Source: Methylomonas sp. LW13 (GTDB lineage Bacteria; Pseudomonadota; Gammaproteobacteria; Methylococcales; Methylomonadaceae). Taken from it: a stretch of 64,000 nucleotides of DNA. The translations under genes were made by a program, and so were the position numbers. The stretch spans positions 3,410,001-3,474,000 of the forward strand of contig NZ_CP033381.1 in assembly GCF_016865255.1 (NCBI RefSeq). The letters run 5' to 3'. The notes under the pieces were generated by a model. It searched no databases and was not told the origin of the DNA. It was given only the letters and a program-made list of their open reading frames with translations. This document shows, piece after piece, positions 1 to 64,000 of this stretch (positions are counted from its first letter, which is position 1; each line of letters begins with the position of its first letter).

Positions 1-2516
1 TTTTCGCCGACACCCTTAATCGCGCCGATACCATAAACAATCTGACCCTGGTCGTTTACCGTAAAACGAAAGTCGGAAACATTAATGTCCGGCGGGCAAA
101 TCTCCAGCTTCATCTCCCGACATTCGTCGATCAAAACCACCACTTTGTCGGTGTTATCCATATCCGACGACATCACCGCCGCCATGAACGCGGCCGGATA
201 ATGCGCCTTCAACCAGGCGGTCTGATACGCAACCAAAGCGTAAGCCGCCGAATGCGATTTGTTGAAACCGTAGCCGGCAAACTTCTCCATCAGGTCGAAA
301 ACATAAGTCGCGATCGCGGCATCGATCTGGTTCGCTAACGCGCCCGACATAAATTTTTCCCGCTCCTTGGCCATTTCCTCCGGCTTTTTCTTACCCATCG
401 CCCGCCGCAACATATCGGCGCCGCCCAAAGTGTAACTGGCCAATTCCCGGGCAATCTGCATCACCTGTTCCTGATACAGAATAACGCCGTTGGTGGGTTT
501 TAAAATCGGTTCCAGTAATGGATGCGCGTATTCAGCCTTGGCGCCGTGCTTGACGTTGATGTAATCGTCAACCATGCCCGATTCCAAAGGGCCGGGACGG
601 AATAAAGCGACGAGCGCGATAATGTCGTCGAAGCAATCCGGTTTCAGTTTTTTGATCAACTCCTTCATGCCGCGCGACTCCAGCTGAAACACGGCCGTAG
701 TCTGGGCGTTTTTTAATAATTCATAGCTGGGCAGGTCGTCGCGCGGAATCTGGGAAATATCGACCGGCTCTTCACCGCGCTGCGCGCGCTGGCGATTGAT
801 GGTTTGCAGCGCCCAATCGATGATTGTCAAGGTCCGCAACCCCAGGAAGTCGAATTTAACCAAGCCAACCGCTTCGACATCGTCCTTATCAAACTGCGTG
901 ACCAGATTGCCGCCGCCCTGCTCGCAATACAAAGGGCTGAAATCGGTGAGTTTGGTAGGCGAAATCACCACGCCACCGGCGTGCTTACCCGCATTCCGGG
1001 AGATGCCTTCCAGCGAACGCGCCATATCGATCAGCGCTTTAACCTCTTCCTCGGTATCGTACAACGCCTTTAATTCGGCACTGTCTTGCAGAGCCTTATC
1101 CAGGGTCATGCCAATTTCGAATGGAATCAGCTTGGCCAAGCGATCCACAAAACCGTAGGCGTGCCCCATTACCCGCCCTACGTCGCGAATTACCGCCTTA
1201 GCCGCCATCGAGCCGTAGGTGATAATCTGTGATACGTGGTCGCGGCCATAGTGGCGGGCCACGTAATCGATCACCTCGTCGCGGCGTTCCATGCAGAAGT
1301 CGATATCGAAATCCGGCATCGACACCCGCTCAGGATTCAAAAACCGTTCGAACAGCAAATCGAATTCGATCGGATCAAGGTCGGTAATCTTCAACGCATA
1401 CGCCACCAAAGAACCGGCACCCGATCCTCGCCCCGGCCCGACCGGTATCGCATTGTTCTTGGCCCACTGAATAAAGTCGGCAACAATCATGAAATAACCG
1501 GGAAAACCCATTTGGGTGATCACGTTCAGCTCAACTTCCAATCTTTCGTCATAGACTTTGCGGTTTTCCGCGAAGCTGCCCTTGCCTACCGGCGGATACT
1601 GGATTAAACGCTCTTCAAGCCCTTGACGCGAGGCGTGCTTGAAATAGTCGTCCAGCGTCATACCTTCGGGGACTGGAAAATCGGGCAAATAATTTTCGCC
1701 CAGAGTCAGCTCGACATTACAGCGTTTAGCAATTTCCACGCTATTGGCCAATGCCTCCGGAATATCGGCAAACAATTCGGCCATTTCCTCGGCAGTACGC
1801 AGGTATTGCTGAGCTGTGTAATTTTTCGGCCGGCGGCTGTCGTCCAGCACCCGGCCCTGATGGATACAGACCCTCACTTCATGCGCATCGAAATCGTTTT
1901 TACTGATAAAACGCACGTCGTTGGTGGCGACGACCGGCAAATCCAGTTCGGCAGCCAAATCCGCCGCTAATTTAATATAACGCTCTTCGTCCGCTTTGCC
2001 GAGCCGCTGCAATTCCAGATAAAAACTGTCTTCGAACAAATCCCGCCAATATTCGGCACAGCGTTTGGCTTGCTCGGTATTTTCCGCCAACAAAGCCTGA
2101 CCGACGTCACCATCCATCGCTCCCGATAACACGATCAAACCCTCATGATTCTCGGCAATCCAGTCTTTTTGCAGCATCGGTATCCCTTGGTGCTGCCCTT
2201 CCTGGTAGCCTCGGGAAATCAGCTCGGTCAACGTCACATAGCCTTTTTGATTGCGCGCCAACATAGTCAGGCGAAACGGCGAGGCCGGCTCGTCAGGATT
2301 GAAAATCAGCGCATCGGCGCCGATCAATGGTTTGATGCCGGCGCCTTGTGCGGCTTTATAGAATTTAACCAGCGAGAACAAATTGCTTTGTTCGGTAATC
2401 GCGGCGGCCGGCATTTGATACTCAGCCAGTTTCTTCACCAACGGCTTGATTCTGACTATACCGTCAACCAGGGAGAACTCAGTATGAATACGAAGATGAA
2501 CGAAACTCGGCGTCAT
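1..2516 (-). CDS. dnaE: DNA polymerase III alpha subunit, C-terminus cut by window edge
   Basis: This is the catalytic subunit of the replicative polymerase. The visible 838 codons start at the ATG at 2514-2516 ([19 protein letters not shown]), the usual DnaE N-terminus. The PHP domain fills roughly residues 1-270, followed by the polymerase core. The palm motif MPDFDIDFC falls near residue 400, matching the two catalytic aspartates of E. coli DnaE (D401, D403), and the third lies in [11 protein letters not shown] near residue 555. The family is about 1160 aa, so the fingers and tail with the beta-clamp and tau contacts lie outside the left edge. It starts 6 nt after the rnhB stop and has no obvious Shine-Dalgarno sequence, so it is probably translationally coupled to rnhB, as in the lpx-rnhB-dnaE arrangement of other gammaproteobacteria. 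Identification is secure. Confidence 0.97.
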
Positions 2517-2522
2517 GGCTGT

Positions 2523-3113
2523 TTAAACAAGATACTTTTTAACAGGAGCAAACGATTTTCGATGCTGCGGGCTAATCCCAAGCTGTTGTAAAGCCGTTAA
2601 ATGCTGCTGGGTAGGATAGCCTTTGTGAATAGCAAAAGCATAACCGGGATACAGCCTATCCAGCGTCTGCATTTCCTCATCGCGGGCGACTTTGGCTAAG
2701 ATCGAGGCGGCGGAAATCTCCGCGACCAGCAAATCGCCTTGTACGATAGCTTCTCCCGGTATATCCAATACCGGTAGCCGATTGCCGTCCACCTTGACCC
2801 CATCGGGGCGATAGTCCAATTGCGACACCGCCCGCTGCATCGCCACCATCGTCGCTTGTAAGATGTTGATAGTGTCGATTTCGCTGGCTTCGGCCCGGGC
2901 AACGGCCCAGCACAAGGCATTGCTTTTGATCTGCTCTGCCAGCAGCTTGCGTTTCTTTTCGGTAAGTTTTTTGGAGTCGGTCAAACCCGCGATGGGTCTG
3001 AGTGGATCGAGAATCACCGCAGCGGCAACCACCGGCCCGACTATGCAGCCGCGGCCAACTTCGTCGATACCGGCTATGCGTGGGGGGTTATCGGAGGATA
3101 CCGCGTGTGACAT
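2523..3113 (-). CDS. rnhB: Ribonuclease HII
   Basis: This 196-aa enzyme cleaves RNA in RNA:DNA hybrids and misincorporated ribonucleotides in DNA. The N-terminal motif GIDEVGRG carries the first two catalytic acids. The later acidic residues are in VKVDGNRLP and in KVARDEEM, in the family order. The residue after GRG is Cys where most RNase HII proteins have Pro or a small residue. The length is normal for the family. The gene overlaps the lpxA 3' end by 26 nt and is followed 6 nt later by dnaE, so it belongs to the same transcription unit. The start ATG gives a short leader before the conserved motif, as expected. Confidence 0.96.
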
Positions 3114-3858
3114 TACGTAGAAAGCTGACCATATTGGAAAGTTCGTTACTTTCGCCGGCCATATCTTCCATTTCTTCGATGGCGTCTTCCAGACGCAGAT
3201 TGTTTTTATAGAGGATCTTATAGGCTTTGCGAATCTGCCGAATCACTTCCGGCGGCACGCCGTTACGCTCCATACCCACCGAATTGATCCCGTGCGGGCG
3301 AGTGGGCCTGCCACCGACCATCACATATGGCGGAATGTCTTGAGTGATTGCGCTACCCATCGCCGAAAAGCTGTATTCACCGATTTTGGTAAATTGATGC
3401 ACCAAGGTAAAACCACCCAAAATAGCATGATCACCCAGATGCACATGCCCGGCAATCGAGGCGCCATTCGCCATGATCACATGATCGCCAATTTCGCAAT
3501 CGTGCGCCACGTGGGTGTAAGCCATGAACAAATTATCGCTGCCGATCAACGTCAATCCTCGATCTTGCTGCGTGCCACGGTGCATCGTACAAAATTCGCG
3601 TATTACATTGCGGTCGCCGATTTCCAGACGGGTGATTTCATCGGCGTACTTCTTATCTTGCGGGTCTTCGCCTATCGAGGTGAATTGGTAGATCGTATTA
3701 TCCTTGCCGATGGCGGTAGGACCTTTAATCACCACATGCGGCCCGATCTCTGTACCTGAATCTATCTGCACATCCGGACCAATAACCGAAAACGGACCGA
3801 CTTTAACATCGTCGGCCAATTCGGCATTGATATGCACAACCGCTCTGGGATCTATCAT
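3088..3858 (-). CDS. lpxA: UDP-N-acetylglucosamine acyltransferase LpxA
   Basis: LpxA performs the first step of lipid A synthesis, moving a 3-hydroxyacyl chain from ACP to the 3-OH of UDP-GlcNAc in the cytoplasm. The 256-aa protein is made of left-handed beta-helix hexapeptide repeats over about residues 1-190, followed by the helical C-terminal domain (from about [13 protein letters not shown]). The active-site histidine is in [12 protein letters not shown] near residue 122, and the GGFTLVHQF and [13 protein letters not shown] segments are typical of LpxA rather than LpxD. Its ATG directly follows the fabZ stop, so fabZ and lpxA are coupled. Its end overlaps rnhB. The usual downstream lpxB is not here. 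Confidence 0.97.
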
Positions 3859-4308
3859 TTATGCCTCTGCTGCCACAGCCGCACACATGATTTGCGCACT
3901 GGCGGCCAGTTCACCATCTACTTCCGCACGGCAATCGAAGGACCAGAGGTGACGCTTGTGTTTGATGTAAGTCACTTCCAGGCGCAATTGGTCACCGGGA
4001 ACAACTTGCTTTTTGAAGCGGGCGTTATCGATGCCCGCCAAGTAATAAATCGTGCCTTTGCCCAATTGATCGTTGCTTTGCGACGTCAGTAGCGCAGTAG
4101 CTTGCGCTAGGGCTTCCATGATCAACACACCAGGCATAATAGGTTGACTCGGAAAATGGCCTTGAAAAAACGGCTCGTTAAAGGTCACGTTTTTCACAGC
4201 CAGCAAACGCACGCCCGGCTCGCAGTCTAGTACCCTGTCTACCAGCAAGAAAGGATAGCGATGTGGCAAGAGTTCCTGAATTTGTAAAATATCGAGTGTG
4301 CCGGCCAT
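3859..4308 (-). CDS. fabZ: 3-hydroxyacyl-ACP dehydratase FabZ
   Basis: FabZ dehydrates 3-hydroxyacyl-ACP to trans-2-enoyl-ACP in fatty acid elongation and competes with LpxA/LpxD for 3-hydroxyacyl-ACP. The 149-aa hot-dog protein has the catalytic His in [14 protein letters not shown] and the catalytic Glu in [11 protein letters not shown]. It abuts lpxA with no spacer. In E. coli lpxD sits between skp and fabZ. Here the space to skp is about 105 bp and contains only a small hairpin and no reading frame. Confidence 0.97.
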
Positions 4309-4379
4309 GAGTTATCTGTGCGAAATGAGGGGAAGCGGGAAGTTCGCTTAGACCAGGAACTCCCCAACTTAAGTGCTGC

Positions 4380-4402
4380 ATGCTCCCTCAATCAGGAAGC
4401 AT
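4380..4402 (-). other. Small hairpin between skp and fabZ
   Basis: Arms 4380-4387 and 4395-4402 pair over 8 bp (one G-U when transcribed from the minus strand) around a 7-nt loop. No T-run follows on the minus strand, so it does not look like an efficient intrinsic terminator. It could act as an mRNA processing or attenuation hairpin between skp and fabZ, in the position where lpxD is found in enterics. Confidence 0.35.
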
Positions 4403-4413
4403 CGGGGAAAATC

Positions 4414-4914
4414 TTACTGCGACAAGTTTTCCAGTTTTTGCTGAACGCGGCTGGTAACATCAATTTGATCGTTGGCGTAAATAACACCGTCGGTCAGCAA
4501 CAGATCAAAAGACTCTTCTTTGGCTAACGCTCTTACTGCTTCTACGATGCGTTTTTGCAGATTGCCCAACTCTTCGTTTCTACGCATGTTGAAATCTTCG
4601 CTGAACTCTTGTTGTGCACGAGCCGCGTCGCGTTTTTTGTCCAGAATGTCTTTTTCGATTCTATGACGCTCTTCTTCGCCCATTACCGCAGTGTCTCGGC
4701 CCAACTTTTCTTCCAGCGATTTAATCTCTTTTTGCTGAGAAACCAGCGCTTTGTCTCTTGGTGAAAATTCAGTTTCCAAGCGCGTTTTTGCTTTGGCGGC
4801 TTGTGGCGCTTTTTCCAGAACCTTCGCCACATTGACAAAACCGATTTTCAGCTCTGCGTGACTCACGCCAGCAAAAATCATCAGCATTAGAAACAAAGAA
4901 ATTCTATTTTTCAT
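4414..4914 (-). CDS. skp: Periplasmic chaperone Skp/OmpH
   Basis: Skp holds unfolded outer-membrane proteins in the periplasm on their way to BamA. The protein is 166 aa from the chosen start (MKNRISLFLMLM), with a signal peptide ending near SHA-EL, then a Lys/Glu/Arg-rich coiled-coil body. The C-terminal part (SFDLLLTDGVIYANDQIDVT) matches the OmpH family core. An ATG four codons upstream directly abuts a GGAG, so it is less likely to be used. The GGAG is 12 nt from the chosen ATG. It lies 83 bp after bamA, with a possible promoter in the gap. Confidence 0.94.
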   Translation of the reverse strand: MKNRISLFLMLMIFAGVSHAELKIGFVNVAKVLEKAPQAAKAKTRLETEFSPRDKALVSQQKEIKSLEEKLGRDTAVMGEEERHRIEKDILDKKRDAARAQQEFSEDFNMRRNEELGNLQKRIVEAVRALAKEESFDLLLTDGVIYANDQIDVTSRVQQKLENLSQ

Positions 4915-4968
4915 GGTCAAAACCATCTCCGGTTAATTTTTTTGAGTTTAAGACAGAACGCAAAAGCG

Positions 4969-4974
4969 ATTATA
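4969..4974 (-). promoter_or_regulatory. Possible -10 box upstream of skp
   Basis: The minus strand reads a perfect TATAAT here, about 55 nt before the skp ATG. The hexamer 17 nt further upstream (TTTAGT) is a poor -35. It could give skp-fabZ-lpxA expression independent of bamA. Support is limited to one good hexamer in an AT-rich gap. Confidence 0.35.
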
Positions 4975-4997
4975 GGGCAAAACAGGCTCAAACTAAA

Positions 4998-7346
4998 CTA
5001 AAATCCCGAGCCGAAGGTGAACTGGAAGGCTTGAGTTCTGTCGGTACTTTCCGAATTCAGGGGCTGGGCAACACTCACTGCCAAGGCACCAAACGGCGAC
5101 AACCATTCCCCAGACAAGCCCACCGAATAACGGAAATACTTGCGCAAATCGCCGGTACTAAGTCCGGGCGCCAGCGTGCCGGCGTCAACAAATGAGCCAA
5201 TTCTCACCGATTTCATATCGCTTAAGAACGGCACAGGGAAAAACAGCTCGGCCTTGCCAATCAGCTTGGTGGAGCCCCCGATGGGTCGATTGTAGGTATT
5301 GGCGGTATTGATTTCGTTTTGGTCAATGACACCCAAGGTATTTTGCATAAAACCGCGAACGTCACCGGTACCACCGGCAAAATAGTTTTCAAAAAACGGC
5401 AAGCCGGAACTACCACCGTAGCTACCGCCATGCGCCACCTCACCTAACAAGCGGAAGGTAAAGTCGTTGGACAAGGGAAAATAATGCTGATGTTTATAGC
5501 CGACTTTGAAATATTCCAAATCACTACCGGGTACGGTTATCAATCCGGACAGTCTTTGCTGACCACCGCTATGAGCGAAGGTGGCTCTATCTAAGGTATC
5601 GTGAGTCCAACCGACGGAAGTTGACAGCGTATCAAAGCTTTTCGACCGGATTGCAGAAATGTCGTCGCCCTTTTTAAACCCTAGGAATTTTAGAATCGTG
5701 TCCGAAGACAAGGTGGTGTTTTCGATCTCGGTGCGCTTTAGATCAATATCAAAACCGATTCTGTCGAACTCGTTCAACGGGATACCAAAGTTGATACCGG
5801 CGTTTGTAATGGTTGTATTGTAAGCCGCCAAGTTAGCCGCGTAGGCATTTCGAGAGGTGTAACCCAGGTTGTAGCCCATCGCCACGCCATCCAGCGTGTA
5901 ATAAGGATCTGAAAAGCCCAGGTTGTAACGTGTCAAAATACTACTGTTGTTGAACGCGAAATCCACCCGCTTACCGGTACCGAAGATATTGTCTTGCGAC
6001 ACGTTGGCGTTAAAGATAATTCCTTGCACCTGGGAGTAACCGACACCGGCCTGCAAGTTACCGGAGGCTTTCTCCTTGATCGTGTAATTAACGTCGATCT
6101 GATCGGCCGAACCGACCACAGGCGGCGTTTCCACACCCACTTCCTCAAAATAACCCAATCTATCCAGACGGGTCTTGGTCCGTTCAATCTTGCTGCTGGC
6201 CGCCCAACTGGACTCCATTTGCCGGGCTTCCCGGCGAATCACTTCGTCACGGGTCTTGGTGTTACCTTTGACGTTGATGCGCCGCACATACACACGCTTG
6301 CCAGGATCAACAAAAAAGGTCATCGCCACGGTCTTTTGCTGCTCGTTAATCTCCGGCACCATATTCACGTTGGCAAAGGTATAGCCTTCGTCACCCAGGC
6401 GATCCGAAATGGATTTGGAGGTTTCCGTGGCGTTTTTCCGGGAGAATATCTCACCCGGTCCGACTTTAACCAACTTGATCAACTCTTCAGGCGGCACGAT
6501 CAATTCACCGGACAATTTGACCTTTTCCAAGGTGTACACGTCGCCTTCCTTGACGTTGATGGTGATGTAAATTTCCTTCTTATCGGCCGTAATATCAACC
6601 TGAGTGGATTCAATGGAGAAATTGATATAACCGCGATCAAGATAAAATGAACGCAGCTTTTCCAAATCAGCAGACAGCTTTTGTTTGGAATATTGGTCGT
6701 CTTTGGAATAAAAAGACAGGAAGTTGGTGGTGCTTAATTCAAACTCTTTCCGCAACACATCGTTAGCAAAGGATTTGCTGCCGACGATATTGATTTGCTT
6801 GATCTTGGCAACCCGGCCCTCGGAAATATCGATATGAATGCCGACCCGGTTGCGCGTCAATTCCGAAACTTCGGTTTTAATTTTCAGGCCGTATTTACCA
6901 TGGCTGAAATATTGTCGGCGTAGCTCTTGTTCGACCTTGTCCAGGATTTGCTTGTTGTAAACCTTGCCTTCCGCCAAGCCGATTTTTTTCAAGGCTTCGG
7001 TTAAATCTTCCTTTTTAATGTCTTTGTTGCCTTCGATAACCACTTTCGCTACCGAAGGCCGCTCGACCACATTCACCACCAGCGTGCCGCCATCGCGTTC
7101 CAGCGATATATCCTTGAAAAATCCGGTATTGAATAAAGCCCTGATCGCCGCGGCTTGCTTGTCTTCGGAAAAGGTTTCGCCAACATTAACCGGCAAATAG
7201 TTGTAGACGGTACCGGCGGAAATTCTTTGTAAGCCCTTGACCTGAATATCCTCAACTACAAAGCTGCTTGCATGAGCGGCCTTGCCGGACAGCATACTCA
7301 GCAACAGTATTTGTAATAGTGGGTTTTTCTTCACGCAGTCAACCAT
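4998..7346 (-). CDS. bamA: Outer-membrane protein assembly factor BamA
   Basis: BamA is the core of the BAM complex that folds and inserts beta-barrel proteins into the outer membrane. The 782-aa precursor begins with a signal peptide (cleavage near GKAAHA-SSF) and has about five POTRA repeats over residues 25-420 (the first begins VVEDIQVKGLQRIS). A 16-strand barrel follows, with the conserved lid motif in GTGDVRGFMQN. It ends in a C-terminal FGSGF with terminal Phe, the outer-membrane beta-signal. rseP, which usually precedes bamA, is absent. Instead a sulfide-dehydrogenase-like pair lies upstream after an AT-rich 190-bp gap that presumably holds the promoter. Confidence 0.97.
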   Translation of the reverse strand: MVDCVKKNPLLQILLLSMLSGKAAHASSFVVEDIQVKGLQRISAGTVYNYLPVNVGETFSEDKQAAAIRALFNTGFFKDISLERDGGTLVVNVVERPSVAKVVIEGNKDIKKEDLTEALKKIGLAEGKVYNKQILDKVEQELRRQYFSHGKYGLKIKTEVSELTRNRVGIHIDISEGRVAKIKQINIVGSKSFANDVLRKEFELSTTNFLSFYSKDDQYSKQKLSADLEKLRSFYLDRGYINFSIESTQVDITADKKEIYITINVKEGDVYTLEKVKLSGELIVPPEELIKLVKVGPGEIFSRKNATETSKSISDRLGDEGYTFANVNMVPEINEQQKTVAMTFFVDPGKRVYVRRINVKGNTKTRDEVIRREARQMESSWAASSKIERTKTRLDRLGYFEEVGVETPPVVGSADQIDVNYTIKEKASGNLQAGVGYSQVQGIIFNANVSQDNIFGTGKRVDFAFNNSSILTRYNLGFSDPYYTLDGVAMGYNLGYTSRNAYAANLAAYNTTITNAGINFGIPLNEFDRIGFDIDLKRTEIENTTLSSDTILKFLGFKKGDDISAIRSKSFDTLSTSVGWTHDTLDRATFAHSGGQQRLSGLITVPGSDLEYFKVGYKHQHYFPLSNDFTFRLLGEVAHGGSYGGSSGLPFFENYFAGGTGDVRGFMQNTLGVIDQNEINTANTYNRPIGGSTKLIGKAELFFPVPFLSDMKSVRIGSFVDAGTLAPGLSTGDLRKYFRYSVGLSGEWLSPFGALAVSVAQPLNSESTDRTQAFQFTFGSGF

Positions 7347-7537
7347 GGAAAATGAACAGGCGCGATTGTAACACGCTGTTTTCGGATTCCCGCGCCTTCA
7401 ATGGTAAATACTCGTAAATACTGGCCGAAAAATTGCTTTCTTATTCAGTTTCAATTGCAAGGAAAAACAATTCAAAAAAAATTACAAAAATCCAATGCAA
7501 GCTATTGAAATAAAATATTTTTGATCAAAACATCAAG

Positions 7538-8836
7538 TCAACCAAACGTATCGGCAATCAAGTTCCGATAAACGGCTCGCGTGTAATCCGCTTCCGCAGC
7601 GGCAACTTGGGCATCGGCTCGCGCACTTACTCCACCGGCGCCTTTCACCGGCGCAATCGCATCGGCTGCATCCAGTTTGTAAACACCGGCCACGGAGATA
7701 CCGTGGTCAGGCGCGATCAGGCTATAGCAGGTATTCAGCCAATGTGCTTCGGGGACGGGGGTCTGATTAAGCAAGCTCGTCACCGCCAGCGCACACGCTT
7801 TAGCTTCGGAATTAGCGGCAAAAGCAGACTTAGGGATAGGCGCATAATGCGCAGCGTCGCCAATGACATGGATAAAGTCGTCAAATAACGATTGGCCGGT
7901 CAGCGGCCGAACCGGACACCAACCGGTGCTATCGGCCAAGCCCTGCTGCAAAGCGATATACGCAGCCGTTTGCGGCGGAATGATGTTCAACACGTCGCCC
8001 CGGAATCGGTCGCCGAATTCGCTAGTCAGCACCCTATTCGGCTTATCCAGTTCAAGTAAAGGATTATCTGCCAAGCTATGCCACTCGATCAGGCTATTGG
8101 CGGTGCCGTAACCGTAATGCTTGGTCCAGCCGGCTTCGAATAGAGCCTGTTTGGAAAAGCTGCGTTTGGCATCGAGGATGAGTATTTTCGAACGCGGTTT
8201 ATGCTGTTTCAGCCAATACGCCATCATACTGGCCCGCTCGTAAGGGCCGGGCGGACATCGATAAGGATCGGCAGGCACCGCTAGCAACACTACCCCACCG
8301 TCCGGCATGGCTTGCAGTTGCCGCGCCAGCATTAAGGTCTGCGGACCGGCCTGCCAAGCATGCGGAAATTGCTCCGCGGCGGCCTGATCGTAACCAGCCA
8401 TCGCATCCCAGCGAAAATCGATGCCAGGCGACATGATTAACCTGTCATAGCTCACACTCTGCCCGCCGGCCAATCGCAATCGCCGTTGCCCAGCATCTAA
8501 ACTGCTGACGCGATCAATTAACAGTTTGATTCCATATTTGTCTTGCAAAGCCTGGTAATCGACCGTCAACTGGTCGAGGCCCGCCAAACCGGCAAACAGC
8601 CAATTACTGCCGGGGCAAGTGATATATTTGGCTTTAGGTTCGATCAGCGTGACTTGAATATTCGCATCCAGCAAGCGCAGATATTTCGCCGCCGTCGCAC
8701 CGCCAAAGCCACCACCGACCACTACGACATGCGCTTTGGCACCCGAAAAGAACGGCAATCCGCCACAACCGCTAAGAACACCAGCCCCAACTCCGGCAAA
8801 GCCTTGTAAAAAACGTCTGCGGGATAATCCGGTCAT
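7538..8836 (-). CDS. Flavocytochrome c sulfide dehydrogenase-like flavoprotein subunit
   Basis: This 432-aa FAD-dependent oxidoreductase has a twin-arginine signal (SRRRFLQG, residues 5-12) with a Cys soon after, predicting export of the folded flavoprotein. The dinucleotide fold follows (VVVGGGFGG, residues 38-46). Three cysteines fit FccB: C74 in TCPGSNW, where FccB attaches FAD covalently, and C194 (RCPPGPYER) and C307 (GWCPV), which match the redox-active disulfide pair. In the family the enzyme oxidises sulfide to sulfur or polysulfide and passes electrons to its cytochrome. Its ATG overlaps the cytochrome stop (TAATG), so the two are coupled subunits. Substrate is inferred from the family, and a related thiol or polysulfide role is possible. 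Confidence 0.85.
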   Translation of the reverse strand: MTGLSRRRFLQGFAGVGAGVLSGCGGLPFFSGAKAHVVVVGGGFGGATAAKYLRLLDANIQVTLIEPKAKYITCPGSNWLFAGLAGLDQLTVDYQALQDKYGIKLLIDRVSSLDAGQRRLRLAGGQSVSYDRLIMSPGIDFRWDAMAGYDQAAAEQFPHAWQAGPQTLMLARQLQAMPDGGVVLLAVPADPYRCPPGPYERASMMAYWLKQHKPRSKILILDAKRSFSKQALFEAGWTKHYGYGTANSLIEWHSLADNPLLELDKPNRVLTSEFGDRFRGDVLNIIPPQTAAYIALQQGLADSTGWCPVRPLTGQSLFDDFIHVIGDAAHYAPIPKSAFAANSEAKACALAVTSLLNQTPVPEAHWLNTCYSLIAPDHGISVAGVYKLDAADAIAPVKGAGGVSARADAQVAAAEADYTRAVYRNLIADTFG

Positions 8837-9132
8837 TAATGGCGACTCAAATACTCGGCAACCGCCGCCAGCTCGGTGTCGCTGTAACCTTTAGCCAAAC
8901 GCGGCATCAATGTGGCCGGCCTTTTGTCGTATTTAAAATCCAGCAAGGCCTGCTGGATCTGCTGAGCGGATAAATTTTTTAGCGAAGGGATTGAGCTTTG
9001 GGCATCTAAGTTTGAATCGGTGTGACAATTCCAGCAATTAAAGGCCATTGCTCTCGCATCGATTTCAGCATAAGCCATCGAGCTCAATGCGCTGGCAAGC
9101 AACGCCGCCGAAACATAGCCCATGCGCTTCAT
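8836..9132 (-). CDS. Monohaem cytochrome c, FccA-like partner
   Basis: This is a 98-aa exported class I cytochrome c. A signal peptide covers residues 1-22 (cleavage near AYA-EI), the haem motif is CWNCH at residues 33-37, and the probable axial Met is M76 in ATLMPRLAKG. FccA-type cytochromes pair with the sulfide-dehydrogenase flavoprotein, encoded immediately downstream with a 1-nt overlap. I chose the ATG at 9130-9132 because it gives a clean signal peptide. Longer forms would read through the rlmB 3' end. It starts 5 nt after the rlmB stop, so it is probably in the rnr-rlmB transcript. Confidence 0.86.
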   Translation of the reverse strand: MKRMGYVSAALLASALSSMAYAEIDARAMAFNCWNCHTDSNLDAQSSIPSLKNLSAQQIQQALLDFKYDKRPATLMPRLAKGYSDTELAAVAEYLSRH

Positions 9133-9137
9133 GCCGC

Positions 9138-9881
9138 TTAAGCAAGCAGTTTCTGCCGAAACACTTCGTACAACAATACGCCAGCAGCCACCGATACGTT
9201 CAGGCTTTCCACCTGTCCAGCCATAGGAATTTTCACCAGAAAATCGCAATGCTGACGGGTCAGATGGCGCATGCCAGTACCTTCCGTACCCATCACCACC
9301 GCCAAAGGCATATCGAGTTCCATCTGAAACACAGTTTGTTCAGCTTCGCCGGCCGCGCCCATGATCCAGATATTCTGCTCTTTCAACCAGCGCAGAACTC
9401 TGGCCAGATTGGTGACCTGATACACCGGCACCGTTTCCGCTGCACCGCTGGCTACTTTACAAACCGTCGGCGTGATACCGGCGGCATTGTCTTTAGTGAC
9501 GATCACGCCATGCGCACCCACGGCATCCGCGGTACGCAGACAAGCGCCGAGATTGTGCGGATCTTGCACTTGATCCAGCACCAGATAAAACGGCGTCTGG
9601 GTTAGCGCTTCAACATCTTGTTTGAGCTGGTCTTCGCTGCGCATCGCCGGCAATTCCACGGCCACCACAATCCCTTGATGATTTTTGCCGTCGGCCATCT
9701 TTTCCAGCTTTTTACGCTCGGTTTTTTCCGGATTGATTCCCAGCTTGACGAGATCGTCTATCACTTGCTTCAGGCGCACATCCTGGCGTTGACTATCCAC
9801 CCAGGCTCGGCGAATTTTCTGCGGTGAATAATCCAGCGCGGCTTGCACCGCGTGAATACCAAACAATTGGGTTAAATTCAT
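9138..9881 (-). CDS. rlmB: 23S rRNA (guanosine-2'-O-)-methyltransferase RlmB
   Basis: RlmB methylates the 2'-hydroxyl of G2251 in the peptidyl-transferase loop of 23S rRNA using SAM. The 247-aa protein has an N-terminal substrate-binding domain (FGIHAVQAAL) and a C-terminal SPOUT knot with the three motifs in order: DPHNLGACLRTAD, VMGTEGTGM and SLNVSVAAGV. The start overlaps the rnr stop (ATGA), the classical rnr-rlmB pairing. The cytochrome gene follows 5 nt after its stop. Confidence 0.96.
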   Translation of the reverse strand: MNLTQLFGIHAVQAALDYSPQKIRRAWVDSQRQDVRLKQVIDDLVKLGINPEKTERKKLEKMADGKNHQGIVVAVELPAMRSEDQLKQDVEALTQTPFYLVLDQVQDPHNLGACLRTADAVGAHGVIVTKDNAAGITPTVCKVASGAAETVPVYQVTNLARVLRWLKEQNIWIMGAAGEAEQTVFQMELDMPLAVVMGTEGTGMRHLTRQHCDFLVKIPMAGQVESLNVSVAAGVLLYEVFRQKLLA

Positions 9882-12202
9882 GAGCGACGGCGTTTTTTGG
9901 CTTTTGGCTTACTTGAGGATTTTTTATCTTTATTCGACTTCGTCGCTTTAGCGCTGGCTTCGGCTTTTTTGCGGCCCGAAGAGGATTTGGTCTTAGCGAT
10001 TTTTTTACCTGATTGTAGCAACTCAAAATCGATTTTCTTGTCGTCCAGATTAACCCGCACCACGCGAATTTTCACCATATCGCCCAAGCGGTAACGTACG
10101 CCGGTACGCTCGCCGTACAACTGATGTTTACTGGCGTCGAAGGCAAAATAATCCTGTACCAGGGAGGCGATATGCACCAAGCCTTCCACGTAAATCGATT
10201 GCAATTCAACGAAAAAGCCAAAACCGGTCACGGCGGAAATCACGCCGTCGAACTCTTCGCCGATCTTGTCCATCATGTATTCGCATTTCAGCCAGCTCAC
10301 CACATCGCGGGTGGCGTCGTCGGCTCGGCGCTCGTTCGCCGAACAATGCTCACCCAACAACACCATGTCAGGATGCGTGTAATAAAAACTATCAACCGAC
10401 TTACCGGCCAGACAATGCCTGATCGCCCTATGCACCAGCAAATCAGGATAGCGCCGGATCGGCGAAGTAAAGTGCGCATAGGCATCCAGCGCCAAGCCAA
10501 AATGGCCTTTGGTTTCCGGGCTGTAAACGGCTTGCGACATGGAGCGCAGCAAAATCGTCTGAATCAAATGCGCGTCGGGACGTTCCTTTACCGACTCCAG
10601 CAGATGCATGTAATCCAATGGCGTGGGTTGAGCCTTACCACCCAGAAATAAACCCAGTTCGCCTAGAAAGGTTTTCAGTGCCAGTAATTTTTCCGGGCCG
10701 GGGCCATCGTGGATCCGCAGCAGGCGCGGCATTTTTTTCTTGTTCAGAAACTTCGCCGCTGCCGTGTTGGCGGTAATCATAAATTCTTCGATCAGCTTAT
10801 GGGCATCGTTGCGCTGCAAAGGCACGATTTCAGCGATTTTGCGCTCCGGCCCAAAGACGATTTTGGTCTCCTGGGTGTCGAAATCCATCGCCCCGCGCAA
10901 CTCGCGCTGCTTACGCATCACCTTGTACAAGTCGTACAGAGTCTGTAAATGTGGCAGCAAAGCGGCGTGTTTTTTTGCCAACTTCTGATCGCCATCCACC
11001 AGCATTTTTGCTACGTCGGTATAGGTCAAACGCGCATGGGAGCGCATCACAGCTTCAAAAAACCGGGAACGCAGGACATTACCTTCTTCGTTGATCAGTA
11101 ATTCGCAGACCATGCATAAACGATCCACTTCCGGGTTCAACGAACACAATCCGTTAGACAGTATCTCCGGCAGCATCGGAATGACTTTTTCCGGAAAATA
11201 TACAGAAGTACTGCGGTTTTTGGCTTCGGCATCCAAGGCCGTATCGACTTTTACATAATGTGAGACGTCGGCAATCGCTACCAATAATTTCCAGCCTTTC
11301 GGGGTTTTTTGCGCGTAGACAGCATCGTCGAAATCCCGGGCATCTTCGCCGTCTATGGTGACCAAGGGCAACTTGCGAATATCTTCCCTGCCCTGCTTGG
11401 CGGACTCGGGCACTTGCGGCGTGAGTTCCTTGATTTCTTCCAGTAACTGGTCCGGCCACTGATTGGGCAAATCGTGAGAGCGAATCGCCATTTCGATTTC
11501 CATGCCCGGCGCCATATGCGCGCCCAGTACTTCGATGATGCGGCCCAAGGGCTGGCAATGCTGGCTAGGTTGCTGAATTATCTCTGCGACCACGATCTGG
11601 CCTTGTTTGGCATGGCCGACGTCTTCCTTGGCAATCAGTACTTCGTGGGCAATCTTTTTGTTATCCGGCACCACATAAGCCACGCGGCCCTCGGTAAAAA
11701 ACCGACCGACCACTTGATGCGTATTGCGTTCGCTGATTTCAATCACTGCCGCTTCGCGACGGCCGCGTCTATCAATGCCGGCCACGCGCGCGATGACTCG
11801 GTCATTAGGCATCAGCGGCTTCATTTCCCGCGGCGACAAAAACAGGTCTTCGCTACCGTCATCGGGTTTCAAGAAACCGAAGCCTTCCGGATGGCCAAGC
11901 ACCCGTCCGGCGATAGTGTTGCCGCCGGAGCCCAAGCAATATTTTTGCCGGCTGTTAAAACTTAGCTGGCCGTCGCGCTCCATGGCGCGCAGCCTGCGGC
12001 GCAGCGCCTCCAGGGCATCAGGTGTTTCCAGGGCAAATTGTTGGGCGATTTGTTGGCGGCGTAGCGGCTTGCCGGCTTCTTGAATAAGCTGGAGAATCAG
12101 CTCGCGACTGGGGATGGGATTCTCGTATTTTTCGGCCTCACGCTGGGCGTGCGGATCGACGAGGGCGTTAAAATCAGATGTCTGATCGGTATTTGCTGTC
12201 AT
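9878..12202 (-). CDS. rnr: Ribonuclease R
   Basis: RNase R is a 3'-5' exoribonuclease that degrades structured RNA. The 774-aa protein has an N-terminal helix-turn-helix-like region (residues 25-95), cold-shock domains, and the RNB catalytic domain with DGEDARDFDDAVY holding the clustered magnesium-binding aspartates. A C-terminal S1 domain starts near IGEEFDGVISAVTGFGFFVEL, followed by a Lys/Ser-rich basic tail of about 45 residues, as in other RNase R proteins. It is coupled to rlmB by an ATGA overlap. A stable hairpin precedes it. Confidence 0.96.
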   Translation of the reverse strand: MTANTDQTSDFNALVDPHAQREAEKYENPIPSRELILQLIQEAGKPLRRQQIAQQFALETPDALEALRRRLRAMERDGQLSFNSRQKYCLGSGGNTIAGRVLGHPEGFGFLKPDDGSEDLFLSPREMKPLMPNDRVIARVAGIDRRGRREAAVIEISERNTHQVVGRFFTEGRVAYVVPDNKKIAHEVLIAKEDVGHAKQGQIVVAEIIQQPSQHCQPLGRIIEVLGAHMAPGMEIEMAIRSHDLPNQWPDQLLEEIKELTPQVPESAKQGREDIRKLPLVTIDGEDARDFDDAVYAQKTPKGWKLLVAIADVSHYVKVDTALDAEAKNRSTSVYFPEKVIPMLPEILSNGLCSLNPEVDRLCMVCELLINEEGNVLRSRFFEAVMRSHARLTYTDVAKMLVDGDQKLAKKHAALLPHLQTLYDLYKVMRKQRELRGAMDFDTQETKIVFGPERKIAEIVPLQRNDAHKLIEEFMITANTAAAKFLNKKKMPRLLRIHDGPGPEKLLALKTFLGELGLFLGGKAQPTPLDYMHLLESVKERPDAHLIQTILLRSMSQAVYSPETKGHFGLALDAYAHFTSPIRRYPDLLVHRAIRHCLAGKSVDSFYYTHPDMVLLGEHCSANERRADDATRDVVSWLKCEYMMDKIGEEFDGVISAVTGFGFFVELQSIYVEGLVHIASLVQDYFAFDASKHQLYGERTGVRYRLGDMVKIRVVRVNLDDKKIDFELLQSGKKIAKTKSSSGRKKAEASAKATKSNKDKKSSSKPKAKKRRRS

Positions 12203-12222
12203 TGAGTCTGTTTGCTGGGTTC

Positions 12223-12254
12223 TGCCGCCTGTTCCCTGTCGGAACCGGGCGGCA
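12223..12254. other. GC-rich hairpin just upstream of rnr
   Basis: Arms 12223-12229 and 12248-12254 pair perfectly over 7 bp. An inner 5-bp stem (12231-12235 with 12241-12245) sits around a 5-nt loop. The structure lies between the stop of the 530-aa unknown gene and the rnr start on the minus strand. There is no T-run on the minus strand, so it may be a weak or Rho-assisted terminator, or an RNA element affecting rnr. Confidence 0.5.
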
Positions 12255-12264
12255 ATCGTCTTTG

Positions 12265-13857
12265 TTATATAAAATCATAGCCTTTCTTCTTGTTCTGCGT
12301 GGGAACGACGTCGTCCAGAATACGCCGGCATTCGAACTGCCAATAGCCCAAGCCGATATTTCTACGGCCGTTCAAAATAATGGGAAAATTCTCATGCCCC
12401 ATGAACATTCGCAATAAATCGCCGTCTTTCAAGCGAAAAGAATCCATGATGATAAAGCTCTTTTCGCCTTCATTATCTCTTATGCCATAGATCAAGGCTT
12501 TCTTGCGCTCCGCATCGGTATCCGCCTCCAGCGCCTGATAAGCCACAGGGAAAGCTTGCGCGGCGATGACCATCACCTCGAATATCAGCTTGGAATCCTG
12601 CTTGGGGAGCAGTATTTTGCAAACCACGCCGAGCGAACGTTGTTGCGGCATCGCGTCTATCTTACGAAAACTCACCAAGCTACCGATAGACAGCACGCCT
12701 TCCTTGTGGAAATTACAGGACAATGCGCGTTCGGAGTCAGTCTCGGCCCGTATTTCCAGACCGGTTTCCAGACCGGGTCTACCGGTTTCCAATAGATCAT
12801 AGGTCGTTTCCAAACCAATAGCCACATATCTATCCAGCCTATCGGCAAAATAGACCGTCCCTTGCGGCTCCTTCCCTTGCCAGCGCTGCATCAGATAGTC
12901 GAACAGTTCCGCCGAGAGCTTTTGATGATTATTCTTATCGACTTCCAGCGAACTAAAACGCGCCTCCTCCTTGCTGCACAGTTTGTCCGCCTGTTTGATG
13001 ACTTTACCCAACTTGGTCAGATTCAGGTAAAGCATGGCCGAATCCGACCGGCGATCCGTCTGTGTGCCGCCGAGCAAAAAAGCCGGCGGCAGGTCTTCGT
13101 CCATTAAAATCGCGCATTGCACGGCTTGTTCGGCTACCGGTTTGGTTTCGATTTGCAGAAAATCGCTGATTTTCTCGAGAAACTCATAAACCAGTTGAAA
13201 CTCTTTCTGCATCAAGCCGGATGGATAAGCCAAACTTAACAGCAATATTTGTTTATAGCTGTCTTCGACTGACGACAGTTTACTGAATATACCGCCCTGG
13301 TCGGCCACCTTGGAGCCCGCCTTATCCAACTTCACGGCGAGTTTATACAACGAGTGCAAATCGATCCAGATCCAATCCGGCACCGGATAGCTCATCATGT
13401 AGTGACTTATCACGATGCGGCTCAAGCCCCGGATAGTCCGCTGTATCGCCAAGGCCGTGGATTTACCCTGCAACCAACCAATTTCTCGGCGGGTCAAATC
13501 CTTGACCACACTCCAATAGCCGATGGTAAATTGTCTTTCGATTGCACAGGCCAAGCCGAATATTTTTTTTTCGCTTTCGCCCTTTGGGAAACCGAACTTG
13601 ATTAACCGCGAGCGCAAATAATCGTCGATCAAGTAGAAGCTGTCTCTGAGTAACTCCAATGCATGCAAGCGCTTTGCCGCCGGCATTTCCACCGAAATTA
13701 ATTCACCTAACAACTCGTAAAACAAACGGGCGGCCAGACCGGGATTGGCAGTCGGCAGTTCCGTAATCCATTGCCGTAGCGCATCGTCGGTAAACGACGC
13801 CGACAATTGGGGATCATTTTTTTGCTGGGGTATGACCAGAAAAAACGAGTTTTTCAC
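12265..13857 (-). CDS. Conserved protein of unknown function, possible PilZ-like C-terminus
   Basis: This is a 530-aa predicted cytoplasmic protein with no signal peptide or clear membrane segments. I do not recognise the N-terminal two-thirds, which look alpha-helical. The C-terminal third, from about EGVLSIGSLVSFRK to MGHENFPIILNGRRNIGLGYWQFECRR, alternates short strands and turns in a way that resembles PilZ-type or other small beta-barrel domains. I do not see a convincing RxxxR..DxSxxG c-di-GMP motif. The start is GTG with GGA six nt upstream. It precedes rnr by 62 nt with a hairpin between. The function is open. Confidence 0.6.
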   Translation of the reverse strand: MKNSFFLVIPQQKNDPQLSASFTDDALRQWITELPTANPGLAARLFYELLGELISVEMPAAKRLHALELLRDSFYLIDDYLRSRLIKFGFPKGESEKKIFGLACAIERQFTIGYWSVVKDLTRREIGWLQGKSTALAIQRTIRGLSRIVISHYMMSYPVPDWIWIDLHSLYKLAVKLDKAGSKVADQGGIFSKLSSVEDSYKQILLLSLAYPSGLMQKEFQLVYEFLEKISDFLQIETKPVAEQAVQCAILMDEDLPPAFLLGGTQTDRRSDSAMLYLNLTKLGKVIKQADKLCSKEEARFSSLEVDKNNHQKLSAELFDYLMQRWQGKEPQGTVYFADRLDRYVAIGLETTYDLLETGRPGLETGLEIRAETDSERALSCNFHKEGVLSIGSLVSFRKIDAMPQQRSLGVVCKILLPKQDSKLIFEVMVIAAQAFPVAYQALEADTDAERKKALIYGIRDNEGEKSFIIMDSFRLKDGDLLRMFMGHENFPIILNGRRNIGLGYWQFECRRILDDVVPTQNKKKGYDFI

Positions 13858-13967
13858 AGAGCATCCATTATTGATGAACGTGCTGCGAATCGCTCACTAT
13901 TCAGGATGACATCCCAATAGGCGACAAAACCAACAGCGCGCTGTGTTGCTAAGCCCTCAACCATTGC

Positions 13968-14291
13968 CTAGAACAACCCTTCATCGTCTACCATCAAATT
14001 TTGCAAGGCATTCACATCCTTTCTGAGTTGCTTCCTTGCCAACAACTTGGTTTGCACGCGCTCAGGAAGCTCGGTAAAAATCAGCACCTGATTGGCTACC
14101 AGTAAATCCACCAAATCGTCTATGACCCTGACCATGTCGTTATCGGTAGCTGACAAGGCTTCCCTTGCCTTATCACTTGGGACCTGCTGCAAGAATGCAA
14201 CTACTTCAGGGTGGTCGACATCGAGCCACTCATCGCTACTGTCGCACAGTTGCACGATTGCCCCTGTCTGATCGCGGACTACAAACGGCAC
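13968..14291 (-). CDS. Small conserved hypothetical protein
   Basis: This 107-aa acidic soluble protein begins with a GTG preceded by an AGGTG-like ribosome site. The N-terminus (MPFVVRDQTGAIVQLCD followed by an acidic loop) and the C-terminal KQLRKDVNALQNLMVDDEGLF resemble small proteins often mislabelled as tryptophan-synthase-beta-like in proteobacterial genomes. No TrpB motif is visible, so that name should not be carried over. It is helical and may form a dimer. It lies 110 bp upstream of the 530-aa unknown on the same strand. Confidence 0.6.
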   Translation of the reverse strand: MPFVVRDQTGAIVQLCDSSDEWLDVDHPEVVAFLQQVPSDKAREALSATDNDMVRVIDDLVDLLVANQVLIFTELPERVQTKLLARKQLRKDVNALQNLMVDDEGLF

Positions 14292-14363
14292 GGGTCACCT
14301 ACCATCGACATAATCAGCAAAATCCCAGACCTTATCGGTAAGCAACGGCAACGCAAAAACCGA

Positions 14364-14810
14364 TCATCTAGGTGAGATAGTCAAAGCGCCCAAGGTCACG
14401 CCAATGTCTATACCACGACCCTTGCCGGACAGCGCCAAAGAAATTTCGCCTCGGGTTAACAATTGCCCGTCTATCGATTTAGTGGCACCGGCATGGCCTT
14501 CGAAGGCGACAAAGCTGCCGTAGATTTCATTCAGATTTCTAACTTCGGAAAACACCCCGGTCCCCTCGATTTCCGATTTACCGATGGTAAAACCTATGCT
14601 CTTGGACGCCAGTGCAACTTGCGCCCGCTGTCCGTTACTGCAGCTGATATTACCCAGGCCATCGTATTGCTTATAAACGAGTGACCAACCGCTCAACTTG
14701 TAAGTCATCGTGCAGGATGTTAGCGATTGCGCAGCCGCCGGAGACACGAAAAACAGTCCGCCTAGGCTTAGAGCCAACAGTGGAATAAATCGAAAAAACT
14801 GGGTTGACAT
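14364..14810 (-). CDS. Exported protein of unknown function
   Basis: This 148-aa protein has a clear signal peptide (MSTQFFRFIPLLALSLGG, cleavage near AAAQ-SL). The mature part has two cysteines (TSCTMTY and ISCSNGQ) that could form a disulfide and many Gly/Ser-rich beta segments, suggesting a small periplasmic beta-sandwich. A GGAG six nt before the second ATG decides the start. The ATG at 14822 overlaps that site. The general pattern recalls exported domains of the DUF992 type, but I am not sure. It is probably envelope-associated, like its upstream neighbours. Confidence 0.6.
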   Translation of the reverse strand: MSTQFFRFIPLLALSLGGLFFVSPAAAQSLTSCTMTYKLSGWSLVYKQYDGLGNISCSNGQRAQVALASKSIGFTIGKSEIEGTGVFSEVRNLNEIYGSFVAFEGHAGATKSIDGQLLTRGEISLALSGKGRGIDIGVTLGALTISPR

Positions 14811-14904
14811 TAGAATCTCCATTTTTATAAAACCTTAAATACAAATCGATGCGCCACTATCGCTGCGTAAACGCCATTATATTACAAACAGTGTAAGCTT
14901 CCGT

Positions 14905-17847
14905 TTACTGTGAAACGCTCAACGATAGCACCGATTTAATCCCATCGGCTGTTTCAGCCTGATTCAACTCGGTCGCCATCAGATACAGCCTATCTTTGCT
15001 AATCCCGCCCGGTTCGGCCAGATACTGCGCGATATGATTGGCTCTGGCAATCGCCAGATCGTTAAGGCGCTGCGGATCGGGTGGAAAAATGCCTTCCAGT
15101 TTCTGTTGCGCCAACGGGTAAAAGTCAGAGTCCGGATTAGCCTTGATCCGCGGCTTGCCTAATAAGGATCTATCCATCTCCTGCGGGAAGACTTCGCCAA
15201 AAAACTTGGCCAGCAAGCGCTTGTAGTCATCGTCGGTCAATTCAATGTATTCGTGCCGAACTTTCTCACCTTTGTCGCGCAATTCGCCGGACTTCATTTT
15301 TTTCAATACATCCTTTACTGCTTCAAAGCGCATCGCCGGCCAATCCATGTTTTGGTAAGCAATACCTTTGATTTCCAGGGTCAACTCGGGTTTGCTGAGC
15401 AAGGCTTTATTAAGCTGATCCAGTTTGGCGGATTCTTCGACAGCCAATTCAGCACTACCCGGTGCGAAAGCCACCGCGCTAAAGTCCTTGTCATCATCGA
15501 GCAGCGAACCCAGCGCTTTGAACGGCGACATCGCCACTTTAGAGATCAGATTAACCAACACATCGGCCAGCAAGGAACCAATACTGAATTTCGGATCTTC
15601 CAGACTGCCGGTGATGGGAAAATCCAGATTAATTTTGCCGTCCGCATCTTTCAGCAAGGCAATCGCCAAATGCAAAGGCAAGGACACCGCATTCGGATTT
15701 TCCACATGCTCACCCAAGGTCAACTGATCAATGAGCAATTTATTCTGCACTGCCAACTGCGCCTGCTTGATGGTGTAGCGCAAATCCAACGCCATTTGGC
15801 CTTTCTCAATCCGGTAGCCGGCAAACTCAGCCATATAAGGCGTAATCAACGGCAAAGGCATGTTGGTAAAATTTAGGGCAATGTCCGAATCCCCCGTATC
15901 GAATTGATATTTGCCTTTGATACCGACCGAGGCCATCTCGTAAACCTTGCCTTTTAAAGCCAACTTGGCCTCGGCATCTTTGTCCGAGGAAAACCCGCTG
16001 ACTTCGCCGTTGAGACTGTTCATCGCCGCTACGAACGGTAATATCAAGGAGTAGTCGGAGAAATCCGACTTACCCTCTTTCAGTTCGATTTTACCGATAC
16101 TGACCCGCGGCTCGGTGGATTTGGCGGCCGCCGGTTTTGCAGGAGGTTTAGCTGCCGGAGCTGGTTTTGCGGGTGTTTGCGGCAGCATTAGATCGTCGAT
16201 ATTGGTTTTACCATCCTTTTTGATATTAAACCGCAGGTAAGGACGGTCAAACATTACCTTGGCGAATTTGAAATCCTGTTTCGCCAAATCGATATCTATT
16301 CCCGACACCTCGAGATTGGACCATTTCAAGAAATCCACGTTCTTGAGCTGATCCCGAGTCACCAAACCTTCTAAATTGGCGTCGCCCTGAAAAGTGAGTT
16401 GCAGCTGCTCAGCCACCGCTAATTGCAGATTGCCCTTACCACTGAAGTCGCCATCCACCAATTCCAGTTTTAAAAAGGGGTCCAGATAAGGTTGGAACAC
16501 TTTCAGGTTAATATCGTGAATATCCAGCGCCCAAGACCCCGCAAATGGCTGCAAACTCATCTCGCCGTCCACTTTCAACCCGCCGGTATTATTGAACTTG
16601 CAGCTCAATTGCACCGGCAATTTACCACTGTCCTGCGTGCTAAATTTTTGCACCTTGCCACTCAACTCGCTCAGTTGCAGCTCCAGCGGCTTCGGCAAAC
16701 TGTAATCGGTAAAATGAATGTTGTAGTTGTTGAATGCCAACTCATCCACTCTAACCAGCCAGGGCTTGCTTTCCTCGGCAACCATCGGCGTTGCAGGTGG
16801 TTGATTAACGTCTTGAGCCGCGGCATCTCCGGCAAACAAAGCCTGATAATTGACAATACCGTCAGCTTGCAACCACGCGCTAATCCCCGCATCGCTGCTG
16901 GATACCACTCCAATCTCAACTTGCTGCTGATTAACATCGACATTAATGCCGTTGACCGCCAAGGCCGGCAGACTCACTAACGGCTTACCGTGATTGTTCT
17001 CGGTGATCTCCAGCTGTTTGATCTCGACATTGCCGTTGCTTAGCTTTGTGAGCATCCCATCCGCTGCTTGGGCAAGCGTGTAATCGACTTGCAAACCCAG
17101 CACGCCGTTGACGATTTCCACCGGCAGGATTTGTTGCAAAAATAATTGCCAGCTTCTGGCCAGACCTATTTTTTCCAACTGCAACTGACCCTTAGAAGCC
17201 AGCGGTGCAATCGAGAAATCGCCATGCCATTGGATAGTGCCGCCCGATTCCAAACCCACACTCAATTCGCCCGGCGCACTGCTTGCCGCCTGAGTGCTGA
17301 ATTCGTTGAGTTTTAGATTAAGCCGTAACAGGTTTTCCGATAGCACTTGACCGCTGGTAGCATCCCGCCAGCCTATGCGTCCTTCTGTGACCGCGATTTG
17401 ATGAACCCACAGCGCCAAGCTTTTGCCGTCACTGTCTTTTGTGTCAGGCTGCGACTCTGATTGCTTGGTTTTTATATCCGCAAAATTGAATGCGCCGTCG
17501 GCGCGACGTTCGATATTGACTTGCGGATTATGCAAATCAATGACGTCTAAAACCACACCGCCCAGCTTTGCCGACTCGACGGTGTCCAAATCGACAAATA
17601 AACGCTCGAAACCCGCCAGATCTTTGCCGTCTTTCGCCGCCAGGGCAAAGCCTTCCAAGGTCAGTGTGAATTTGAAGGGGTTAAAGCGAATTGCCGAAAG
17701 CCGGGCTTGCTGTCCGGTTTCTTCCTGAATTAAAGCCGGCAGTTTTTTTAAGGCCAGGGCCGGCACCAGGTAAAACCCCAAGAAGGCGTAGATCGCCAAA
17801 AGCGCAATAAGCCCCAATCCTGCGATCAAGCCTTTTTTTCGATTCAT
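14905..17847 (-). CDS. DUF748 (AsmA-like) envelope protein
   Basis: This large 980-aa protein has one N-terminal membrane helix (GLIAGLGLIALLAIYAFLGFYLVP) and a long periplasmic body. Repeated patterns such as FTLTLEGFAL, IDLHNPQVNIERRADGAFNFADI and VMFDRPYLRFNIKKDGKTNIDDL are typical of DUF748/AsmA-like proteins. An Ala/Pro/Lys-rich linker lies near residue 560. The C-terminal segment (FAPGSAELAVEESAKLDQLNKAL) is OmpA-like in rhythm. Relatives form beta-grooved bridges across the periplasm implicated in lipid transport or outer-membrane homeostasis. That role is inferred. The ATG at 17845-17847 is preferred to the tandem GTG codons upstream. It follows a lipoprotein gene by about 20 bp, and the two are probably co-transcribed. 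Confidence 0.85.
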   Translation of the reverse strand: MNRKKGLIAGLGLIALLAIYAFLGFYLVPALALKKLPALIQEETGQQARLSAIRFNPFKFTLTLEGFALAAKDGKDLAGFERLFVDLDTVESAKLGGVVLDVIDLHNPQVNIERRADGAFNFADIKTKQSESQPDTKDSDGKSLALWVHQIAVTEGRIGWRDATSGQVLSENLLRLNLKLNEFSTQAASSAPGELSVGLESGGTIQWHGDFSIAPLASKGQLQLEKIGLARSWQLFLQQILPVEIVNGVLGLQVDYTLAQAADGMLTKLSNGNVEIKQLEITENNHGKPLVSLPALAVNGINVDVNQQQVEIGVVSSSDAGISAWLQADGIVNYQALFAGDAAAQDVNQPPATPMVAEESKPWLVRVDELAFNNYNIHFTDYSLPKPLELQLSELSGKVQKFSTQDSGKLPVQLSCKFNNTGGLKVDGEMSLQPFAGSWALDIHDINLKVFQPYLDPFLKLELVDGDFSGKGNLQLAVAEQLQLTFQGDANLEGLVTRDQLKNVDFLKWSNLEVSGIDIDLAKQDFKFAKVMFDRPYLRFNIKKDGKTNIDDLMLPQTPAKPAPAAKPPAKPAAAKSTEPRVSIGKIELKEGKSDFSDYSLILPFVAAMNSLNGEVSGFSSDKDAEAKLALKGKVYEMASVGIKGKYQFDTGDSDIALNFTNMPLPLITPYMAEFAGYRIEKGQMALDLRYTIKQAQLAVQNKLLIDQLTLGEHVENPNAVSLPLHLAIALLKDADGKINLDFPITGSLEDPKFSIGSLLADVLVNLISKVAMSPFKALGSLLDDDKDFSAVAFAPGSAELAVEESAKLDQLNKALLSKPELTLEIKGIAYQNMDWPAMRFEAVKDVLKKMKSGELRDKGEKVRHEYIELTDDDYKRLLAKFFGEVFPQEMDRSLLGKPRIKANPDSDFYPLAQQKLEGIFPPDPQRLNDLAIARANHIAQYLAEPGGISKDRLYLMATELNQAETADGIKSVLSLSVSQ

Positions 17848-17869
17848 TGTCACCACCACACGCTGGGAA

Positions 17870-19660
17870 TTAGTGCAGCTTATTCAACAAATCGGCATCT
17901 ATCCGGCATCCACCGAGATCCGGATAATCGGCCAGGTTTTGTTCGAAATCTCGAAAGGACGGATGTTGAAAAGCCAGGCGGGCAATCTTGCCTTGCACTA
18001 ACTCAAACTCCAAAGCCCCGCCTTTTTCACGCGGACTGCCGGGTTTGGTGACAAACAGCATGATGCCGATATTCGCCAAAGGCTGGCCTTGATCTTGAGC
18101 CGGACGCGCACAAGTGTAAGTCTCGACATTGAGCCCGCTAAACACACCCGCCAGCTGAGCGGCGTTGATCAGCACGCCTTCGTCAGCAACCGTCGGCACT
18201 TGCAGTAGCGCTTCCAAACCAAAGTTGCCCAAATGGTTTTGCAGTAGCACCGTGCCGTTCCCGCCTTTTTCGGTATTTAATAAAGGGTATAGCTGCCGAG
18301 CGGCTTCGTCTTTGTTGGGATTTTGCAAAGCCGACAAAAATTGCCGCGCCGCCGATTGAATTGGGTTGATGACGCCTTCTTTTTTCTGCCGTGAGTTGGT
18401 CAGCGCCTCCCAATCCTGCTCGGTGTTAACCGCTAGCTTCATGCTCTTCATGACGGCGTAGTCTTCGCTCGCCAGACAGCCGGCGAAGTCCTTAGCCCGA
18501 TATTGTTCCAGCAACTTGGGGCGGATTTCGTCGGTCATGGCCCGCTGCGCGGAGATATTAAAGTTTTTCCAATCCGGCGAGGTTTTGCTCAGGAAATAGT
18601 ACAACACCGCATTGCGATCAAATTTATTGAAGCCCAAATCTTTCATCGCCAGCTTCAAGCGCCGGCATTGGCTTTCCACATCCGGGTAATTCTGCCAATC
18701 CGGTTGCAGATTGGGTTTCGCGGCCGGGTCGACTTGATCGATCAACTGCCGCAAACTGACTTCGCCATTGGCCGTTTGAATCGGTATCCGCCACAACTCA
18801 TCAAGTGACAAATCATGCGCGTCGGGCGGCAGGTCACCCGAGGTTTTCAACAGTAATGAGGAGACAATTTCGGGGTATACCCGCAATTCGCCCAGCAGTT
18901 TGCTTTCGGAAGACCAAGCACTCAAGCCACCTTCAACCACCTCATAAACGCCAAGACGGATTTGATTGAAACTACTGCTGTCCCCCGCAAGTACCACACT
19001 GGCAGGCAAAGAATGCGTCTCGGAACTGTATTTACCGTTACCAGAAGTACCGGCTGCGGGAGTTTTGGCCACCACTTGCGGATTGCTCTCCACCCAGTTG
19101 CCGGCCAGCTTGCCCATCACCGCCATACCCGCGCCGACACCGGTGAATGCGAACAAACTGCTGGCGGCATTCACGTCGTTAATTAATTGGGAAAGATTGG
19201 CTTCGTGGCTGTTACTGGTCAGAAAGTTGTATTCGATCAGGGTGTCTTTGCTGGAATCGAGCCGTAACCAAGGGGTCAGATAAGATTTTTTGGTTTCCAG
19301 CTTGAAATTGCATTTGCCGGTTGTGGCTTGGTACAAAAAGCCGCTGGCTTCGCGCTTCAGTTTTAAGGCATCGTTATGCACACTGAATACTAGCGCCGCG
19401 GACAGGTCACCGTTTTCGTAATGACCACCGACATCGCTGCAACCGCCTTTCAGGGCGTTATCCCCTTTGAAATCAAAGTCGGAGACCAATTGTACATAGT
19501 AGTCGTCACCGCTCACCATAGATTGACCGCGTAGCGGCTTAATCGGTAAAGACTCGGTTTTGGGATAATCGACGGCAATTTGCCGGGTTGTGGCGCAACC
19601 GGCTAGGAAACCGCTGGTTAGCAATGCAGTAGTCAGGACTGAAAAACAACGTATCGACAT
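17870..19660 (-). CDS. Large lipoprotein of unknown function
   Basis: This 596-aa protein has a lipobox (FLAGC, Cys at residue 22) after a short hydrophobic signal, so it should be lipid-anchored in the inner or outer membrane. The mature part has paired cysteines (GGCSDVGGH, TGKCNFKL, VESQCRRL, TCARPAQ, LGGCRID) compatible with periplasmic disulfides, and a short hydrophobic stretch (LFAFTGVGAGMAVMGKLAG). I recognise no catalytic motif. It sits immediately upstream of the DUF748 gene on the same strand, suggesting a shared envelope role. Confidence 0.7.
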   Translation of the reverse strand: MSIRCFSVLTTALLTSGFLAGCATTRQIAVDYPKTESLPIKPLRGQSMVSGDDYYVQLVSDFDFKGDNALKGGCSDVGGHYENGDLSAALVFSVHNDALKLKREASGFLYQATTGKCNFKLETKKSYLTPWLRLDSSKDTLIEYNFLTSNSHEANLSQLINDVNAASSLFAFTGVGAGMAVMGKLAGNWVESNPQVVAKTPAAGTSGNGKYSSETHSLPASVVLAGDSSSFNQIRLGVYEVVEGGLSAWSSESKLLGELRVYPEIVSSLLLKTSGDLPPDAHDLSLDELWRIPIQTANGEVSLRQLIDQVDPAAKPNLQPDWQNYPDVESQCRRLKLAMKDLGFNKFDRNAVLYYFLSKTSPDWKNFNISAQRAMTDEIRPKLLEQYRAKDFAGCLASEDYAVMKSMKLAVNTEQDWEALTNSRQKKEGVINPIQSAARQFLSALQNPNKDEAARQLYPLLNTEKGGNGTVLLQNHLGNFGLEALLQVPTVADEGVLINAAQLAGVFSGLNVETYTCARPAQDQGQPLANIGIMLFVTKPGSPREKGGALEFELVQGKIARLAFQHPSFRDFEQNLADYPDLGGCRIDADLLNKLH

Positions 19661-19894
19661 TAAATATCCTATGGTGTCGCGAAACCCAGGCAGGCATGTG
19701 CCCGATGCAGTATCGTTTAAATGTAGAATCGAGTTCTTAGGCGCCGCTTAATCGTGATTCGATAAAATTTATCCTAAGGCATCTTGATGCCGCGGATAGA
19801 CGCTATTCAAGCACTAATTCCATGCAAGTTAGCCGGGAATGATAAATTGAAGTGTGTTTTGTGGCTATTGTTTTGTTCGACGCGCCAATAGTGC

Positions 19895-20293
19895 TTAGAG
19901 CGCGTCCTGTTTGAAGCGATGGATTTGTCGGCGTTGTTTTTTGTTGGGTTTATGCTCGCGCTCCGACGGATGCAGCAAGGCTTGCTGCTGCTTGTGTAAC
20001 TCGATTTGCTTAAGCCGCTTATCGATACTGGCTTGGTCTTCGCTGTAAAGCGCCACAGCCTCTTTAGCCGGACGGCGTTGATTATTCAAATCAGTCACCG
20101 TAAGCTCCCAAGTGTATTGGTCTTTGGTGACGCTAATCAAATCGCCGATTTTCACTTCCTTGCCCGGCTTGCAGCGCTGGCCGTTGACGTGCACTTTGCC
20201 ACCGCTGACTGCATCACCGGCCAGACCGCGCGTCTTGAAAAAACGCGCGGCCCATAACCACTTATCGATGCGGACTTGGTTTAACTCACTCAA
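19895..20293 (-). CDS. hslR: Heat-shock RNA-binding protein Hsp15
   Basis: Hsp15 binds stalled 50S subunits carrying a nascent chain with tRNA and helps recycle them. The 132-aa protein has the S4 RNA-binding domain at its N-terminus (VRIDKWLWAARFFKTRGLA, then GGKVHVNGQRCKPGKEVKIGD). A basic C-terminal tail follows (KPNKKQRRQIHRFKQ), as in E. coli HslR. The start is a TTG inside the 3' end of the rhodanese gene (8-nt overlap), with GGAGAG 11 nt upstream. No ATG fits the conserved N-terminus. Confidence 0.93.
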   Translation of the reverse strand: MSELNQVRIDKWLWAARFFKTRGLAGDAVSGGKVHVNGQRCKPGKEVKIGDLISVTKDQYTWELTVTDLNNQRRPAKEAVALYSEDQASIDKRLKQIELHKQQQALLHPSEREHKPNKKQRRQIHRFKQDAL

Positions 20294-20642
20294 CGCTTAA
20301 ACCACTCTCCGTCCAGGCTTTAAAACCGCCCGCCATGCTAACCGCACCGCTATAACCCATTTGATTCAAGACCTGAGTAGCCAATGCCGAACGTCCGCCG
20401 GTCTGGCAATAAACCACTATGTCCGCATGTTGCCGACCTTGAAAATCCGGATGGGTATCGATCTTAAATTCCAACAAGCCACGAGGAATATTAACAGCCC
20501 CCGGCAAATGTCCGGCGGCGTACTCGGCTGGCTCGCGCACATCCAGCAATAAACTGCTCAAGCGCGCTTGCGCAGTCGCCACGTCGATTTCGGTAATCTG
20601 TTGTTTGGCGGCAGCCACCAGTTCTTGGGCAGTAAGGCTCAT
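20286..20642 (-). CDS. Single-domain rhodanese
   Basis: This 118-aa sulfurtransferase domain has the active-site loop CQTGGRS near residue 79, giving a persulfide-forming Cys. The flanking rhodanese motifs LLLDVREPAEYAAGHLPGAVNIP and MAGGFKAW are both present. Single-domain rhodaneses move sulfane sulfur between carriers (GlpE/PspE type). There is no signal peptide, so it is cytoplasmic. A GGAGAAT lies just upstream of the ATG. It overlaps hslR by 8 nt and follows ispH by 25 nt. Confidence 0.9.
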   Translation of the reverse strand: MSLTAQELVAAAKQQITEIDVATAQARLSSLLLDVREPAEYAAGHLPGAVNIPRGLLEFKIDTHPDFQGRQHADIVVYCQTGGRSALATQVLNQMGYSGAVSMAGGFKAWTESGLSVE

Positions 20643-20667
20643 AAAAATTCTCCAGTCGGAAACGGAA

Positions 20668-21624
20668 TTAAGCTTCCATATGTTTTTTCAATTCTTTCGG
20701 AATCGAGAAGACTACTTTTTCTTCTATACCTTTGTTTTCACGAACCTGGGTGGTTTCGCCGCCCCACTCTTTGAGTTGATTAATGACTTCCTGCACCAAC
20801 ACTTCAGGCGCGGACGCCCCAGCAGTCACGCCGACTACGTTGATGCCCTCCAGCCACTCTTGTTTCAAATCCTTGTAGGTATCGATCAAAAACGCCTGTT
20901 TACCCAGCTGTTCGGCGATTTCCCGCAAGCGGTTGGAGTTGGAGCTGTTCGGCGAACCCACCACTAAAATCAGATCCGAAATCTTTGCCAGATCGTGAAC
21001 TGCGTCCTGGCGGTTTTGGGTAGCGTAGCAAATATCGTCTTTTTTCTGTTCTTTGATGGACGGAAACTGCTCACGCAATGCGTCGACCATTATTTTGGTG
21101 TCGGTCATGGACAATGTAGTCTGCGTGACGTAAGCCAAATTATCCGGATTATTCACTCTCAGGTTTTTCACATCATCCGGGGTTTCAACCAGATAAATAT
21201 CGCCATGCTCGGTGCATTTGTCGTACTGTCCCATAGTGCCTTCAACCTCAGGATGACCGGCATGGCCGATCAGAATCACTTCTCTATCCTGTTTGGCATG
21301 TTTGGCTACTTGCATGTGCACTTTGGTAACCAACGGACAAGTCGCGTCGAACACGGTTAACTTGCGCTCTTCCGCTTCCTTTTGGACCTGCTTGGACACA
21401 CCGTGAGCGCTAAAAATCAGGTACGACCCCACCGGCACGTCACTGAGTTCTTCGATAAAAATCGCGCCTTTTTCCTTCAAGCCATCGACTACCGTACGGT
21501 TATGCACCACTTCGTGCCGCACATAAATCGGTGCACCGAAGGTATCGATCGCTTGATCGACAATTTCAATAGCCCGGTCTACGCCGGCACAGAATCCACG
21601 AGGGTTTGCGAGTACGATTTGCAT
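20668..21624 (-). CDS. ispH: 4-hydroxy-3-methylbut-2-enyl diphosphate reductase
   Basis: IspH is the last enzyme of the methylerythritol phosphate pathway, reducing HMBPP to IPP and DMAPP with a 4Fe-4S cluster. The 318-aa protein shows the cluster cysteines C12 ([10 protein letters not shown]), C96 ([11 protein letters not shown]) and C199 ([10 protein letters not shown]). The substrate histidines are in RHEVVHN and [11 protein letters not shown], and the catalytic Glu is in the latter motif. The SNSNRL signature is also present. The length is normal. It is followed by the rhodanese and hslR on the same strand. Confidence 0.97.
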
Positions 21625-21661
21625 ATTCTTGAGTATTTTACTTGGTTAAGACAAAACGATT

Positions 21662-22147
21662 TTAATCCAATTTTGTTTCCGAGACGATAATTCCGTCGCT
21701 ATCGGCATAAAGATAGTGATCTTTTTTGAAATTGACGCCGGCAAAAGTGATCATCGAATCCCGATGTCCATGTCCGTGCTTACTGCTGCAAAGCGGGTGA
21801 GTGTTCAGAGCCACCACACCAATCGGCATTTTGTTGATCGCTTCCGAACCGCGAATACTGCCGTAAACGACGATACCCTGCCAGCCATTTTCGACCGCCA
21901 AAGCAGTCAAGGTATCCCCCAACAAGGCGCAACGCTTTGAGCCGCCGCCGTCGATAACCAGCACCCGATCAGTGACTTTTTCTTCCAGCACGGTCCGCAC
22001 CAAAGTGTTGTCTTCGAACACTTTTAAAGTCGTGATTTGCCCGCTGAACTGGGTTTTACCGCCGAAATACCGGAACAAAGGCTCGGCAATTTGAAAGTTT
22101 TCTTGGGCAGAAAAGCGGTCACATAAAGCGCCGGTAAGAAATGACAT
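21662..22147 (-). CDS. rraA: Ribonuclease E activity regulator RraA
   Basis: RraA-family proteins form trimers that inhibit RNase E in enterics, and some members have aldolase activity. From the chosen ATG (MSFLTGALCDRF) the protein is 161 aa, the family size. A longer reading adds 16 residues that do not match the family. Motifs present are LVIDGGGSKRCALLGD and GIVVYGSIRGSEAI, the RraA core. It lies between trhP (14 nt upstream) and ispH on the same strand. Confidence 0.92.
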   Translation of the reverse strand: MSFLTGALCDRFSAQENFQIAEPLFRYFGGKTQFSGQITTLKVFEDNTLVRTVLEEKVTDRVLVIDGGGSKRCALLGDTLTALAVENGWQGIVVYGSIRGSEAINKMPIGVVALNTHPLCSSKHGHGHRDSMITFAGVNFKKDHYLYADSDGIIVSETKLD

Positions 22148-22161
22148 ACAGCCTCCAAAGG

Positions 22162-23517
22162 CTAGAAATAACGCGCCAGCAGTCCGTACTGGCAATCAGC
22201 ATCAGGCAGTGGAATTTTCACTTCATAACCGCCCCCAGAGGCTTCCTGCATGGGCTGACCGTATTTATCGACCATATTCTCCACGGTTATATCCCGATTG
22301 CCGTGCGGCAGGATCAATTCCAGCTTATCGCCCAGCGAAAACTTGTTTTTGACGCTAATGTCCGCCCAACCCGTTTCGGTGTCGTAATGGGTAATTTCGC
22401 CGCAAAATTGCTGCTGATGACTTTTGGAATAACCGGATAGGTAGTTTTGATGTTCGTGGGTATGGTGGCGCTGATAAAAACCGTCTGTATAACCGCGATT
22501 CGCCAAGTTATCCAAAATCCCCAACAACTCGGGCTGAAACGGCCGGCCCGCCAATGCGTCGTCTATCGCTTGCCGATAAGTCTGCGCAGTGCGCGCTACG
22601 TAAAAATGCGATTTGGTACGGCCTTCGATCTTCAGGCTGTCGATACCGATTTCCACCAAGCGCTGCACGTGCTCTATCGCCCGCAAGTCTTTGGAATTCA
22701 TGATGTACGTACCGTTTTCGTCTTCCATCACCGGTAACAACTCTCCCGGACGTCCCTCTTCTTCCAGGAAATAGATATTGTCGGCCAAAGGATGCCGGTC
22801 GGCGCCGCCGCAACTGGCGGTATTGAGCCCGGCATTCAAATCATTCATCGAAATGACCGCACTATCAGCCAGCAAATAATCGCCTTCCGCATTTTCCACA
22901 GCCGGCTTAGTATCGTATTTCCACCGGCAGGAATTGGTGCAGGTACCTTGATTCGGATCGCGATGATTGAAGTAACCGGACAGCAAGCAGCGACCGGAAT
23001 AGGCAATACACAACGCACCATGTACAAATACTTCGAGCTCCATATCCGGACATTGTTGGCGGATTTCGGCAATCTCATCCAGCGATAACTCCCGCGACAA
23101 AATCACCCGCTCCACACCCATACTTTTCCAGAATCTGACACTGGCATAATTCACCGTGTTGGCTTGCACCGACAAATGAATCGGCATCTCCGGCCATTGT
23201 TCCCGCGTCATCATGATCAAGCCAGGATCGGCCATGATCAACGCATCCGGCTGCATCGCAATGATCGGCACCATGTCTTTCAAGAACGTTTTAATCTTGG
23301 CATTATGCGGAATGACATTGGCGGCCAGAAAGAATTTCTTACCCAACTGATGCGCTTCGGCTATGCCTTTGGCTAGGTTGTCGGCCATAAAATCGTTGTT
23401 GCGCACACGCAGGCTATAACGCGGCTGCCCGGCATAAACCGCATCAGCGCCAAACGCAAAGGCGTACCGCATATTACGAATGGTGCCGGCGGGGGAGAGA
23501 AGTTCGATGTGTTTCAT
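22162..23517 (-). CDS. trhP: Peptidase U32-family tRNA hydroxylation protein (TrhP/YegQ)
   Basis: TrhP (formerly YegQ) is a U32-family protein needed for prephenate-dependent hydroxylation of uridine 34 in some tRNAs. The 451-aa protein starts at MKHIELLSPAGT, the usual N-terminus. The U32 signature is ELEVFVHGALCIAYSGRCLLS, followed by a cysteine set (GTCTNSCRW) expected to bind an Fe-S cluster, and ends with a beta-barrel domain. An upstream in-frame codon adds ten unrelated residues. The pathway and exact substrate are taken from the E. coli homologue. Confidence 0.88.
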   Translation of the reverse strand: MKHIELLSPAGTIRNMRYAFAFGADAVYAGQPRYSLRVRNNDFMADNLAKGIAEAHQLGKKFFLAANVIPHNAKIKTFLKDMVPIIAMQPDALIMADPGLIMMTREQWPEMPIHLSVQANTVNYASVRFWKSMGVERVILSRELSLDEIAEIRQQCPDMELEVFVHGALCIAYSGRCLLSGYFNHRDPNQGTCTNSCRWKYDTKPAVENAEGDYLLADSAVISMNDLNAGLNTASCGGADRHPLADNIYFLEEEGRPGELLPVMEDENGTYIMNSKDLRAIEHVQRLVEIGIDSLKIEGRTKSHFYVARTAQTYRQAIDDALAGRPFQPELLGILDNLANRGYTDGFYQRHHTHEHQNYLSGYSKSHQQQFCGEITHYDTETGWADISVKNKFSLGDKLELILPHGNRDITVENMVDKYGQPMQEASGGGYEVKIPLPDADCQYGLLARYF

Positions 23518-23628
23518 GTCTGTACTAAAAAATGAGCTAACAGGCATTCTAGCAAATTATCAACGGCTCCAGGGTATCGGAAGCATTGACCAAAGAACCC
23601 GTAAATCTTGGCCTGAACGAACGCGGAA

Positions 23629-24399
23629 TTACTTAACGGGGACAGTCGGTCTATTAAAAAACTGCGGCATCCGGGAAAGAACCTTACGTAAAATAAACAT
23701 CGGCATTCGCACGGGCAGGTTATTCTTTCGGCAAGCGTAATAAGCTTCTATGTTTCCTTTGATAATGCCGATCAGACTATTATTGGAAATACCGCCGATC
23801 CGCATTTTTATCCAGATTTTGGGAATATAAACAGCCTTAACCTTATTCACGGCTAGAAATCGCATAGTCAACTCAAAGTCTGCTTGTCTGGAAAACTGTA
23901 AATCGAATCCGCCCAACTGCTCATAGAGGCGGCGACGCACAAAAAAAGTGGGATGCGCCGGCATCCAACCTTTTTCGAATAAACCGCTACGATAGTTACA
24001 AGAAGTCCAATATCGAACAATTTTTGAAGCATCGTACCTATCGACATACAACAAATCTGCGTAGCAGACGTCTACAGTAGGGTCAGAAAAAATGTCGGCG
24101 ACTTGGGATAATATCGTGTCATCCGCATACACATCGTCGGCGTTCAGTGTACCTATGACATCACCGGACGCCAGAAAAATACCTTTATTCATCGCATCGT
24201 AAATACCGTGATCAGGTTCGGAAATAAACTTGGCCAGATGCTGACCGTATTTACACACCATATCGACGGTGCCATCGGTTGAGCCACCATCAATGACGAT
24301 ATGCTCGATGTTATTAAAATTCTGCCTCGATACTGACTGCAAATTATCGTGAATAAACTCAGCCGCATTATAAGATACGGTGACAATTGATATTTTCAT
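23629..24399 (-). CDS. GT2 glycosyltransferase, last gene of the polysaccharide locus
   Basis: This 256-aa GT-A fold glycosyltransferase starts MKISIVTVSYNAAEFI. The DxD-type motif is TLNADDVYADDT near residue 90, with IDGGSTDGT near residue 38. A cluster of aromatic and basic residues at the C-terminus suggests peripheral membrane contact. The pattern is closest to WcaE/WcaA-like transferases that add a hexose to a lipid-linked oligosaccharide. Donor and acceptor cannot be told from sequence. It is the most promoter-distal gene of the locus, separated from its upstream neighbour by 136 bp of AT-rich DNA. Confidence 0.85.
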   Translation of the reverse strand: MKISIVTVSYNAAEFIHDNLQSVSRQNFNNIEHIVIDGGSTDGTVDMVCKYGQHLAKFISEPDHGIYDAMNKGIFLASGDVIGTLNADDVYADDTILSQVADIFSDPTVDVCYADLLYVDRYDASKIVRYWTSCNYRSGLFEKGWMPAHPTFFVRRRLYEQLGGFDLQFSRQADFELTMRFLAVNKVKAVYIPKIWIKMRIGGISNNSLIGIIKGNIEAYYACRKNNLPVRMPMFILRKVLSRMPQFFNRPTVPVK

Positions 24400-24535
24400 T
24401 GACTTGAGATAAATACTTAAGAATCTTGAAACAATTAATAGCCGTCTCCACCTTTAGCAAAAAGAAATCATCGGTATGTTAATAAGGTGAACTTTATCAA
24501 TCTTTAATAAAAACAATTGCTCATAAGCCAGAACA

Positions 24536-25567
24536 CTAATGCCTAATAAATTTACCTAACCGTACCCAAACAAAAGCGCAACCACGTCTGAAGTCGCCAG
24601 TCAACACTCTTCCGATAAAAACCGATATGGCACCGTAAATTATTGCCAATCCTTTTGGCAGCTTAAAAATTGGCGCGACAAAACAATGAAAAGTCCAATG
24701 CCGAGAAAATCTTGCATTAAATCGTGAATAGGCAATGCTCAAATCTTCAGTTCCCTGCAACCGTAACCTTAACACGTAGTATGGATAATAGCCTATCAGC
24801 ATATCCGACTCGAGTTTATATTTGGTATCGACGGATAATCCACTATCAATATATTTATCAACAATAGCGCCAAACTTATCAACGAACACGTCGGAAAAGG
24901 AGTAGCCGCCGCTATTATTACGCTTATAAGCCACCAAATAGCTGTCTACATATAGATTAACAGGCGCCTTTAAAGCAGCACTGTAAATTAAATCAATGTG
25001 TACCAGATTGGTTCCGCAGTAATCGTTAGCATCGACACCTTGCAAATAATCCTTGGATATTATATTCACGGAAATCAACGTCGAAAACTTACCTAACTTG
25101 ACAATAAACTCGTTTGAGTTTGCAAATTCGTACAATTTCTCGCTACCGCCAGGGTATTCAGCCCTAAAGTCGAAGTCGTAACCATATGCTCGGACTGACA
25201 CCACACCATAATTTTTACGCGCCAATAAACTTTCCAGATGTTTTAACGAGCCATCTATCAGTAAGTCATCATCGCCAAAAATTAAAACGTATTGCCCAGC
25301 CGCCTGATTAAAGCATTGTGCAATATTTAGATCAGGACCTATGTTCTCCGAGTTTCTTATATATCGTATCGGAAGTCCTTTGTTTAAAAACTCGTCGACG
25401 CAGTCTTTAGTATTGTCGCTGGAACAGTTGTCGGATACTAAAATCTCTATTGGATAAGTTAATTCACCAAGCTGAGATACAATTTGTTCGATATTCTTAA
25501 CTAAATAATTTGCCCTATTCCAAGTTGGAATGGCAATAGTTAGTAAGGGCCTATTCTCTTTATTCAT
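24536..25567 (-). CDS. GT2 glycosyltransferase, abequosyltransferase-like
   Basis: This 343-aa protein has an N-terminal GT-A domain: LTIAIPTWNRANYLVKN, VSDNCSSDNT, then FGDDDLLIDG with the acidic nucleotide-sugar/metal motif. The arrangement resembles transferases for 3,6-dideoxyhexoses (WbaV-like). That is notable because the same locus makes a CDP-3,6-dideoxyhexose precursor, although substrate cannot be fixed by eye. The C-terminus has a hydrophobic stretch (GLAIIYGAISVFIGRVL) consistent with membrane association. It follows wzx by 7 nt. Confidence 0.82.
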   Translation of the reverse strand: MNKENRPLLTIAIPTWNRANYLVKNIEQIVSQLGELTYPIEILVSDNCSSDNTKDCVDEFLNKGLPIRYIRNSENIGPDLNIAQCFNQAAGQYVLIFGDDDLLIDGSLKHLESLLARKNYGVVSVRAYGYDFDFRAEYPGGSEKLYEFANSNEFIVKLGKFSTLISVNIISKDYLQGVDANDYCGTNLVHIDLIYSAALKAPVNLYVDSYLVAYKRNNSGGYSFSDVFVDKFGAIVDKYIDSGLSVDTKYKLESDMLIGYYPYYVLRLRLQGTEDLSIAYSRFNARFSRHWTFHCFVAPIFKLPKGLAIIYGAISVFIGRVLTGDFRRGCAFVWVRLGKFIRH

Positions 25568-25574
25568 ATTTTTA

Positions 25575-26876
25575 TTATATTATCGCGTGCCACTTTTTAC
25601 GAAGCATTACCCACATCACCAGAGATGTCGGAAAACCGAACCCAACATTCACTAAAAACAACACCAGCACAATACCCGCCGAACCCAAACTTGGCGCCAG
25701 CCAAACCGAGCCACCAACGGTCAACAACGCTCCTGACAAGGACAACCAAAGAAAGGGCTCCTTACGGTGCGCCCTGAGATAGATAGCTAACAATCCGGAA
25801 ATATGGGCAAACAAAATTGCACCGATGAGAACAAAAGTTTCCCAAAACGGTAAAAATCTTACGCCATACGCCGTGTAATCGGCCGCATAGCGAATCAAAA
25901 CAAAAAACACCGCCCCCAGGACAAATACCGCAAGTGAACGTTTAAAACCCTTTTTGAATTCCTTGTCCAGTAAATCCCAATCCTGTTGACCGGCAGCTTT
26001 CGCTAACACGGGGATTCGGCTCGTCATCCAAGCTAAACTTAACAAACCCAACATGTTGCAAACGGTCATGGTGACACCCATTTGCCCTGCAACCACAGCA
26101 TTCTGAGTTTGAAACAATAGCGGAGTATGCATCTGCGTTAAAAAATACCCGCAGAGCCAACTGATTCCCAAACGCCATTGCATCGGCCAAAGCTCTCGCC
26201 ACCAACCGAAGTCTCCGGAAATTCCAAACAACGCTGACACCCATAGTTTCGGATAGCGAAATAGTGCCCATACCAAAGCAATCAAGGCAGCCGATGCGGG
26301 CATCATAGCGACCGCATAAAGACCGCCCCCCTGCATTAGGGTAAACCAAATGGCGATAGCGCCAACAATACCTTGCACCAAGCGCAGCGAATAGACCTCC
26401 ACAACTTTACCGCTGCCTTCCACTATAGCCAAAACCGGTAATAAGGCCAAACCTACTGCGGTACTGACAACTAGAACCAACCAAGGTTGCTGCCAGGCTA
26501 AATCCGACTCCTGGGGCCGATGACTAAAGAAATACAAACCGCCCGGATAAACCAACAAAAACAGCAGTCCTGAAACACCATACCAACACAACGCTTTTTT
26601 AGTCAGAGCCAGATAGCGGCCGACATTTTTACCAACGACCGCCCCATGCGGCAACCAAGTCAATTCGGCAAATTCATGCGCCGCCTGCTGCACCAGTATG
26701 GTGGACAGACCCATATCCAATAACGCCTGCAAGCCGGCGAGACTGGCAAAGGTGTAGTAGTAGCCCTGTTCAGCAGGCGATAAATATCGTGCAATGCAAA
26801 ACAGCGTAATCAGGCCAGCGCCAGCCTGCCAGCCGCGTTGCGCTAAAACTGCTAACGTTTTCTTATCGACCTGCAT
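25575..26876 (-). CDS. Wzx-type polysaccharide flippase
   Basis: This 433-aa polytopic membrane protein has about 12 hydrophobic segments, characteristic of MATE/MVF-fold O-unit flippases that move undecaprenyl-diphosphate-linked repeat units across the inner membrane. It begins LAQRGWQAGAGLITLFCIARYLSPAEQGYYYTF, typical of Wzx N-terminal helices. A GAGG nine nt before the ATG at 26874-26876 decides the start over a TTG ten codons upstream. Presence of Wzx and absence of Wzm/Wzt ABC genes implies the Wzx/Wzy pathway. Confidence 0.88.
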   Translation of the reverse strand: MQVDKKTLAVLAQRGWQAGAGLITLFCIARYLSPAEQGYYYTFASLAGLQALLDMGLSTILVQQAAHEFAELTWLPHGAVVGKNVGRYLALTKKALCWYGVSGLLFLLVYPGGLYFFSHRPQESDLAWQQPWLVLVVSTAVGLALLPVLAIVEGSGKVVEVYSLRLVQGIVGAIAIWFTLMQGGGLYAVAMMPASAALIALVWALFRYPKLWVSALFGISGDFGWWRELWPMQWRLGISWLCGYFLTQMHTPLLFQTQNAVVAGQMGVTMTVCNMLGLLSLAWMTSRIPVLAKAAGQQDWDLLDKEFKKGFKRSLAVFVLGAVFFVLIRYAADYTAYGVRFLPFWETFVLIGAILFAHISGLLAIYLRAHRKEPFLWLSLSGALLTVGGSVWLAPSLGSAGIVLVLFLVNVGFGFPTSLVMWVMLRKKWHAII

Positions 26877-26947
26877 ATAGTTTTGCCTCGGGTTCCCTGT
26901 ATCCAATGAATGGATTGGCTAGTTATAAATTCAATTCGGCAAAAAAA

Positions 26948-27961
26948 TCAAAGCCTGGATCGATCAATAGTTAAAGTTCTCTCGGGTAAATTAAAAAGCT
27001 TACGATAAAATCGCCGCAAGCCTCCTGCCAAACGGCCGGGCATTAAGCAATAGACCAGCAATACGATTAGGATGCGACCGCGCCAACCATCACCATATGC
27101 CAGCATAGACAACAAATAATTGAATTGATTTATACCTTGGGCTTTATAGTTTAAAGCGACTTTAACCAACCATAAGCAGCCGTTCTTACTATTCCTGTCC
27201 CTTGTCATATACCGAGTGATTTCCCCAATAAATTTTATACGGAGTTTTGTGTCCGTTAGAAACCTACTGGTTCTGAACCAAGCAGCATACCATTCCAAAT
27301 CACCGAAATAATATCCTGGGCCGGTATTTGGAGTATGTGTCATTAAGTTATTTTTGGTACTATAAACAAGGAGAGGCGTTTGTTGCACGGCAAGGATGGC
27401 TGGTACTAATTGAGGGTAAGCATCGCCAATATTCATGTAAGAATTTGGCAAATAAGCCGCCAAAATAGAACGCCTAGTTATTGTTGCGGAAATCATGCTA
27501 ATACTAGCAAAAAACAACGATTCATTTTGAGCCAAATCCAGTGCACTGATAAGTTGACCTCTATGCTTATCCTCTACCAGCCAACCCAAACGAATAATAT
27601 CGGCATCGCTATTTTTCAGTGCAAAAATTAACTCTAAAATAAATTCTAGATGCCAGTCATCATCATCGCCGATAATCCAGCAATATTTTGAATCAGTTAT
27701 TTCCACCGCTCGCAAAATATTACCGTTACCGCCAATATTATATTTGTTACGATGATATTGCAGATTAGGCCATTGCTCCTGATATGCAGCCACAACATCA
27801 CCTGTCTCATCTGTCGATGCATTATCCAGAACATGCAGACGCATCTCGGTCAGACCGGCATCGAGAAAAGTTTGCAATGTTTCTTTTAAGCACGAGGCCC
27901 TATTATAGGTAATCAATACTGGCTCCAGTAGTTGATTATTCCATTGCCCAAAGTTGGTCAT
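26948..27961 (-). CDS. GT2 glycosyltransferase
   Basis: This 337-aa GT-A glycosyltransferase has LITYNRASCLKETLQTF, LDNASTDETGDVV and the acidic motif WIIGDDDDWHLEF. A hydrophobic C-terminal segment (ILIVLLVYCLMPGRLAGG) suggests inner-membrane attachment. It resembles the transferase two genes downstream, so the two may derive from one ancestor and add successive sugars. A GAGG five nt before the ATG supports the start. The substrate is unknown. Confidence 0.82.
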   Translation of the reverse strand: MTNFGQWNNQLLEPVLITYNRASCLKETLQTFLDAGLTEMRLHVLDNASTDETGDVVAAYQEQWPNLQYHRNKYNIGGNGNILRAVEITDSKYCWIIGDDDDWHLEFILELIFALKNSDADIIRLGWLVEDKHRGQLISALDLAQNESLFFASISMISATITRRSILAAYLPNSYMNIGDAYPQLVPAILAVQQTPLLVYSTKNNLMTHTPNTGPGYYFGDLEWYAAWFRTSRFLTDTKLRIKFIGEITRYMTRDRNSKNGCLWLVKVALNYKAQGINQFNYLLSMLAYGDGWRGRILIVLLVYCLMPGRLAGGLRRFYRKLFNLPERTLTIDRSRL

Positions 27962-28012
27962 GCTTGCCTCATCAATGAATTTTCAATGAAGTAAACACAT
28001 AGCAGGCAAAAT

Positions 28013-29164
28013 CTACCCCTTGCTCGTAACATATTCCAGCACATCCACAACTCGTCTTTGCTGCTCCGAAGTAAGTCCAACCCAAAGCGGCAAACGTATC
28101 AATTTTTCTGAGCGCGAATTGGTAACTTCAAGTTCGCCGTGAACTCTTCCATATCGTTCCCCAGCCGGCGAAGAATGCAACGGAACATAGTGAAACACTG
28201 ACGTGATGTCATTACGCTTGAACTCATTCAATACTTGTTGCCGATCAATATCAGAAGCCAATAGCACGTAGTACATATGGGCATTATGTTGACAACTATC
28301 AGGGACAATAGGTCGGCGTAGAACACCTTTCGATTCGAGAGGCTCCAATATCTCATGGTAACGCTGCCAGCTTACCAGCCGCTCATGTGTTATGCGCTCA
28401 GAATCTTCAAGCTGAGCCCAGAGAAAAGCAGCGATCAATTCACCAGGCAAAAATGATGAGCCAACTTCTTGCCAGGTATATTTATCAACTTCACCACGGA
28501 AAAAACGACTGCGATCAGTACCCTTTTCTCGAACAATTTCGGCACGCAATGCTAGGTCAGGATCGTTTACTAATATAGCTCCACCCTCTCCAGATATAAC
28601 ATTCTTGGTTTCATGAAAACTATATGTCCCAAGATCACCGATGCTTCCTAACATGCTCCCTTTATAACTGGCCATGACACCTTGCGCGGCATCCTCTACA
28701 ACCTTAAGATCATGGCGCTCAGAAATAGCCATAATTGTGTCCATTTCGCACCCAACCCCAGCGTAATGAACTGGTACAATCGCCTTCGTTCGCGGCGTAA
28801 TAGCTGATTCGATCAATCGCTCGTCCAGATTCAAGGTATCCTCTCGGATATCCACAAAAACTGGCACGCCACCACGTAACACAAAGGCATTGGCCGTTGA
28901 AACAAAGGTATAAGACGGCATAATGATCTCGTCACCAGGCTGAATATCCAATAGTAATGCAGCCATCTCCAGCGCAGCCGTGCATGAGTGAGTTAATAAA
29001 GCTTTACTACAATGGGTACGCTCCTCTATCCAGCCATGACATCTCTTGGTAAAAGGCCCATCACCAGCCAAGCTTCCATTGAAATGAGCTTCGGCTATAT
29101 AGTACAACTCCTTGCCTGTCATATAAGGCCAATTAAAAGGAATAGTATTATGCATATTTTTCAT
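28013..29164 (-). CDS. wecE: dTDP-4-amino-4,6-dideoxygalactose transaminase
   Basis: WecE/RffA transfers an amino group from glutamate to C4 of dTDP-4-keto-6-deoxyglucose, giving dTDP-Fuc4N. This 383-aa PLP enzyme has SHSCTAALEMAAL-type phosphate-binding residues and VVEDAAQG with the cofactor Asp. The Schiff-base lysine is K187 in SFHETKNV, and the GEGG following it is characteristic of the WecE branch. The keto-sugar can be supplied by RmlB in the same locus. A NeuD-type acetyltransferase a few genes upstream could acetylate the product. Confidence 0.9.
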   Translation of the reverse strand: MKNMHNTIPFNWPYMTGKELYYIAEAHFNGSLAGDGPFTKRCHGWIEERTHCSKALLTHSCTAALEMAALLLDIQPGDEIIMPSYTFVSTANAFVLRGGVPVFVDIREDTLNLDERLIESAITPRTKAIVPVHYAGVGCEMDTIMAISERHDLKVVEDAAQGVMASYKGSMLGSIGDLGTYSFHETKNVISGEGGAILVNDPDLALRAEIVREKGTDRSRFFRGEVDKYTWQEVGSSFLPGELIAAFLWAQLEDSERITHERLVSWQRYHEILEPLESKGVLRRPIVPDSCQHNAHMYYVLLASDIDRQQVLNEFKRNDITSVFHYVPLHSSPAGERYGRVHGELEVTNSRSEKLIRLPLWVGLTSEQQRRVVDVLEYVTSKG

Positions 29165-29167
29165 ACT

Positions 29168-30037
29168 TTAAATCTTCGTAGCAACTATAAGTCGGGATCC
29201 ACCTAAGGGATAATTCATTCCAAACTTTATCCCTGCAAGCTCAATCCTTAACAAGCTAGCGAATAATATATTCAACCAAGGATCAATTTTAAGCTCAGAT
29301 GTGGGATCAAATTTCTCGTCCTTATTCTTTTTAAAAAACCTAGAAAATATCATCGCAGGCAAAATCAAAGACACAAAAGACGTACTTCTGACGATTCTAA
29401 ACCCCGCCATCTCTACCTTTTTATAAATCTCTATAGCAGAATAACGACGTTCATGAAGTGCATATTCGTCAGCAACGCTCCATAACCACGCATGCTGAGG
29501 CACAGTGAGCAATAGCACTCCTTTGGACTTCAATGCCTTATGAATCTGACTAAGAACAAGCTCATCTTCTTTGATGTGTTCGAGTACATCGAAAGCTCCA
29601 ATAGCATCAAATTCATCCATAAAGGGAATTTGCCGAGCATCCATTTGCATGAGATTAGCTGAAGGAACTCGCTTCGCAGCAAATCCTAGCCCTTCGACGA
29701 AAATTTCGCTTCCATTAACTGCCACATCTGGAAAAGAATTTTGAATTGCGCTCAACACAAAACCAGTACCACAACCTATTTCAAGAAAATCTCTTAGGCT
29801 TGGAGAGTATTTTTTCAACGCCCACAAAATTATTTTATTTCTCGATTGGAACCAGAAATTAGATGATTCAAGACAAGCTAACTCCGAAAAATAACTTGCC
29901 TTAAAGCCTCCGCCACCACGAGCATAATCAGGCGCGTAAGAATCAAAACCGTCTATATTGCAGGGGCTAAATCCACAACTTAAACAGTTAGAGTTTTTAG
30001 TATCATATTGCGAGTTACAAGCTAAGCAATGTCTCAT
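29168..30037 (-). CDS. Class I SAM methyltransferase with N-terminal zinc ribbon
   Basis: This 289-aa protein starts with two CxxC pairs (C4/C7 and C18/C21), a zinc-ribbon, followed by a Rossmann methyltransferase with LEIGCGTGFVLSA (motif I) and GAFDVLEHIKEDE (post-motif). The C-terminal region carries a hydrophobic stretch that may touch the membrane. Such enzymes in O-antigen loci methylate a sugar hydroxyl or a lipid-linked intermediate. It overlaps gtrA (upstream) by 4 nt and precedes wecE by 3 nt, so it is tightly coupled to both. Confidence 0.82.
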   Translation of the reverse strand: MRHCLACNSQYDTKNSNCLSCGFSPCNIDGFDSYAPDYARGGGGFKASYFSELACLESSNFWFQSRNKIILWALKKYSPSLRDFLEIGCGTGFVLSAIQNSFPDVAVNGSEIFVEGLGFAAKRVPSANLMQMDARQIPFMDEFDAIGAFDVLEHIKEDELVLSQIHKALKSKGVLLLTVPQHAWLWSVADEYALHERRYSAIEIYKKVEMAGFRIVRSTSFVSLILPAMIFSRFFKKNKDEKFDPTSELKIDPWLNILFASLLRIELAGIKFGMNYPLGGSRLIVATKI

Positions 30038-30468
30038 ACCTTACCCGCATTAACACTTCCAGAAGCCGTAAAAACGAAAAACTTGAATGTAAAAAAAAGG
30101 AACAAAGCCACGATAAAAATCGCCGCCGCTTGAACTAACTCATGTGGGTATCCAAGCTTATCAACCATTACGATAAGTATCCCAAGGTTAATAAAATATC
30201 CTACGCAATGTACAATTGCGTAACGGACTCCAGCTCCAAGCAAACTTCCCGAGTGCGCGAATGTCAGTTTACGGTTGCCAATAAAGCCAATAACAGCCCC
30301 AACAGCATATAGACAAGTCATGGTTATCTTAGGAGCCCCTCCAAAATAAGTAACCAGTAAATAAACCATATAACCCACCGAGTTACTGAAAACTCCAACA
30401 ACTCCGTAGCGAAATAATTGTTTTACTGAACTTCGACTTCTCTTTTGTGGCAAAGACATATTACCCAT
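30034..30468 (-). CDS. GtrA-family membrane protein
   Basis: This 144-aa protein has four predicted membrane helices, beginning FRYGVVGVFSNSVGYMVYLLVTY, the GtrA/DPMS2 signature region with Asn in helix 1. GtrA proteins help flip undecaprenyl-phosphate-linked monosaccharides across the inner membrane in the O-antigen modification system (GtrABC) and related cell-wall pathways. It overlaps the beta-propeller gene upstream and the methyltransferase downstream. It is the second GtrA in the locus (see 40001-40426). Confidence 0.88.
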   Translation of the reverse strand: MGNMSLPQKRSRSSVKQLFRYGVVGVFSNSVGYMVYLLVTYFGGAPKITMTCLYAVGAVIGFIGNRKLTFAHSGSLLGAGVRYAIVHCVGYFINLGILIVMVDKLGYPHELVQAAAIFIVALFLFFTFKFFVFTASGSVNAGKV

Positions 30469-31381
30469 AAGTTAAAACAGCCAATCCAAACCCTGTCTTG
30501 CCAAAGCCATTGCCGTTATAGAGCATATATCGATGGCCTTTGTGCTCAAAAACAAATGGATACTCAATCATTTCAGAATCCCATCCATAAATAGAAACAT
30601 CAATGCCCGCGTCTGCCAAGGATAACTCCCACTGCTTTCCATCATTACTAAAAGAATATCCAATTCGGTATTTACCTCCAATATCGCTTCGATAGGAGAA
30701 CCACATCTTAAATCCGTTTTCTGAATCACCTATAACTGTGGGCCTAGAAAAGGCTTGCGCTCTTCCAATTTCGTAAGGTATTGCTAACCCTTTACGATTC
30801 CATTTGTGTCCGTCATGAGAAGAAGCGTATTTGATCGGAGCTAACATTTCTCCATTGCCAATATCCCAAGTTGTAACTGAGCTATACCACATGCTATAAC
30901 CGTTCTCATCCTTTTGGACCCAAGGATAAGAAAGACTTATGGGATCAACATCATCAGATCCCATTAGAGGAATATCAGAATCTAGCTCTAAACTCCAATC
31001 CGGCTTTAAAATCAATCTACCAATATCGCCCCGCCAATGCCCCTGTTTAGGCGTCTGCCAACCCATAAAAAGCATATAGGTTATCCCATTAACCTCATAG
31101 CAATTACCGATGCTAACGCCGTCAGCATAAAAACAACCCTCAGGTCCATGTACAAAAAAGGGTTCACTATGCTCACAAACAAGTTCGCGTGTTAGGATAT
31201 CGATATCAACTGCACCAACCGAAGAGCGATTATTCGCATCTCTGCCGCTAAAAAAAATACGGTATACATCATCTTTCAGTAACACGGGCAGAGGATTTGA
31301 AGCATGGGTCATGAGTTTGGGATGAAGCCCGTTACTAGGGGTACTGTAGAGCAGTCCTAGCTTTTGCCATTTGCTATTCAT
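30461..31381 (-). CDS. Beta-propeller glycosidase-like protein (GH43/GH130-type fold)
   Basis: This 306-aa protein has no signal peptide. Repeated blades of the form YRIFFSGRDANNRSS, YMLFMGWQTPKQGHWRGDI, YSMWYSSVTTW, KMWFSYRSDIGGKYRIGYS and YMLYNGNGFGKTGFGLA indicate a five-bladed propeller as in GH43/GH32/GH130 enzymes. Acidic residues recur at blade starts (for example the DADGVS-like FYADGVS, and MIEYP) but I cannot assign the catalytic pair. In a biosynthetic cluster a cytoplasmic member may act as a phosphorylase, transferase or trimming enzyme on a sugar intermediate. It is coupled to the acetyltransferase upstream by ATGA. Confidence 0.72.
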   Translation of the reverse strand: MNSKWQKLGLLYSTPSNGLHPKLMTHASNPLPVLLKDDVYRIFFSGRDANNRSSVGAVDIDILTRELVCEHSEPFFVHGPEGCFYADGVSIGNCYEVNGITYMLFMGWQTPKQGHWRGDIGRLILKPDWSLELDSDIPLMGSDDVDPISLSYPWVQKDENGYSMWYSSVTTWDIGNGEMLAPIKYASSHDGHKWNRKGLAIPYEIGRAQAFSRPTVIGDSENGFKMWFSYRSDIGGKYRIGYSFSNDGKQWELSLADAGIDVSIYGWDSEMIEYPFVFEHKGHRYMLYNGNGFGKTGFGLAVLTYG

Positions 31382-32043
31382 ATTCCCCTTAATCTGGTAC
31401 TTGGAATTTTTGATCGATCTGTTGCCATTCCCATGTAAACACCTTCGGGTTCAGCATTCACGAGCAACAATGCTCCAGCTCCAATAACGCATTTTTCGCC
31501 AATTTTAATGTGATCTCTGATTGTCGCGTTAACACCAACGAAACATTGCTCCCCAATTTCGACCCCTCCAGAAATAACGACATGAGAGGCGATGAAGCAA
31601 TGATCTTTAATAGTAGAGTGATGACCGATGTGATTGCCGCTCCAAAGTGTTACGTTATTACCAATCGTAACGTAAGGCTGAATTGTGTTGTCTTCAAAAA
31701 TAAAACAGTTATCACCAATTCGCCCTTCGTTTAAAATTGTAGCCCTGCTACTAACATAACTTGCTAACTGGTATCCTTTTGCTTTGGCCGACGAATACTT
31801 TTCTTTACGAACTGCATTTAGTTTCGAGTAACTAAGTGCGATAAAACACTCATACTCTTCTGGGCTATACTGCAGAATAATATCTTCAAATGCCACGACT
31901 GGAAGACCGCAAAAAAATGAGTCCGTTATATATGCTCTGTCAACTGTAAAAGCCACGACTTCATAATCTGAGTCATTACTGAAATAAAAATAGGCAAGCT
32001 GTGCTATTTCACCGCAACCGAAAATTACAAGCCGATTCTTCAT
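31378..32043 (-). CDS. NeuD/PglD-type sugar O/N-acetyltransferase
   Basis: This 221-aa protein has an N-terminal Rossmann-like domain (LVIFGCGEIAQLAYFYF), where PglD-type enzymes bind the UDP-sugar. A left-handed beta-helix of hexapeptide repeats follows (IGDNCFIFEDNTIQPYVTIGN onward), with the catalytic-type His in NHIGHHSTIKDH. The family acetylates amino- or hydroxy-groups of nucleotide sugars or sialic acids with acetyl-CoA. With WecE in the same locus, N-acetylation of a dTDP-4-amino-6-deoxysugar is a reasonable reading. O-acetylation is also possible. Confidence 0.83.
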   Translation of the reverse strand: MKNRLVIFGCGEIAQLAYFYFSNDSDYEVVAFTVDRAYITDSFFCGLPVVAFEDIILQYSPEEYECFIALSYSKLNAVRKEKYSSAKAKGYQLASYVSSRATILNEGRIGDNCFIFEDNTIQPYVTIGNNVTLWSGNHIGHHSTIKDHCFIASHVVISGGVEIGEQCFVGVNATIRDHIKIGEKCVIGAGALLLVNAEPEGVYMGMATDRSKIPSTRLRGI

Positions 32044-32045
32044 AA

Positions 32046-32675
32046 TTATTTCCTTACCAATATCGTGAACTCATACAGCCCATAATCATGCAGCAAAGCC
32101 ACATTTCGCGAATAGCGGCGCTTACACAAATCAAACAAGGCACACGGGTCCGCATAATAGAGGTAATCGCGCATCTTATCTGCGTCCGAATAAGCGGTAA
32201 GACAATTAAACGCAAATCCTCGACTGGCATATTGGGACATAGCATCCAAAGTCGTATGAATATAATCAATCCAAGTATCGTCTGAATACTCAAGCTTGAC
32301 GTTAAAAACGCCGCTTGCCAAACAATAATCTGTGACTTCTAGCATTTGACTTCCAACATTAAACCTAACATTTGACTGATCGCAATGCTCTATCCTCGCA
32401 GCATCGATCATTTCAGCGGAGACATCGTATCCGAGGTACTCAAATTTTTCGAAACGAGCTGCCAAATAGTCCGCCAATGCGGCATAACCACAACCATAAT
32501 CGGTTATAGAAAACTCATCGCAGGCACCCGCGTCAAGCAATTTACATAATTGACTGAACCGCAAAACTTGGCTAGCCTCTCCATTCCAGTCCACACCCTT
32601 AGGACTTACCCCATGCTCGACAATCTTTCTACCGTAGTAATTCCCTATGTCTTTAATTAGTTTTTCAGCAGTCAT
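32046..32675 (-). CDS. Class I SAM-dependent methyltransferase
   Basis: This 209-aa protein has motif I ITDYGCGYAALADYL, the acidic Glu/Asp after strand 2 (YLGYDVSAEMIDAAR) and motif IV-like CLASGVFNVKLEY. The family is common in polysaccharide loci and methylates sugars. I chose the ATG at 32673-32675 over an upstream TTG, although neither has a clear ribosome site. Two nt separate it from the acetyltransferase downstream. Confidence 0.78.
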   Translation of the reverse strand: MTAEKLIKDIGNYYGRKIVEHGVSPKGVDWNGEASQVLRFSQLCKLLDAGACDEFSITDYGCGYAALADYLAARFEKFEYLGYDVSAEMIDAARIEHCDQSNVRFNVGSQMLEVTDYCLASGVFNVKLEYSDDTWIDYIHTTLDAMSQYASRGFAFNCLTAYSDADKMRDYLYYADPCALFDLCKRRYSRNVALLHDYGLYEFTILVRK

Positions 32676-32770
32676 AATATCGGGCAATCTAAACTATTAA
32701 ACAAATATATGAATCAAAAATAACCGCATCGTTGCGAGCAGGAGTCACGCCGTAGCTATTAAACATTATG

Positions 32771-33763
32771 TTATATGTTAGACAGTTTATCATTAATAAT
32801 TTCTTCCATTAAATCATGAATTGATATACCTCTTTTTTTTGCTTCACTTATTAATCTGTTTTTTGACAATTCAGTAACACCTTCAAGCATTCCAAAATAC
32901 CTGGTCCTCGCCGTACCTCCACGCAATCCTTTATGAATAACATCTATATTCATTTTTGGAAAACCAATATACGGAGAAAAAGAAATAAGATAAAAGCAAT
33001 TTCCTAAAACATAGGTTATCTCAATATTATCTGCATTGTATGGAAGCGCGTCCAAGGGAGCATTAGAGGCCCACAATCTATTATTATTAATTGCTATTTC
33101 TGCATACGGAGTACCTCTTAAATGTGATGCAATCCCTTCATCACCAAACATCACTTTACCGCCAATCTTGCATACACGCTCCATCTCAGAAATAGCCTTC
33201 CCAATATCTCCAAATAAATTAATACCACCAAAATGATAAACCGCATCAAAATACCTAGATGCATAAGGAAGAGATTTGGCATTTGAAACAGAAAAACATA
33301 AATTATTAAATTTATTTATGTCACTGCTTTTTTTAACCATTGCCAAACTAAAATCCTGAGCATGTAATTCACCTTCTTCGCCAATAATATTCATAATCAG
33401 CGGAATATCCTCACCCAGACCACACCCAATAACTAAAACCTTCATACCTTTAGCAAGGTTTAAACGATTTATAGTTTTAACTCTGAAAAAGGACTCTTGC
33501 TCATCAAATGTTTCGAAAAGCCAGTTTAAAAAATTACGATAAATTTCGGTAGATCCCTCTGAATTATACATTTTCAGATTAATATCATCAGTTTCTGTTA
33601 AAGAATACGGCTCAATAAAATCGATAACCAACGGGTTGGAGTTTACAAATTTATACAATACACCGTTACTATTAACTAATCCGTTGAAGCCATCAAGCTT
33701 AAGCTCACTTTGTACAACAGGATCAGAAAATGCCTTATATAAGGAAATATTTTTGTTAACCAT
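32771..33763 (-). CDS. UbiE-like SAM methyltransferase
   Basis: This 330-aa protein has an N-terminal segment (LKLDGFNGLVNSNGVLYKFVN) that looks like a cysteine-free remnant of a Trm112-like fold. A Rossmann methyltransferase follows, with VLVIGCGLGEDIPLI (motif I), HAQDFSLAM, and YFDAVYHFGGINLF. The last 100 residues are an extension that may bind the acceptor. The DNA is strikingly AT-rich here. It is a possible O-methyltransferase for a sugar or lipid-linked intermediate. The acceptor is unknown. Confidence 0.75.
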   Translation of the reverse strand: MVNKNISLYKAFSDPVVQSELKLDGFNGLVNSNGVLYKFVNSNPLVIDFIEPYSLTETDDINLKMYNSEGSTEIYRNFLNWLFETFDEQESFFRVKTINRLNLAKGMKVLVIGCGLGEDIPLIMNIIGEEGELHAQDFSLAMVKKSSDINKFNNLCFSVSNAKSLPYASRYFDAVYHFGGINLFGDIGKAISEMERVCKIGGKVMFGDEGIASHLRGTPYAEIAINNNRLWASNAPLDALPYNADNIEITYVLGNCFYLISFSPYIGFPKMNIDVIHKGLRGGTARTRYFGMLEGVTELSKNRLISEAKKRGISIHDLMEEIINDKLSNI

Positions 33764-33793
33764 TTAGTTTTTCCTAAAATAGCGAGCCAATAA

Positions 33794-34624
33794 TCAGTAA
33801 TATTTATTTTTACGCATTGCGAAATATTGCCCAACGGAACTCGCTTCCATATAATCATATCCAAGAATTTCTTTTGCCTCTTGAGATAATGTATTATCAT
33901 TTATATTGTTTGGTATACTAATCTGTTGTTTAAAAAACGGGATGTTATAGAGATGATTAACCGCGCGACGCTCATAATTTGTTTTATTAAACCCACCGGA
34001 ATGAAACAGCATACAATCGAGCACAATAAATGAACCAGCTTTTGCCTCTACTTGTATAGCATTACGTTGAATATAACTTAACGAAGGAAATGGTTCTGAT
34101 AAATGCGATGCAGGAAGTACAAATGTTGCCCCATTTTCAAATGTAAAATCGTCAACACAGAATAAGGCATTGATAGCGAGAGGTTTTGTAGACACAAAGT
34201 GCTGATAAGGCAAATCCCGATGCCAAGCTCCTTGATTATAAGTCTCTAGCGGAGGATTGATAACTCCATTTTGCTGATTAAGCACAAACTTTCCTGAAAT
34301 CAAGCGCCGTAGCACTAACAGAAGATTTTCATTCAAAGCAAGACCAATAAAAACGCCAACTCCTCCATTATGAGTTAAAGGCGACCGAATAGTGTGATAT
34401 TCATTTATATCTCTAAGCAATTGTTCTCCGTACATCGAAATATATCTCTTTCGAATACGATTAAATTCATCCGAAATATCCTTCAGCTCAGATAACGAAT
34501 AGCCCCCGTCAACAACTGCATAACCAACTCTTGTAACTTGCTCAACAACCTCATCAATCACTGACTCCACTTGACACTGCTGCCAAACTCCATATGAACC
34601 ACTAGGTATACTATTAACTGTCAT
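33794..34624 (-). CDS. Phytanoyl-CoA dioxygenase-family (PhyH) oxygenase
   Basis: This 276-aa protein is predicted to be a 2-oxoglutarate/Fe(II) oxygenase. The iron-binding facial triad is H135 and D137 (WHRDLPY) plus H208 (MLFHSGG), and R219/R220 is placed to bind 2-oxoglutarate. The double-stranded beta-helix is completed by GSFIVLDC. PhyH enzymes hydroxylate small molecules, and in sugar loci they may hydroxylate or epimerise a sugar or acyl chain. It is coupled by ATGA to the upstream glycosyltransferase. The substrate is unknown. Confidence 0.83.
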   Translation of the reverse strand: MTVNSIPSGSYGVWQQCQVESVIDEVVEQVTRVGYAVVDGGYSLSELKDISDEFNRIRKRYISMYGEQLLRDINEYHTIRSPLTHNGGVGVFIGLALNENLLLVLRRLISGKFVLNQQNGVINPPLETYNQGAWHRDLPYQHFVSTKPLAINALFCVDDFTFENGATFVLPASHLSEPFPSLSYIQRNAIQVEAKAGSFIVLDCMLFHSGGFNKTNYERRAVNHLYNIPFFKQQISIPNNINDNTLSQEAKEILGYDYMEASSVGQYFAMRKNKYY

Positions 34625-35565
34625 TTTGCACCTCGCGATTGTTGAACATGTCTATAAACATGCCGAATTATCGTATATGGCCGTTGTTTGACCTCGGAAA
34701 ATACCTTTGATATGTAAATACCTTGCACGCCAATAAAAAAAATAATCAATCCAGAAAACAACCATATTGATGCAATAATTGAAGTGTATCCACTAGGCGG
34801 CGAAGCGATGAAAAAAAACCTGAAAGAAAGATAGGCAATGTAGATCAATGCGGAAATCGAGATAACGAATCCTGAGTAGAATGTGAATACTAATGGAAGA
34901 CTACTAAAAGATGTTACCGCGTTGACGAAATGACTAAATCTTCGAGAGATAGAGTATGTCGAGGGGCTACTTGAGTGTTTTTTGACAATTGATTGGCATT
35001 GTTTAAACCCAGTGATAATCCAAAGTCCGCCAATATTAATTTCCCGTTCCTGATGTAACAGCAAGGCTTCAACGTACCTTCGTGACATTAGCCGGGCAGT
35101 GACGATATTATTTGGCTGAGCTATTCCAGTAAAAACTCGAAATAAACCATAAAACAAAACACCAGTGATTCTTTCAAAAAAACCTCCTTTGCGCTTGGAT
35201 TGAATGCCGTATACAACATCGCATGCCTCCGATTCCATTTGCCTTATGAAAGGTAGCAACCATTCTGGTTCTTCCTCAAGATCGCTATCAATCAAAAACA
35301 CTCGCTCACCTTGCGCTATCGATAAACCGGTCATCATCGCTTTGTGATGGCCGAAATTACGCGACAGATCGACAACAATCACATGGGGATCTTGCTCACT
35401 AAGCTTTACAGCAAGATCGAGACTGTTATCCGGAGAACCGTCGTTAACTAGTATTATTTCGTATTCACCACCTGTTAATTCAATCGCGGCAGCGGTTGCC
35501 CTAGCATGGAACTCATTAATATATAGTGCCGATTGATAAAGAGTAGCAACAATTGAAAGCTTCAT
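34621..35565 (-). CDS. Polyprenyl-phosphate glycosyltransferase (GT2, ArnC/GtrB-like)
   Basis: This 314-aa protein has an N-terminal GT-A domain ([38 protein letters not shown], and [10 protein letters not shown] as DxD). Two C-terminal membrane helices follow, around [18 protein letters not shown] and [18 protein letters not shown]. This is the architecture of enzymes that load a sugar onto undecaprenyl phosphate. It overlaps wbqC upstream and the PhyH gene downstream by 4 nt each. The sugar would then be moved by GtrA and used by a GT-C enzyme on the periplasmic side. Confidence 0.87.
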
Positions 35566-36257
35566 GGGCTAACATACCTCATATAACTACGCGAATCTTT
35601 ACCGCAATTGAACAAAAGATCCAGTATGGTAACACCATGCGTGAAATCACCCCAAAGTTGCGGGTACTCAGGATATCCAGCATAATCGAACCACGTAAGC
35701 TTGATACCTATTTCTCCAAATACGTGTTCGTCAATATAGCCTTTAGCGGATGGACCTGAAATATATTCTGAACCACCAGCTTGAACACAAAGATTTGCAA
35801 GGCGTTCTGTTTTACCATCAATAAGATGGTAATCCCATGAATTAGATATTACAGTTTGTATACCTAAATATTTACAAACAACCTCAATAAACCTCCGGTT
35901 CAACTGGGAGATATATATGAAAGATTCGCCTTTATAGATAGGTTCAATAAGTGAGGCAATCTCATCAAAATAAGGAGTTCGACGATAGTTTTGCTCAAGT
36001 GCTTTCCAATGCATTCCCGACCAGTCATTGCCATCAATTTGGGTTTCTCGAATCTTCTGAAGATACTTACCTTTCACTTGCACGGGAATTGTTAACCATT
36101 GAAGACCTTGAGGCGTCTTAATTTGATTGCGATTCCGCCAATCTCGACGAGTATATTGCATATCGTCATATAGAATAAACTCATCTACTGCAGCAATAAT
36201 GTCAAAATAGCCTTTCCAAGGGATATAATTTGATTGAAGGATGGCTACCTTTTTCAT
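35562..36257 (-). CDS. WbqC-family protein
   Basis: This 231-aa member of the WbqC-like family has the typical opening [41 protein letters not shown] and the later [11 protein letters not shown]. The family occurs in O-antigen and capsule loci. Its activity is not established. The conserved histidines and aspartates suggest an enzyme acting on a sugar intermediate. It overlaps the downstream transferase by ATGA and follows an AT-rich 129-bp gap. Confidence 0.87.
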
Positions 36258-36386
36258 ATTAACAAAATTCCTTATAAGCCAGATAAGCCTGCATGTTATA
36301 AATCAAACCATTTTAAATACTTATGAGCGCAAGATATAAAACACGAAATAAACACCTACACAACTAAGTTACCAAATAATTTATTT

Positions 36387-38006
36387 TTATAGATAGTTAT
36401 AGTTTGCACAACACAACCCGTTATTTTTATGTTCATATACTAGCCCTGCGTGCTCAACATAACTACACCTAGCAATAACCCCTCTAGGCTTAGCAATATC
36501 AAGCACTCTTTTAGTGCCCAAGCCAGTCAGCTGCCCCTGCAAGTCGAGATAGGTAATTGGAAATAGTATAGAAAAACGCTTCATGCTTTCATAGGTTAAA
36601 TCGTCGACAATAATTCTGCCTTTATCCATATTCAGTTTACATGCGCTAGCCAACTCCAAAATATCATGATTAACTGCGCCGAGACTATTCAACGCAATTG
36701 ATGGACCCACAAAGCCTTCCTTTAAATATTTGTTGAATAATACAAAATTCACAAGTAGGGATGAAGCAACTACACAAACACAGACTAACGCATATATATT
36801 TATAAGATGCTTAAAGTATCCAGACCTAAAACCAGCAAGAGATAGACAAACAACAACAACAATTACATAATTAAGAAAAAAAGTCCTATAAAAATTATGA
36901 GCCGCGTCATAAGCATACAAAAAAACAATCGGAGAAACAATCAAACACAGAAGCAAATATTTTATATCAAAATATTTTTTACAGGTGTATTTCGCCTTAA
37001 AATAACAAAATAACCCATTAATCATCTTAAAAACGCTAAAAAATAAAACCCAAAAAAATATAAAAAGATTAAAAAACAGAATAATCCGTATAAACCAATT
37101 TAAAAACCTTAGTTTAATAAAATAAACTATAGACTCAGGTTCGACGGAGGGCAAGTAACCAATCGCATATTCACTATTATAAAGAAACGGCTGAGAATAA
37201 CCGACAAAGTTATTATTAACCCAGCTAAAGAATCCCTGCAATACAACTGCATGTATATCAACTGTCATAGAAGACAAATAACTCTGTATACCAGGGTAAT
37301 TGTCGCATGACATGCCCCGACTAAACCCAATAATAGCTGCAATTGACATACCGAACAAATATGCAACAGATAATATCGTGGGAATAATTTTATACGTGAA
37401 TGATCGACATAGTAATATTGCAAGAACTATAGACAGCGGAACAAATAACACCCCTTGAATATGCACATAAACCGACAATGATGCACTAGCCAGCAAACCA
37501 ACCAATACAAAAATACCGATATAAAGCTTACGAACTTCAGAATTATCCCAATAAACAAATGAGAGTAAGCAGAAAAGCAAATTAAGCAAATGAATAAATT
37601 CAGGACGAGCCATCGTTAGCCCGGAGCCAGCAACCCCAATAAATCCTGTTGAAATAATTAGTACCGCAAGTGGATTTACACCCTTGACAGCCTTCTTAGC
37701 CACATATAATGCTATCGTCAAAGTAACCAATAATGGAAAAATACGAAACTGCACAGGATTTACCAAAAGCATAGTTTTAGACAATAACCACGCTGGTAAT
37801 GCAAGCAGCATCGGGACTTTCAGCCCCCAAGCCGAGCAAAGTGCAAACAACCCGTGAGAAACGCCCTTATCCTGAATAAACCTTCCCGCATAGAATTGCA
37901 ATGCAACTTCATCAGGATAATAAGGCATGTCACGCCAAACAATTAAAGACAGAATACACAAACCACTGACAGCGATTGCCAAATAGTTTTTTTGAGAAAT
38001 CACCAT
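36387..38006 (-). CDS. Polytopic membrane protein, GT-C glycosyltransferase-like
   Basis: This 539-aa protein has about 12 membrane helices. An acidic pair in the first periplasmic loop (RDMPYYPDEVALQFYAG) corresponds to the catalytic Asp/Glu of GT-C (ArnT/GT39-type) enzymes that use undecaprenyl-phosphate sugars. A soluble C-terminal segment of about 100 residues follows the last helix. It could be the transferase receiving the sugar from one of the ArnC-like proteins, or less likely the Wzy polymerase. The region is very AT-rich, with many Lys/Asn/Ile/Phe codons ending in A or T. Confidence 0.7.
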   Translation of the reverse strand: MVISQKNYLAIAVSGLCILSLIVWRDMPYYPDEVALQFYAGRFIQDKGVSHGLFALCSAWGLKVPMLLALPAWLLSKTMLLVNPVQFRIFPLLVTLTIALYVAKKAVKGVNPLAVLIISTGFIGVAGSGLTMARPEFIHLLNLLFCLLSFVYWDNSEVRKLYIGIFVLVGLLASASLSVYVHIQGVLFVPLSIVLAILLCRSFTYKIIPTILSVAYLFGMSIAAIIGFSRGMSCDNYPGIQSYLSSMTVDIHAVVLQGFFSWVNNNFVGYSQPFLYNSEYAIGYLPSVEPESIVYFIKLRFLNWFIRIILFFNLFIFFWVLFFSVFKMINGLFCYFKAKYTCKKYFDIKYLLLCLIVSPIVFLYAYDAAHNFYRTFFLNYVIVVVVCLSLAGFRSGYFKHLINIYALVCVCVVASSLLVNFVLFNKYLKEGFVGPSIALNSLGAVNHDILELASACKLNMDKGRIIVDDLTYESMKRFSILFPITYLDLQGQLTGLGTKRVLDIAKPRGVIARCSYVEHAGLVYEHKNNGLCCANYNYL

Positions 38007-38048
38007 GATTTGAATAGATTATCCGACTATAAAATACAACCTATAGAC

Positions 38049-38702
38049 TCACGACCTATGATATTCAACAATTAGCAAACTTGAAAACATCCACATAAAT
38101 AACGCCACCAAATATACCGTTATATAATCGATAGATACAATATCAAATGACTTTGACGCGGGAGCCACGATTTCTGTTGGCCTCATGCTCAAAATAATCA
38201 ATTTTAGCTGGGAAATTGTTTCAACGACCTGACTATTGCATTCTTTCTTGTCTAAAATTTTCTCCCAATAAAGTATTTCACTTTTGACACTATTGAGTTC
38301 TTTGTTTAATTTTTGCTGATGATGATCGACAATTTTCTGAGCTAAAGCAGAAACTAAGCGTTCAGCATCGTCAACAGAATCCCAATGGACTAGTATCTTA
38401 ATTGCTTTATTATTATCGATAGGATGCGTCCTAATTCTCTTTGAAAGGCCCGTAGGAGATACGTTATTAGCAGTCGCCACCGAAATTAAGGTTTCTGAGT
38501 TACGTAAATATTCGATGGATTCCGCCGCGCCAGCAATGGGCGTATCGTTATCAAATTGACCTAATTTAATTATAACTTGCGCCTCATATTTAACAGGCAT
38601 TACTTCCAGTAAAATAAAGGCCATCAAAACCCACAATAGGAGATTTAAACCTATATATCCTTTATTTTGTATAAGCGCATCAACTAGGCTTTTAAATGTC
38701 AT
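38049..38702 (-). CDS. Short Wzz-like chain-length determinant
   Basis: From the ATG coupled to the upstream gene (ATGA) the protein is 217 aa. One membrane helix sits near each end (NLLLWVLMAFILLEVMP and VYLVALFMWMFSSLLI). A periplasmic middle contains a YEAQVIIKLGQF strand, typical of the Wzz N-terminal domain, and a short coiled coil (QQKLNKELNSVKSEILYWEK). Wzz proteins set polysaccharide chain length and are usually 300 aa or more, so the central helical hairpin is shortened here. No kinase domain is fused, which argues for O-antigen-type control. Confidence 0.72.
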   Translation of the reverse strand: MTFKSLVDALIQNKGYIGLNLLLWVLMAFILLEVMPVKYEAQVIIKLGQFDNDTPIAGAAESIEYLRNSETLISVATANNVSPTGLSKRIRTHPIDNNKAIKILVHWDSVDDAERLVSALAQKIVDHHQQKLNKELNSVKSEILYWEKILDKKECNSQVVETISQLKLIILSMRPTEIVAPASKSFDIVSIDYITVYLVALFMWMFSSLLIVEYHRS

Positions 38703-39970
38703 GAAAATTTCCTTAAAGATACTAAAACCGGGTAACTCATGATTATCAACATGAAAAGCAGACAAAATGGACGAATATATGCACCAAATGTCAATCCGGT
38801 TGATACATCCACGTAATGCTGCGAAAGAAAACTAAATTGATTGAACTCAATTATCGGACCAACCACAAAATCCAGAGGAATCAACAGCACAAACATGATT
38901 ATCCTTCTATATTTATTAGCATAACTTCCAATTAAAATTGCACTTAAATATGGCAGTAACAAAATAACTGCATACCCACCAGGGGAATCAGTAGCGACCA
39001 TCATAGAAAGCAAAACAACTACGCTTAATTGCTCCCAAGTAAAAAAATGAGCTTTTCGCGCCGATAAAAATAAAATAGACGCCGCAACAAAAAGAACAAA
39101 CCACCTTAAAAAGTGCGCAGTCAAATAGAGGATTACCGGAATCCTGTCCTGATAGTAAAAGACAGCTTTCGACCATGAACTAAGCGAAGTTGTGTACCAA
39201 ACTTTCTGAAAAAAATCCGAATTAACAGCGCCGGAAAAAGAAAACATATTTTCGAAAATTTGCCTATAGTTTCCATCTTCCAAGACAATCATACTTATTT
39301 GATTAATCAATAATGATGCAAAAAAACTTATCAGAAAGTATGTATATTCTCTTTTAAAAAACGGCACGAACCAGAGCACTATTAAATACTGCTTAATATT
39401 TATAGCCAACGCAAGAAATACTGCGCCTTTCCAATTGGCGCCAAAAGCCTGAGAAAAAGCCAACAACATAAAAGCAACTATAATATAGTTGCCTCTTTCT
39501 AACGCATAAAGCCCGGGAAATTGCATCAGCAACGCAAGAAATATAACAATCTCAACCGAAATATATTTTATACCCACCTGCTTTACGATTAATTTTGTAC
39601 ATACAAAAATTGCACAAAAATAAAACAAAAATAGCCAAGCGATAGAATATGGCGAGCAATCTCGTAACTCTGCCGGTAAAACAACGGAAGCACAATAATC
39701 CGGCACTAACATTTGCGCCAATGCAAATACGCTTATCGGATAAATTGATTGCCATATGTCATAACGCCCATCATTTAGACTCCAATAATTTGTATTATAG
39801 AAGTCCATAAATGTATCTAAAGGCGCAAAGAAAAATGGCGGCATTGCATAACCGCTGGATTCAAAATACTTGACAAAAAAGATCAGAAAAACCAACTCTG
39901 AAAAGATTATCCAGACAAACCACCAATGAATATTTTTATTTTTTACACAAACACTATCAGCTGAAGTCAT
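38699..39970 (-). CDS. Polytopic membrane protein, GT87 (DUF2029)-like
   Basis: This 423-aa protein has around ten membrane helices. Features shared with GT87 mannosyltransferase-like proteins are the acidic residue in the first large loop (PLDTFMDFYNTNYW), the ERGNYIIVAFMLLA motif and the LALAINIKQYLIVL helix. It would use a polyprenyl-phosphate sugar on the outer face of the inner membrane. It could alternatively be the polymerase Wzy, which is otherwise missing. It is translationally coupled to the Wzz-like gene. Confidence 0.72.
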   Translation of the reverse strand: MTSADSVCVKNKNIHWWFVWIIFSELVFLIFFVKYFESSGYAMPPFFFAPLDTFMDFYNTNYWSLNDGRYDIWQSIYPISVFALAQMLVPDYCASVVLPAELRDCSPYSIAWLFLFYFCAIFVCTKLIVKQVGIKYISVEIVIFLALLMQFPGLYALERGNYIIVAFMLLAFSQAFGANWKGAVFLALAINIKQYLIVLWFVPFFKREYTYFLISFFASLLINQISMIVLEDGNYRQIFENMFSFSGAVNSDFFQKVWYTTSLSSWSKAVFYYQDRIPVILYLTAHFLRWFVLFVAASILFLSARKAHFFTWEQLSVVVLLSMMVATDSPGGYAVILLLPYLSAILIGSYANKYRRIIMFVLLIPLDFVVGPIIEFNQFSFLSQHYVDVSTGLTFGAYIRPFCLLFMLIIMSYPVLVSLRKFS

Positions 39971-40000
39971 TCAATATGCCATCCATACTAGATAGTAAAT

Positions 40001-40426
40001 TTAAGATAACTTACTTTGCGCACCATTCTTTTTAAAAGAAAATCGGCGATGCAAGATATAACTGCTTATCACAGTAATAGATACTATAATTGCTTGGGCA
40101 ATCAATGTATGTAGATTAAGTCTCTCGACCAAAAGAGGTAATGCTATTAAATTAAAACCAAAAGCACCAAGGTAAACCATATTAAACCTAAAAAATTCTT
40201 TCAACCACCGCCCTTTCACGCGAAACACATAAATCCTATAACCCAAATATGCATTAATCACCGATACAAAATGACTTATGATTAAAAGCCACACATAATG
40301 TAAATCATGGTGTAGGAAAAACCAAATAACTGCAAAAAAACCATACCCAAAAGCGGTATTGTACAAACCTACAAATAAATAACGAATTTTTTCGTTACCC
40401 CAAAAACGTTTAGTTATTGAACCCAA
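40001..40426 (-). CDS. GtrA-family membrane protein
   Basis: This 141-aa protein has four predicted membrane helices with the GtrA opening (IRYLFVGLYNTAFGYGFFAVIWF). The start is probably TTG at 40424-40426, preceded by a GAAAG. It overlaps the upstream GT2 by 17 nt. Together they form a GtrA-GtrB pair: GtrB-type GT2 makes the undecaprenyl-phosphate sugar and GtrA helps it cross the membrane. The GT87/GT-C proteins downstream are candidates for the final transfer. Confidence 0.87.
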   Translation of the reverse strand: MGSITKRFWGNEKIRYLFVGLYNTAFGYGFFAVIWFFLHHDLHYVWLLIISHFVSVINAYLGYRIYVFRVKGRWLKEFFRFNMVYLGAFGFNLIALPLLVERLNLHTLIAQAIIVSITVISSYILHRRFSFKKNGAQSKLS

Positions 40427-41351
40427 CTTGCTTTCTCACGATAAAATTAGGTCGATTCTTCACTTCCTCGTATATCAAACCAATATATTCTGCAACAATA
40501 CCCAACATAGTAAATAATATTCCGAACATCAAAAACATAACGGTCATAATGGTCCCATATCCAGCAAACGGCACACCCCAGAATATTGCTTTTACTATTG
40601 TCCATACTAATAGGATAAAAGACGCCGCAGATATGGTTATTCCCAATATAGTAATAAGCTTTAAAGGCACATAAGAATGGGCCAATATGCCTTTTAACGC
40701 CAGTTCGATAACCTTGAAAGTGTGAGCTCCTGATACGCCGGCAAAACGTTCGGCACGCTCATGCTCAATACCTATGGATTTATATCCCACCCAGGCGAAT
40801 AGTCCACGAATAAAACGGTTGCGTTCGTGTATGGAATTGATGGTTTCGTATACTTTTCTATCAATCAGCCTGAAGTCGCTAACATTTCTGGGAACCATGC
40901 CGTTGGTCAAACCGTTGGCCACCCAATAAAACAATTGCGAGTTAAAACGGCGAATTAAGCCCGTGCCATTACGTTTGGTAACAATACCGTAAACGTTTTC
41001 ATATCCCTCTTCCCATTTTTTGATGAACTGAGTTATTAAATGTGGTGGATCTTGCAAATCCGCAGTCATGATCACGGCAGCATCACCAGACGCATAATTC
41101 AGTCCAGCTGTAATGCCGCCATCCATTCTAAAATTACGCGCCAGTTGCACAATTTTAAACCGCGGATCTTTCTCATGTACCGCGCAGAGCTTTTCGTAGG
41201 TATTATCTTGAGAACCGTTCTCTACGATAATAGCTTCAAAATCGTATGCGCTATTTTCCGCAAATACTGCTGTTAATTGTTTAGCCAATTCATCAACATT
41301 GTCCTGCTCGTTATAAGCAGGAATTACCACTGAGATTAGTTTTCTATTCAT
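40410..41351 (-). CDS. GtrB-like polyprenyl-phosphate glycosyltransferase
   Basis: This 313-aa GT2 protein has VVIPAYNEQDNVDELAK, VENGSQDNT, NFRMDGGITAGL and the DxD motif TADLQDPPHL. Two C-terminal membrane helices follow (KLITILGITISAASFILLVW and YGTIMTVMFLMFGILFTMLGIVA). This is the GtrB/DPM1 architecture. It overlaps the downstream gtrA and follows the TPP enzyme by 11 nt, placing loading of a sugar on undecaprenyl phosphate immediately after the sugar-building cassette. Confidence 0.9.
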   Translation of the reverse strand: MNRKLISVVIPAYNEQDNVDELAKQLTAVFAENSAYDFEAIIVENGSQDNTYEKLCAVHEKDPRFKIVQLARNFRMDGGITAGLNYASGDAAVIMTADLQDPPHLITQFIKKWEEGYENVYGIVTKRNGTGLIRRFNSQLFYWVANGLTNGMVPRNVSDFRLIDRKVYETINSIHERNRFIRGLFAWVGYKSIGIEHERAERFAGVSGAHTFKVIELALKGILAHSYVPLKLITILGITISAASFILLVWTIVKAIFWGVPFAGYGTIMTVMFLMFGILFTMLGIVAEYIGLIYEEVKNRPNFIVRKQVGFNN

Positions 41352-41362
41352 ACTGGATATGT

Positions 41363-43144
41363 TTATTGCAAATATTGCGCTACTACGGAATATAGATTCT
41401 CATCCAAGTCCGGAGTCATTTGGTGCAAGGGATTTGATTGCATCGAACCTGTTTCCGTTACCCTACTGGTAATTTTGGGAAAATAGGTTTGTTCCGGATC
41501 TATCGGTACAACAAACCCAGCCGGTTCATCGCTTGCGAATAGGCGTTGGAATTCCGGGTCTTGCTCGAAATTGGCATCGAGTTTGATACAAGGCAGATTA
41601 AAGGCTTTAAATAAGGTTAGCCAATCCGGCAAACCCAATCCCGAGGACTGGTCGCAACCAATATAGGCACCATTAAAATAATTTCTTTGCGTCATGCGAA
41701 TGGATGCATAGCCATTATCGTTAAAAATGAAAATTTTCAGATTTAACTTATTGACAGCAACCGTGCCCAACTCCTGTAAATTTTGGGCAAATCCACCATC
41801 GCCTTCCACTAGAACTGTCCTGCGCTGCGGATAGGCGAAAGCCGCGCCTATTGCTCCGCTCAAACCGTACCCCATCGATGCCAAGCCCTTGTTTGTCACA
41901 ATGTGTTGGCCGCGCTGTTGGGCGAAGGTTTGCATCATCACGGTAAAGGCTCCACCGCTACTGCAAGGAATGACATTATCCGTGTCTCGGCAGTGTACCG
42001 ACAAACGGCTGACAAAATCGTACGGCGATAAATAATGCTCTGCCGTGTTATTGATCGGCTCGATCAACGGCAATTGGGCTTTCACTTTTTGGCAAAAAGC
42101 CACCCATTCGGCATGCTCGCCAAGGCTAGCTGCCGCCAATGCTTGTAACACTTGATTGGCATCGCCTTGCAAACCGCAATCGACGCGGGGATGGCCTTTG
42201 CTAAGCTCGGTAGGGTCGCATTCCACTTGCACTACTCTGCCGTTAGGTACGAACTCCTGCCAGTTAAACCCGGTTTGTTGCAGACCCAAACGGGTTCCCA
42301 GTGCGATCAGCAAATCGGCTTGTTGCATCAATAAATTGCTGTAACGTTGCCCCCAGGTATTGGGGCGGCCAAAATACAAAGGGTGATCCGCTGCCACCCT
42401 ATCCGCGCCATTCCATGTGGTTGCCAAAGGAATACCCATGGGTTCCAAAGCCTCGTATATCTTTTCTACCGTCTGTCTGGCAACACCCGCTCCAATCAAT
42501 AAAAACGGCCGTTTTGCCGTGCGAACATCGTCGATTAGGCGTTGGATTTCGGCTGAATGTATAGGTGGAATTGCTTGTTTAGCGGCTGGAACAAATTCGC
42601 ATAGCGGATCGTTTACATCAACTGGCGCACCTTGAATATCCAACGGAATTTCAAGAAACACCGGACCTTTGCGGCCTGTAACCCCGGCGTCGATAATCCG
42701 ATTAAATGCCTCACAGGAAATCAAGCTATCCATCAGCACTGATTTTGAGGTGATCGGCTTGACTATATCCACACCATCAATCTCTTGAATGCCGCGCTGG
42801 CGTACTTGTTGCCGGCAAAGATCGGCTGTCTTTACTTGCCCACCTATCACCAACAATTCCCGGCTCTCCAAATAAGCACCCGCCACTGCGGTGACAATAT
42901 TGGTTAAGCCGGGACCGGCGGTTACCAGAGCAAAGGCTTTGCCATCGGTGCTTATTTCGTTGAAATATTCTGCTGCTATACCGGCTGCCACCTCATGCAC
43001 CACGCTAACGCATTTGAAATGACGATTCACGCTGGCGAGAATGTGCATGATATTGCCGCCCGCCACGTAAAAGCAGTGGGTATATCCTTTTTCTTTTAAC
43101 CAATCGGCCAATAGATCGCTATATTTTATGGTCTTGTTTTGCAT
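41363..43144 (-). CDS. Thiamine-diphosphate carboligase, YerE/acetolactate-synthase-like
   Basis: This 593-aa ThDP enzyme has the catalytic Glu E51 (VVHEVAAGIAAEYF), a central domain of the acetolactate-synthase type, and the ThDP motif from GDG (448-450) to NDNGYAS (475-481). Its neighbours are rfbH, rfbG and rfbF, the order seen where YerE adds an acetyl group from pyruvate to C4 of CDP-3,6-dideoxy-4-ketohexose in yersiniose synthesis. It is not the housekeeping acetolactate synthase: no regulatory-subunit gene accompanies it. The donor and acceptor are inferred from context and are the key open point. Confidence 0.83.
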   Translation of the reverse strand: MQNKTIKYSDLLADWLKEKGYTHCFYVAGGNIMHILASVNRHFKCVSVVHEVAAGIAAEYFNEISTDGKAFALVTAGPGLTNIVTAVAGAYLESRELLVIGGQVKTADLCRQQVRQRGIQEIDGVDIVKPITSKSVLMDSLISCEAFNRIIDAGVTGRKGPVFLEIPLDIQGAPVDVNDPLCEFVPAAKQAIPPIHSAEIQRLIDDVRTAKRPFLLIGAGVARQTVEKIYEALEPMGIPLATTWNGADRVAADHPLYFGRPNTWGQRYSNLLMQQADLLIALGTRLGLQQTGFNWQEFVPNGRVVQVECDPTELSKGHPRVDCGLQGDANQVLQALAAASLGEHAEWVAFCQKVKAQLPLIEPINNTAEHYLSPYDFVSRLSVHCRDTDNVIPCSSGGAFTVMMQTFAQQRGQHIVTNKGLASMGYGLSGAIGAAFAYPQRRTVLVEGDGGFAQNLQELGTVAVNKLNLKIFIFNDNGYASIRMTQRNYFNGAYIGCDQSSGLGLPDWLTLFKAFNLPCIKLDANFEQDPEFQRLFASDEPAGFVVPIDPEQTYFPKITSRVTETGSMQSNPLHQMTPDLDENLYSVVAQYLQ

Positions 43145-43159
43145 TGATTGTTTGCCAAC

Positions 43160-44473
43160 TTATTGACGGATACCAAAAAAGATTTCTATTTTCTCGGCAA
43201 CAAATTCCAACATCTCGGTGGTTAAGGCCGGATAAATACCGATCCAAAAAGTTTGCCGCATAATTCTATCGGTCACATCCAATGAGCCGGAAATTCGATA
43301 TTGTCTGCCTTTCATATAGGGCTGACGGGTCAAGTTTCCGGCAAACAGCAAGCGGGAGCCGATTTTGTATTTATCCAGATATTTCAACAATTCCACGCGC
43401 TCGTGACCTGAGTCTTCCTTCAGCGTGATAGGAAACCCAAACCATGAGGGATCCGATCCCGGTGTGGCTTCCGGCAGAATCAAATACTGCTCGCAAGTAG
43501 CCAAGCGTTGCTTCAGGAATTTAAAATTACGTTTTCTGATTTCAATCAATTCCGGCGCACGCTCTAACTGCGCTAAGCCACAGGCCGCCTGCATATCGGT
43601 AATTTTTAAGTTATAACCCAAGTGCGAATAGGTGTATTTGTGGTCGTAGCCTGCCGGCAAATCGCCTAACTGCCAACCGAAGCGTTTTTTACAGGTATTA
43701 TCAACACCGGGGGCGCAGTAACAATCCCTTCCCCAATCCCGAAACGACTCGATGATAGTTTTCAGACGGCGACTGCTGGTAAATACCGCGCCACCCTCGC
43801 CCATGGTGATGTGGTGAGCAGGGTAAAAACTGAGCGTACCAATATCGCCGAAGGTACCGACATTACGGCCCTTGTAGGTTGTGCCCAAGGCATCACAGCA
43901 ATCTTCTATCAACCAGAGATTGTATTTTTTTGCGATTTCGACGACTTTATCCAGGTCAAACGGATTGCCCAGCGTGTGGGCAATCATAATTGCTTTGGTT
44001 TTAGGCGTGATGGCCGCCTCGATTTTACTGGGATCGATGTTGTAGGTTGGTATTTCCACATCGACAAATACCGGAACAAGGTCGTAAAGCAGAATGGGAT
44101 TAACCGTTGTGGGAAAACCGGCCGCTACGGAAATGACTTCATCGCCTTTCTGTAAGGCACGATCACCCAGTTTTTCGGATGTCAAACAGGCAAAAGCCAG
44201 CAGATTCGCAGAGGAACCGGAATTGACCGTCAACGCGCTGCTAACCCCGATAAACTCTGCCAATTGCTTTTCAAACTGGTCGTTAAATCGTCCGGTAGTC
44301 AACCAACCGTCCAGCGAGGCTTCGACCATATAACTAAGTTCTTTAGCGCCGAGAATTTTACCCGAAGGCGGCACTACGGACTGTTCCGGAACGAAAGCTT
44401 TTTCGGCATAACGTTCGGCGGCGTATTGTTCAACCAAATCCAAAATCTGCGCTTTTAATGTATTTTCTGTCAC
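43160..44473 (-). CDS. rfbH: CDP-4-keto-6-deoxyglucose 3-dehydrase (RfbH/E1)
   Basis: RfbH is the PMP- and iron-sulfur-dependent dehydrase that removes the C3 hydroxyl of CDP-4-keto-6-deoxyglucose. The 437-aa protein has His at position 220 ([12 protein letters not shown]) where other family members have the PLP lysine, so it uses PMP. Its cysteines C193, C251, C253 and C261 fit the E1 spacing C-X57-C-X-C-X7-C for the 2Fe-2S cluster. It starts at GTG. The NADH-dependent reductase partner (E3/RfbI/AscD) is not in the window. It lies between rfbG and the TPP enzyme. Confidence 0.94.
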
Positions 44474-44498
44474 TGTCTTATCTTTGTGTTCAATAAAA

Positions 44499-45581
44499 TT
44501 AATGTTGATCAGCCGTCAAAAACTGCTCTAACTGCTCCACGCAGACTTGCCGCATATCCTTGCCTTGTTGATAGGCCAGGTTCCAGTCGACAATCATCGC
44601 CAACGCTTGGGCCAGAGTCCAACGCGGTACCCAACCCAGAAGGGTCTTGGCTTTGGAGCAATCAAGCTTCAAATAGTGCGCTTCATGCGGCTGCTCACTA
44701 CCATCGATTTGCCAACTTGCGCCATTGCCCCATAAATCTGCCAGTTTTTCCAATATCCACGATACGGGTTGCGCATCTGCTTCGCCAGGCCCGAAATTCC
44801 AGCCCTCCGCATATCGGCCGCCTTGTTTATACAGTTGTTCTGCCAGCAGGACATAGCCGGTAACCGGCTCCAGTACATGCTGCCAAGGCCTGATGGCCGT
44901 AGGGTTACGAATCGTCACAGCCTCCCCTGCCATGAAAGCCCTAATAATATCGGGGATTAAACGATCTTGAGCCCAATCCCCGCCGCCGATCACATTACCG
45001 GCACGCACCGACGCCACCGCCACACCGTGCTCAGCGTAGCGTTCGCTGGGAAAAAAGGAATTACGATAGCTGGCAGTCACCAACTCTGAGCAGCCTTTGC
45101 TGTTGCTGTAAGGATCGAAGCCGCCCATCGGCTCGTTTTCACGGTAGCCCCACAACCATTCCTTGTTTTCATAGCATTTGTCGCTGGTGACTATCACGAC
45201 TGACTTTACCGACGCAGTGTGCCTGACCGCCTCTAGTAAATTAACCGTACCCATCACATTGGTGGCATAGGTTTCCACCGGCTGTTGATAGGAATAACGA
45301 ACAAGCGGTTGCGCGGCCAAATGAAACACAATCTCAGGTTGAAAACTTTGCATTTCCGCCATCACGCTGGCTAAATCGCGAATATCGCCTTCAACGTGCT
45401 GCAGTACCGAAGCCACATCAGCCACTTGGAATAAGCTGGGCGCAGTAGGCGCCGGTAACGCATACCCTTTGATCTCCGCACCTAACCGGTGCAGATATAA
45501 CGCCAACCAACCGCCTTTAAATCCGGTGTGCCCGGTTATAAAAACCCTTTTGCCTCGCCAAAAATCGCTATGCTCTACCAT
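44499..45581 (-). CDS. rfbG: CDP-glucose 4,6-dehydratase
   Basis: RfbG converts CDP-glucose to CDP-4-keto-6-deoxyglucose with bound NAD. This 360-aa extended SDR has [16 protein letters not shown] (NAD-binding), [13 protein letters not shown] and the catalytic pair in [13 protein letters not shown]. The VTSDKCY motif distinguishes it from dTDP-glucose dehydratase RmlB (STDEVYG). The ATG overlaps the rfbF stop by 7 nt. An upstream TTG in the same frame lies within rfbF and has no support. Confidence 0.95.
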
Positions 45582-46342
45582 ATTTTCCACGGTGCTTTTT
45601 GCTGTTGCCAAAGCTGTTCCAAATGCTGTTTATCTCTTAATGTGTCCATGGGTTGCCAGAAGCCTTTGTGGAAATAAGCGTGCAGCTGATTGCTGTTCGC
45701 CAGGCGCTCCATCGGTTCTTTTTCCCATAGCGTTTCATCGCTATCGATTAAATCGAACACTGCCGGTGACAACACAAAAAAACCGCCATTGATCCAGGCA
45801 CCGTCGCCCTGCGGTTTCTCCTGAAAACTCTTGATGCGGCTACCCACCAATTCCAAGGCACCAAACCGGCCGGGCGGTTGCACGGCGGTCACTGTTGCGG
45901 CGTCATTGTGAGAATGATGAAAATCGATCAACGCATGAATGTCGACATCGCCGACCCCATCCCCGTAAGTAAAACAGAATGTTTCATCGCCGACATAATC
46001 GCGAACTCTTTTTAAGCGACCGCCCGTCATGGTTAACTCACCGGTGTCAACCAAGGTCACCTTCCATGGCTCTGCATATTTTTGATGCACCTGCATCTCG
46101 TTATGCTCCATATCGAAGGTCACATCCGACATATGTAAAAAGTAATTCGCAAAATACTCCTTAATAATATAGCCTTTATAACCCAAACATATTATAAATT
46201 CGTTAATTCCATAATGAGAATATAACTTCATTATATGCCATAAAATAGGCCTGCCGCCTATTTCAATCATCGGCTTAGGCTTCACCGAGGTTTCTTCATT
46301 AATACGAGTGCCCAATCCACCCGCAAGAATAACCAACTTCAT
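45575..46342 (-). CDS. rfbF: Glucose-1-phosphate cytidylyltransferase
   Basis: RfbF makes CDP-glucose from CTP and glucose-1-phosphate and commits carbon to CDP-3,6-dideoxyhexoses. The 255-aa protein begins with the nucleotidyltransferase signature [32 protein letters not shown] and contains [10 protein letters not shown] with the metal-binding Asp. Length and motifs match RfbF rather than RmlA. It is coupled to rfbG by overlap. Confidence 0.95.
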
Positions 46343-46374
46343 TAATATTTCCTCTTGGTTATAGACATAATCAT

Positions 46375-47376
46375 CTACCCACTACATGTATTCAAATTAC
46401 GAATATACTCGGCAGTTTCTAAAATCTGTAGATCCAGACCTGTTACGGGAAATTCGAACCCCTTTATAATGTCTTTAATAGGCTGCTCATTTCCCAAATA
46501 GCTATCGGGTTCCCCATTTATCATATTCGGACGTTCAACTGTTAAGTCAGCAGCATTAAGGAGATTGCATACTTTTTCAGCTAACTCACCCACTTCCACC
46601 GTTTCATCACCCACGGTGTCGAAACAGACGATGTTTTCGAAACGTTCCGAAAACATCAGGCGAATACAGATCAGCAGTAAATCCAGTATGTAAATATAAG
46701 ACCGAAACACGGGCTTATTTGCCCGAATTAACACATTTTCTCGGGCTACGACATTTGCAATAATCGAGGACAAGGCATAAGCATTTAGCTTATTGATATA
46801 TGGCCCGCTTAGATTAAATATTCTCGGGATAAGAAGTTTTATATCAGCTTTACGGCATATCTCTTGAAATCGCAACTCATCTTCATATTTTAATCTACCA
46901 TACAGATTTGCAGATTCATCTCTATTACTATCGTTTAAATAATCGTAGACTGCTCCGGACGACGACAATAGCACAGCTTTTACCTGTGATTGTTCCAATA
47001 CCTGTGTCACCAAGCCCTGAATAACTTTATTCAAGCGAATATATTCATCGTCTGAATATCCGCCAACCTTATCCTTGGTTAAAAACGCAAAGTGAAACAA
47101 ATAGAGAGTATGTTGCGTATGCCGATGGGTGATTTCCGCCAAAGGTCTAACAGATACCGTACGGCCATCAGCCAATACTATCTGCTGTTCGCGCGATCCA
47201 TAGCCTGATACCCGCTGGTTAAATTCATCGCCGTACAAAGCGGAGAACAATTCCAGAGTTGCCCGACCTAACCAGCCGCTGGCACCGGTCACAGCAATAT
47301 GGCTTTGTTTACTAAATAGGTGATCTAATATAAATGAATAATCAGCGCCAAACGCTTTTTCGAAATCAAAAGCCAT
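46375..47376 (-). CDS. NAD-dependent sugar epimerase/dehydratase-like protein
   Basis: This 333-aa extended SDR has [16 protein letters not shown] (residues 29-44) for NAD(P) binding, [12 protein letters not shown] with the catalytic Ser, and YGRLKYEDE with the YxxxK pair. A region of about 25 residues before the glycine motif is longer than usual. The substrate cannot be assigned. It may reduce or epimerise the branched keto-sugar, as YerF reduces the acetyl branch in yersiniose synthesis. Its ATG overlaps the stop of the cyclase homologue upstream (TAATG). Confidence 0.78.
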
Positions 47377-48452
47377 TATTTGTAGCTCTGACTAATGACT
47401 GAACTAATCGCAGACTTCAAATTGATTATATTTGCCTCGGTTTTATCGATAAATAACCGTTCTAACGCTCCGGAACCATTCACACTGATAATAATAAAAT
47501 GACTGGTGGAATGCTTTTTATCGGATATAAAACACTCAAAGACTTTTTCCACATCAATTCGCTGGATAATTTCCTTCAGCATCGGAATTTCATCCAATAA
47601 GCCAATGACATAATCTTTCAACTGTTGAGTATCCGCCGGAATGTGCTCCAGGCCACCGCTCACTTGGGCATAGTTAATAGCAATCAGCATGCCTAACCCA
47701 ACCGCTATGCCATGGCTCACTTCAAAATTGGAAGCACCTTCCAAAGCATGCCCGAAGGTATGACCAAAATTCAGTAATAAACGCTCGGCCTTATCAAATT
47801 CATCAATTTCGATAAACCATTTTTTTGCTTTTAAACTTAATTCAATGACGTCCGCATACCCTTCTACATTCATATCCATTTGCGGATTTAACCGCATATA
47901 CTCAGAAAAACACGAACTTCCTTTGGCATAGCAAATCTTCACGGCCTCGCACAATCCGGCGATTTTCTGTTCTGAGTTGAGGGTTTTTACTAAATTCGGA
48001 TCAATTATAATGGTTTCCGGGGGATGGAAGTTTCCAACCAGATTTTTATAACGTCCAACATTGATAGATGATTTACCCCCAATACAAGAATCCACCATAC
48101 CCAATAGAGTGGTGGGAATATAATCCCATTTGATACCGCGCATATAAATCGATGCACAAAAGGTGGCTATATCCTGCAGGCTACCGCCACCGACGGCCGT
48201 CAATTTAGCTTGCCTTGTTAAGGCTAAATCTCGCATTTTTACGATTATCTCGGGTACGGATGTCAAACTCTTGGTTTCTTCATTCGCCGGCACCGCAATA
48301 ACCTTGGCATTCCCGGAAAAAGCCGTTTCAAAAAAGTTATCGCATAACACGGCGCTATTCTCATCTTGCCGTTGTACTTCGGCAAAAGCACCGTTTTCTA
48401 TTACCACGCGATAATTTGCAATACTGGATTGAATATCAAACGATACGGACAT
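47376..48452 (-). CDS. 3-dehydroquinate synthase homologue (sugar-phosphate cyclase) in a polysaccharide locus
   Basis: This 358-aa sugar-phosphate cyclase superfamily protein has GGGSLQDIATF for NAD binding, IPTTLLGMVDSCIGGKSSIN, and YKNLVGNFHPP. The metal ligands are E169 (LCEAVK), H231 (NFGHTFGH) and H247 (SHGIAVG), and the arginine before LLLN is retained. Superfamily members use NAD and a divalent metal to oxidise, eliminate phosphate and close a six-carbon ring. Location inside an O-antigen cassette between an SDR and an epimerase, overlapping both, makes a shikimate role unlikely. The substrate is unknown. Confidence 0.85.
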   Translation of the reverse strand: MSVSFDIQSSIANYRVVIENGAFAEVQRQDENSAVLCDNFFETAFSGNAKVIAVPANEETKSLTSVPEIIVKMRDLALTRQAKLTAVGGGSLQDIATFCASIYMRGIKWDYIPTTLLGMVDSCIGGKSSINVGRYKNLVGNFHPPETIIIDPNLVKTLNSEQKIAGLCEAVKICYAKGSSCFSEYMRLNPQMDMNVEGYADVIELSLKAKKWFIEIDEFDKAERLLLNFGHTFGHALEGASNFEVSHGIAVGLGMLIAINYAQVSGGLEHIPADTQQLKDYVIGLLDEIPMLKEIIQRIDVEKVFECFISDKKHSTSHFIIISVNGSGALERLFIDKTEANIINLKSAISSVISQSYK

Positions 48453-49128
48453 GACTAAACCCTAAGTCTGCACTAATAAATTGACCTGTTATACCGGTAT
48501 TTTCCGGAGAACACAGAAAATAAACCATATTGGTCACATCCTCCAATGTGGCTAGTCGGTTAAACTTCGTCGCATCGATTATCTTTTTCAGTTGTTCCGG
48601 CGCAAGATTTTGATGAGTCATTGGCGTATCCAATGCCCCCGGCAAAACCGCATTAATTAAATAGCCGTCACGGGCAAGATCGGTTGCAGCAGAAAGCACT
48701 AATCCATGCAACGCGGATTTAGTCATGCAATACGATAACTTGTCCTGTCTGGCGATATTTTGCCATATTGAACTAATCACGGCTAAACGCGCATTTTCGG
48801 CTAATATATTTTCATTTAATAAAATATTTAATGCTTTGACAATAAACAAGCAATTAGCTTTATATAGTTCAATATTTTTATCTGTATCAACATTATAAAC
48901 ACTATCGTTACAATTCATCCCTTGCGCCCAACACACGGCATTGAATTGGCCTGCTGCTTTAAGCGCGGATAAATTCAAATTGTCATCGAATGGGTCAAAT
49001 AAAATATGCTCAGGAAGCGCGCTTTGCTTTCTGGACGCTATAACGACCTGCCATCCCTTGGTATCGAATAATTGGCAAACATGTGCACCTATTGTACCGG
49101 TACCGCCGAAGACCAGAATTTTTTGCAT
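48436..49128 (-). CDS. Short-chain dehydrogenase/reductase
   Basis: This 230-aa classical SDR has FGGTGTIGAHV (residues 7-17) for NAD(P), the catalytic Ser in VISSIW near residue 120, and Y133/K137 in YCMTKSAL. The C-terminal LPGALDTPMTH is standard for the family. It overlaps the cyclase homologue by 17 nt and follows the aldolase gene by 13 nt, so the three are probably consecutive in one pathway. It would oxidise or reduce a hydroxyl or keto group of the product. Confidence 0.88.
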   Translation of the reverse strand: MQKILVFGGTGTIGAHVCQLFDTKGWQVVIASRKQSALPEHILFDPFDDNLNLSALKAAGQFNAVCWAQGMNCNDSVYNVDTDKNIELYKANCLFIVKALNILLNENILAENARLAVISSIWQNIARQDKLSYCMTKSALHGLVLSAATDLARDGYLINAVLPGALDTPMTHQNLAPEQLKKIIDATKFNRLATLEDVTNMVYFLCSPENTGITGQFISADLGFSHVRIV

Positions 49129-49141
49129 TGCTTCGACCGAA

Positions 49142-49945
49142 TTAATTGCTGTCTCTTAATACGTTCCAACGTCCCTCAAGCATCGCTATTCGAGACAGAT
49201 CTTCCTTGGCAATAATGTCGTAATAATCGCGTTTATTCTGTAACCAAAGTAACTCAAAATGCACAGCGTTTAACAAGCCCTTTTCAATATCCGGCTTGTC
49301 TAACGAATGACCGGAAAATATGACTTTTCTGGTTTCAAATCGGGTAAGGTGAACCTGATTAATTTCTTTTAATGCGGGTAATGCATCAATGGAAACACCG
49401 CCGCCCACTACAAAATCCAAACCTTTTTCTTTACACTCTTTGGCAGTGGCAATGCAACATTCCGTTACTTGCGGCTGATTAATGGCATCTCTCGAATAAC
49501 CTCGTGACAAGGAAAAATCTACACGGCCAAACACCATGCCATCGACACCGTTATCTTGCCTGGCTTGATCGGCCAAGCTTTGCACGACTTGAAACGCTTG
49601 TTCGGTTTCAATATTGAATAAAAAATCAGTATCTTGCTGCTCGTCTTCCGTGAATACTTTGTTCTTCGCGTCTATATACTTAGACAGCGCGTAAGTGCTT
49701 TCAATCATCGGCGCGATGATATGATCCACACCAATTAACTTACTCTCTAATAAATCCCGCATTGCTTCGCAACCGCCAATCTTCAAACCCACTTTCAGGT
49801 CAGCTCTGCGCACTATCTCAATCAGCCTCAACAGCTCGTCCGTTCTAGTACCTTCCGCTTCAAACTCGGCTTTAATGCCTTCGTATCCATACTCCTGCTT
49901 TCCCTTCTTTAAAAGGTCGAGCATTGAGCGTTCTCTTTTATTCAT
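49142..49945 (-). CDS. HpcH/HpaI-family aldolase or lyase
   Basis: This 267-aa TIM-barrel protein belongs to the citrate-lyase-beta/HpaI superfamily. Motifs are [33 protein letters not shown], and the metal ligands E113 (NIETEQAF) and D143 ([10 protein letters not shown]). Family enzymes join or split C-C bonds, typically with pyruvate or an acyl-CoA thioester as nucleophile. A strong AGAGGAAG before the ATG at 49943-49945 decides the start. It heads the unusual cassette after rmlC, and supplying extra carbons to a sugar skeleton is inferred. Confidence 0.82.
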
Positions 49946-50040
49946 ATAACTTCCTCTTTTATTGAAATCAAACCAAGCGGCAGCGATAAACTGCATGCTG
50001 CAGTGCCAGCCCGGCGGATATAAACATGTTAAATGTTAGG

Positions 50041-50580
50041 CTAACAGGCATCCTTGAACGTTGCGCCCAGCAAATCCTTGCTCGAAAGTTGCGGCACGCC
50101 CTCAAATGGCCAGGCGATTTTCAAATCTGCATCATTCCAGGTAATGCAACGCTCATATTCGGGCGCATAATAATCAGTGGTTTTATATAAAAACTCGGCT
50201 GTTTCGGACAGCGTTAAAAAGCCATGCGCAAATCCCTCTGGTATCCACATTTGCTGTCGATTTTCCACAGAAAGTATCTCGCCGACCCACTTTCCGAATG
50301 TAGGGGAATTCTTACGAATATCCACCGCCACATCGAACACCTCTCCCTGGACCACCCTCACCAACTTGCCTTGCGCCTTAGGCGGCAATTGGTAATGTAA
50401 TCCGCGCAATACTCCTTTTTGAGATTTGGAGTGGTTGTCTTGAACAAAATTGACACTTAATCCTGTCAGCTCCTGAAAAACTTTTTGGTTGAAGCTTTCA
50501 AAGAAAAAACCACGTTCGTCACCGAATACTTTTGGTGAAAATAAAACGACATCGGGTATAGCAAGTCTAGTTGCTTGCAT
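50041..50580 (-). CDS. rfbC: dTDP-4-dehydrorhamnose 3,5-epimerase
   Basis: RfbC/RmlC epimerises C3 and C5 of dTDP-4-keto-6-deoxyglucose on the route to dTDP-L-rhamnose. The 179-aa cupin has the family motifs FGDERGFFFESFNQ, FVQDNHSKSQKGVLRGLHYQ (catalytic His) and WIPEGFAHGFLTLSE. Its ATG overlaps the rfbA stop (TAATG). Last of the rmlBDAC set. Confidence 0.97.
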   Translation of the reverse strand: MQATRLAIPDVVLFSPKVFGDERGFFFESFNQKVFQELTGLSVNFVQDNHSKSQKGVLRGLHYQLPPKAQGKLVRVVQGEVFDVAVDIRKNSPTFGKWVGEILSVENRQQMWIPEGFAHGFLTLSETAEFLYKTTDYYAPEYERCITWNDADLKIAWPFEGVPQLSSKDLLGATFKDAC

Positions 50581-51464
50581 TAAAACACCTGCTTATTCAA
50601 TAGGCCCAGTAAATACTGGCCGTAGCCATTTTTCGCCAATGGTTTGGCCAATTTTTCGATTTGCTCATCGCCAACCCAGCCGCTACGCCAGGCGATTTCC
50701 TCCGGACAGGCGATTTTCAAACCCTGCCGGGTTTCGATGGTTTCGATGAAATTGCTGGCCTCGATCAAACTGGCATGAGTACCCGTATCCAACCAGGCAT
50801 AGCCGCGACCCATGATTTCGACGCTAAGCTGATTTAGGTCCAGATACATTTTATTGACGTCGGTAATCTCCAACTCGCCGCGCGGCGACGGCTGTAAATT
50901 GGCGGCTATATCGACGACTTGATTGTCGTAAAAGTACAAACCGGTAACTGCATAATTACTTTTTGGCTGCGTCGGTTTTTCCTCTAGCGAAGTTGCCCTA
51001 CCCTGAGCATCAAAGCTGACGACACCGTAGCGCTCCGGGTCATTGACATGATAGGCAAAAACCGTTGCCCCTGAGGATTGATCGGTCGCGCGTTCCAATT
51101 GAACGTGTAAATCGTGGCCGTAAAAAATGTTGTCACCCAATACCAATGCACTGGGTTGCGCGCCGACAAAATCCCTACCGATGATAAAAGCTTGCGCCAA
51201 CCCGTCGGGACTGGGTTGTACGGCATATTGCAGATTAATCCCCCAATCGCTGCCGTCACCCAATAAATGCTGAAACAAAGGGGTGTCTTGCGGCGTGGAA
51301 ATGATCAAAATATCGCGAATCCCCGCCAACATTAGCGTGCTGAGCGGGTAATAAATCATAGGCTTGTCGTAAATCGGCAGCAGTTGTTTGGAAACCGCTT
51401 TCGTTACCGGATACAGCCGGGTGCCGGATCCTCCGGCCAGGATGATGCCTTTGCGCTGGTTCAT
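50580..51464 (-). CDS. rfbA: Glucose-1-phosphate thymidylyltransferase
   Basis: RfbA/RmlA makes dTDP-glucose from dTTP and glucose-1-phosphate. The 294-aa protein begins [31 protein letters not shown] and has VLGDNIFYG with the metal-binding Asp, plus [20 protein letters not shown]. The ATG is chosen because GGAAAG lies eight nt upstream. The GTG two codons earlier overlaps that site. It is coupled to rfbD, whose stop is 2 nt away. Confidence 0.97.
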
Positions 51465-51466
51465 AG

Positions 51467-52363
51467 TCACTTTCCGTACAGTTCAGACAACATTCGCTCG
51501 ACACCCTTTTGCCAAGCCGGCAGTTGTAAATCAAACACGCTTTGCAACTTTTCGGTGTTCATACGTGAGTTTAATGGCCGCTGCGCCGGCGTTTGGTAAA
51601 CGCTGGTGGGAATTGCCGTAACCGATTGTTTGTCGGTTTTCAGCGCCAGTCCGGCTTGACGGGCATAGTCAAGCACCAAATGTGCGTAGTCGTACCAACT
51701 GGTTTCGCCGCTAGCGGTTAGATGATAAACACCAGCCACTTCAGGTGTTTTCAAGGCATGACGAATGGCGTGGGCACTCACATCCGCCAGCAATTCGGCG
51801 CCGGTTGGCGTACCGATTTGATCGTTAATCACCGATAGCTGTTGCCGTTCTTGCGCCAGGCGCAGCATAGTTTTGGCAAAGTTATTACCTCTGGCTGCAT
51901 AAACCCAACTGGTCCGAAAAATCAAATGCCGGCAATCGCTGGCCTGAATGGCTCGTTCCCCAGCCAATTTGCTTTGCCCATAGACATTCAACGGCCCAAC
52001 CTGATCATCTTCCCGCCAGGGTTTATCACCGCTGCCGTCGAATACGTAATCCGTCGAATAGTGCAGCAACCACGCATCGATACGTTTGGCTTCTGCCGCC
52101 AAAACTCCCGGCACCACCGCATTGATCGTATTCGCCAAGTCGCTTTCCGACTCGGCCTTATCCACTGCGGTATAGGCAGCAGCATTGACGATGACATCGG
52201 GACGCAGCGCGCGAACCGTTTCGGCAATCCCGTTGGGGTTGCTTAAATCGCCGCAATAATGTTGGTCGAATCTGTCAAGCGCAAGCAATTCGCCCAAAGG
52301 CGCCAAACTGCGTTGCAACTCCCAACCCAGCTGGCCATTTTTACCGAACAATAAAACTTTCAT
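51467..52363 (-). CDS. rfbD: dTDP-4-dehydrorhamnose reductase
   Basis: RfbD/RmlD performs the last step to dTDP-L-rhamnose, reducing C4 with NADPH or NADH. This 298-aa extended SDR has [28 protein letters not shown] and the catalytic STDYVFDG with YGQSKLAGE. Order of the rhamnose genes here is B-D-A-C. Confidence 0.97.
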
Positions 52364-52387
52364 TCACTCAACCATGCAAAGCATTGA

Positions 52388-53458
52388 TCACGCAGTGCGC
52401 CCTGCATAGTTTTTATCGAGCCAGGACTGGTAGTCACCGGACAACACATTGCTAACCCAGGCTTGGTTATCCAAATACCACTGCACGGTTTTGCGAATGC
52501 CGGTCTCAAAGGTTTCCGCCGGTTTCCAGCCTAGCTCCCGTTCCAGCTTGCCGGCATCGATGGCATAACGTCTGTCGTGCCCAGGCCGGTCGGTGACATA
52601 GGTAATCTGTTCGGCATAGGATTTGCCGTCGCTACGCGGCTGCAGCTCATCCAGAATACTGCATAGCGTGTTGACTACATCCAGATTGGCTTTTTCGTTC
52701 CAACCGCCGACGTTATAAACCTCGCCAAGCTTGCCGGCTTCCAGCACCCGGCGAATCGCGCTGCAATGATCCTTCACAAACAGCCAATCGCGTATCTGTT
52801 GACCGTCGCCGTATATCGGCAAAGCTTTGCCGGACAAGGCGTTCTGAATGCACAGCGGGATGAGTTTTTCCGGGAAATGATAAGGACCGTAATTGTTGGA
52901 GCAATTGGTAGTCAATACAGGCAAACCGTAAGTATGGTGATAAGCACGCACCAAATGATCGCTGGCGGCTTTACTGGCTGAATAAGGACTATTGGGTTGA
53001 TACTGGTGGGTTTCAGCGAACGGCGCATCGGTCTTTTCCAAAGAACCGTACACCTCGTCGGTAGACACGTGCAGTAAACGAAAAGCCTGCTTGGCCGGCT
53101 GTTCCAAGTTGTTCCAGTATTGCCGTACCGCTTCCAACAAACGGAAACTGCCGACGATATTGGTTTGAATAAAATCTTCCGGTCCGTGGATGGAACGATC
53201 AACATGTGATTCGGCAGCAAAATTGATCACGGCCCGAATCCGGTACTTTTGCAGTAAACTCAGCAGCAAATCGTAATCCGCAATGTCACCTTGAACAAAT
53301 ACATGCCTGTCATCGTCATGTAGAGAAGCCAAATTCTGTAAGTTACCCGCATAGGTCAATTTATCCAAATTGACGAGCAATTCGTCGCTTTGCGCCAACC
53401 AATCCAATACAAAATTGCTGCCGATAAACCCGGCCCCACCGGTGACTAAAATACTCAT
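52388..53458 (-). CDS. rfbB: dTDP-glucose 4,6-dehydratase
   Basis: RfbB/RmlB produces dTDP-4-keto-6-deoxyglucose, the branch point for rhamnose and for the 4-amino sugar made by WecE. The 356-aa protein from the chosen ATG starts SILVTGGAGFIGSNFV. It has HVSTDEVYGSL with the catalytic Asp-Glu, and YSASKAASDHLVR with Tyr/Lys. An upstream codon adds 22 unrelated residues. It is the first gene of the polysaccharide locus. The 110-bp gap upstream has no ops/JUMPStart sequence. Confidence 0.97.
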   Translation of the reverse strand: MSILVTGGAGFIGSNFVLDWLAQSDELLVNLDKLTYAGNLQNLASLHDDDRHVFVQGDIADYDLLLSLLQKYRIRAVINFAAESHVDRSIHGPEDFIQTNIVGSFRLLEAVRQYWNNLEQPAKQAFRLLHVSTDEVYGSLEKTDAPFAETHQYQPNSPYSASKAASDHLVRAYHHTYGLPVLTTNCSNNYGPYHFPEKLIPLCIQNALSGKALPIYGDGQQIRDWLFVKDHCSAIRRVLEAGKLGEVYNVGGWNEKANLDVVNTLCSILDELQPRSDGKSYAEQITYVTDRPGHDRRYAIDAGKLERELGWKPAETFETGIRKTVQWYLDNQAWVSNVLSGDYQSWLDKNYAGRTA

Positions 53459-53568
53459 TTTTAAAGTTTTCTTATTTTTTCTAACCGTCTGCCCGACGAA
53501 AAACGCTATTATTACCGGGGCCATTGTACCTTAGTACCATCCTTCAGTGTCTAATGATTCTGCAATCC

Positions 53569-54252
53569 TTAAGGCAAAAAAAGTTTAAACCTCGCCCCAC
53601 CCAAACGACTTTCGTTGTCGATCCGCACAAATCCGTTTTTCCCGGCATTTTTGTGCAGGCCGGCCATTACCGACACAAAATACAAACCCAGGCCGGTATT
53701 TCCCGACACCCAGTCCAATTCGGCAGTATCGTTTAAGTCCGCGGTTAAAAAATGAGGCGGATAACCCGCACCGTCGTCTTCGATGGCGATGGTTAGATAG
53801 CCGTCCTTCTCAGTCACGGCAATCAATACGGTTTTGTGGGTATAGCGCAACGCATTATTCAAGACAGCTGCCAGCGCATTGCTGATGATGGCGTTATCGC
53901 AGTAGCACATCTCGTCATCGCCACAATCCACTTGTAGATCAATGTTGTGCAATCCAGCCAAGCGCGCCTGTTGATGAATCGCTTCATCGAGAATATCGAT
54001 TACCGGGCATTCTTCAATATGCAAACTAAATTTTTGCGAATCGACCTTATACATCACCAGCAATTGCATCAGACTGTGATTAATACGAGCCGCTTCGAAT
54101 TCCAACTGATTTAATTCGGCAGACGGGCCGTCTTGTTTGGCAGCAGTTTGCCTAACCAGCTCCAGCAAGGTACCCAGTGAGTTTTTTATATCGTGAACGG
54201 TTGACGCGAGAATAGTCGGAAACAAATCGTTGTTTTTAGGATGGGTTTGCAT
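53569..54252 (-). CDS. Soluble sensor histidine kinase
   Basis: This 227-aa cytoplasmic kinase has no membrane helix and no obvious input domain. The phosphoacceptor is H20 in STVHDIKNSLGTLLEL. The ATPase domain shows the N box (NNALRYTH), G1 (IEDDGAGYP) and G2 (NTGLGLYFV) in order. It starts 4 nt after the response-regulator stop, and a longer reading overlaps that gene. The signal probably arrives through its partner protein, since the kinase itself has nothing to sense with. Confidence 0.85.
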   Translation of the reverse strand: MQTHPKNNDLFPTILASTVHDIKNSLGTLLELVRQTAAKQDGPSAELNQLEFEAARINHSLMQLLVMYKVDSQKFSLHIEECPVIDILDEAIHQQARLAGLHNIDLQVDCGDDEMCYCDNAIISNALAAVLNNALRYTHKTVLIAVTEKDGYLTIAIEDDGAGYPPHFLTADLNDTAELDWVSGNTGLGLYFVSVMAGLHKNAGKNGFVRIDNESRLGGARFKLFLP

Positions 54253-54256
54253 GGTT

Positions 54257-55885
54257 TTAAGCCTTGACCGCTTGAGACTGCCGCAATTTCGCATACTCCA
54301 TTTGTAATATCCCCAGCTTATGTGGATCAACGCCAATTTGCTTGGCTTTAATAAATAAAGCTCTGATGCGCTGATTTTTTTCTTCGCAAAACTCATTAAC
54401 CTTCAAATCATGAATCATGATCTTCAACATATTCACGATGATGGTTTTATTATCCGGCATAGTCAGAATGGCCTGTTCGAACAAATCCAATGCTTCGGAA
54501 AACTTACCCTGTTTATAAAGCGCCACCCCTTTGTTGTTAGTCGCAATCAAAGCCTGCTTGGTTTTTTGAATCAGAATTTCCGAGTGATTATCCATGCCAA
54601 TGCCGCTTTGCATGCGGCGTAAATCGTTCAAAAATTGTTCGTCGTCGATATGTGCATGAATCAGATCGTAAAGTATTTCTTCGGCTTTATCGTGTTCATC
54701 GCTGAGGAAGCAGGTTTTCACTACCTCCAACTGCAAGTCCCTGGGCGCTTTATTACCCAAGCGGCTGCATATATCCACCGCTTTTAGCAACGCTTTCTGC
54801 GACAACTCGTCGTTACCCAGCGTTTTATACACATCCGCCTCCACAGTCGAGGCGCGTAATTCCGCCTCGGGATGATTGGCATATTCTTTGCGCATTTCCT
54901 CCAGCGTTTTTAATGCCTCGTCCGCGGCATTGGTTTTGGCATAAAGCTTGGCCAATCCGGCAAAATCACTGCAGGAACGATGCACGGAATGCTTGCCCAG
55001 CTTCACCACCGACTTATAGGCCTTCTCGGCGGTTTCCAGATTGCCGTTCCGGTCCGCCGCTTCGGCCAGTTTTTTTTGCCTGAGTATCGATTGCGGCGAC
55101 AATTGCAAAGCCTGCTGCAACACACTTTCGACGTCGCTGTACTGATCCAATGCTTCGTAGGCCTTGCCCAGCCAGTCGTAACACTCCATCAACATCGGAT
55201 TGTCAGCCACCAGACTCTGAAAACCGGCAATCGCTTGTTCGATGTTATTGTTTTGAAAATCGATCACGCCCAAACCCAATCGGGCCCAGGGCAGTTCTCT
55301 ATGCTCCAGAACTTCATGATATATCTGCCTGGCCTTGTCGAAATCGCCGGCGGAAATCGCCAGCTCGGCACGCATTTTCAGCAAATGCAAATGCATTTTC
55401 TTGTCCCCGGACAGCAATAGTGCATCGCATAACTGAATGGCTTTAGACAAATCGCCAGCGGCCAACGCCTTGTCGACACTGGCCATAAATTCCTTGCGGG
55501 CAAAATTACGTGTCAGCCGACTCATTAGTTGCTGCGCGTTGAAGGGCTTGGTCAGATACTCATCGGGCTTGCTGTCCATAACCCCCAACACCGCACTGGT
55601 AGTCTGCTCGGCGCTGATCAATACAAACACGCAGCGATAATCGATTAAATTCCGGTGTCTGGCTTCCTCCAGCACCTGCTGCCCGTTCTTACCCACACCC
55701 AGGTTGTAATCGCACAACACAATATCGAAACTGCTTTTGCTCATGGCATGGATCGCGGCTATGCCATTATCCGCTTCGACAACAGTGACGGCTTGCAAGC
55801 TATAAAGCATGTCGCGCATCGCTTTCCGAAACACGGGATTGTCCTCGACAATAAGGATACTTTTGCCGGCTAAACTAAAACTCAT
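54257..55885 (-). CDS. Response regulator with TPR output region
   Basis: This 542-aa protein has an N-terminal CheY-like receiver (ILIVEDNPVFRKAM, phosphoacceptor D59 in VLCDYNLG, switch Ser in VLISAEQ, Lys in YLTKPFN). About 400 residues of tetratricopeptide-like helices follow (for example EQAIAGFQSLVADNPMLMECYDWLGKAY and FSEALDLFEQAILTMPDN). There is no DNA-binding domain, so the output is protein-protein contact. It pairs with the kinase downstream. Its 5' end faces htpG divergently. Confidence 0.87.
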   Translation of the reverse strand: MSFSLAGKSILIVEDNPVFRKAMRDMLYSLQAVTVVEADNGIAAIHAMSKSSFDIVLCDYNLGVGKNGQQVLEEARHRNLIDYRCVFVLISAEQTTSAVLGVMDSKPDEYLTKPFNAQQLMSRLTRNFARKEFMASVDKALAAGDLSKAIQLCDALLLSGDKKMHLHLLKMRAELAISAGDFDKARQIYHEVLEHRELPWARLGLGVIDFQNNNIEQAIAGFQSLVADNPMLMECYDWLGKAYEALDQYSDVESVLQQALQLSPQSILRQKKLAEAADRNGNLETAEKAYKSVVKLGKHSVHRSCSDFAGLAKLYAKTNAADEALKTLEEMRKEYANHPEAELRASTVEADVYKTLGNDELSQKALLKAVDICSRLGNKAPRDLQLEVVKTCFLSDEHDKAEEILYDLIHAHIDDEQFLNDLRRMQSGIGMDNHSEILIQKTKQALIATNNKGVALYKQGKFSEALDLFEQAILTMPDNKTIIVNMLKIMIHDLKVNEFCEEKNQRIRALFIKAKQIGVDPHKLGILQMEYAKLRQSQAVKA

Positions 55886-55946
55886 GGCAGAAAGGCTAAT
55901 AAAACGCTCAAGAAATCGGCTCCATAAAATCCACGTAGCGGGCGGA

Positions 55947-55974
55947 CTTGAAAAATAAAATTATCATCCCCAAC
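55947..55974 (+). promoter_or_regulatory. Sigma-32 heat-shock promoter of htpG
   Basis: A -35 element CTTGAAA (55947-55953) and a -10 element CCCCAAC (55968-55974) are separated by 14 nt. This is close to the E. coli sigma-32 consensus CTTGAAA-N(11-16)-CCCCATNT. It lies about 25-40 nt upstream of the htpG start, the right distance and orientation for this classical heat-shock gene. Confidence 0.8.
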
Positions 55975-56011
55975 TCGCCCGAGTCCACTTTACAACCAAA
56001 TGAGTATAGAC

Positions 56012-57949
56012 ATGACTGTTGAAGCAAACAAACAAACCCTTGGTTTTCAAACCGAAGTAAAACATTTGCTGCACTTGATGATTCACTCCTTGTATAGCAA
56101 CAAGGAAATCTTTTTGCGCGAGCTGATCTCCAACGGTTCCGACGCCGCCGACAAATTGCGCTTCGAAGCCCTGGCCAATGACAGCTTGTACGAAGGCGAT
56201 AGCGAACTGAAAATCCGCGTCGATTTCGACGAAGCCAAAAAGACCATCACCATTACCGATAACGGCATCGGTATGACGCGCGAAGAAGTGCAGGACCACA
56301 TCGGCACCATTGCCAAATCCGGCACCAAAGCCTTCTTCGAAAGGCTGACCGGCGACCAAGCCAAAGATAGCGAACTGATCGGCCAATTCGGCGTGGGTTT
56401 TTATTCGTCGTTCATCGTCGCCGACAAAGTCACCTTAACCACCCGCAAAGCCGGCGCGCCAGCCAGCGAAGGCGTGCGCTGGGAATCCGACGGCCTGGGC
56501 GAGTACAGTATCGAATCGATCGACAAAGCCGGCCGCGGCACCGAAATCGTCTTGCATTTAAAAGAAGGCGAAGACGAATTTTTAAGCGCCTGGAAACTGC
56601 GTTCGATCATCAAAAAATACTCCGACCACATCTCCCTGCCGATCATCATGAGCAAGGAAATCCCGGCAGAGAAAGACGAGGAAGGTAACGAAACCGCGCC
56701 AGCCCGCGTCGAAGACGAAACCGTCAACAGCGCCTCGGCTCTCTGGACCAAGTCTAAAGAAGACATTACCGAAGAACAGTACAACGAGTTTTACAAACAC
56801 GTCGGCCACGACTTCCAAGACCCATTGGCTCACGTCCACAGCAAAGTAGAAGGCACCAACGAATACACCTTGCTGCTGTACGTACCGGGCCGCGCGCCGT
56901 TCGATTTGTGGGACCGCGACGCCAAACACGGCGTCAAGCTGTACATCAAGAAAGTCTTCATCACCGACGACGCCGAGCAATTGATGCCGCGCTATCTGCG
57001 CTTCATCCGCGGCGTGATCGACACCGACAGCCTGCCGCTGAACGTCTCGCGGGAAATTCTGCAACAAAGCAAACAAATCAACACCATCAAAGGCGGTGCG
57101 GTTAAAAAGGTCTTGGGATTGTTGGAAGACCTGGCCGAAAACGACGCGGAGAAATACCAAAAATTCTGGGAGCAATTCGGTAACGTCATCAAAGAAGGCC
57201 CGATCGAAGACCACAAAAACAAGGACCGCGTTGCCGGCTTGTTGCGCTTCTCATCGACCCACACCGACGACAAAACCCAGAACGTCTCGCTGGCCGACTA
57301 CGTCAGCCGGATGAAGGAAGGCCAGGAAAAAATCTACTTCATCACCGCCGACAGCTTCGCCGCCGCCAAAAGCAGCCCGCACCTGGAAGTGTTCCGTAAA
57401 AAAGGCATCGAGGTGCTATTGCTGACCGACCGCATCGACGAATGGCTGGTCTCCAGCCTGACCGAATTCGACGGCAAGCACATGCAATCCATCGCCAAAG
57501 GCGAGCTGGACCTGGATAAATTCGACACCGAAGAAGAGAAAAAACATCAGGAAGAAGTCAGCAAGGACTTCGAATCGGTGGTCAAACAACTCAAAGAGGT
57601 ACTGACCGACAAAGTCAGCGAAGTCAAAATCAGCCACCGTCTGACCGACTCCCCGGCTTGCCTGGTCACCGGCGCTTACGACATGAGCCTGCACATGGAG
57701 CGGATCATGAAGGAAGCCGGCCAAGCCGGCGGCATGTTCGGCATGGGCGGCAACAGCAAGCCGATCTTCGAAATCAACCCGGACCACGCCATCGTCCAAG
57801 CCCTGAAAAACGAGCAGGACGACGCGCGGTTCGCCGACATCAGCCATATATTGTTCGACCAGGCCATCCTCAGCGAAGGCGGCCAGTTGGACGATCCGGC
57901 AGCGTTTGTGCATAAGTTGAACGGATTGTTGCAGGGGTTGTTGAAGTAA
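56012..57949 (+). CDS. htpG: Chaperone HtpG (Hsp90)
   Basis: HtpG is the bacterial Hsp90, an ATP-dependent dimeric chaperone. The protein is 645 aa from the ATG at 56012-56014. An ATG four codons earlier is possible, but only the later one has a TGAG at suitable distance. GHKL ATPase motifs are [34 protein letters not shown] and GQFGVGFYS. The middle-domain catalytic Arg is in NVSREILQQ, and the C-terminal dimerisation domain is complete. GC-rich codon use contrasts with the polysaccharide genes. It has its own sigma-32 promoter and terminator. Confidence 0.97.
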
Positions 57950-57964
57950 GTTGTTTGATTGTAG

Positions 57965-57990
57965 AAAGGCCGGGAAACCGGCCTTTTTTG
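57965..57990 (+). terminator. Intrinsic terminator of htpG
   Basis: A 6-bp GC stem (57968-57973 with 57978-57983) closed by a GAAA tetraloop is followed by six T residues. It lies 15 nt after the htpG stop. Confidence 0.9.
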
Positions 57991-58078
57991 TGGTTGTCGC
58001 GCTAAAGTGGTCAGTATATCCGTTAACTTTTGCCGACAGACAGATCCTTTTAATTGCTTATAGTCGTCTGAACCTTCC

Positions 58079-58879
58079 ATGTCTAACAGCATTCCCAACT
58101 CAGTCATTGGCGCCGTGTCATCAGTCATCGCGGCGCACTATTACAGCCATTCGAAATTGAACGCCCTGTTCTTAGAATGCGGTGCACCCGGTGATGCACC
58201 AGAAGGCAACTGCGAGACCAAGTGCACAGCTTGGCTTAAAAGATGCAACAATGATCCAGCTATAGATGCACTCTCCGTGCTAGGACAGGTAATTCAGAGG
58301 TTCATGGACCTAGAACCCTCGGATTTGCAGCCGAACATCGCCGAAGGCCAGAACCGCATTCGGGAGAGCCTTTCAAAGAATCAACTTACCTATCAGATCA
58401 ACGGCTATGTGACTTTAGCCGGAGCGTGCATCACTGCAAAGACTCTATCCGACTACCTAAAGCAAGGTGACTTTGCGTCTATTGAGGCAGAATTTGCGCG
58501 CGCGATCACTCAGCTTGAGCGAGATCCTCAAGCTGCAATAACCGCTGCAAGCTCAATCGTGGAAGCGCTCTGTAAAACGTACATTGACACCTTTGCACTC
58601 GATATGCCTACCGTCCAATCTATTTCACCGCTCTGGAAGACCGTTCAGACTCATTTGGGGTTGAACATTGACCCAACTCTGAGAGACGATCAGAAGAAGA
58701 TTCTTCAAGGCGTAGCTTCAATAATAGATGGCGTCGGCGCCTATCGAACGCACATTGGTTCAGCACATGGGCGCGGGGTCGCGCCGCCCAAGATTAAAGT
58801 AGCCGAGGCACGCTTGGCAGTTAACGCAGCACATACTGTCGTCACATTCGTAATGGAACGCTGGCACGCAGGCGCATAA
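58079..58879 (+). CDS. Abortive-infection C-terminal domain (Abi_C) protein
   Basis: This 266-aa soluble protein has an N-terminal part (residues 1-140) that I do not recognise. The C-terminal half fits the abortive-infection C-terminal domain family: RDPQAAITAASSIVEALCKTYID, a LWKTVQTHLGL helix, ILQGVASIIDGVGAYRTHIGSAHGRG and a final AVNAAHTVVTFVMERW. The RTHxGSAHG segment is the conserved His/Gly signature. Family members are found beside phage-defence genes, but the mechanism is not established. It is a lone gene behind the htpG terminator with palindromic repeats on its right, which is consistent with gain by transfer. Confidence 0.82.
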   Translation: MSNSIPNSVIGAVSSVIAAHYYSHSKLNALFLECGAPGDAPEGNCETKCTAWLKRCNNDPAIDALSVLGQVIQRFMDLEPSDLQPNIAEGQNRIRESLSKNQLTYQINGYVTLAGACITAKTLSDYLKQGDFASIEAEFARAITQLERDPQAAITAASSIVEALCKTYIDTFALDMPTVQSISPLWKTVQTHLGLNIDPTLRDDQKKILQGVASIIDGVGAYRTHIGSAHGRGVAPPKIKVAEARLAVNAAHTVVTFVMERWHAGA

Positions 58880-58897
58880 CCCCTTGAGCGGGACGGG

Positions 58898-59006
58898 TTT
58901 TCCTCGTTCCCACGCGCCGCGTGGTAATGCAGGGCTTGGCCGCGCTGCGGCACAAATTCACCGCAGCGCGGTACATCTGAGTTCCCACGTGACACGTGGG
59001 AACTAG
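58898..59006 (+). repeat. Direct repeat copy 1 with three hairpins
   Basis: This 109-nt unit is repeated almost exactly at 59193-59300. It folds into three successive hairpins. The first is CCACGC/GCGTGG. The second is a perfect 10-bp stem CGCGCTGCGG/CCGCAGCGCG with a 10-nt loop. The third is an 11-bp inverted repeat GTTCCCACGTG/CACGTGGGAAC around one central A at the right end (58981-59003). It begins right after the Abi_C stop. Confidence 0.9.
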
Positions 59007-59016
59007 CAAGTAGTAA

Positions 59017-59171
59017 GTAGCCTCGATGCAATCGAGGATTCGAAGGCCAATCCCCTACCGTTTGTCGACGTTGCCCTGATGATCTGATGGCCAATTTTCC
59101 CAATTTCCGTCGTGGGCTTGATAACCGGATGGTCGTCGCCCTCGATTCCGCTGGCGCTCCATCGAGGCTAC
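59017..59171. repeat. 155-bp segment bounded by perfect 12-bp inverted repeats
   Basis: GTAGCCTCGATG at 59017-59028 is the exact reverse complement of 59160-59171. The left end also forms a local hairpin CCTCGAT-GCA-ATCGAGG (59021-59037). The segment contains no credible gene and lies exactly between the two long direct repeats, giving a nested, MITE-like structure. Confidence 0.8.
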
Positions 59172-59192
59172 ACTTGACTCGTGTCAAATTGA

Positions 59193-59300
59193 TTTTCCTC
59201 GTTCCCACGCGCCGCGTGGTAATGCAGGCTTGGCCGCGCTGCGGCACAAATACACCGCGGCGCGGTACATCTGAGTTCCCACGTGACACGTGGGAACTAG
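59193..59300 (+). repeat. Direct repeat copy 2 with three hairpins
   Basis: This 108-nt unit differs from copy 1 by a one-base deletion and a few substitutions. One substitution turns an A-U pair of the central stem into G-U (right arm CCGCGGCGCG), so the RNA fold is kept. The 11-bp terminal palindrome is identical to copy 1. Confidence 0.9.
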
Positions 59301-59395
59301 AGCAATTTAGCCTACTTAACGATAAATTCCGGAGTGGAGTCTCTCCCGTATGCCGCGCCGAGCACCGGAGCTTTCGGCGGGATCAGCCCGAAGGG

Positions 59396-59541
59396 GTGCG
59401 GCAGGGATGCCGCACGTTGACGAAGGGGCAGTAAGCCCCTTTCGTCAACCCCCGGCGAAAGCTTCGGCGTGCAGGATCAAAGCGGCATCCGGGTGGCCTT
59501 TTCTTTGGACACTTTCTTTTGGCCAAACAAAAGAAAGTGTC
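59396..59541. repeat. Hairpin-rich intergenic element upstream of nadK
   Basis: Three strong stems lie in tandem. 59396-59415 has GTGCGGCA/TGCCGCAC around GGGA. 59416-59449 pairs about 14 bp with one bulge around a 5-nt loop. 59508-59541 has a perfect 14-bp stem, GACACTTTCTTTTG with its complement, and a 6-nt loop. No reading frame with family likeness is present. It ends about 125 bp before nadK. It looks like an interspersed repeat and may also insulate nadK from upstream transcription. Confidence 0.75.
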
Positions 59542-59667
59542 GCGGTTGTCGGTCCGCGAACCGACATTAAATCAATCCGTCGCGCCAGCGACATAAATCA
59601 CACAAGGCTACCGAATAAAAACACAATCCCCTATAATCGAACTTACTCAAAATTAACCACCCCAACC

Positions 59668-60549
59668 ATGCCAAGCCCCTTCCAGCGTATCGGTATCATC
59701 GGCAAATGCGGCGATCCCGGTATTGCCGTGACGCTGAACGAACTTTTCCGTTACCTAAAAACCCGTGGTCACGACATTGTCGTAGACAGCCAAAGCGCGG
59801 AGTTAATAGCCGGTGAAAATATAAATGGCGTGCATATCGAGCGCCTGCCGGAATTGTGCGACTTGATTATCGCCGTGGGCGGCGACGGCACATTTCTGGC
59901 CGCGGCCCGCGCCGCCGCCGATTTTGAAACACCGCTGCTGGGCGTTAACCTGGGCAGGCTGGGCTTTTTGGTGGATATTTCGCCGGAACAGTTGTCCACC
60001 CGCCTGGATAAGATTTTGGCCGGGGAATTCAAGACCGAGCAGCGCCAATTACTTAGTACTCATATCATCCGCGATCACGAAATCATCCACCAGCAAACGG
60101 CCGTCAATGAGGTGGTGGTACACCGCTGGGTGACGCCGAGCATGATAGAGATCGTCACCAGCATCGACGGCGTGTATCTGAATACCCAGCGCTCGGACGG
60201 CCTGATCGTCGCCACGCCGACCGGCTCTACCGCTTACTCGCTATCGGCGGGCGGCCCGATTCTGCATCCCGCTTTGAACGCGCTGGTGTTGGTGCCATTG
60301 AACCCGCATACCTTGTCTAATCGGCCCATCGTCATCGACGACAACGTGGTCATCGAAATCCGCTTCAGCCAGACCAAACAGATCAATGCGCTGGTGACTT
60401 GTGACCACATGGAGATTCCGGACGTGCGGATCAACGACAAAATCGTCATCAAAAAAGCCGCCAAACCGATTAAAATTTTGCATCCCGCGGATCACGATTT
60501 TTTCCATACCCTAAGAAGCAAACTCAACTGGAGCGGCTACCCCGCCTAA
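59668..60549 (+). CDS. nadK: NAD kinase
   Basis: NadK phosphorylates NAD to NADP. From the ATG at 59668-59670 the protein is 293 aa, the family size, beginning FQRIGIIGKCGD. Motifs are GGDG (residues 71-74, AVGGDGTFLAAAR) with the catalytic Asp, TAVNEVVVHR (NE motif), and ATPTGSTAYSLSAGGPI. A frame reading from 59350 would run through the hairpin repeats and is not the start. recN follows 4 nt after the stop, a common nadK-recN pairing. Confidence 0.96.
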   Translation: MPSPFQRIGIIGKCGDPGIAVTLNELFRYLKTRGHDIVVDSQSAELIAGENINGVHIERLPELCDLIIAVGGDGTFLAAARAAADFETPLLGVNLGRLGFLVDISPEQLSTRLDKILAGEFKTEQRQLLSTHIIRDHEIIHQQTAVNEVVVHRWVTPSMIEIVTSIDGVYLNTQRSDGLIVATPTGSTAYSLSAGGPILHPALNALVLVPLNPHTLSNRPIVIDDNVVIEIRFSQTKQINALVTCDHMEIPDVRINDKIVIKKAAKPIKILHPADHDFFHTLRSKLNWSGYPA

Positions 60550-60553
60550 GGCC

Positions 60554-62236
60554 ATGCTGTTAAACCTGAATATTATCGACCTAGCCGTTGTCGACGCGCT
60601 GGACTTGGACTTGGACCCCGGCATGTCGGTATTGACCGGCGAAACCGGCGCCGGCAAATCGATTTTATTGACCGCGTTGGGCCTGGCCTTGGGCGACCGC
60701 GCCGATTCCGGCTACGTGCGGCCGGGCAGCAAGCGCGCCGAAGTCAATATCGAATTTGATCTATCCAAGGCACCTTTGGTCAAACAATGGCTGATCGATA
60801 ACGAACTGGACGACGACGGCCAATGCATGATCCGCCGCACCATCAGCGACGACGGCCGTTCCAAGGCTTATATCAACAACCGCCCGGTCAATCTGCAAAC
60901 CCTGCAAGGCCTGAGCCGGCAATTGGTGGAAATCCACGGCCAACACGCCCATTTGACCTTGCTGGACAGCGAAGAACAGCGCCGGCTGCTGGACGGTTTT
61001 GCCGGCAATCAAGCCTTGCTGGACGATCTGAATACCTGTTACCAAAACTGGAAACAGGCGCATAAGCAACTGCAGCAATTATTAAAAGCCGGCAGCGACC
61101 AAGCCGAGCGCGAGGAATTGCTGCGTTATCAACTCGACGAGTTGCAGCAACTGGATTTGGAAAATTTCGATTACCAAGCCCTGGCCGACGAACATCACAA
61201 GCTGGCCAACCTCGGCAAAATTCTCGGCGTCGGCCAACAACAGCTGGATGTTTTGTACGACAACGATCAACAATCGGTGGCCGACATGCTGGGCCATGTG
61301 ATTCATGCCATCAACGAACTGGCCCAATATGCCGGCGAACTGAACGGCGTTGCCGAGTTATTGAGCGATGCCGAGATTCAGATCGGCGAAGCCACCCAGC
61401 AATTGCGCCGTTTTCTGGAAAACCAGGAAGCCGATCCGCAACAACTAACTTGGCTGGAAAACCAGATCGGCGTGATTCAATCGCTGAGCCGCAAGCATAA
61501 AATCCAGCCGGAAGAATTGCCGGAATTGGCCGCGCGCTTTGCCACGGAACTGGATAACCTCAGCCACAGCAGCGAGCGCATTGAAAGCTTGAATACCGAT
61601 TGCGAGCGGCTGTTAAGCCAATACCGCAAATTGGCCGGAGAATTGTCCACCAGCCGCCGCCAAGCCGGCACGGAGTTGCAGCAACGCATTTCCGACGCCA
61701 TCAAGGAACTGGGCATGCCGCACGGCGAGTTCCTCGTCAATCTCCGCACGCCGGAAGACGCAGAACCGCAACGCAACGGCGTCGACAGCATCGAGTTTTT
61801 AGTGAGCACCAACCCCGGTTTGCCGGCCAAGCCGCTGGCAAAAGTGGCGTCCGGCGGCGAATTGTCGCGGATTAGTTTGGCGATCCAGGTCACCACCAGC
61901 ACCGACAAGACTACGCCGACGATGATCTTCGATGAAGTCGATTCCGGCATCGGCGGAGGCATCGCTGAGATCGTCGGCCAAAAGCTCCGGCGTTTGAGCA
62001 AGAACCGGCAGGTCTTATGCGTCACCCACTTGCCGCAAGTTGCCTCGCAAGCGCATCAGCATTTATTCGTCGCGAAGAATCAAAAAGCGGCGGTAACATC
62101 GTCCACGGTTCGCCGCCTCAGCGAAGACGAACGAGTCAACGAAGTGGCCCGCATGCTGGGCGGCGTAACGATTACCGAAAACACCTTGGCGCATGCGCGG
62201 GAGATGCTGGTATCGGGCGGCTTGGCGTCCGATTAA
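60554..62236 (+). CDS. recN: DNA repair protein RecN
   Basis: RecN is an SMC-like ATPase that acts in double-strand-break repair. The 560-aa protein has Walker A at residues 29-36 (GETGAGKS), a coiled coil across about 150-350 (rich in Gln, Glu, Leu), the signature VASGGELSRISLAIQ and Walker B in TPTMIFDEVDSGIGG. Length matches the family. It is co-transcribed with nadK. No clear LexA box was seen in front of either gene. Confidence 0.96.
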   Translation: MLLNLNIIDLAVVDALDLDLDPGMSVLTGETGAGKSILLTALGLALGDRADSGYVRPGSKRAEVNIEFDLSKAPLVKQWLIDNELDDDGQCMIRRTISDDGRSKAYINNRPVNLQTLQGLSRQLVEIHGQHAHLTLLDSEEQRRLLDGFAGNQALLDDLNTCYQNWKQAHKQLQQLLKAGSDQAEREELLRYQLDELQQLDLENFDYQALADEHHKLANLGKILGVGQQQLDVLYDNDQQSVADMLGHVIHAINELAQYAGELNGVAELLSDAEIQIGEATQQLRRFLENQEADPQQLTWLENQIGVIQSLSRKHKIQPEELPELAARFATELDNLSHSSERIESLNTDCERLLSQYRKLAGELSTSRRQAGTELQQRISDAIKELGMPHGEFLVNLRTPEDAEPQRNGVDSIEFLVSTNPGLPAKPLAKVASGGELSRISLAIQVTTSTDKTTPTMIFDEVDSGIGGGIAEIVGQKLRRLSKNRQVLCVTHLPQVASQAHQHLFVAKNQKAAVTSSTVRRLSEDERVNEVARMLGGVTITENTLAHAREMLVSGGLASD

Positions 62237-62243
62237 CGGCCCC

Positions 62244-63155
62244 TCACTTCCACGACAAACTCAATACTCCAACCATCACCAACGCCGCCCCGCCTATCTG
62301 CGCGGGCGTCAATTCTTCACCCAACACATAACTGGCCATAAACAAGGTTGCCACCGGCCCCAGCGAGCCGATCAACGAGGTGTGACTGGAACCTATCATC
62401 TTGATCGCTGCCGACAGCATGAACACTGGCAGCACCGTCGAGAAAATCGCCATCAGCAAGCTCAATTGATATACCCGCATCGGCAGCAGCAAAGCCTGCG
62501 GCGGATGGGTGAGTAAAAATTGCGTCAGCGTCGCCGCGCAAGCCACCAGCATCGCGTAAGCGGTAAAGCGTGAAGCACCGATGCGGGCCACCGTTTCGCC
62601 GGTGCCGATCAGATAAGCCGAGTAAGTCAAGGTGCTAGCAAACACGAAGCCGGCTCCCAGCAACAGATGTTCAGACTGAATATTGATTTCGTCGAAAAAC
62701 ACCACGCCGATGCCGGCGTAACTGAGCACCAGCGCCACGACTTCCTTGCGGCCAAACGGTTTGCCCAACAGCAACGCCGACAGCACGACGACCATGGTCG
62801 GATACAGGAACAGAATCAAGCGCTCCAGCCCGGCAGAGATATATTGCAAGCCGACAAAATCAAACAAACTGGACAGGTAATAACCCAGAAAGCCCAATAT
62901 CAAGAGAGCCAGATAATCTCGCCGGTTTAATGGCCTAAGATCCTTTTGGCCGGCATGCCGCCACGCAACGATTAAAAAAAACGGCGCGGAAAACAGCATG
63001 CGTAAGGCCAATAGCGTCAATGCATCCACCGGCTGGTAATACGCCAGTTTGACCAAAATGGCTTTGCCGGAAAAACCGATAGCCGCCAGGGTGGCCAGGG
63101 CAAAGCCGAATAAACGGTTGCGGTTGAATGCTGTGGTGGATTTAGTCGTTGCCAT
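62244..63155 (-). CDS. EamA-family (DMT) transporter
   Basis: This 303-aa inner-membrane protein has ten predicted helices arranged as two EamA repeats, the first from LFGFALATLAAIGFSGKAILVKLAYY and the second from LLLGAGFVFASTLTYSAYLIGTGE. The family exports or imports metabolites (amino acids, nucleosides, drugs). The substrate cannot be read from sequence. It converges on recN with only 7 nt between the stops. Confidence 0.9.
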   Translation of the reverse strand: MATTKSTTAFNRNRLFGFALATLAAIGFSGKAILVKLAYYQPVDALTLLALRMLFSAPFFLIVAWRHAGQKDLRPLNRRDYLALLILGFLGYYLSSLFDFVGLQYISAGLERLILFLYPTMVVVLSALLLGKPFGRKEVVALVLSYAGIGVVFFDEINIQSEHLLLGAGFVFASTLTYSAYLIGTGETVARIGASRFTAYAMLVACAATLTQFLLTHPPQALLLPMRVYQLSLLMAIFSTVLPVFMLSAAIKMIGSSHTSLIGSLGPVATLFMASYVLGEELTPAQIGGAALVMVGVLSLSWK

Positions 63156-63193
63156 TAGGCCTCCTGAGTGATGCGGGCCTTAGGCGAGTGTCG

Positions 63194-63223
63194 AAGCAAC
63201 TGCGGCAAGACCCGCGGTTGCTT
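63194..63223. other. 12-bp stem-loop between EamA gene and chemoreceptor
   Basis: Arms 63194-63205 and 63212-63223 pair over 12 bp with one G-U and a 6-nt loop. No good T-run follows in either direction. It may weakly end transcription from the chemoreceptor side. Confidence 0.5.
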
Positions 63224-63229
63224 GATTGT

Positions 63230-63310
63230 TTAGAAAAACGCAAACACCACGGCGGTAGGCAATGCCCACAGCCATAGGTGTCTGTTTTTTGTATCGATAG
63301 GATTACTCAT
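63230..63310 (-). CDS. Possible 26-aa membrane microprotein
   Basis: An ATG at 63308-63310 opens a 26-codon frame whose second half is a short hydrophobic stretch (WLWALPTAVVFAFF) after a polar, basic start (MSNPIDTKNRH). That is the pattern of single-helix membrane microproteins. It ends in TAA at 63230-63232, 52 bp after the chemoreceptor stop and just before the stem-loop. No clear ribosome site is visible, so it may be chance. Confidence 0.3.
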   Translation of the reverse strand: MSNPIDTKNRHLWLWALPTAVVFAFF

Positions 63311-63362
63311 GCACGAACTATATAAGCGGGCTGATGCCGCTGTCAATCGCTGCTGAACACGA

Positions 63363-64000
63363 CTATCGCTTGAACTGACTCACCAACTCATTCAATTGCG
63401 CGGCCAATTTCACCAATTCGTTACTAGCGGCATTGGTTTGCGCGGCATCCTGCGCGGTGCGTTCGGTCAGTTGGCCGATATTGGCAATACTTTGCCCCAC
63501 GTGCTGCGCAACGCGGCTTTGATTATCGGCCGCTTGCGACATCCGCGAGTTCAATTCGCGGATCTGCGTCACCCGCTCGGCAATCGCGCTTAGACCCTGG
63601 TCGGCGCTTTGCACTTGTTCACGGCGCTGCTCAGCGCTGTTTTTGGCATTGTTCATCACCGTGACCGCGTCTTTGGCTTCGCGTTGCAATTGATCGATGA
63701 TGCTTTGAATTTCCTCGGTTGCTTTATGCGAACGTGTAGCCAAGGTGCGGACTTCATCGGCCACCACCGCAAACCCGCGCCCCTGCTCGCCGGCTCTGGC
63801 GGCTTCGATGGCTGCATTCAAGGCCAACAGATTGGTTTGCTCGGCCAGGCCTTTGATCACATCCAACACCGCACCGACACCGTTACTTTTTTGATCCAGA
63901 CGTTTGATCACTTCAGCGGCTCTGTCGATTTCATTCACCAGTTCGTTGATACCGTTGATGGCATTTTTGGTCGTCGCAGCGCCTTGCGCGGCCTCCTGAT
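63363..64000 (-). CDS. Methyl-accepting chemotaxis protein, signalling domain (N-terminus beyond window)
   Basis: Only the last 212 residues are in the window. The reading frame is open to the right edge with no start needed inside it. It is the cytoplasmic hairpin that binds CheA and CheW, with the hairpin-tip segment [33 protein letters not shown], and long heptad repeats with adaptation-site-like Gln/Glu pairs. It ends ELVSQFKR without a CheR-docking pentapeptide. The ligand domain, and so the signal, are unknown. Confidence 0.93.

Follow-up and report, generated by a model that had tools for sequence, protein, structure and literature searches.

An AroB-like cyclase homologue in a Methylomonas polysaccharide locus: a proposed non-cyclising phospholyase for caryophyllose-type branched sugars

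Introduction

3-Dehydroquinate (DHQ) synthase (AroB, DHQS) oxidises its substrate at C5, eliminates the phosphate, re-reduces C5 and closes the ring by attack of the enol on C2. A gene for a homologue of this enzyme is found among polysaccharide genes in a 64,000-nucleotide stretch of the Methylomonas sp. LW13 chromosome (hereafter the window), which raises the question of what a sugar phosphate cyclase homologue (SPC) does there. A sequence-only reading had described it as an intact enzyme in an O-antigen locus that may define another cyclase class beside the 2-epi-5-epi-valiolone and 2-deoxy-scyllo-inosose synthases. The follow-up described here supports the polysaccharide setting and leads us to favour, on balance, a different function: members of the SPC clade would keep DHQS chemistry, stop before ring closure, and feed a route to caryophyllose-type branched sugars. 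This reading draws on gene integrity, clade membership, active-site residues, fold predictions, the association of genes across loci, and agreement with the structure published for caryophyllose.

The open-licence literature searched contains no paper joining dehydroquinate synthase with O-antigen, aldolase, or cyclitol, or with lipopolysaccharide and branched-chain sugar, and in a wider search of it caryophyllose appeared in none of the matches listed. A family name that covers part of the clade (TIGR04425) already exists; the function proposed here was not found in that literature. For bradyrhizose, the available part of a 2016 paper calls the genes unknown and merely assumes an 11-gene cluster (PMC4743980).

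The SPC gene and its neighbourhood

The SPC gene (P0001; 47376..48452, minus strand) is a complete open reading frame (ORF) from ATG to stop and encodes 358 aa with the Pfam domains PF01761/PF24621 (DHQ_synthase, 120.8 bits; DHQS_C, 83.3 bits; both above cut-off). Its predicted structure has a mean pLDDT of 91.9, and the top matches among solved structures are DHQ synthases. As noted in the sequence-only reading, it overlaps a short-chain dehydrogenase/reductase-type (SDR) gene, by 17 nt, and an epimerase-like gene, by 1 nt. The SDR oxidoreductase (48436..49128, minus strand; PF13561/PF00106) is the proposed reductase of a C6 methyl ketone, and the same 17-nt overlap occurs in 13 of 24 loci measured. 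The NAD-dependent epimerase/reductase-like protein (46375..47376, minus strand; PF01370, 51.9 bits), a proposed branch-ketone reductase, finds no sequence match in the PDB at E <= 1e-5.

Next to the SDR gene lies ALD (49142..49996, minus strand), assigned as an HpcH/HpaI-like class II pyruvate aldolase by its predicted fold, its PF03328 score being 23.1 bits with a cut-off of 25. The model (pLDDT 88.6) best matches HpaI/HpcH pyruvate aldolases at about 14% identity and a TM-score near 0.55, and a homologue in another locus (L128) reaches 35.4 bits, above the cut-off. The real start is probably 49945, since most aligned relatives begin at or near codon 18.

On the other side, all on the minus strand, follow the genes of a CDP-3,6-dideoxyhexosulose pathway: a glucose-1-phosphate cytidylyltransferase (45575..46342; TIGR02623, 477.1 bits, cut-off 300.25), a CDP-glucose 4,6-dehydratase (44499..45611; TIGR02622, 508.5 bits, cut-off 278.45), and an RfbH-type CDP-6-deoxy-4-hexulose 3-dehydrase (43160..44473; NF011936, 748.5 bits, cut-off 423). 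They are accompanied by a YerE-like ThDP enzyme (41363..43144, minus strand; PF00205, PF02776, PF02775), whose proposed role is to transfer a 2-keto acid, with decarboxylation, to the CDP-4-keto sugar. This protein is acetolactate-synthase-like, lies below the cut-off of every family among the best 25 of 48 NCBIfam families, and has PDB entry 8rph as its best match (295 bits). The window thus holds the gene content of a YerE-like branched-sugar cassette, with a ThDP enzyme of the decarboxylase superfamily beside CDP-3,6-dideoxyhexosulose genes. A family 2 glycosyltransferase (GT; 40410..41351, minus strand; PF00535) and a GtrA-like membrane protein (40001..40426, minus strand; PF04138) come next. 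Upstream of ALD and in the same direction lie rmlC, rmlA, rmlD, and rmlB for dTDP-L-rhamnose (50041..53524, minus strand; TIGR01221, TIGR01207, TIGR01214, and TIGR01181, all above cut-off). A search of the genome for an FGGY kinase, run without a positive control, gave no match; with no such kinase in the cassette, its acceptor aldehyde would have to carry phosphate already, a point against the route proposed below.

Two large membrane-protein-like ORFs point in the same direction at 36387-38006 and 38699-39970. They have no Pfam match (E 0.001) and no NCBIfam match (E 1e-20), and are possibly polysaccharide glycosyltransferases or polymerases. Just upstream of the rml genes (53569-55885), a TPR-repeat response regulator ORF overlaps a small histidine-kinase-like ATPase ORF.

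The 5.23-Mb genome, a single contig, has two DHQ_synthase genes, the window SPC and a 360-aa AroB elsewhere, so that the separate aroB for which the sequence-only reading had asked is present; the ORF overlapping it reads, by eye, as a shikimate kinase. At least two DHQ_synthase matches are found in 11 of 13 other genomes with clade loci and one match in the remaining 2. Cassette-type SPCs are patchy in the genus, occurring in 7 of 36 genomes searched, the window's own included.

Place in the superfamily

Among NCBIfam models, the SPC best matches the hypothetical equivalog TIGR04425 (P_lya_rel_AroB, 'AroB-related putative sugar phosphate phospholyase (cyclizing)'), with 272.7 bits, below the cut-off of 400. 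Against the housekeeping AroB model TIGR01357 it scores 243.9 bits, below the cut-off of 305, and the NF004852 profile has no over-cut-off match in 80 genomes. Two cassette SPCs pass the TIGR04425 cut-off (L029, 414; L041, 406.6).

A quick tree of 81 rows was built with AroB, DOIS, EEVS, and DDGS as references, a set from which aminodehydroquinate synthase and EboD (PMC5133447, in excerpt) were left out; three loci (L025, L048, L050) were dropped. A branch with SH-aLRT support of 97 sets a 36-row clade with the window SPC apart from all four reference types. The clade comprises the window type, an FGGY type, the mycobacterial rows, an SIS type, and L061; the over-cut-off TIGR04425 members L029, L041, and L165-L168 belong to it, those of the SIS type included. 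Within the clade, the window SPC falls into a subclade of 13 rows (support 99). DOIS lies outside the clade on a long branch, so its position is unsure. Uniting the window type and the order's own AroB in one group, a grouping named after the tree had been seen, was rejected (p-AU 2.26e-05). The SPC thus belongs to a distinct clade of SPCs and is not a housekeeping AroB. The sequence-only reading had named as fatal to itself an SPC inside housekeeping AroB in a genome with no other aroB; what was found is a second aroB and a rejected AroB grouping. Its idea of a new cyclase class stands as far as the separate clade is concerned. The class is not undescribed, since TIGR04425 already contains part of it, and another carbocyclising enzyme is disfavoured because closing the ring would use up the 2-keto acid that the neighbouring enzymes need.

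All 36 clade rows share Q93, W109, and C123. The 42 DHQS-like rows have G/T/C/S, mostly F/Y (W in 2), and S/A in these columns, respectively. One scan pattern contained the letters QD; Q is also present in rows retrieved by other queries or by HMM (L165-L168, L170, and five mycobacterial rows).

Active-site residues

The sequence-only reading had listed E169, H231, and H247 as an intact metal site, together with the phosphate-contact Arg and a GGK motif. All three metal ligands are present, with the two His 16 positions apart, and the other elements are R105 and G125-G126-K127. Altogether, 14 DHQS ligands (R105, D121, K127, N137, E169, K172, K210, R224, N228, H231, H235, H247, K312, K313) are kept in all 18 ALD-type, 7 FGGY-type, and five mycobacterial rows; the K172 column is H in L034, L168, and L170 (SIS type). 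AroB and the SPC have the fold, the NAD and metal site, and the carboxylate and phosphate ligands in common, and differ in clade, in Q93/W109/C123, and in the lack of shikimate genes near the SPC.

The other cyclases belong to the same superfamily and diverge at the residues K210, R224, N228, and H235, two of which are changed in DOIS, three in EEVS, and four in DDGS (one reference sequence each). EEVS and DDGS (PDB 4p53, 5tpr), which likewise come from a natural-product or carbohydrate context, carry M at K210, D or A at N228, and P at H235, where the window SPC has the DHQS letters; on the tree, both lie far from it. DOIS (2-deoxy-scyllo-inosose synthase; PDB 2d2x) shares the YPP letters with the SPC; its single reference sequence differs from the SPC in having G for R224, E for N228, and other letters in place of GGK. 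Membership of either group was rejected on these letters and on tree position, as was housekeeping AroB on the separate AroB gene and the p-AU value. K210 and R224 (and N228) are presumably carboxylate-side contacts, going by residue roles in the Aspergillus enzyme AnDHQS. Since these residues and H235 are kept as in DHQS, the SPC substrate likely bears a carboxylate and is a ulosonate. All DHQS catalytic residues are present in the SPC, and nothing there explains a failed ring closure, which is the main weakness of the non-cyclising reading.

Gene association across SPC loci

Neighbourhoods were compared between 38 SPC-clade loci (window excluded; L023-L026 and the five mycobacterial loci are near-copies) and 64 other DHQ_synthase loci; the underlying genome scan kept the best 80 of 578 relatives. 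In 30 of the 38 clade loci, a gene of the ALD (24), HMGL (5), or NeuB (1) type stands no more than 9 kb away; enzymes from three Pfam families, all able to produce 2-oxo-3-deoxy acids, thus stand in for one another in such loci. A ThDP gene is found in 28/38, an SDR gene within 400 nt of the SPC in 35/38, and an FGGY kinase gene in 12/38. The corresponding numbers for the 64 other loci are 1 (2-oxo-3-deoxy-acid enzyme), 0 (ThDP), 0 (adjacent SDR), and 0 (FGGY); distant homologues may have been missed in these controls because the reference proteins were mostly taken from clade loci. The pairing of a ThDP enzyme and a 2-oxo-3-deoxy-acid enzyme beside the SPC extends over several phyla and viral contigs. 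In an Omnitrophica contig, two tandem ALD-like ORFs, one of them short, were seen (L041:2798-4224).

In a viral collection, eight contigs (L184-L191) encode an SPC relative, and seven of these also carry a ThDP gene with a NeuB (6) or ALD (1) gene, which suggests that phages may move or use the cassette; the eighth has an SIS gene. An SDR gene accompanies the SPC in seven viral contigs, and four show weak FGGY matches. A plasmid collection gave 115 records, all below 60% identity, and the five inspected had no cassette within 4-6 kb.

Eight clade loci have no 2-oxo-acid enzyme (L034, L040, L061, L165-L168, L170), five of them with an SIS gene. The SIS domain is the fold of phosphosugar isomerases. 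Loci L165, L167, L168, L170, and L034 combine a clade SPC with SDR, SIS-domain, and CTP_transf_3-like genes and lack ALD and ThDP; in L167 only, Pfam also confirms genes for a Gfo/Idh dehydrogenase and a 2-hydroxyacid dehydrogenase. We propose that these loci represent another pathway using the SPC clade. No ALD or ThDP gene lies near any of the four over-cut-off TIGR04425 members detected in 299 genomes; three have SIS and CTP_transf_3 genes as neighbours, so that substrates may differ within the clade. None of the 24 ALD loci in the comparison has an SIS gene.

The CTP_transf_3 family includes enzymes activating Kdo and sialic acid. One locus (L029) has an SDR-SPC-ALD row with a CTP_transf_3 protein (69.1 bits) and no ThDP gene in the 14 kb examined; its contig breaks off some 1.4 kb upstream of the SDR gene, and a ThDP gene could lie beyond. 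This arrangement suggests that a 2-ulosonic acid is also released whole from the module and goes on to CMP activation.

Seven ALD loci lack an SPC. By a motif search without a reference protein, a HAD-motif ORF was found in five of them (L126, L127, L128, L137, L138; not L129 or L179), in none of the 24 ALD loci with an SPC, and nowhere in window positions 30001-60000; it was also found in 3 of 7 FGGY-type loci bearing an SPC, and the rows of this comparison are not independent, several loci being cut by contig ends. The HAD phosphatase motif in SPC-less loci fits the view that phosphate removal is the step otherwise done by SPC and SDR. Loci L126, L127, and L128 have radical SAM/SPASM, NUDIX, HAD, and epimerase genes in common; L126 and L128 also carry a methyltransferase gene, and the three loci probably make another branched sugar. 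In the mycobacterial ALD-ThDP locus L179, SDR, SPC, FGGY, and CDP-glucose dehydratase genes were not seen. A transposase-like ORF, presumably of the IS3 type, directly follows its ALD gene (L179:10927-11385), so this locus is not clean as a natural SPC-less control.

Mycobacterial cassettes and caryophyllose

In one genus, regarded as mycobacterial because it has many PE-family matches, the ALD query hit 6 of 248 genomes. The SPC query at E <= 1e-45 missed these cassettes and hit 1 of the 248 genomes, at a different locus (L170). Five of the six loci contain ALD, SDR, SPC, FGGY, ThDP, GT, RfbH, and both CDP-sugar genes, and the main ThDP matches in the six are 54-55% identical to the window enzyme. 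In L180, the gene row is FGGY-SPC-SDR-ALD-ThDP-GT, and identities to the window are 56% for ALD, 55% for ThDP, and 61% for the GT adjoining the ThDP gene. The L180 genome contains the exact published M. marinum mmpL12 primer site about 13 kb from the locus (primer: PMC12507525, in excerpt).

Deleting MMAR_2331, 2332, or 2333 makes M. marinum accumulate LOS-II*, which is devoid of caryophyllose (PMC5706390, in excerpt). MMAR_2332 is a ThDP enzyme assigned to caryophyllose (PMC12247030, in excerpt), and MMAR_2333 is a glycosyltransferase (PMC4403928, in excerpt). Because ALD flanks the ThDP gene opposite the GT gene in L180, MMAR_2331 should, by gene order, be ALD. The caryophyllose genes and the YerE/ErwE-type ThDP enzymes thus correspond to the gene set of the window cassette; the five SPC-bearing mycobacterial cassettes differ from it in an added FGGY kinase and an SPC of another subclade. 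YerE-like ThDP enzymes couple 2-keto acids to CDP-4-keto-3,6-dideoxyglucose, and ErwE prefers longer 4-hydroxy-2-oxo acids (PMC12247030, in excerpt).

Caryophyllose is a 3,6-dideoxy-4-C-(1,3,4,5-tetrahydroxyhexyl)-hexose whose branch ends in CH3 (PMC5706390, in excerpt). This branch equals a decarboxylated 3,7-dideoxyheptulosonate, i.e. DAHP minus the 7-phosphate oxygen. If the SPC closes no ring, the caryophyllose chain would be accounted for one-to-one by aldolase, kinase, SPC, SDR, and ThDP enzyme.

Proposed route

The SPC is proposed to be a non-cyclising 3-deoxy-2-ulosonate-7-phosphate phospholyase; the individual reactions, their sequence, the stereochemistry, and the choice of aldehyde acceptor are all inferred. 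ALD would join pyruvate and a C4 aldose phosphate to a DAHP-like 3-deoxy-hept-2-ulosonate 7-phosphate. The SPC would then oxidise C5, eliminate the 7-phosphate, and re-reduce C5, after which the enol would relax to the methyl ketone 3,7-dideoxy-hepto-2,6-diulosonate, and no carbocycle would form. A halt before the last DHQS step would leave a methyl ketone for the SDR and a retained C2 ketone for the ThDP enzyme. With C6 reduced by the SDR, the ThDP enzyme would decarboxylate the 2-keto acid and attach the resulting six-carbon chain at the 4-keto position of CDP-3,6-dideoxyhexosulose, which the cytidylyltransferase, the 4,6-dehydratase, and RfbH would supply. The epimerase-like reductase may finish the branch, yielding a caryophyllose-type sugar for a surface polysaccharide.

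A more general form, in which a non-cyclising 'cyclase' clade performs an internal deoxygenation of 3-deoxy-2-ulosonate 7-phosphate to give methyl-terminated 2,6-diketo acids for ThDP enzymes, and elsewhere for CMP activation, may or may not hold, and we lean neither way on it.

Alternative readings

The SPC could be a true carbocyclase that closes the ALD product to a DHQ-like or epimeric carbocycle, which the SDR reduces for a separate decoration, with the ThDP enzyme using pyruvate independently. The full DHQS active site, the DHQS-like fold, and the word 'cyclizing' in the NCBIfam name agree with this, but ring closure would use up the C2 ketone on which the ThDP enzyme and CMP activation depend, and the recurrence of ThDP and 2-oxo-3-deoxy-acid enzymes beside the SPC across phyla and viral contigs speaks against it. 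Moreover, the available part of PMC5706390 lists no cyclitol among the M. marinum LOS sugars. We regard a carbocyclase as unlikely, though as a reading to be kept in mind.

Rather less credible is an SPC that acts after the ThDP step, with the phosphorylated chain coupled to the CDP sugar first and the phosphate eliminated afterwards, the ring being closed or not. The C1' ketone of the ThDP product would sit like C2 of DAHP, and the two genes are close together. Against it, the presumed carboxylate-side contacts (K210, R224, N228) are kept in all 18 ALD-type and 7 FGGY-type rows, and L029 has ALD, SDR, SPC, and CTP_transf_3 genes with no ThDP gene in its 14 kb, on a contig that is cut upstream.

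It is improbable that the SPC represents a new subclass of sedoheptulose 7-phosphate cyclases, akin to EEVS/DDGS and making a cyclitol for the polysaccharide: an SIS-domain gene near three of the four over-cut-off TIGR04425 loci could be read in this way, but the window SPC has DHQS letters at K210, N228, and H235, does not group with EEVS/DDGS, and belongs to a locus type with no SIS gene in any of the 24 ALD loci compared. A spare shikimate DHQ synthase captured by the polysaccharide locus, although suggested by sequence and active-site resemblance, is very improbable given the separate AroB gene, the rejected joint clade with the order's AroB, the TIGR01357 score below cut-off, and the conserved non-shikimate neighbours.

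Implications

If the proposed non-cyclising reading is true, an uncharacterised AroB-like family would gain a function, and the source of the methyl end and of the 2-keto-acid donor of caryophyllose-type sugars would be explained. A superfamily named for ring closure would then also work without it, and branched-sugar loci of bacteria and phages could be mined with the SPC as a marker.
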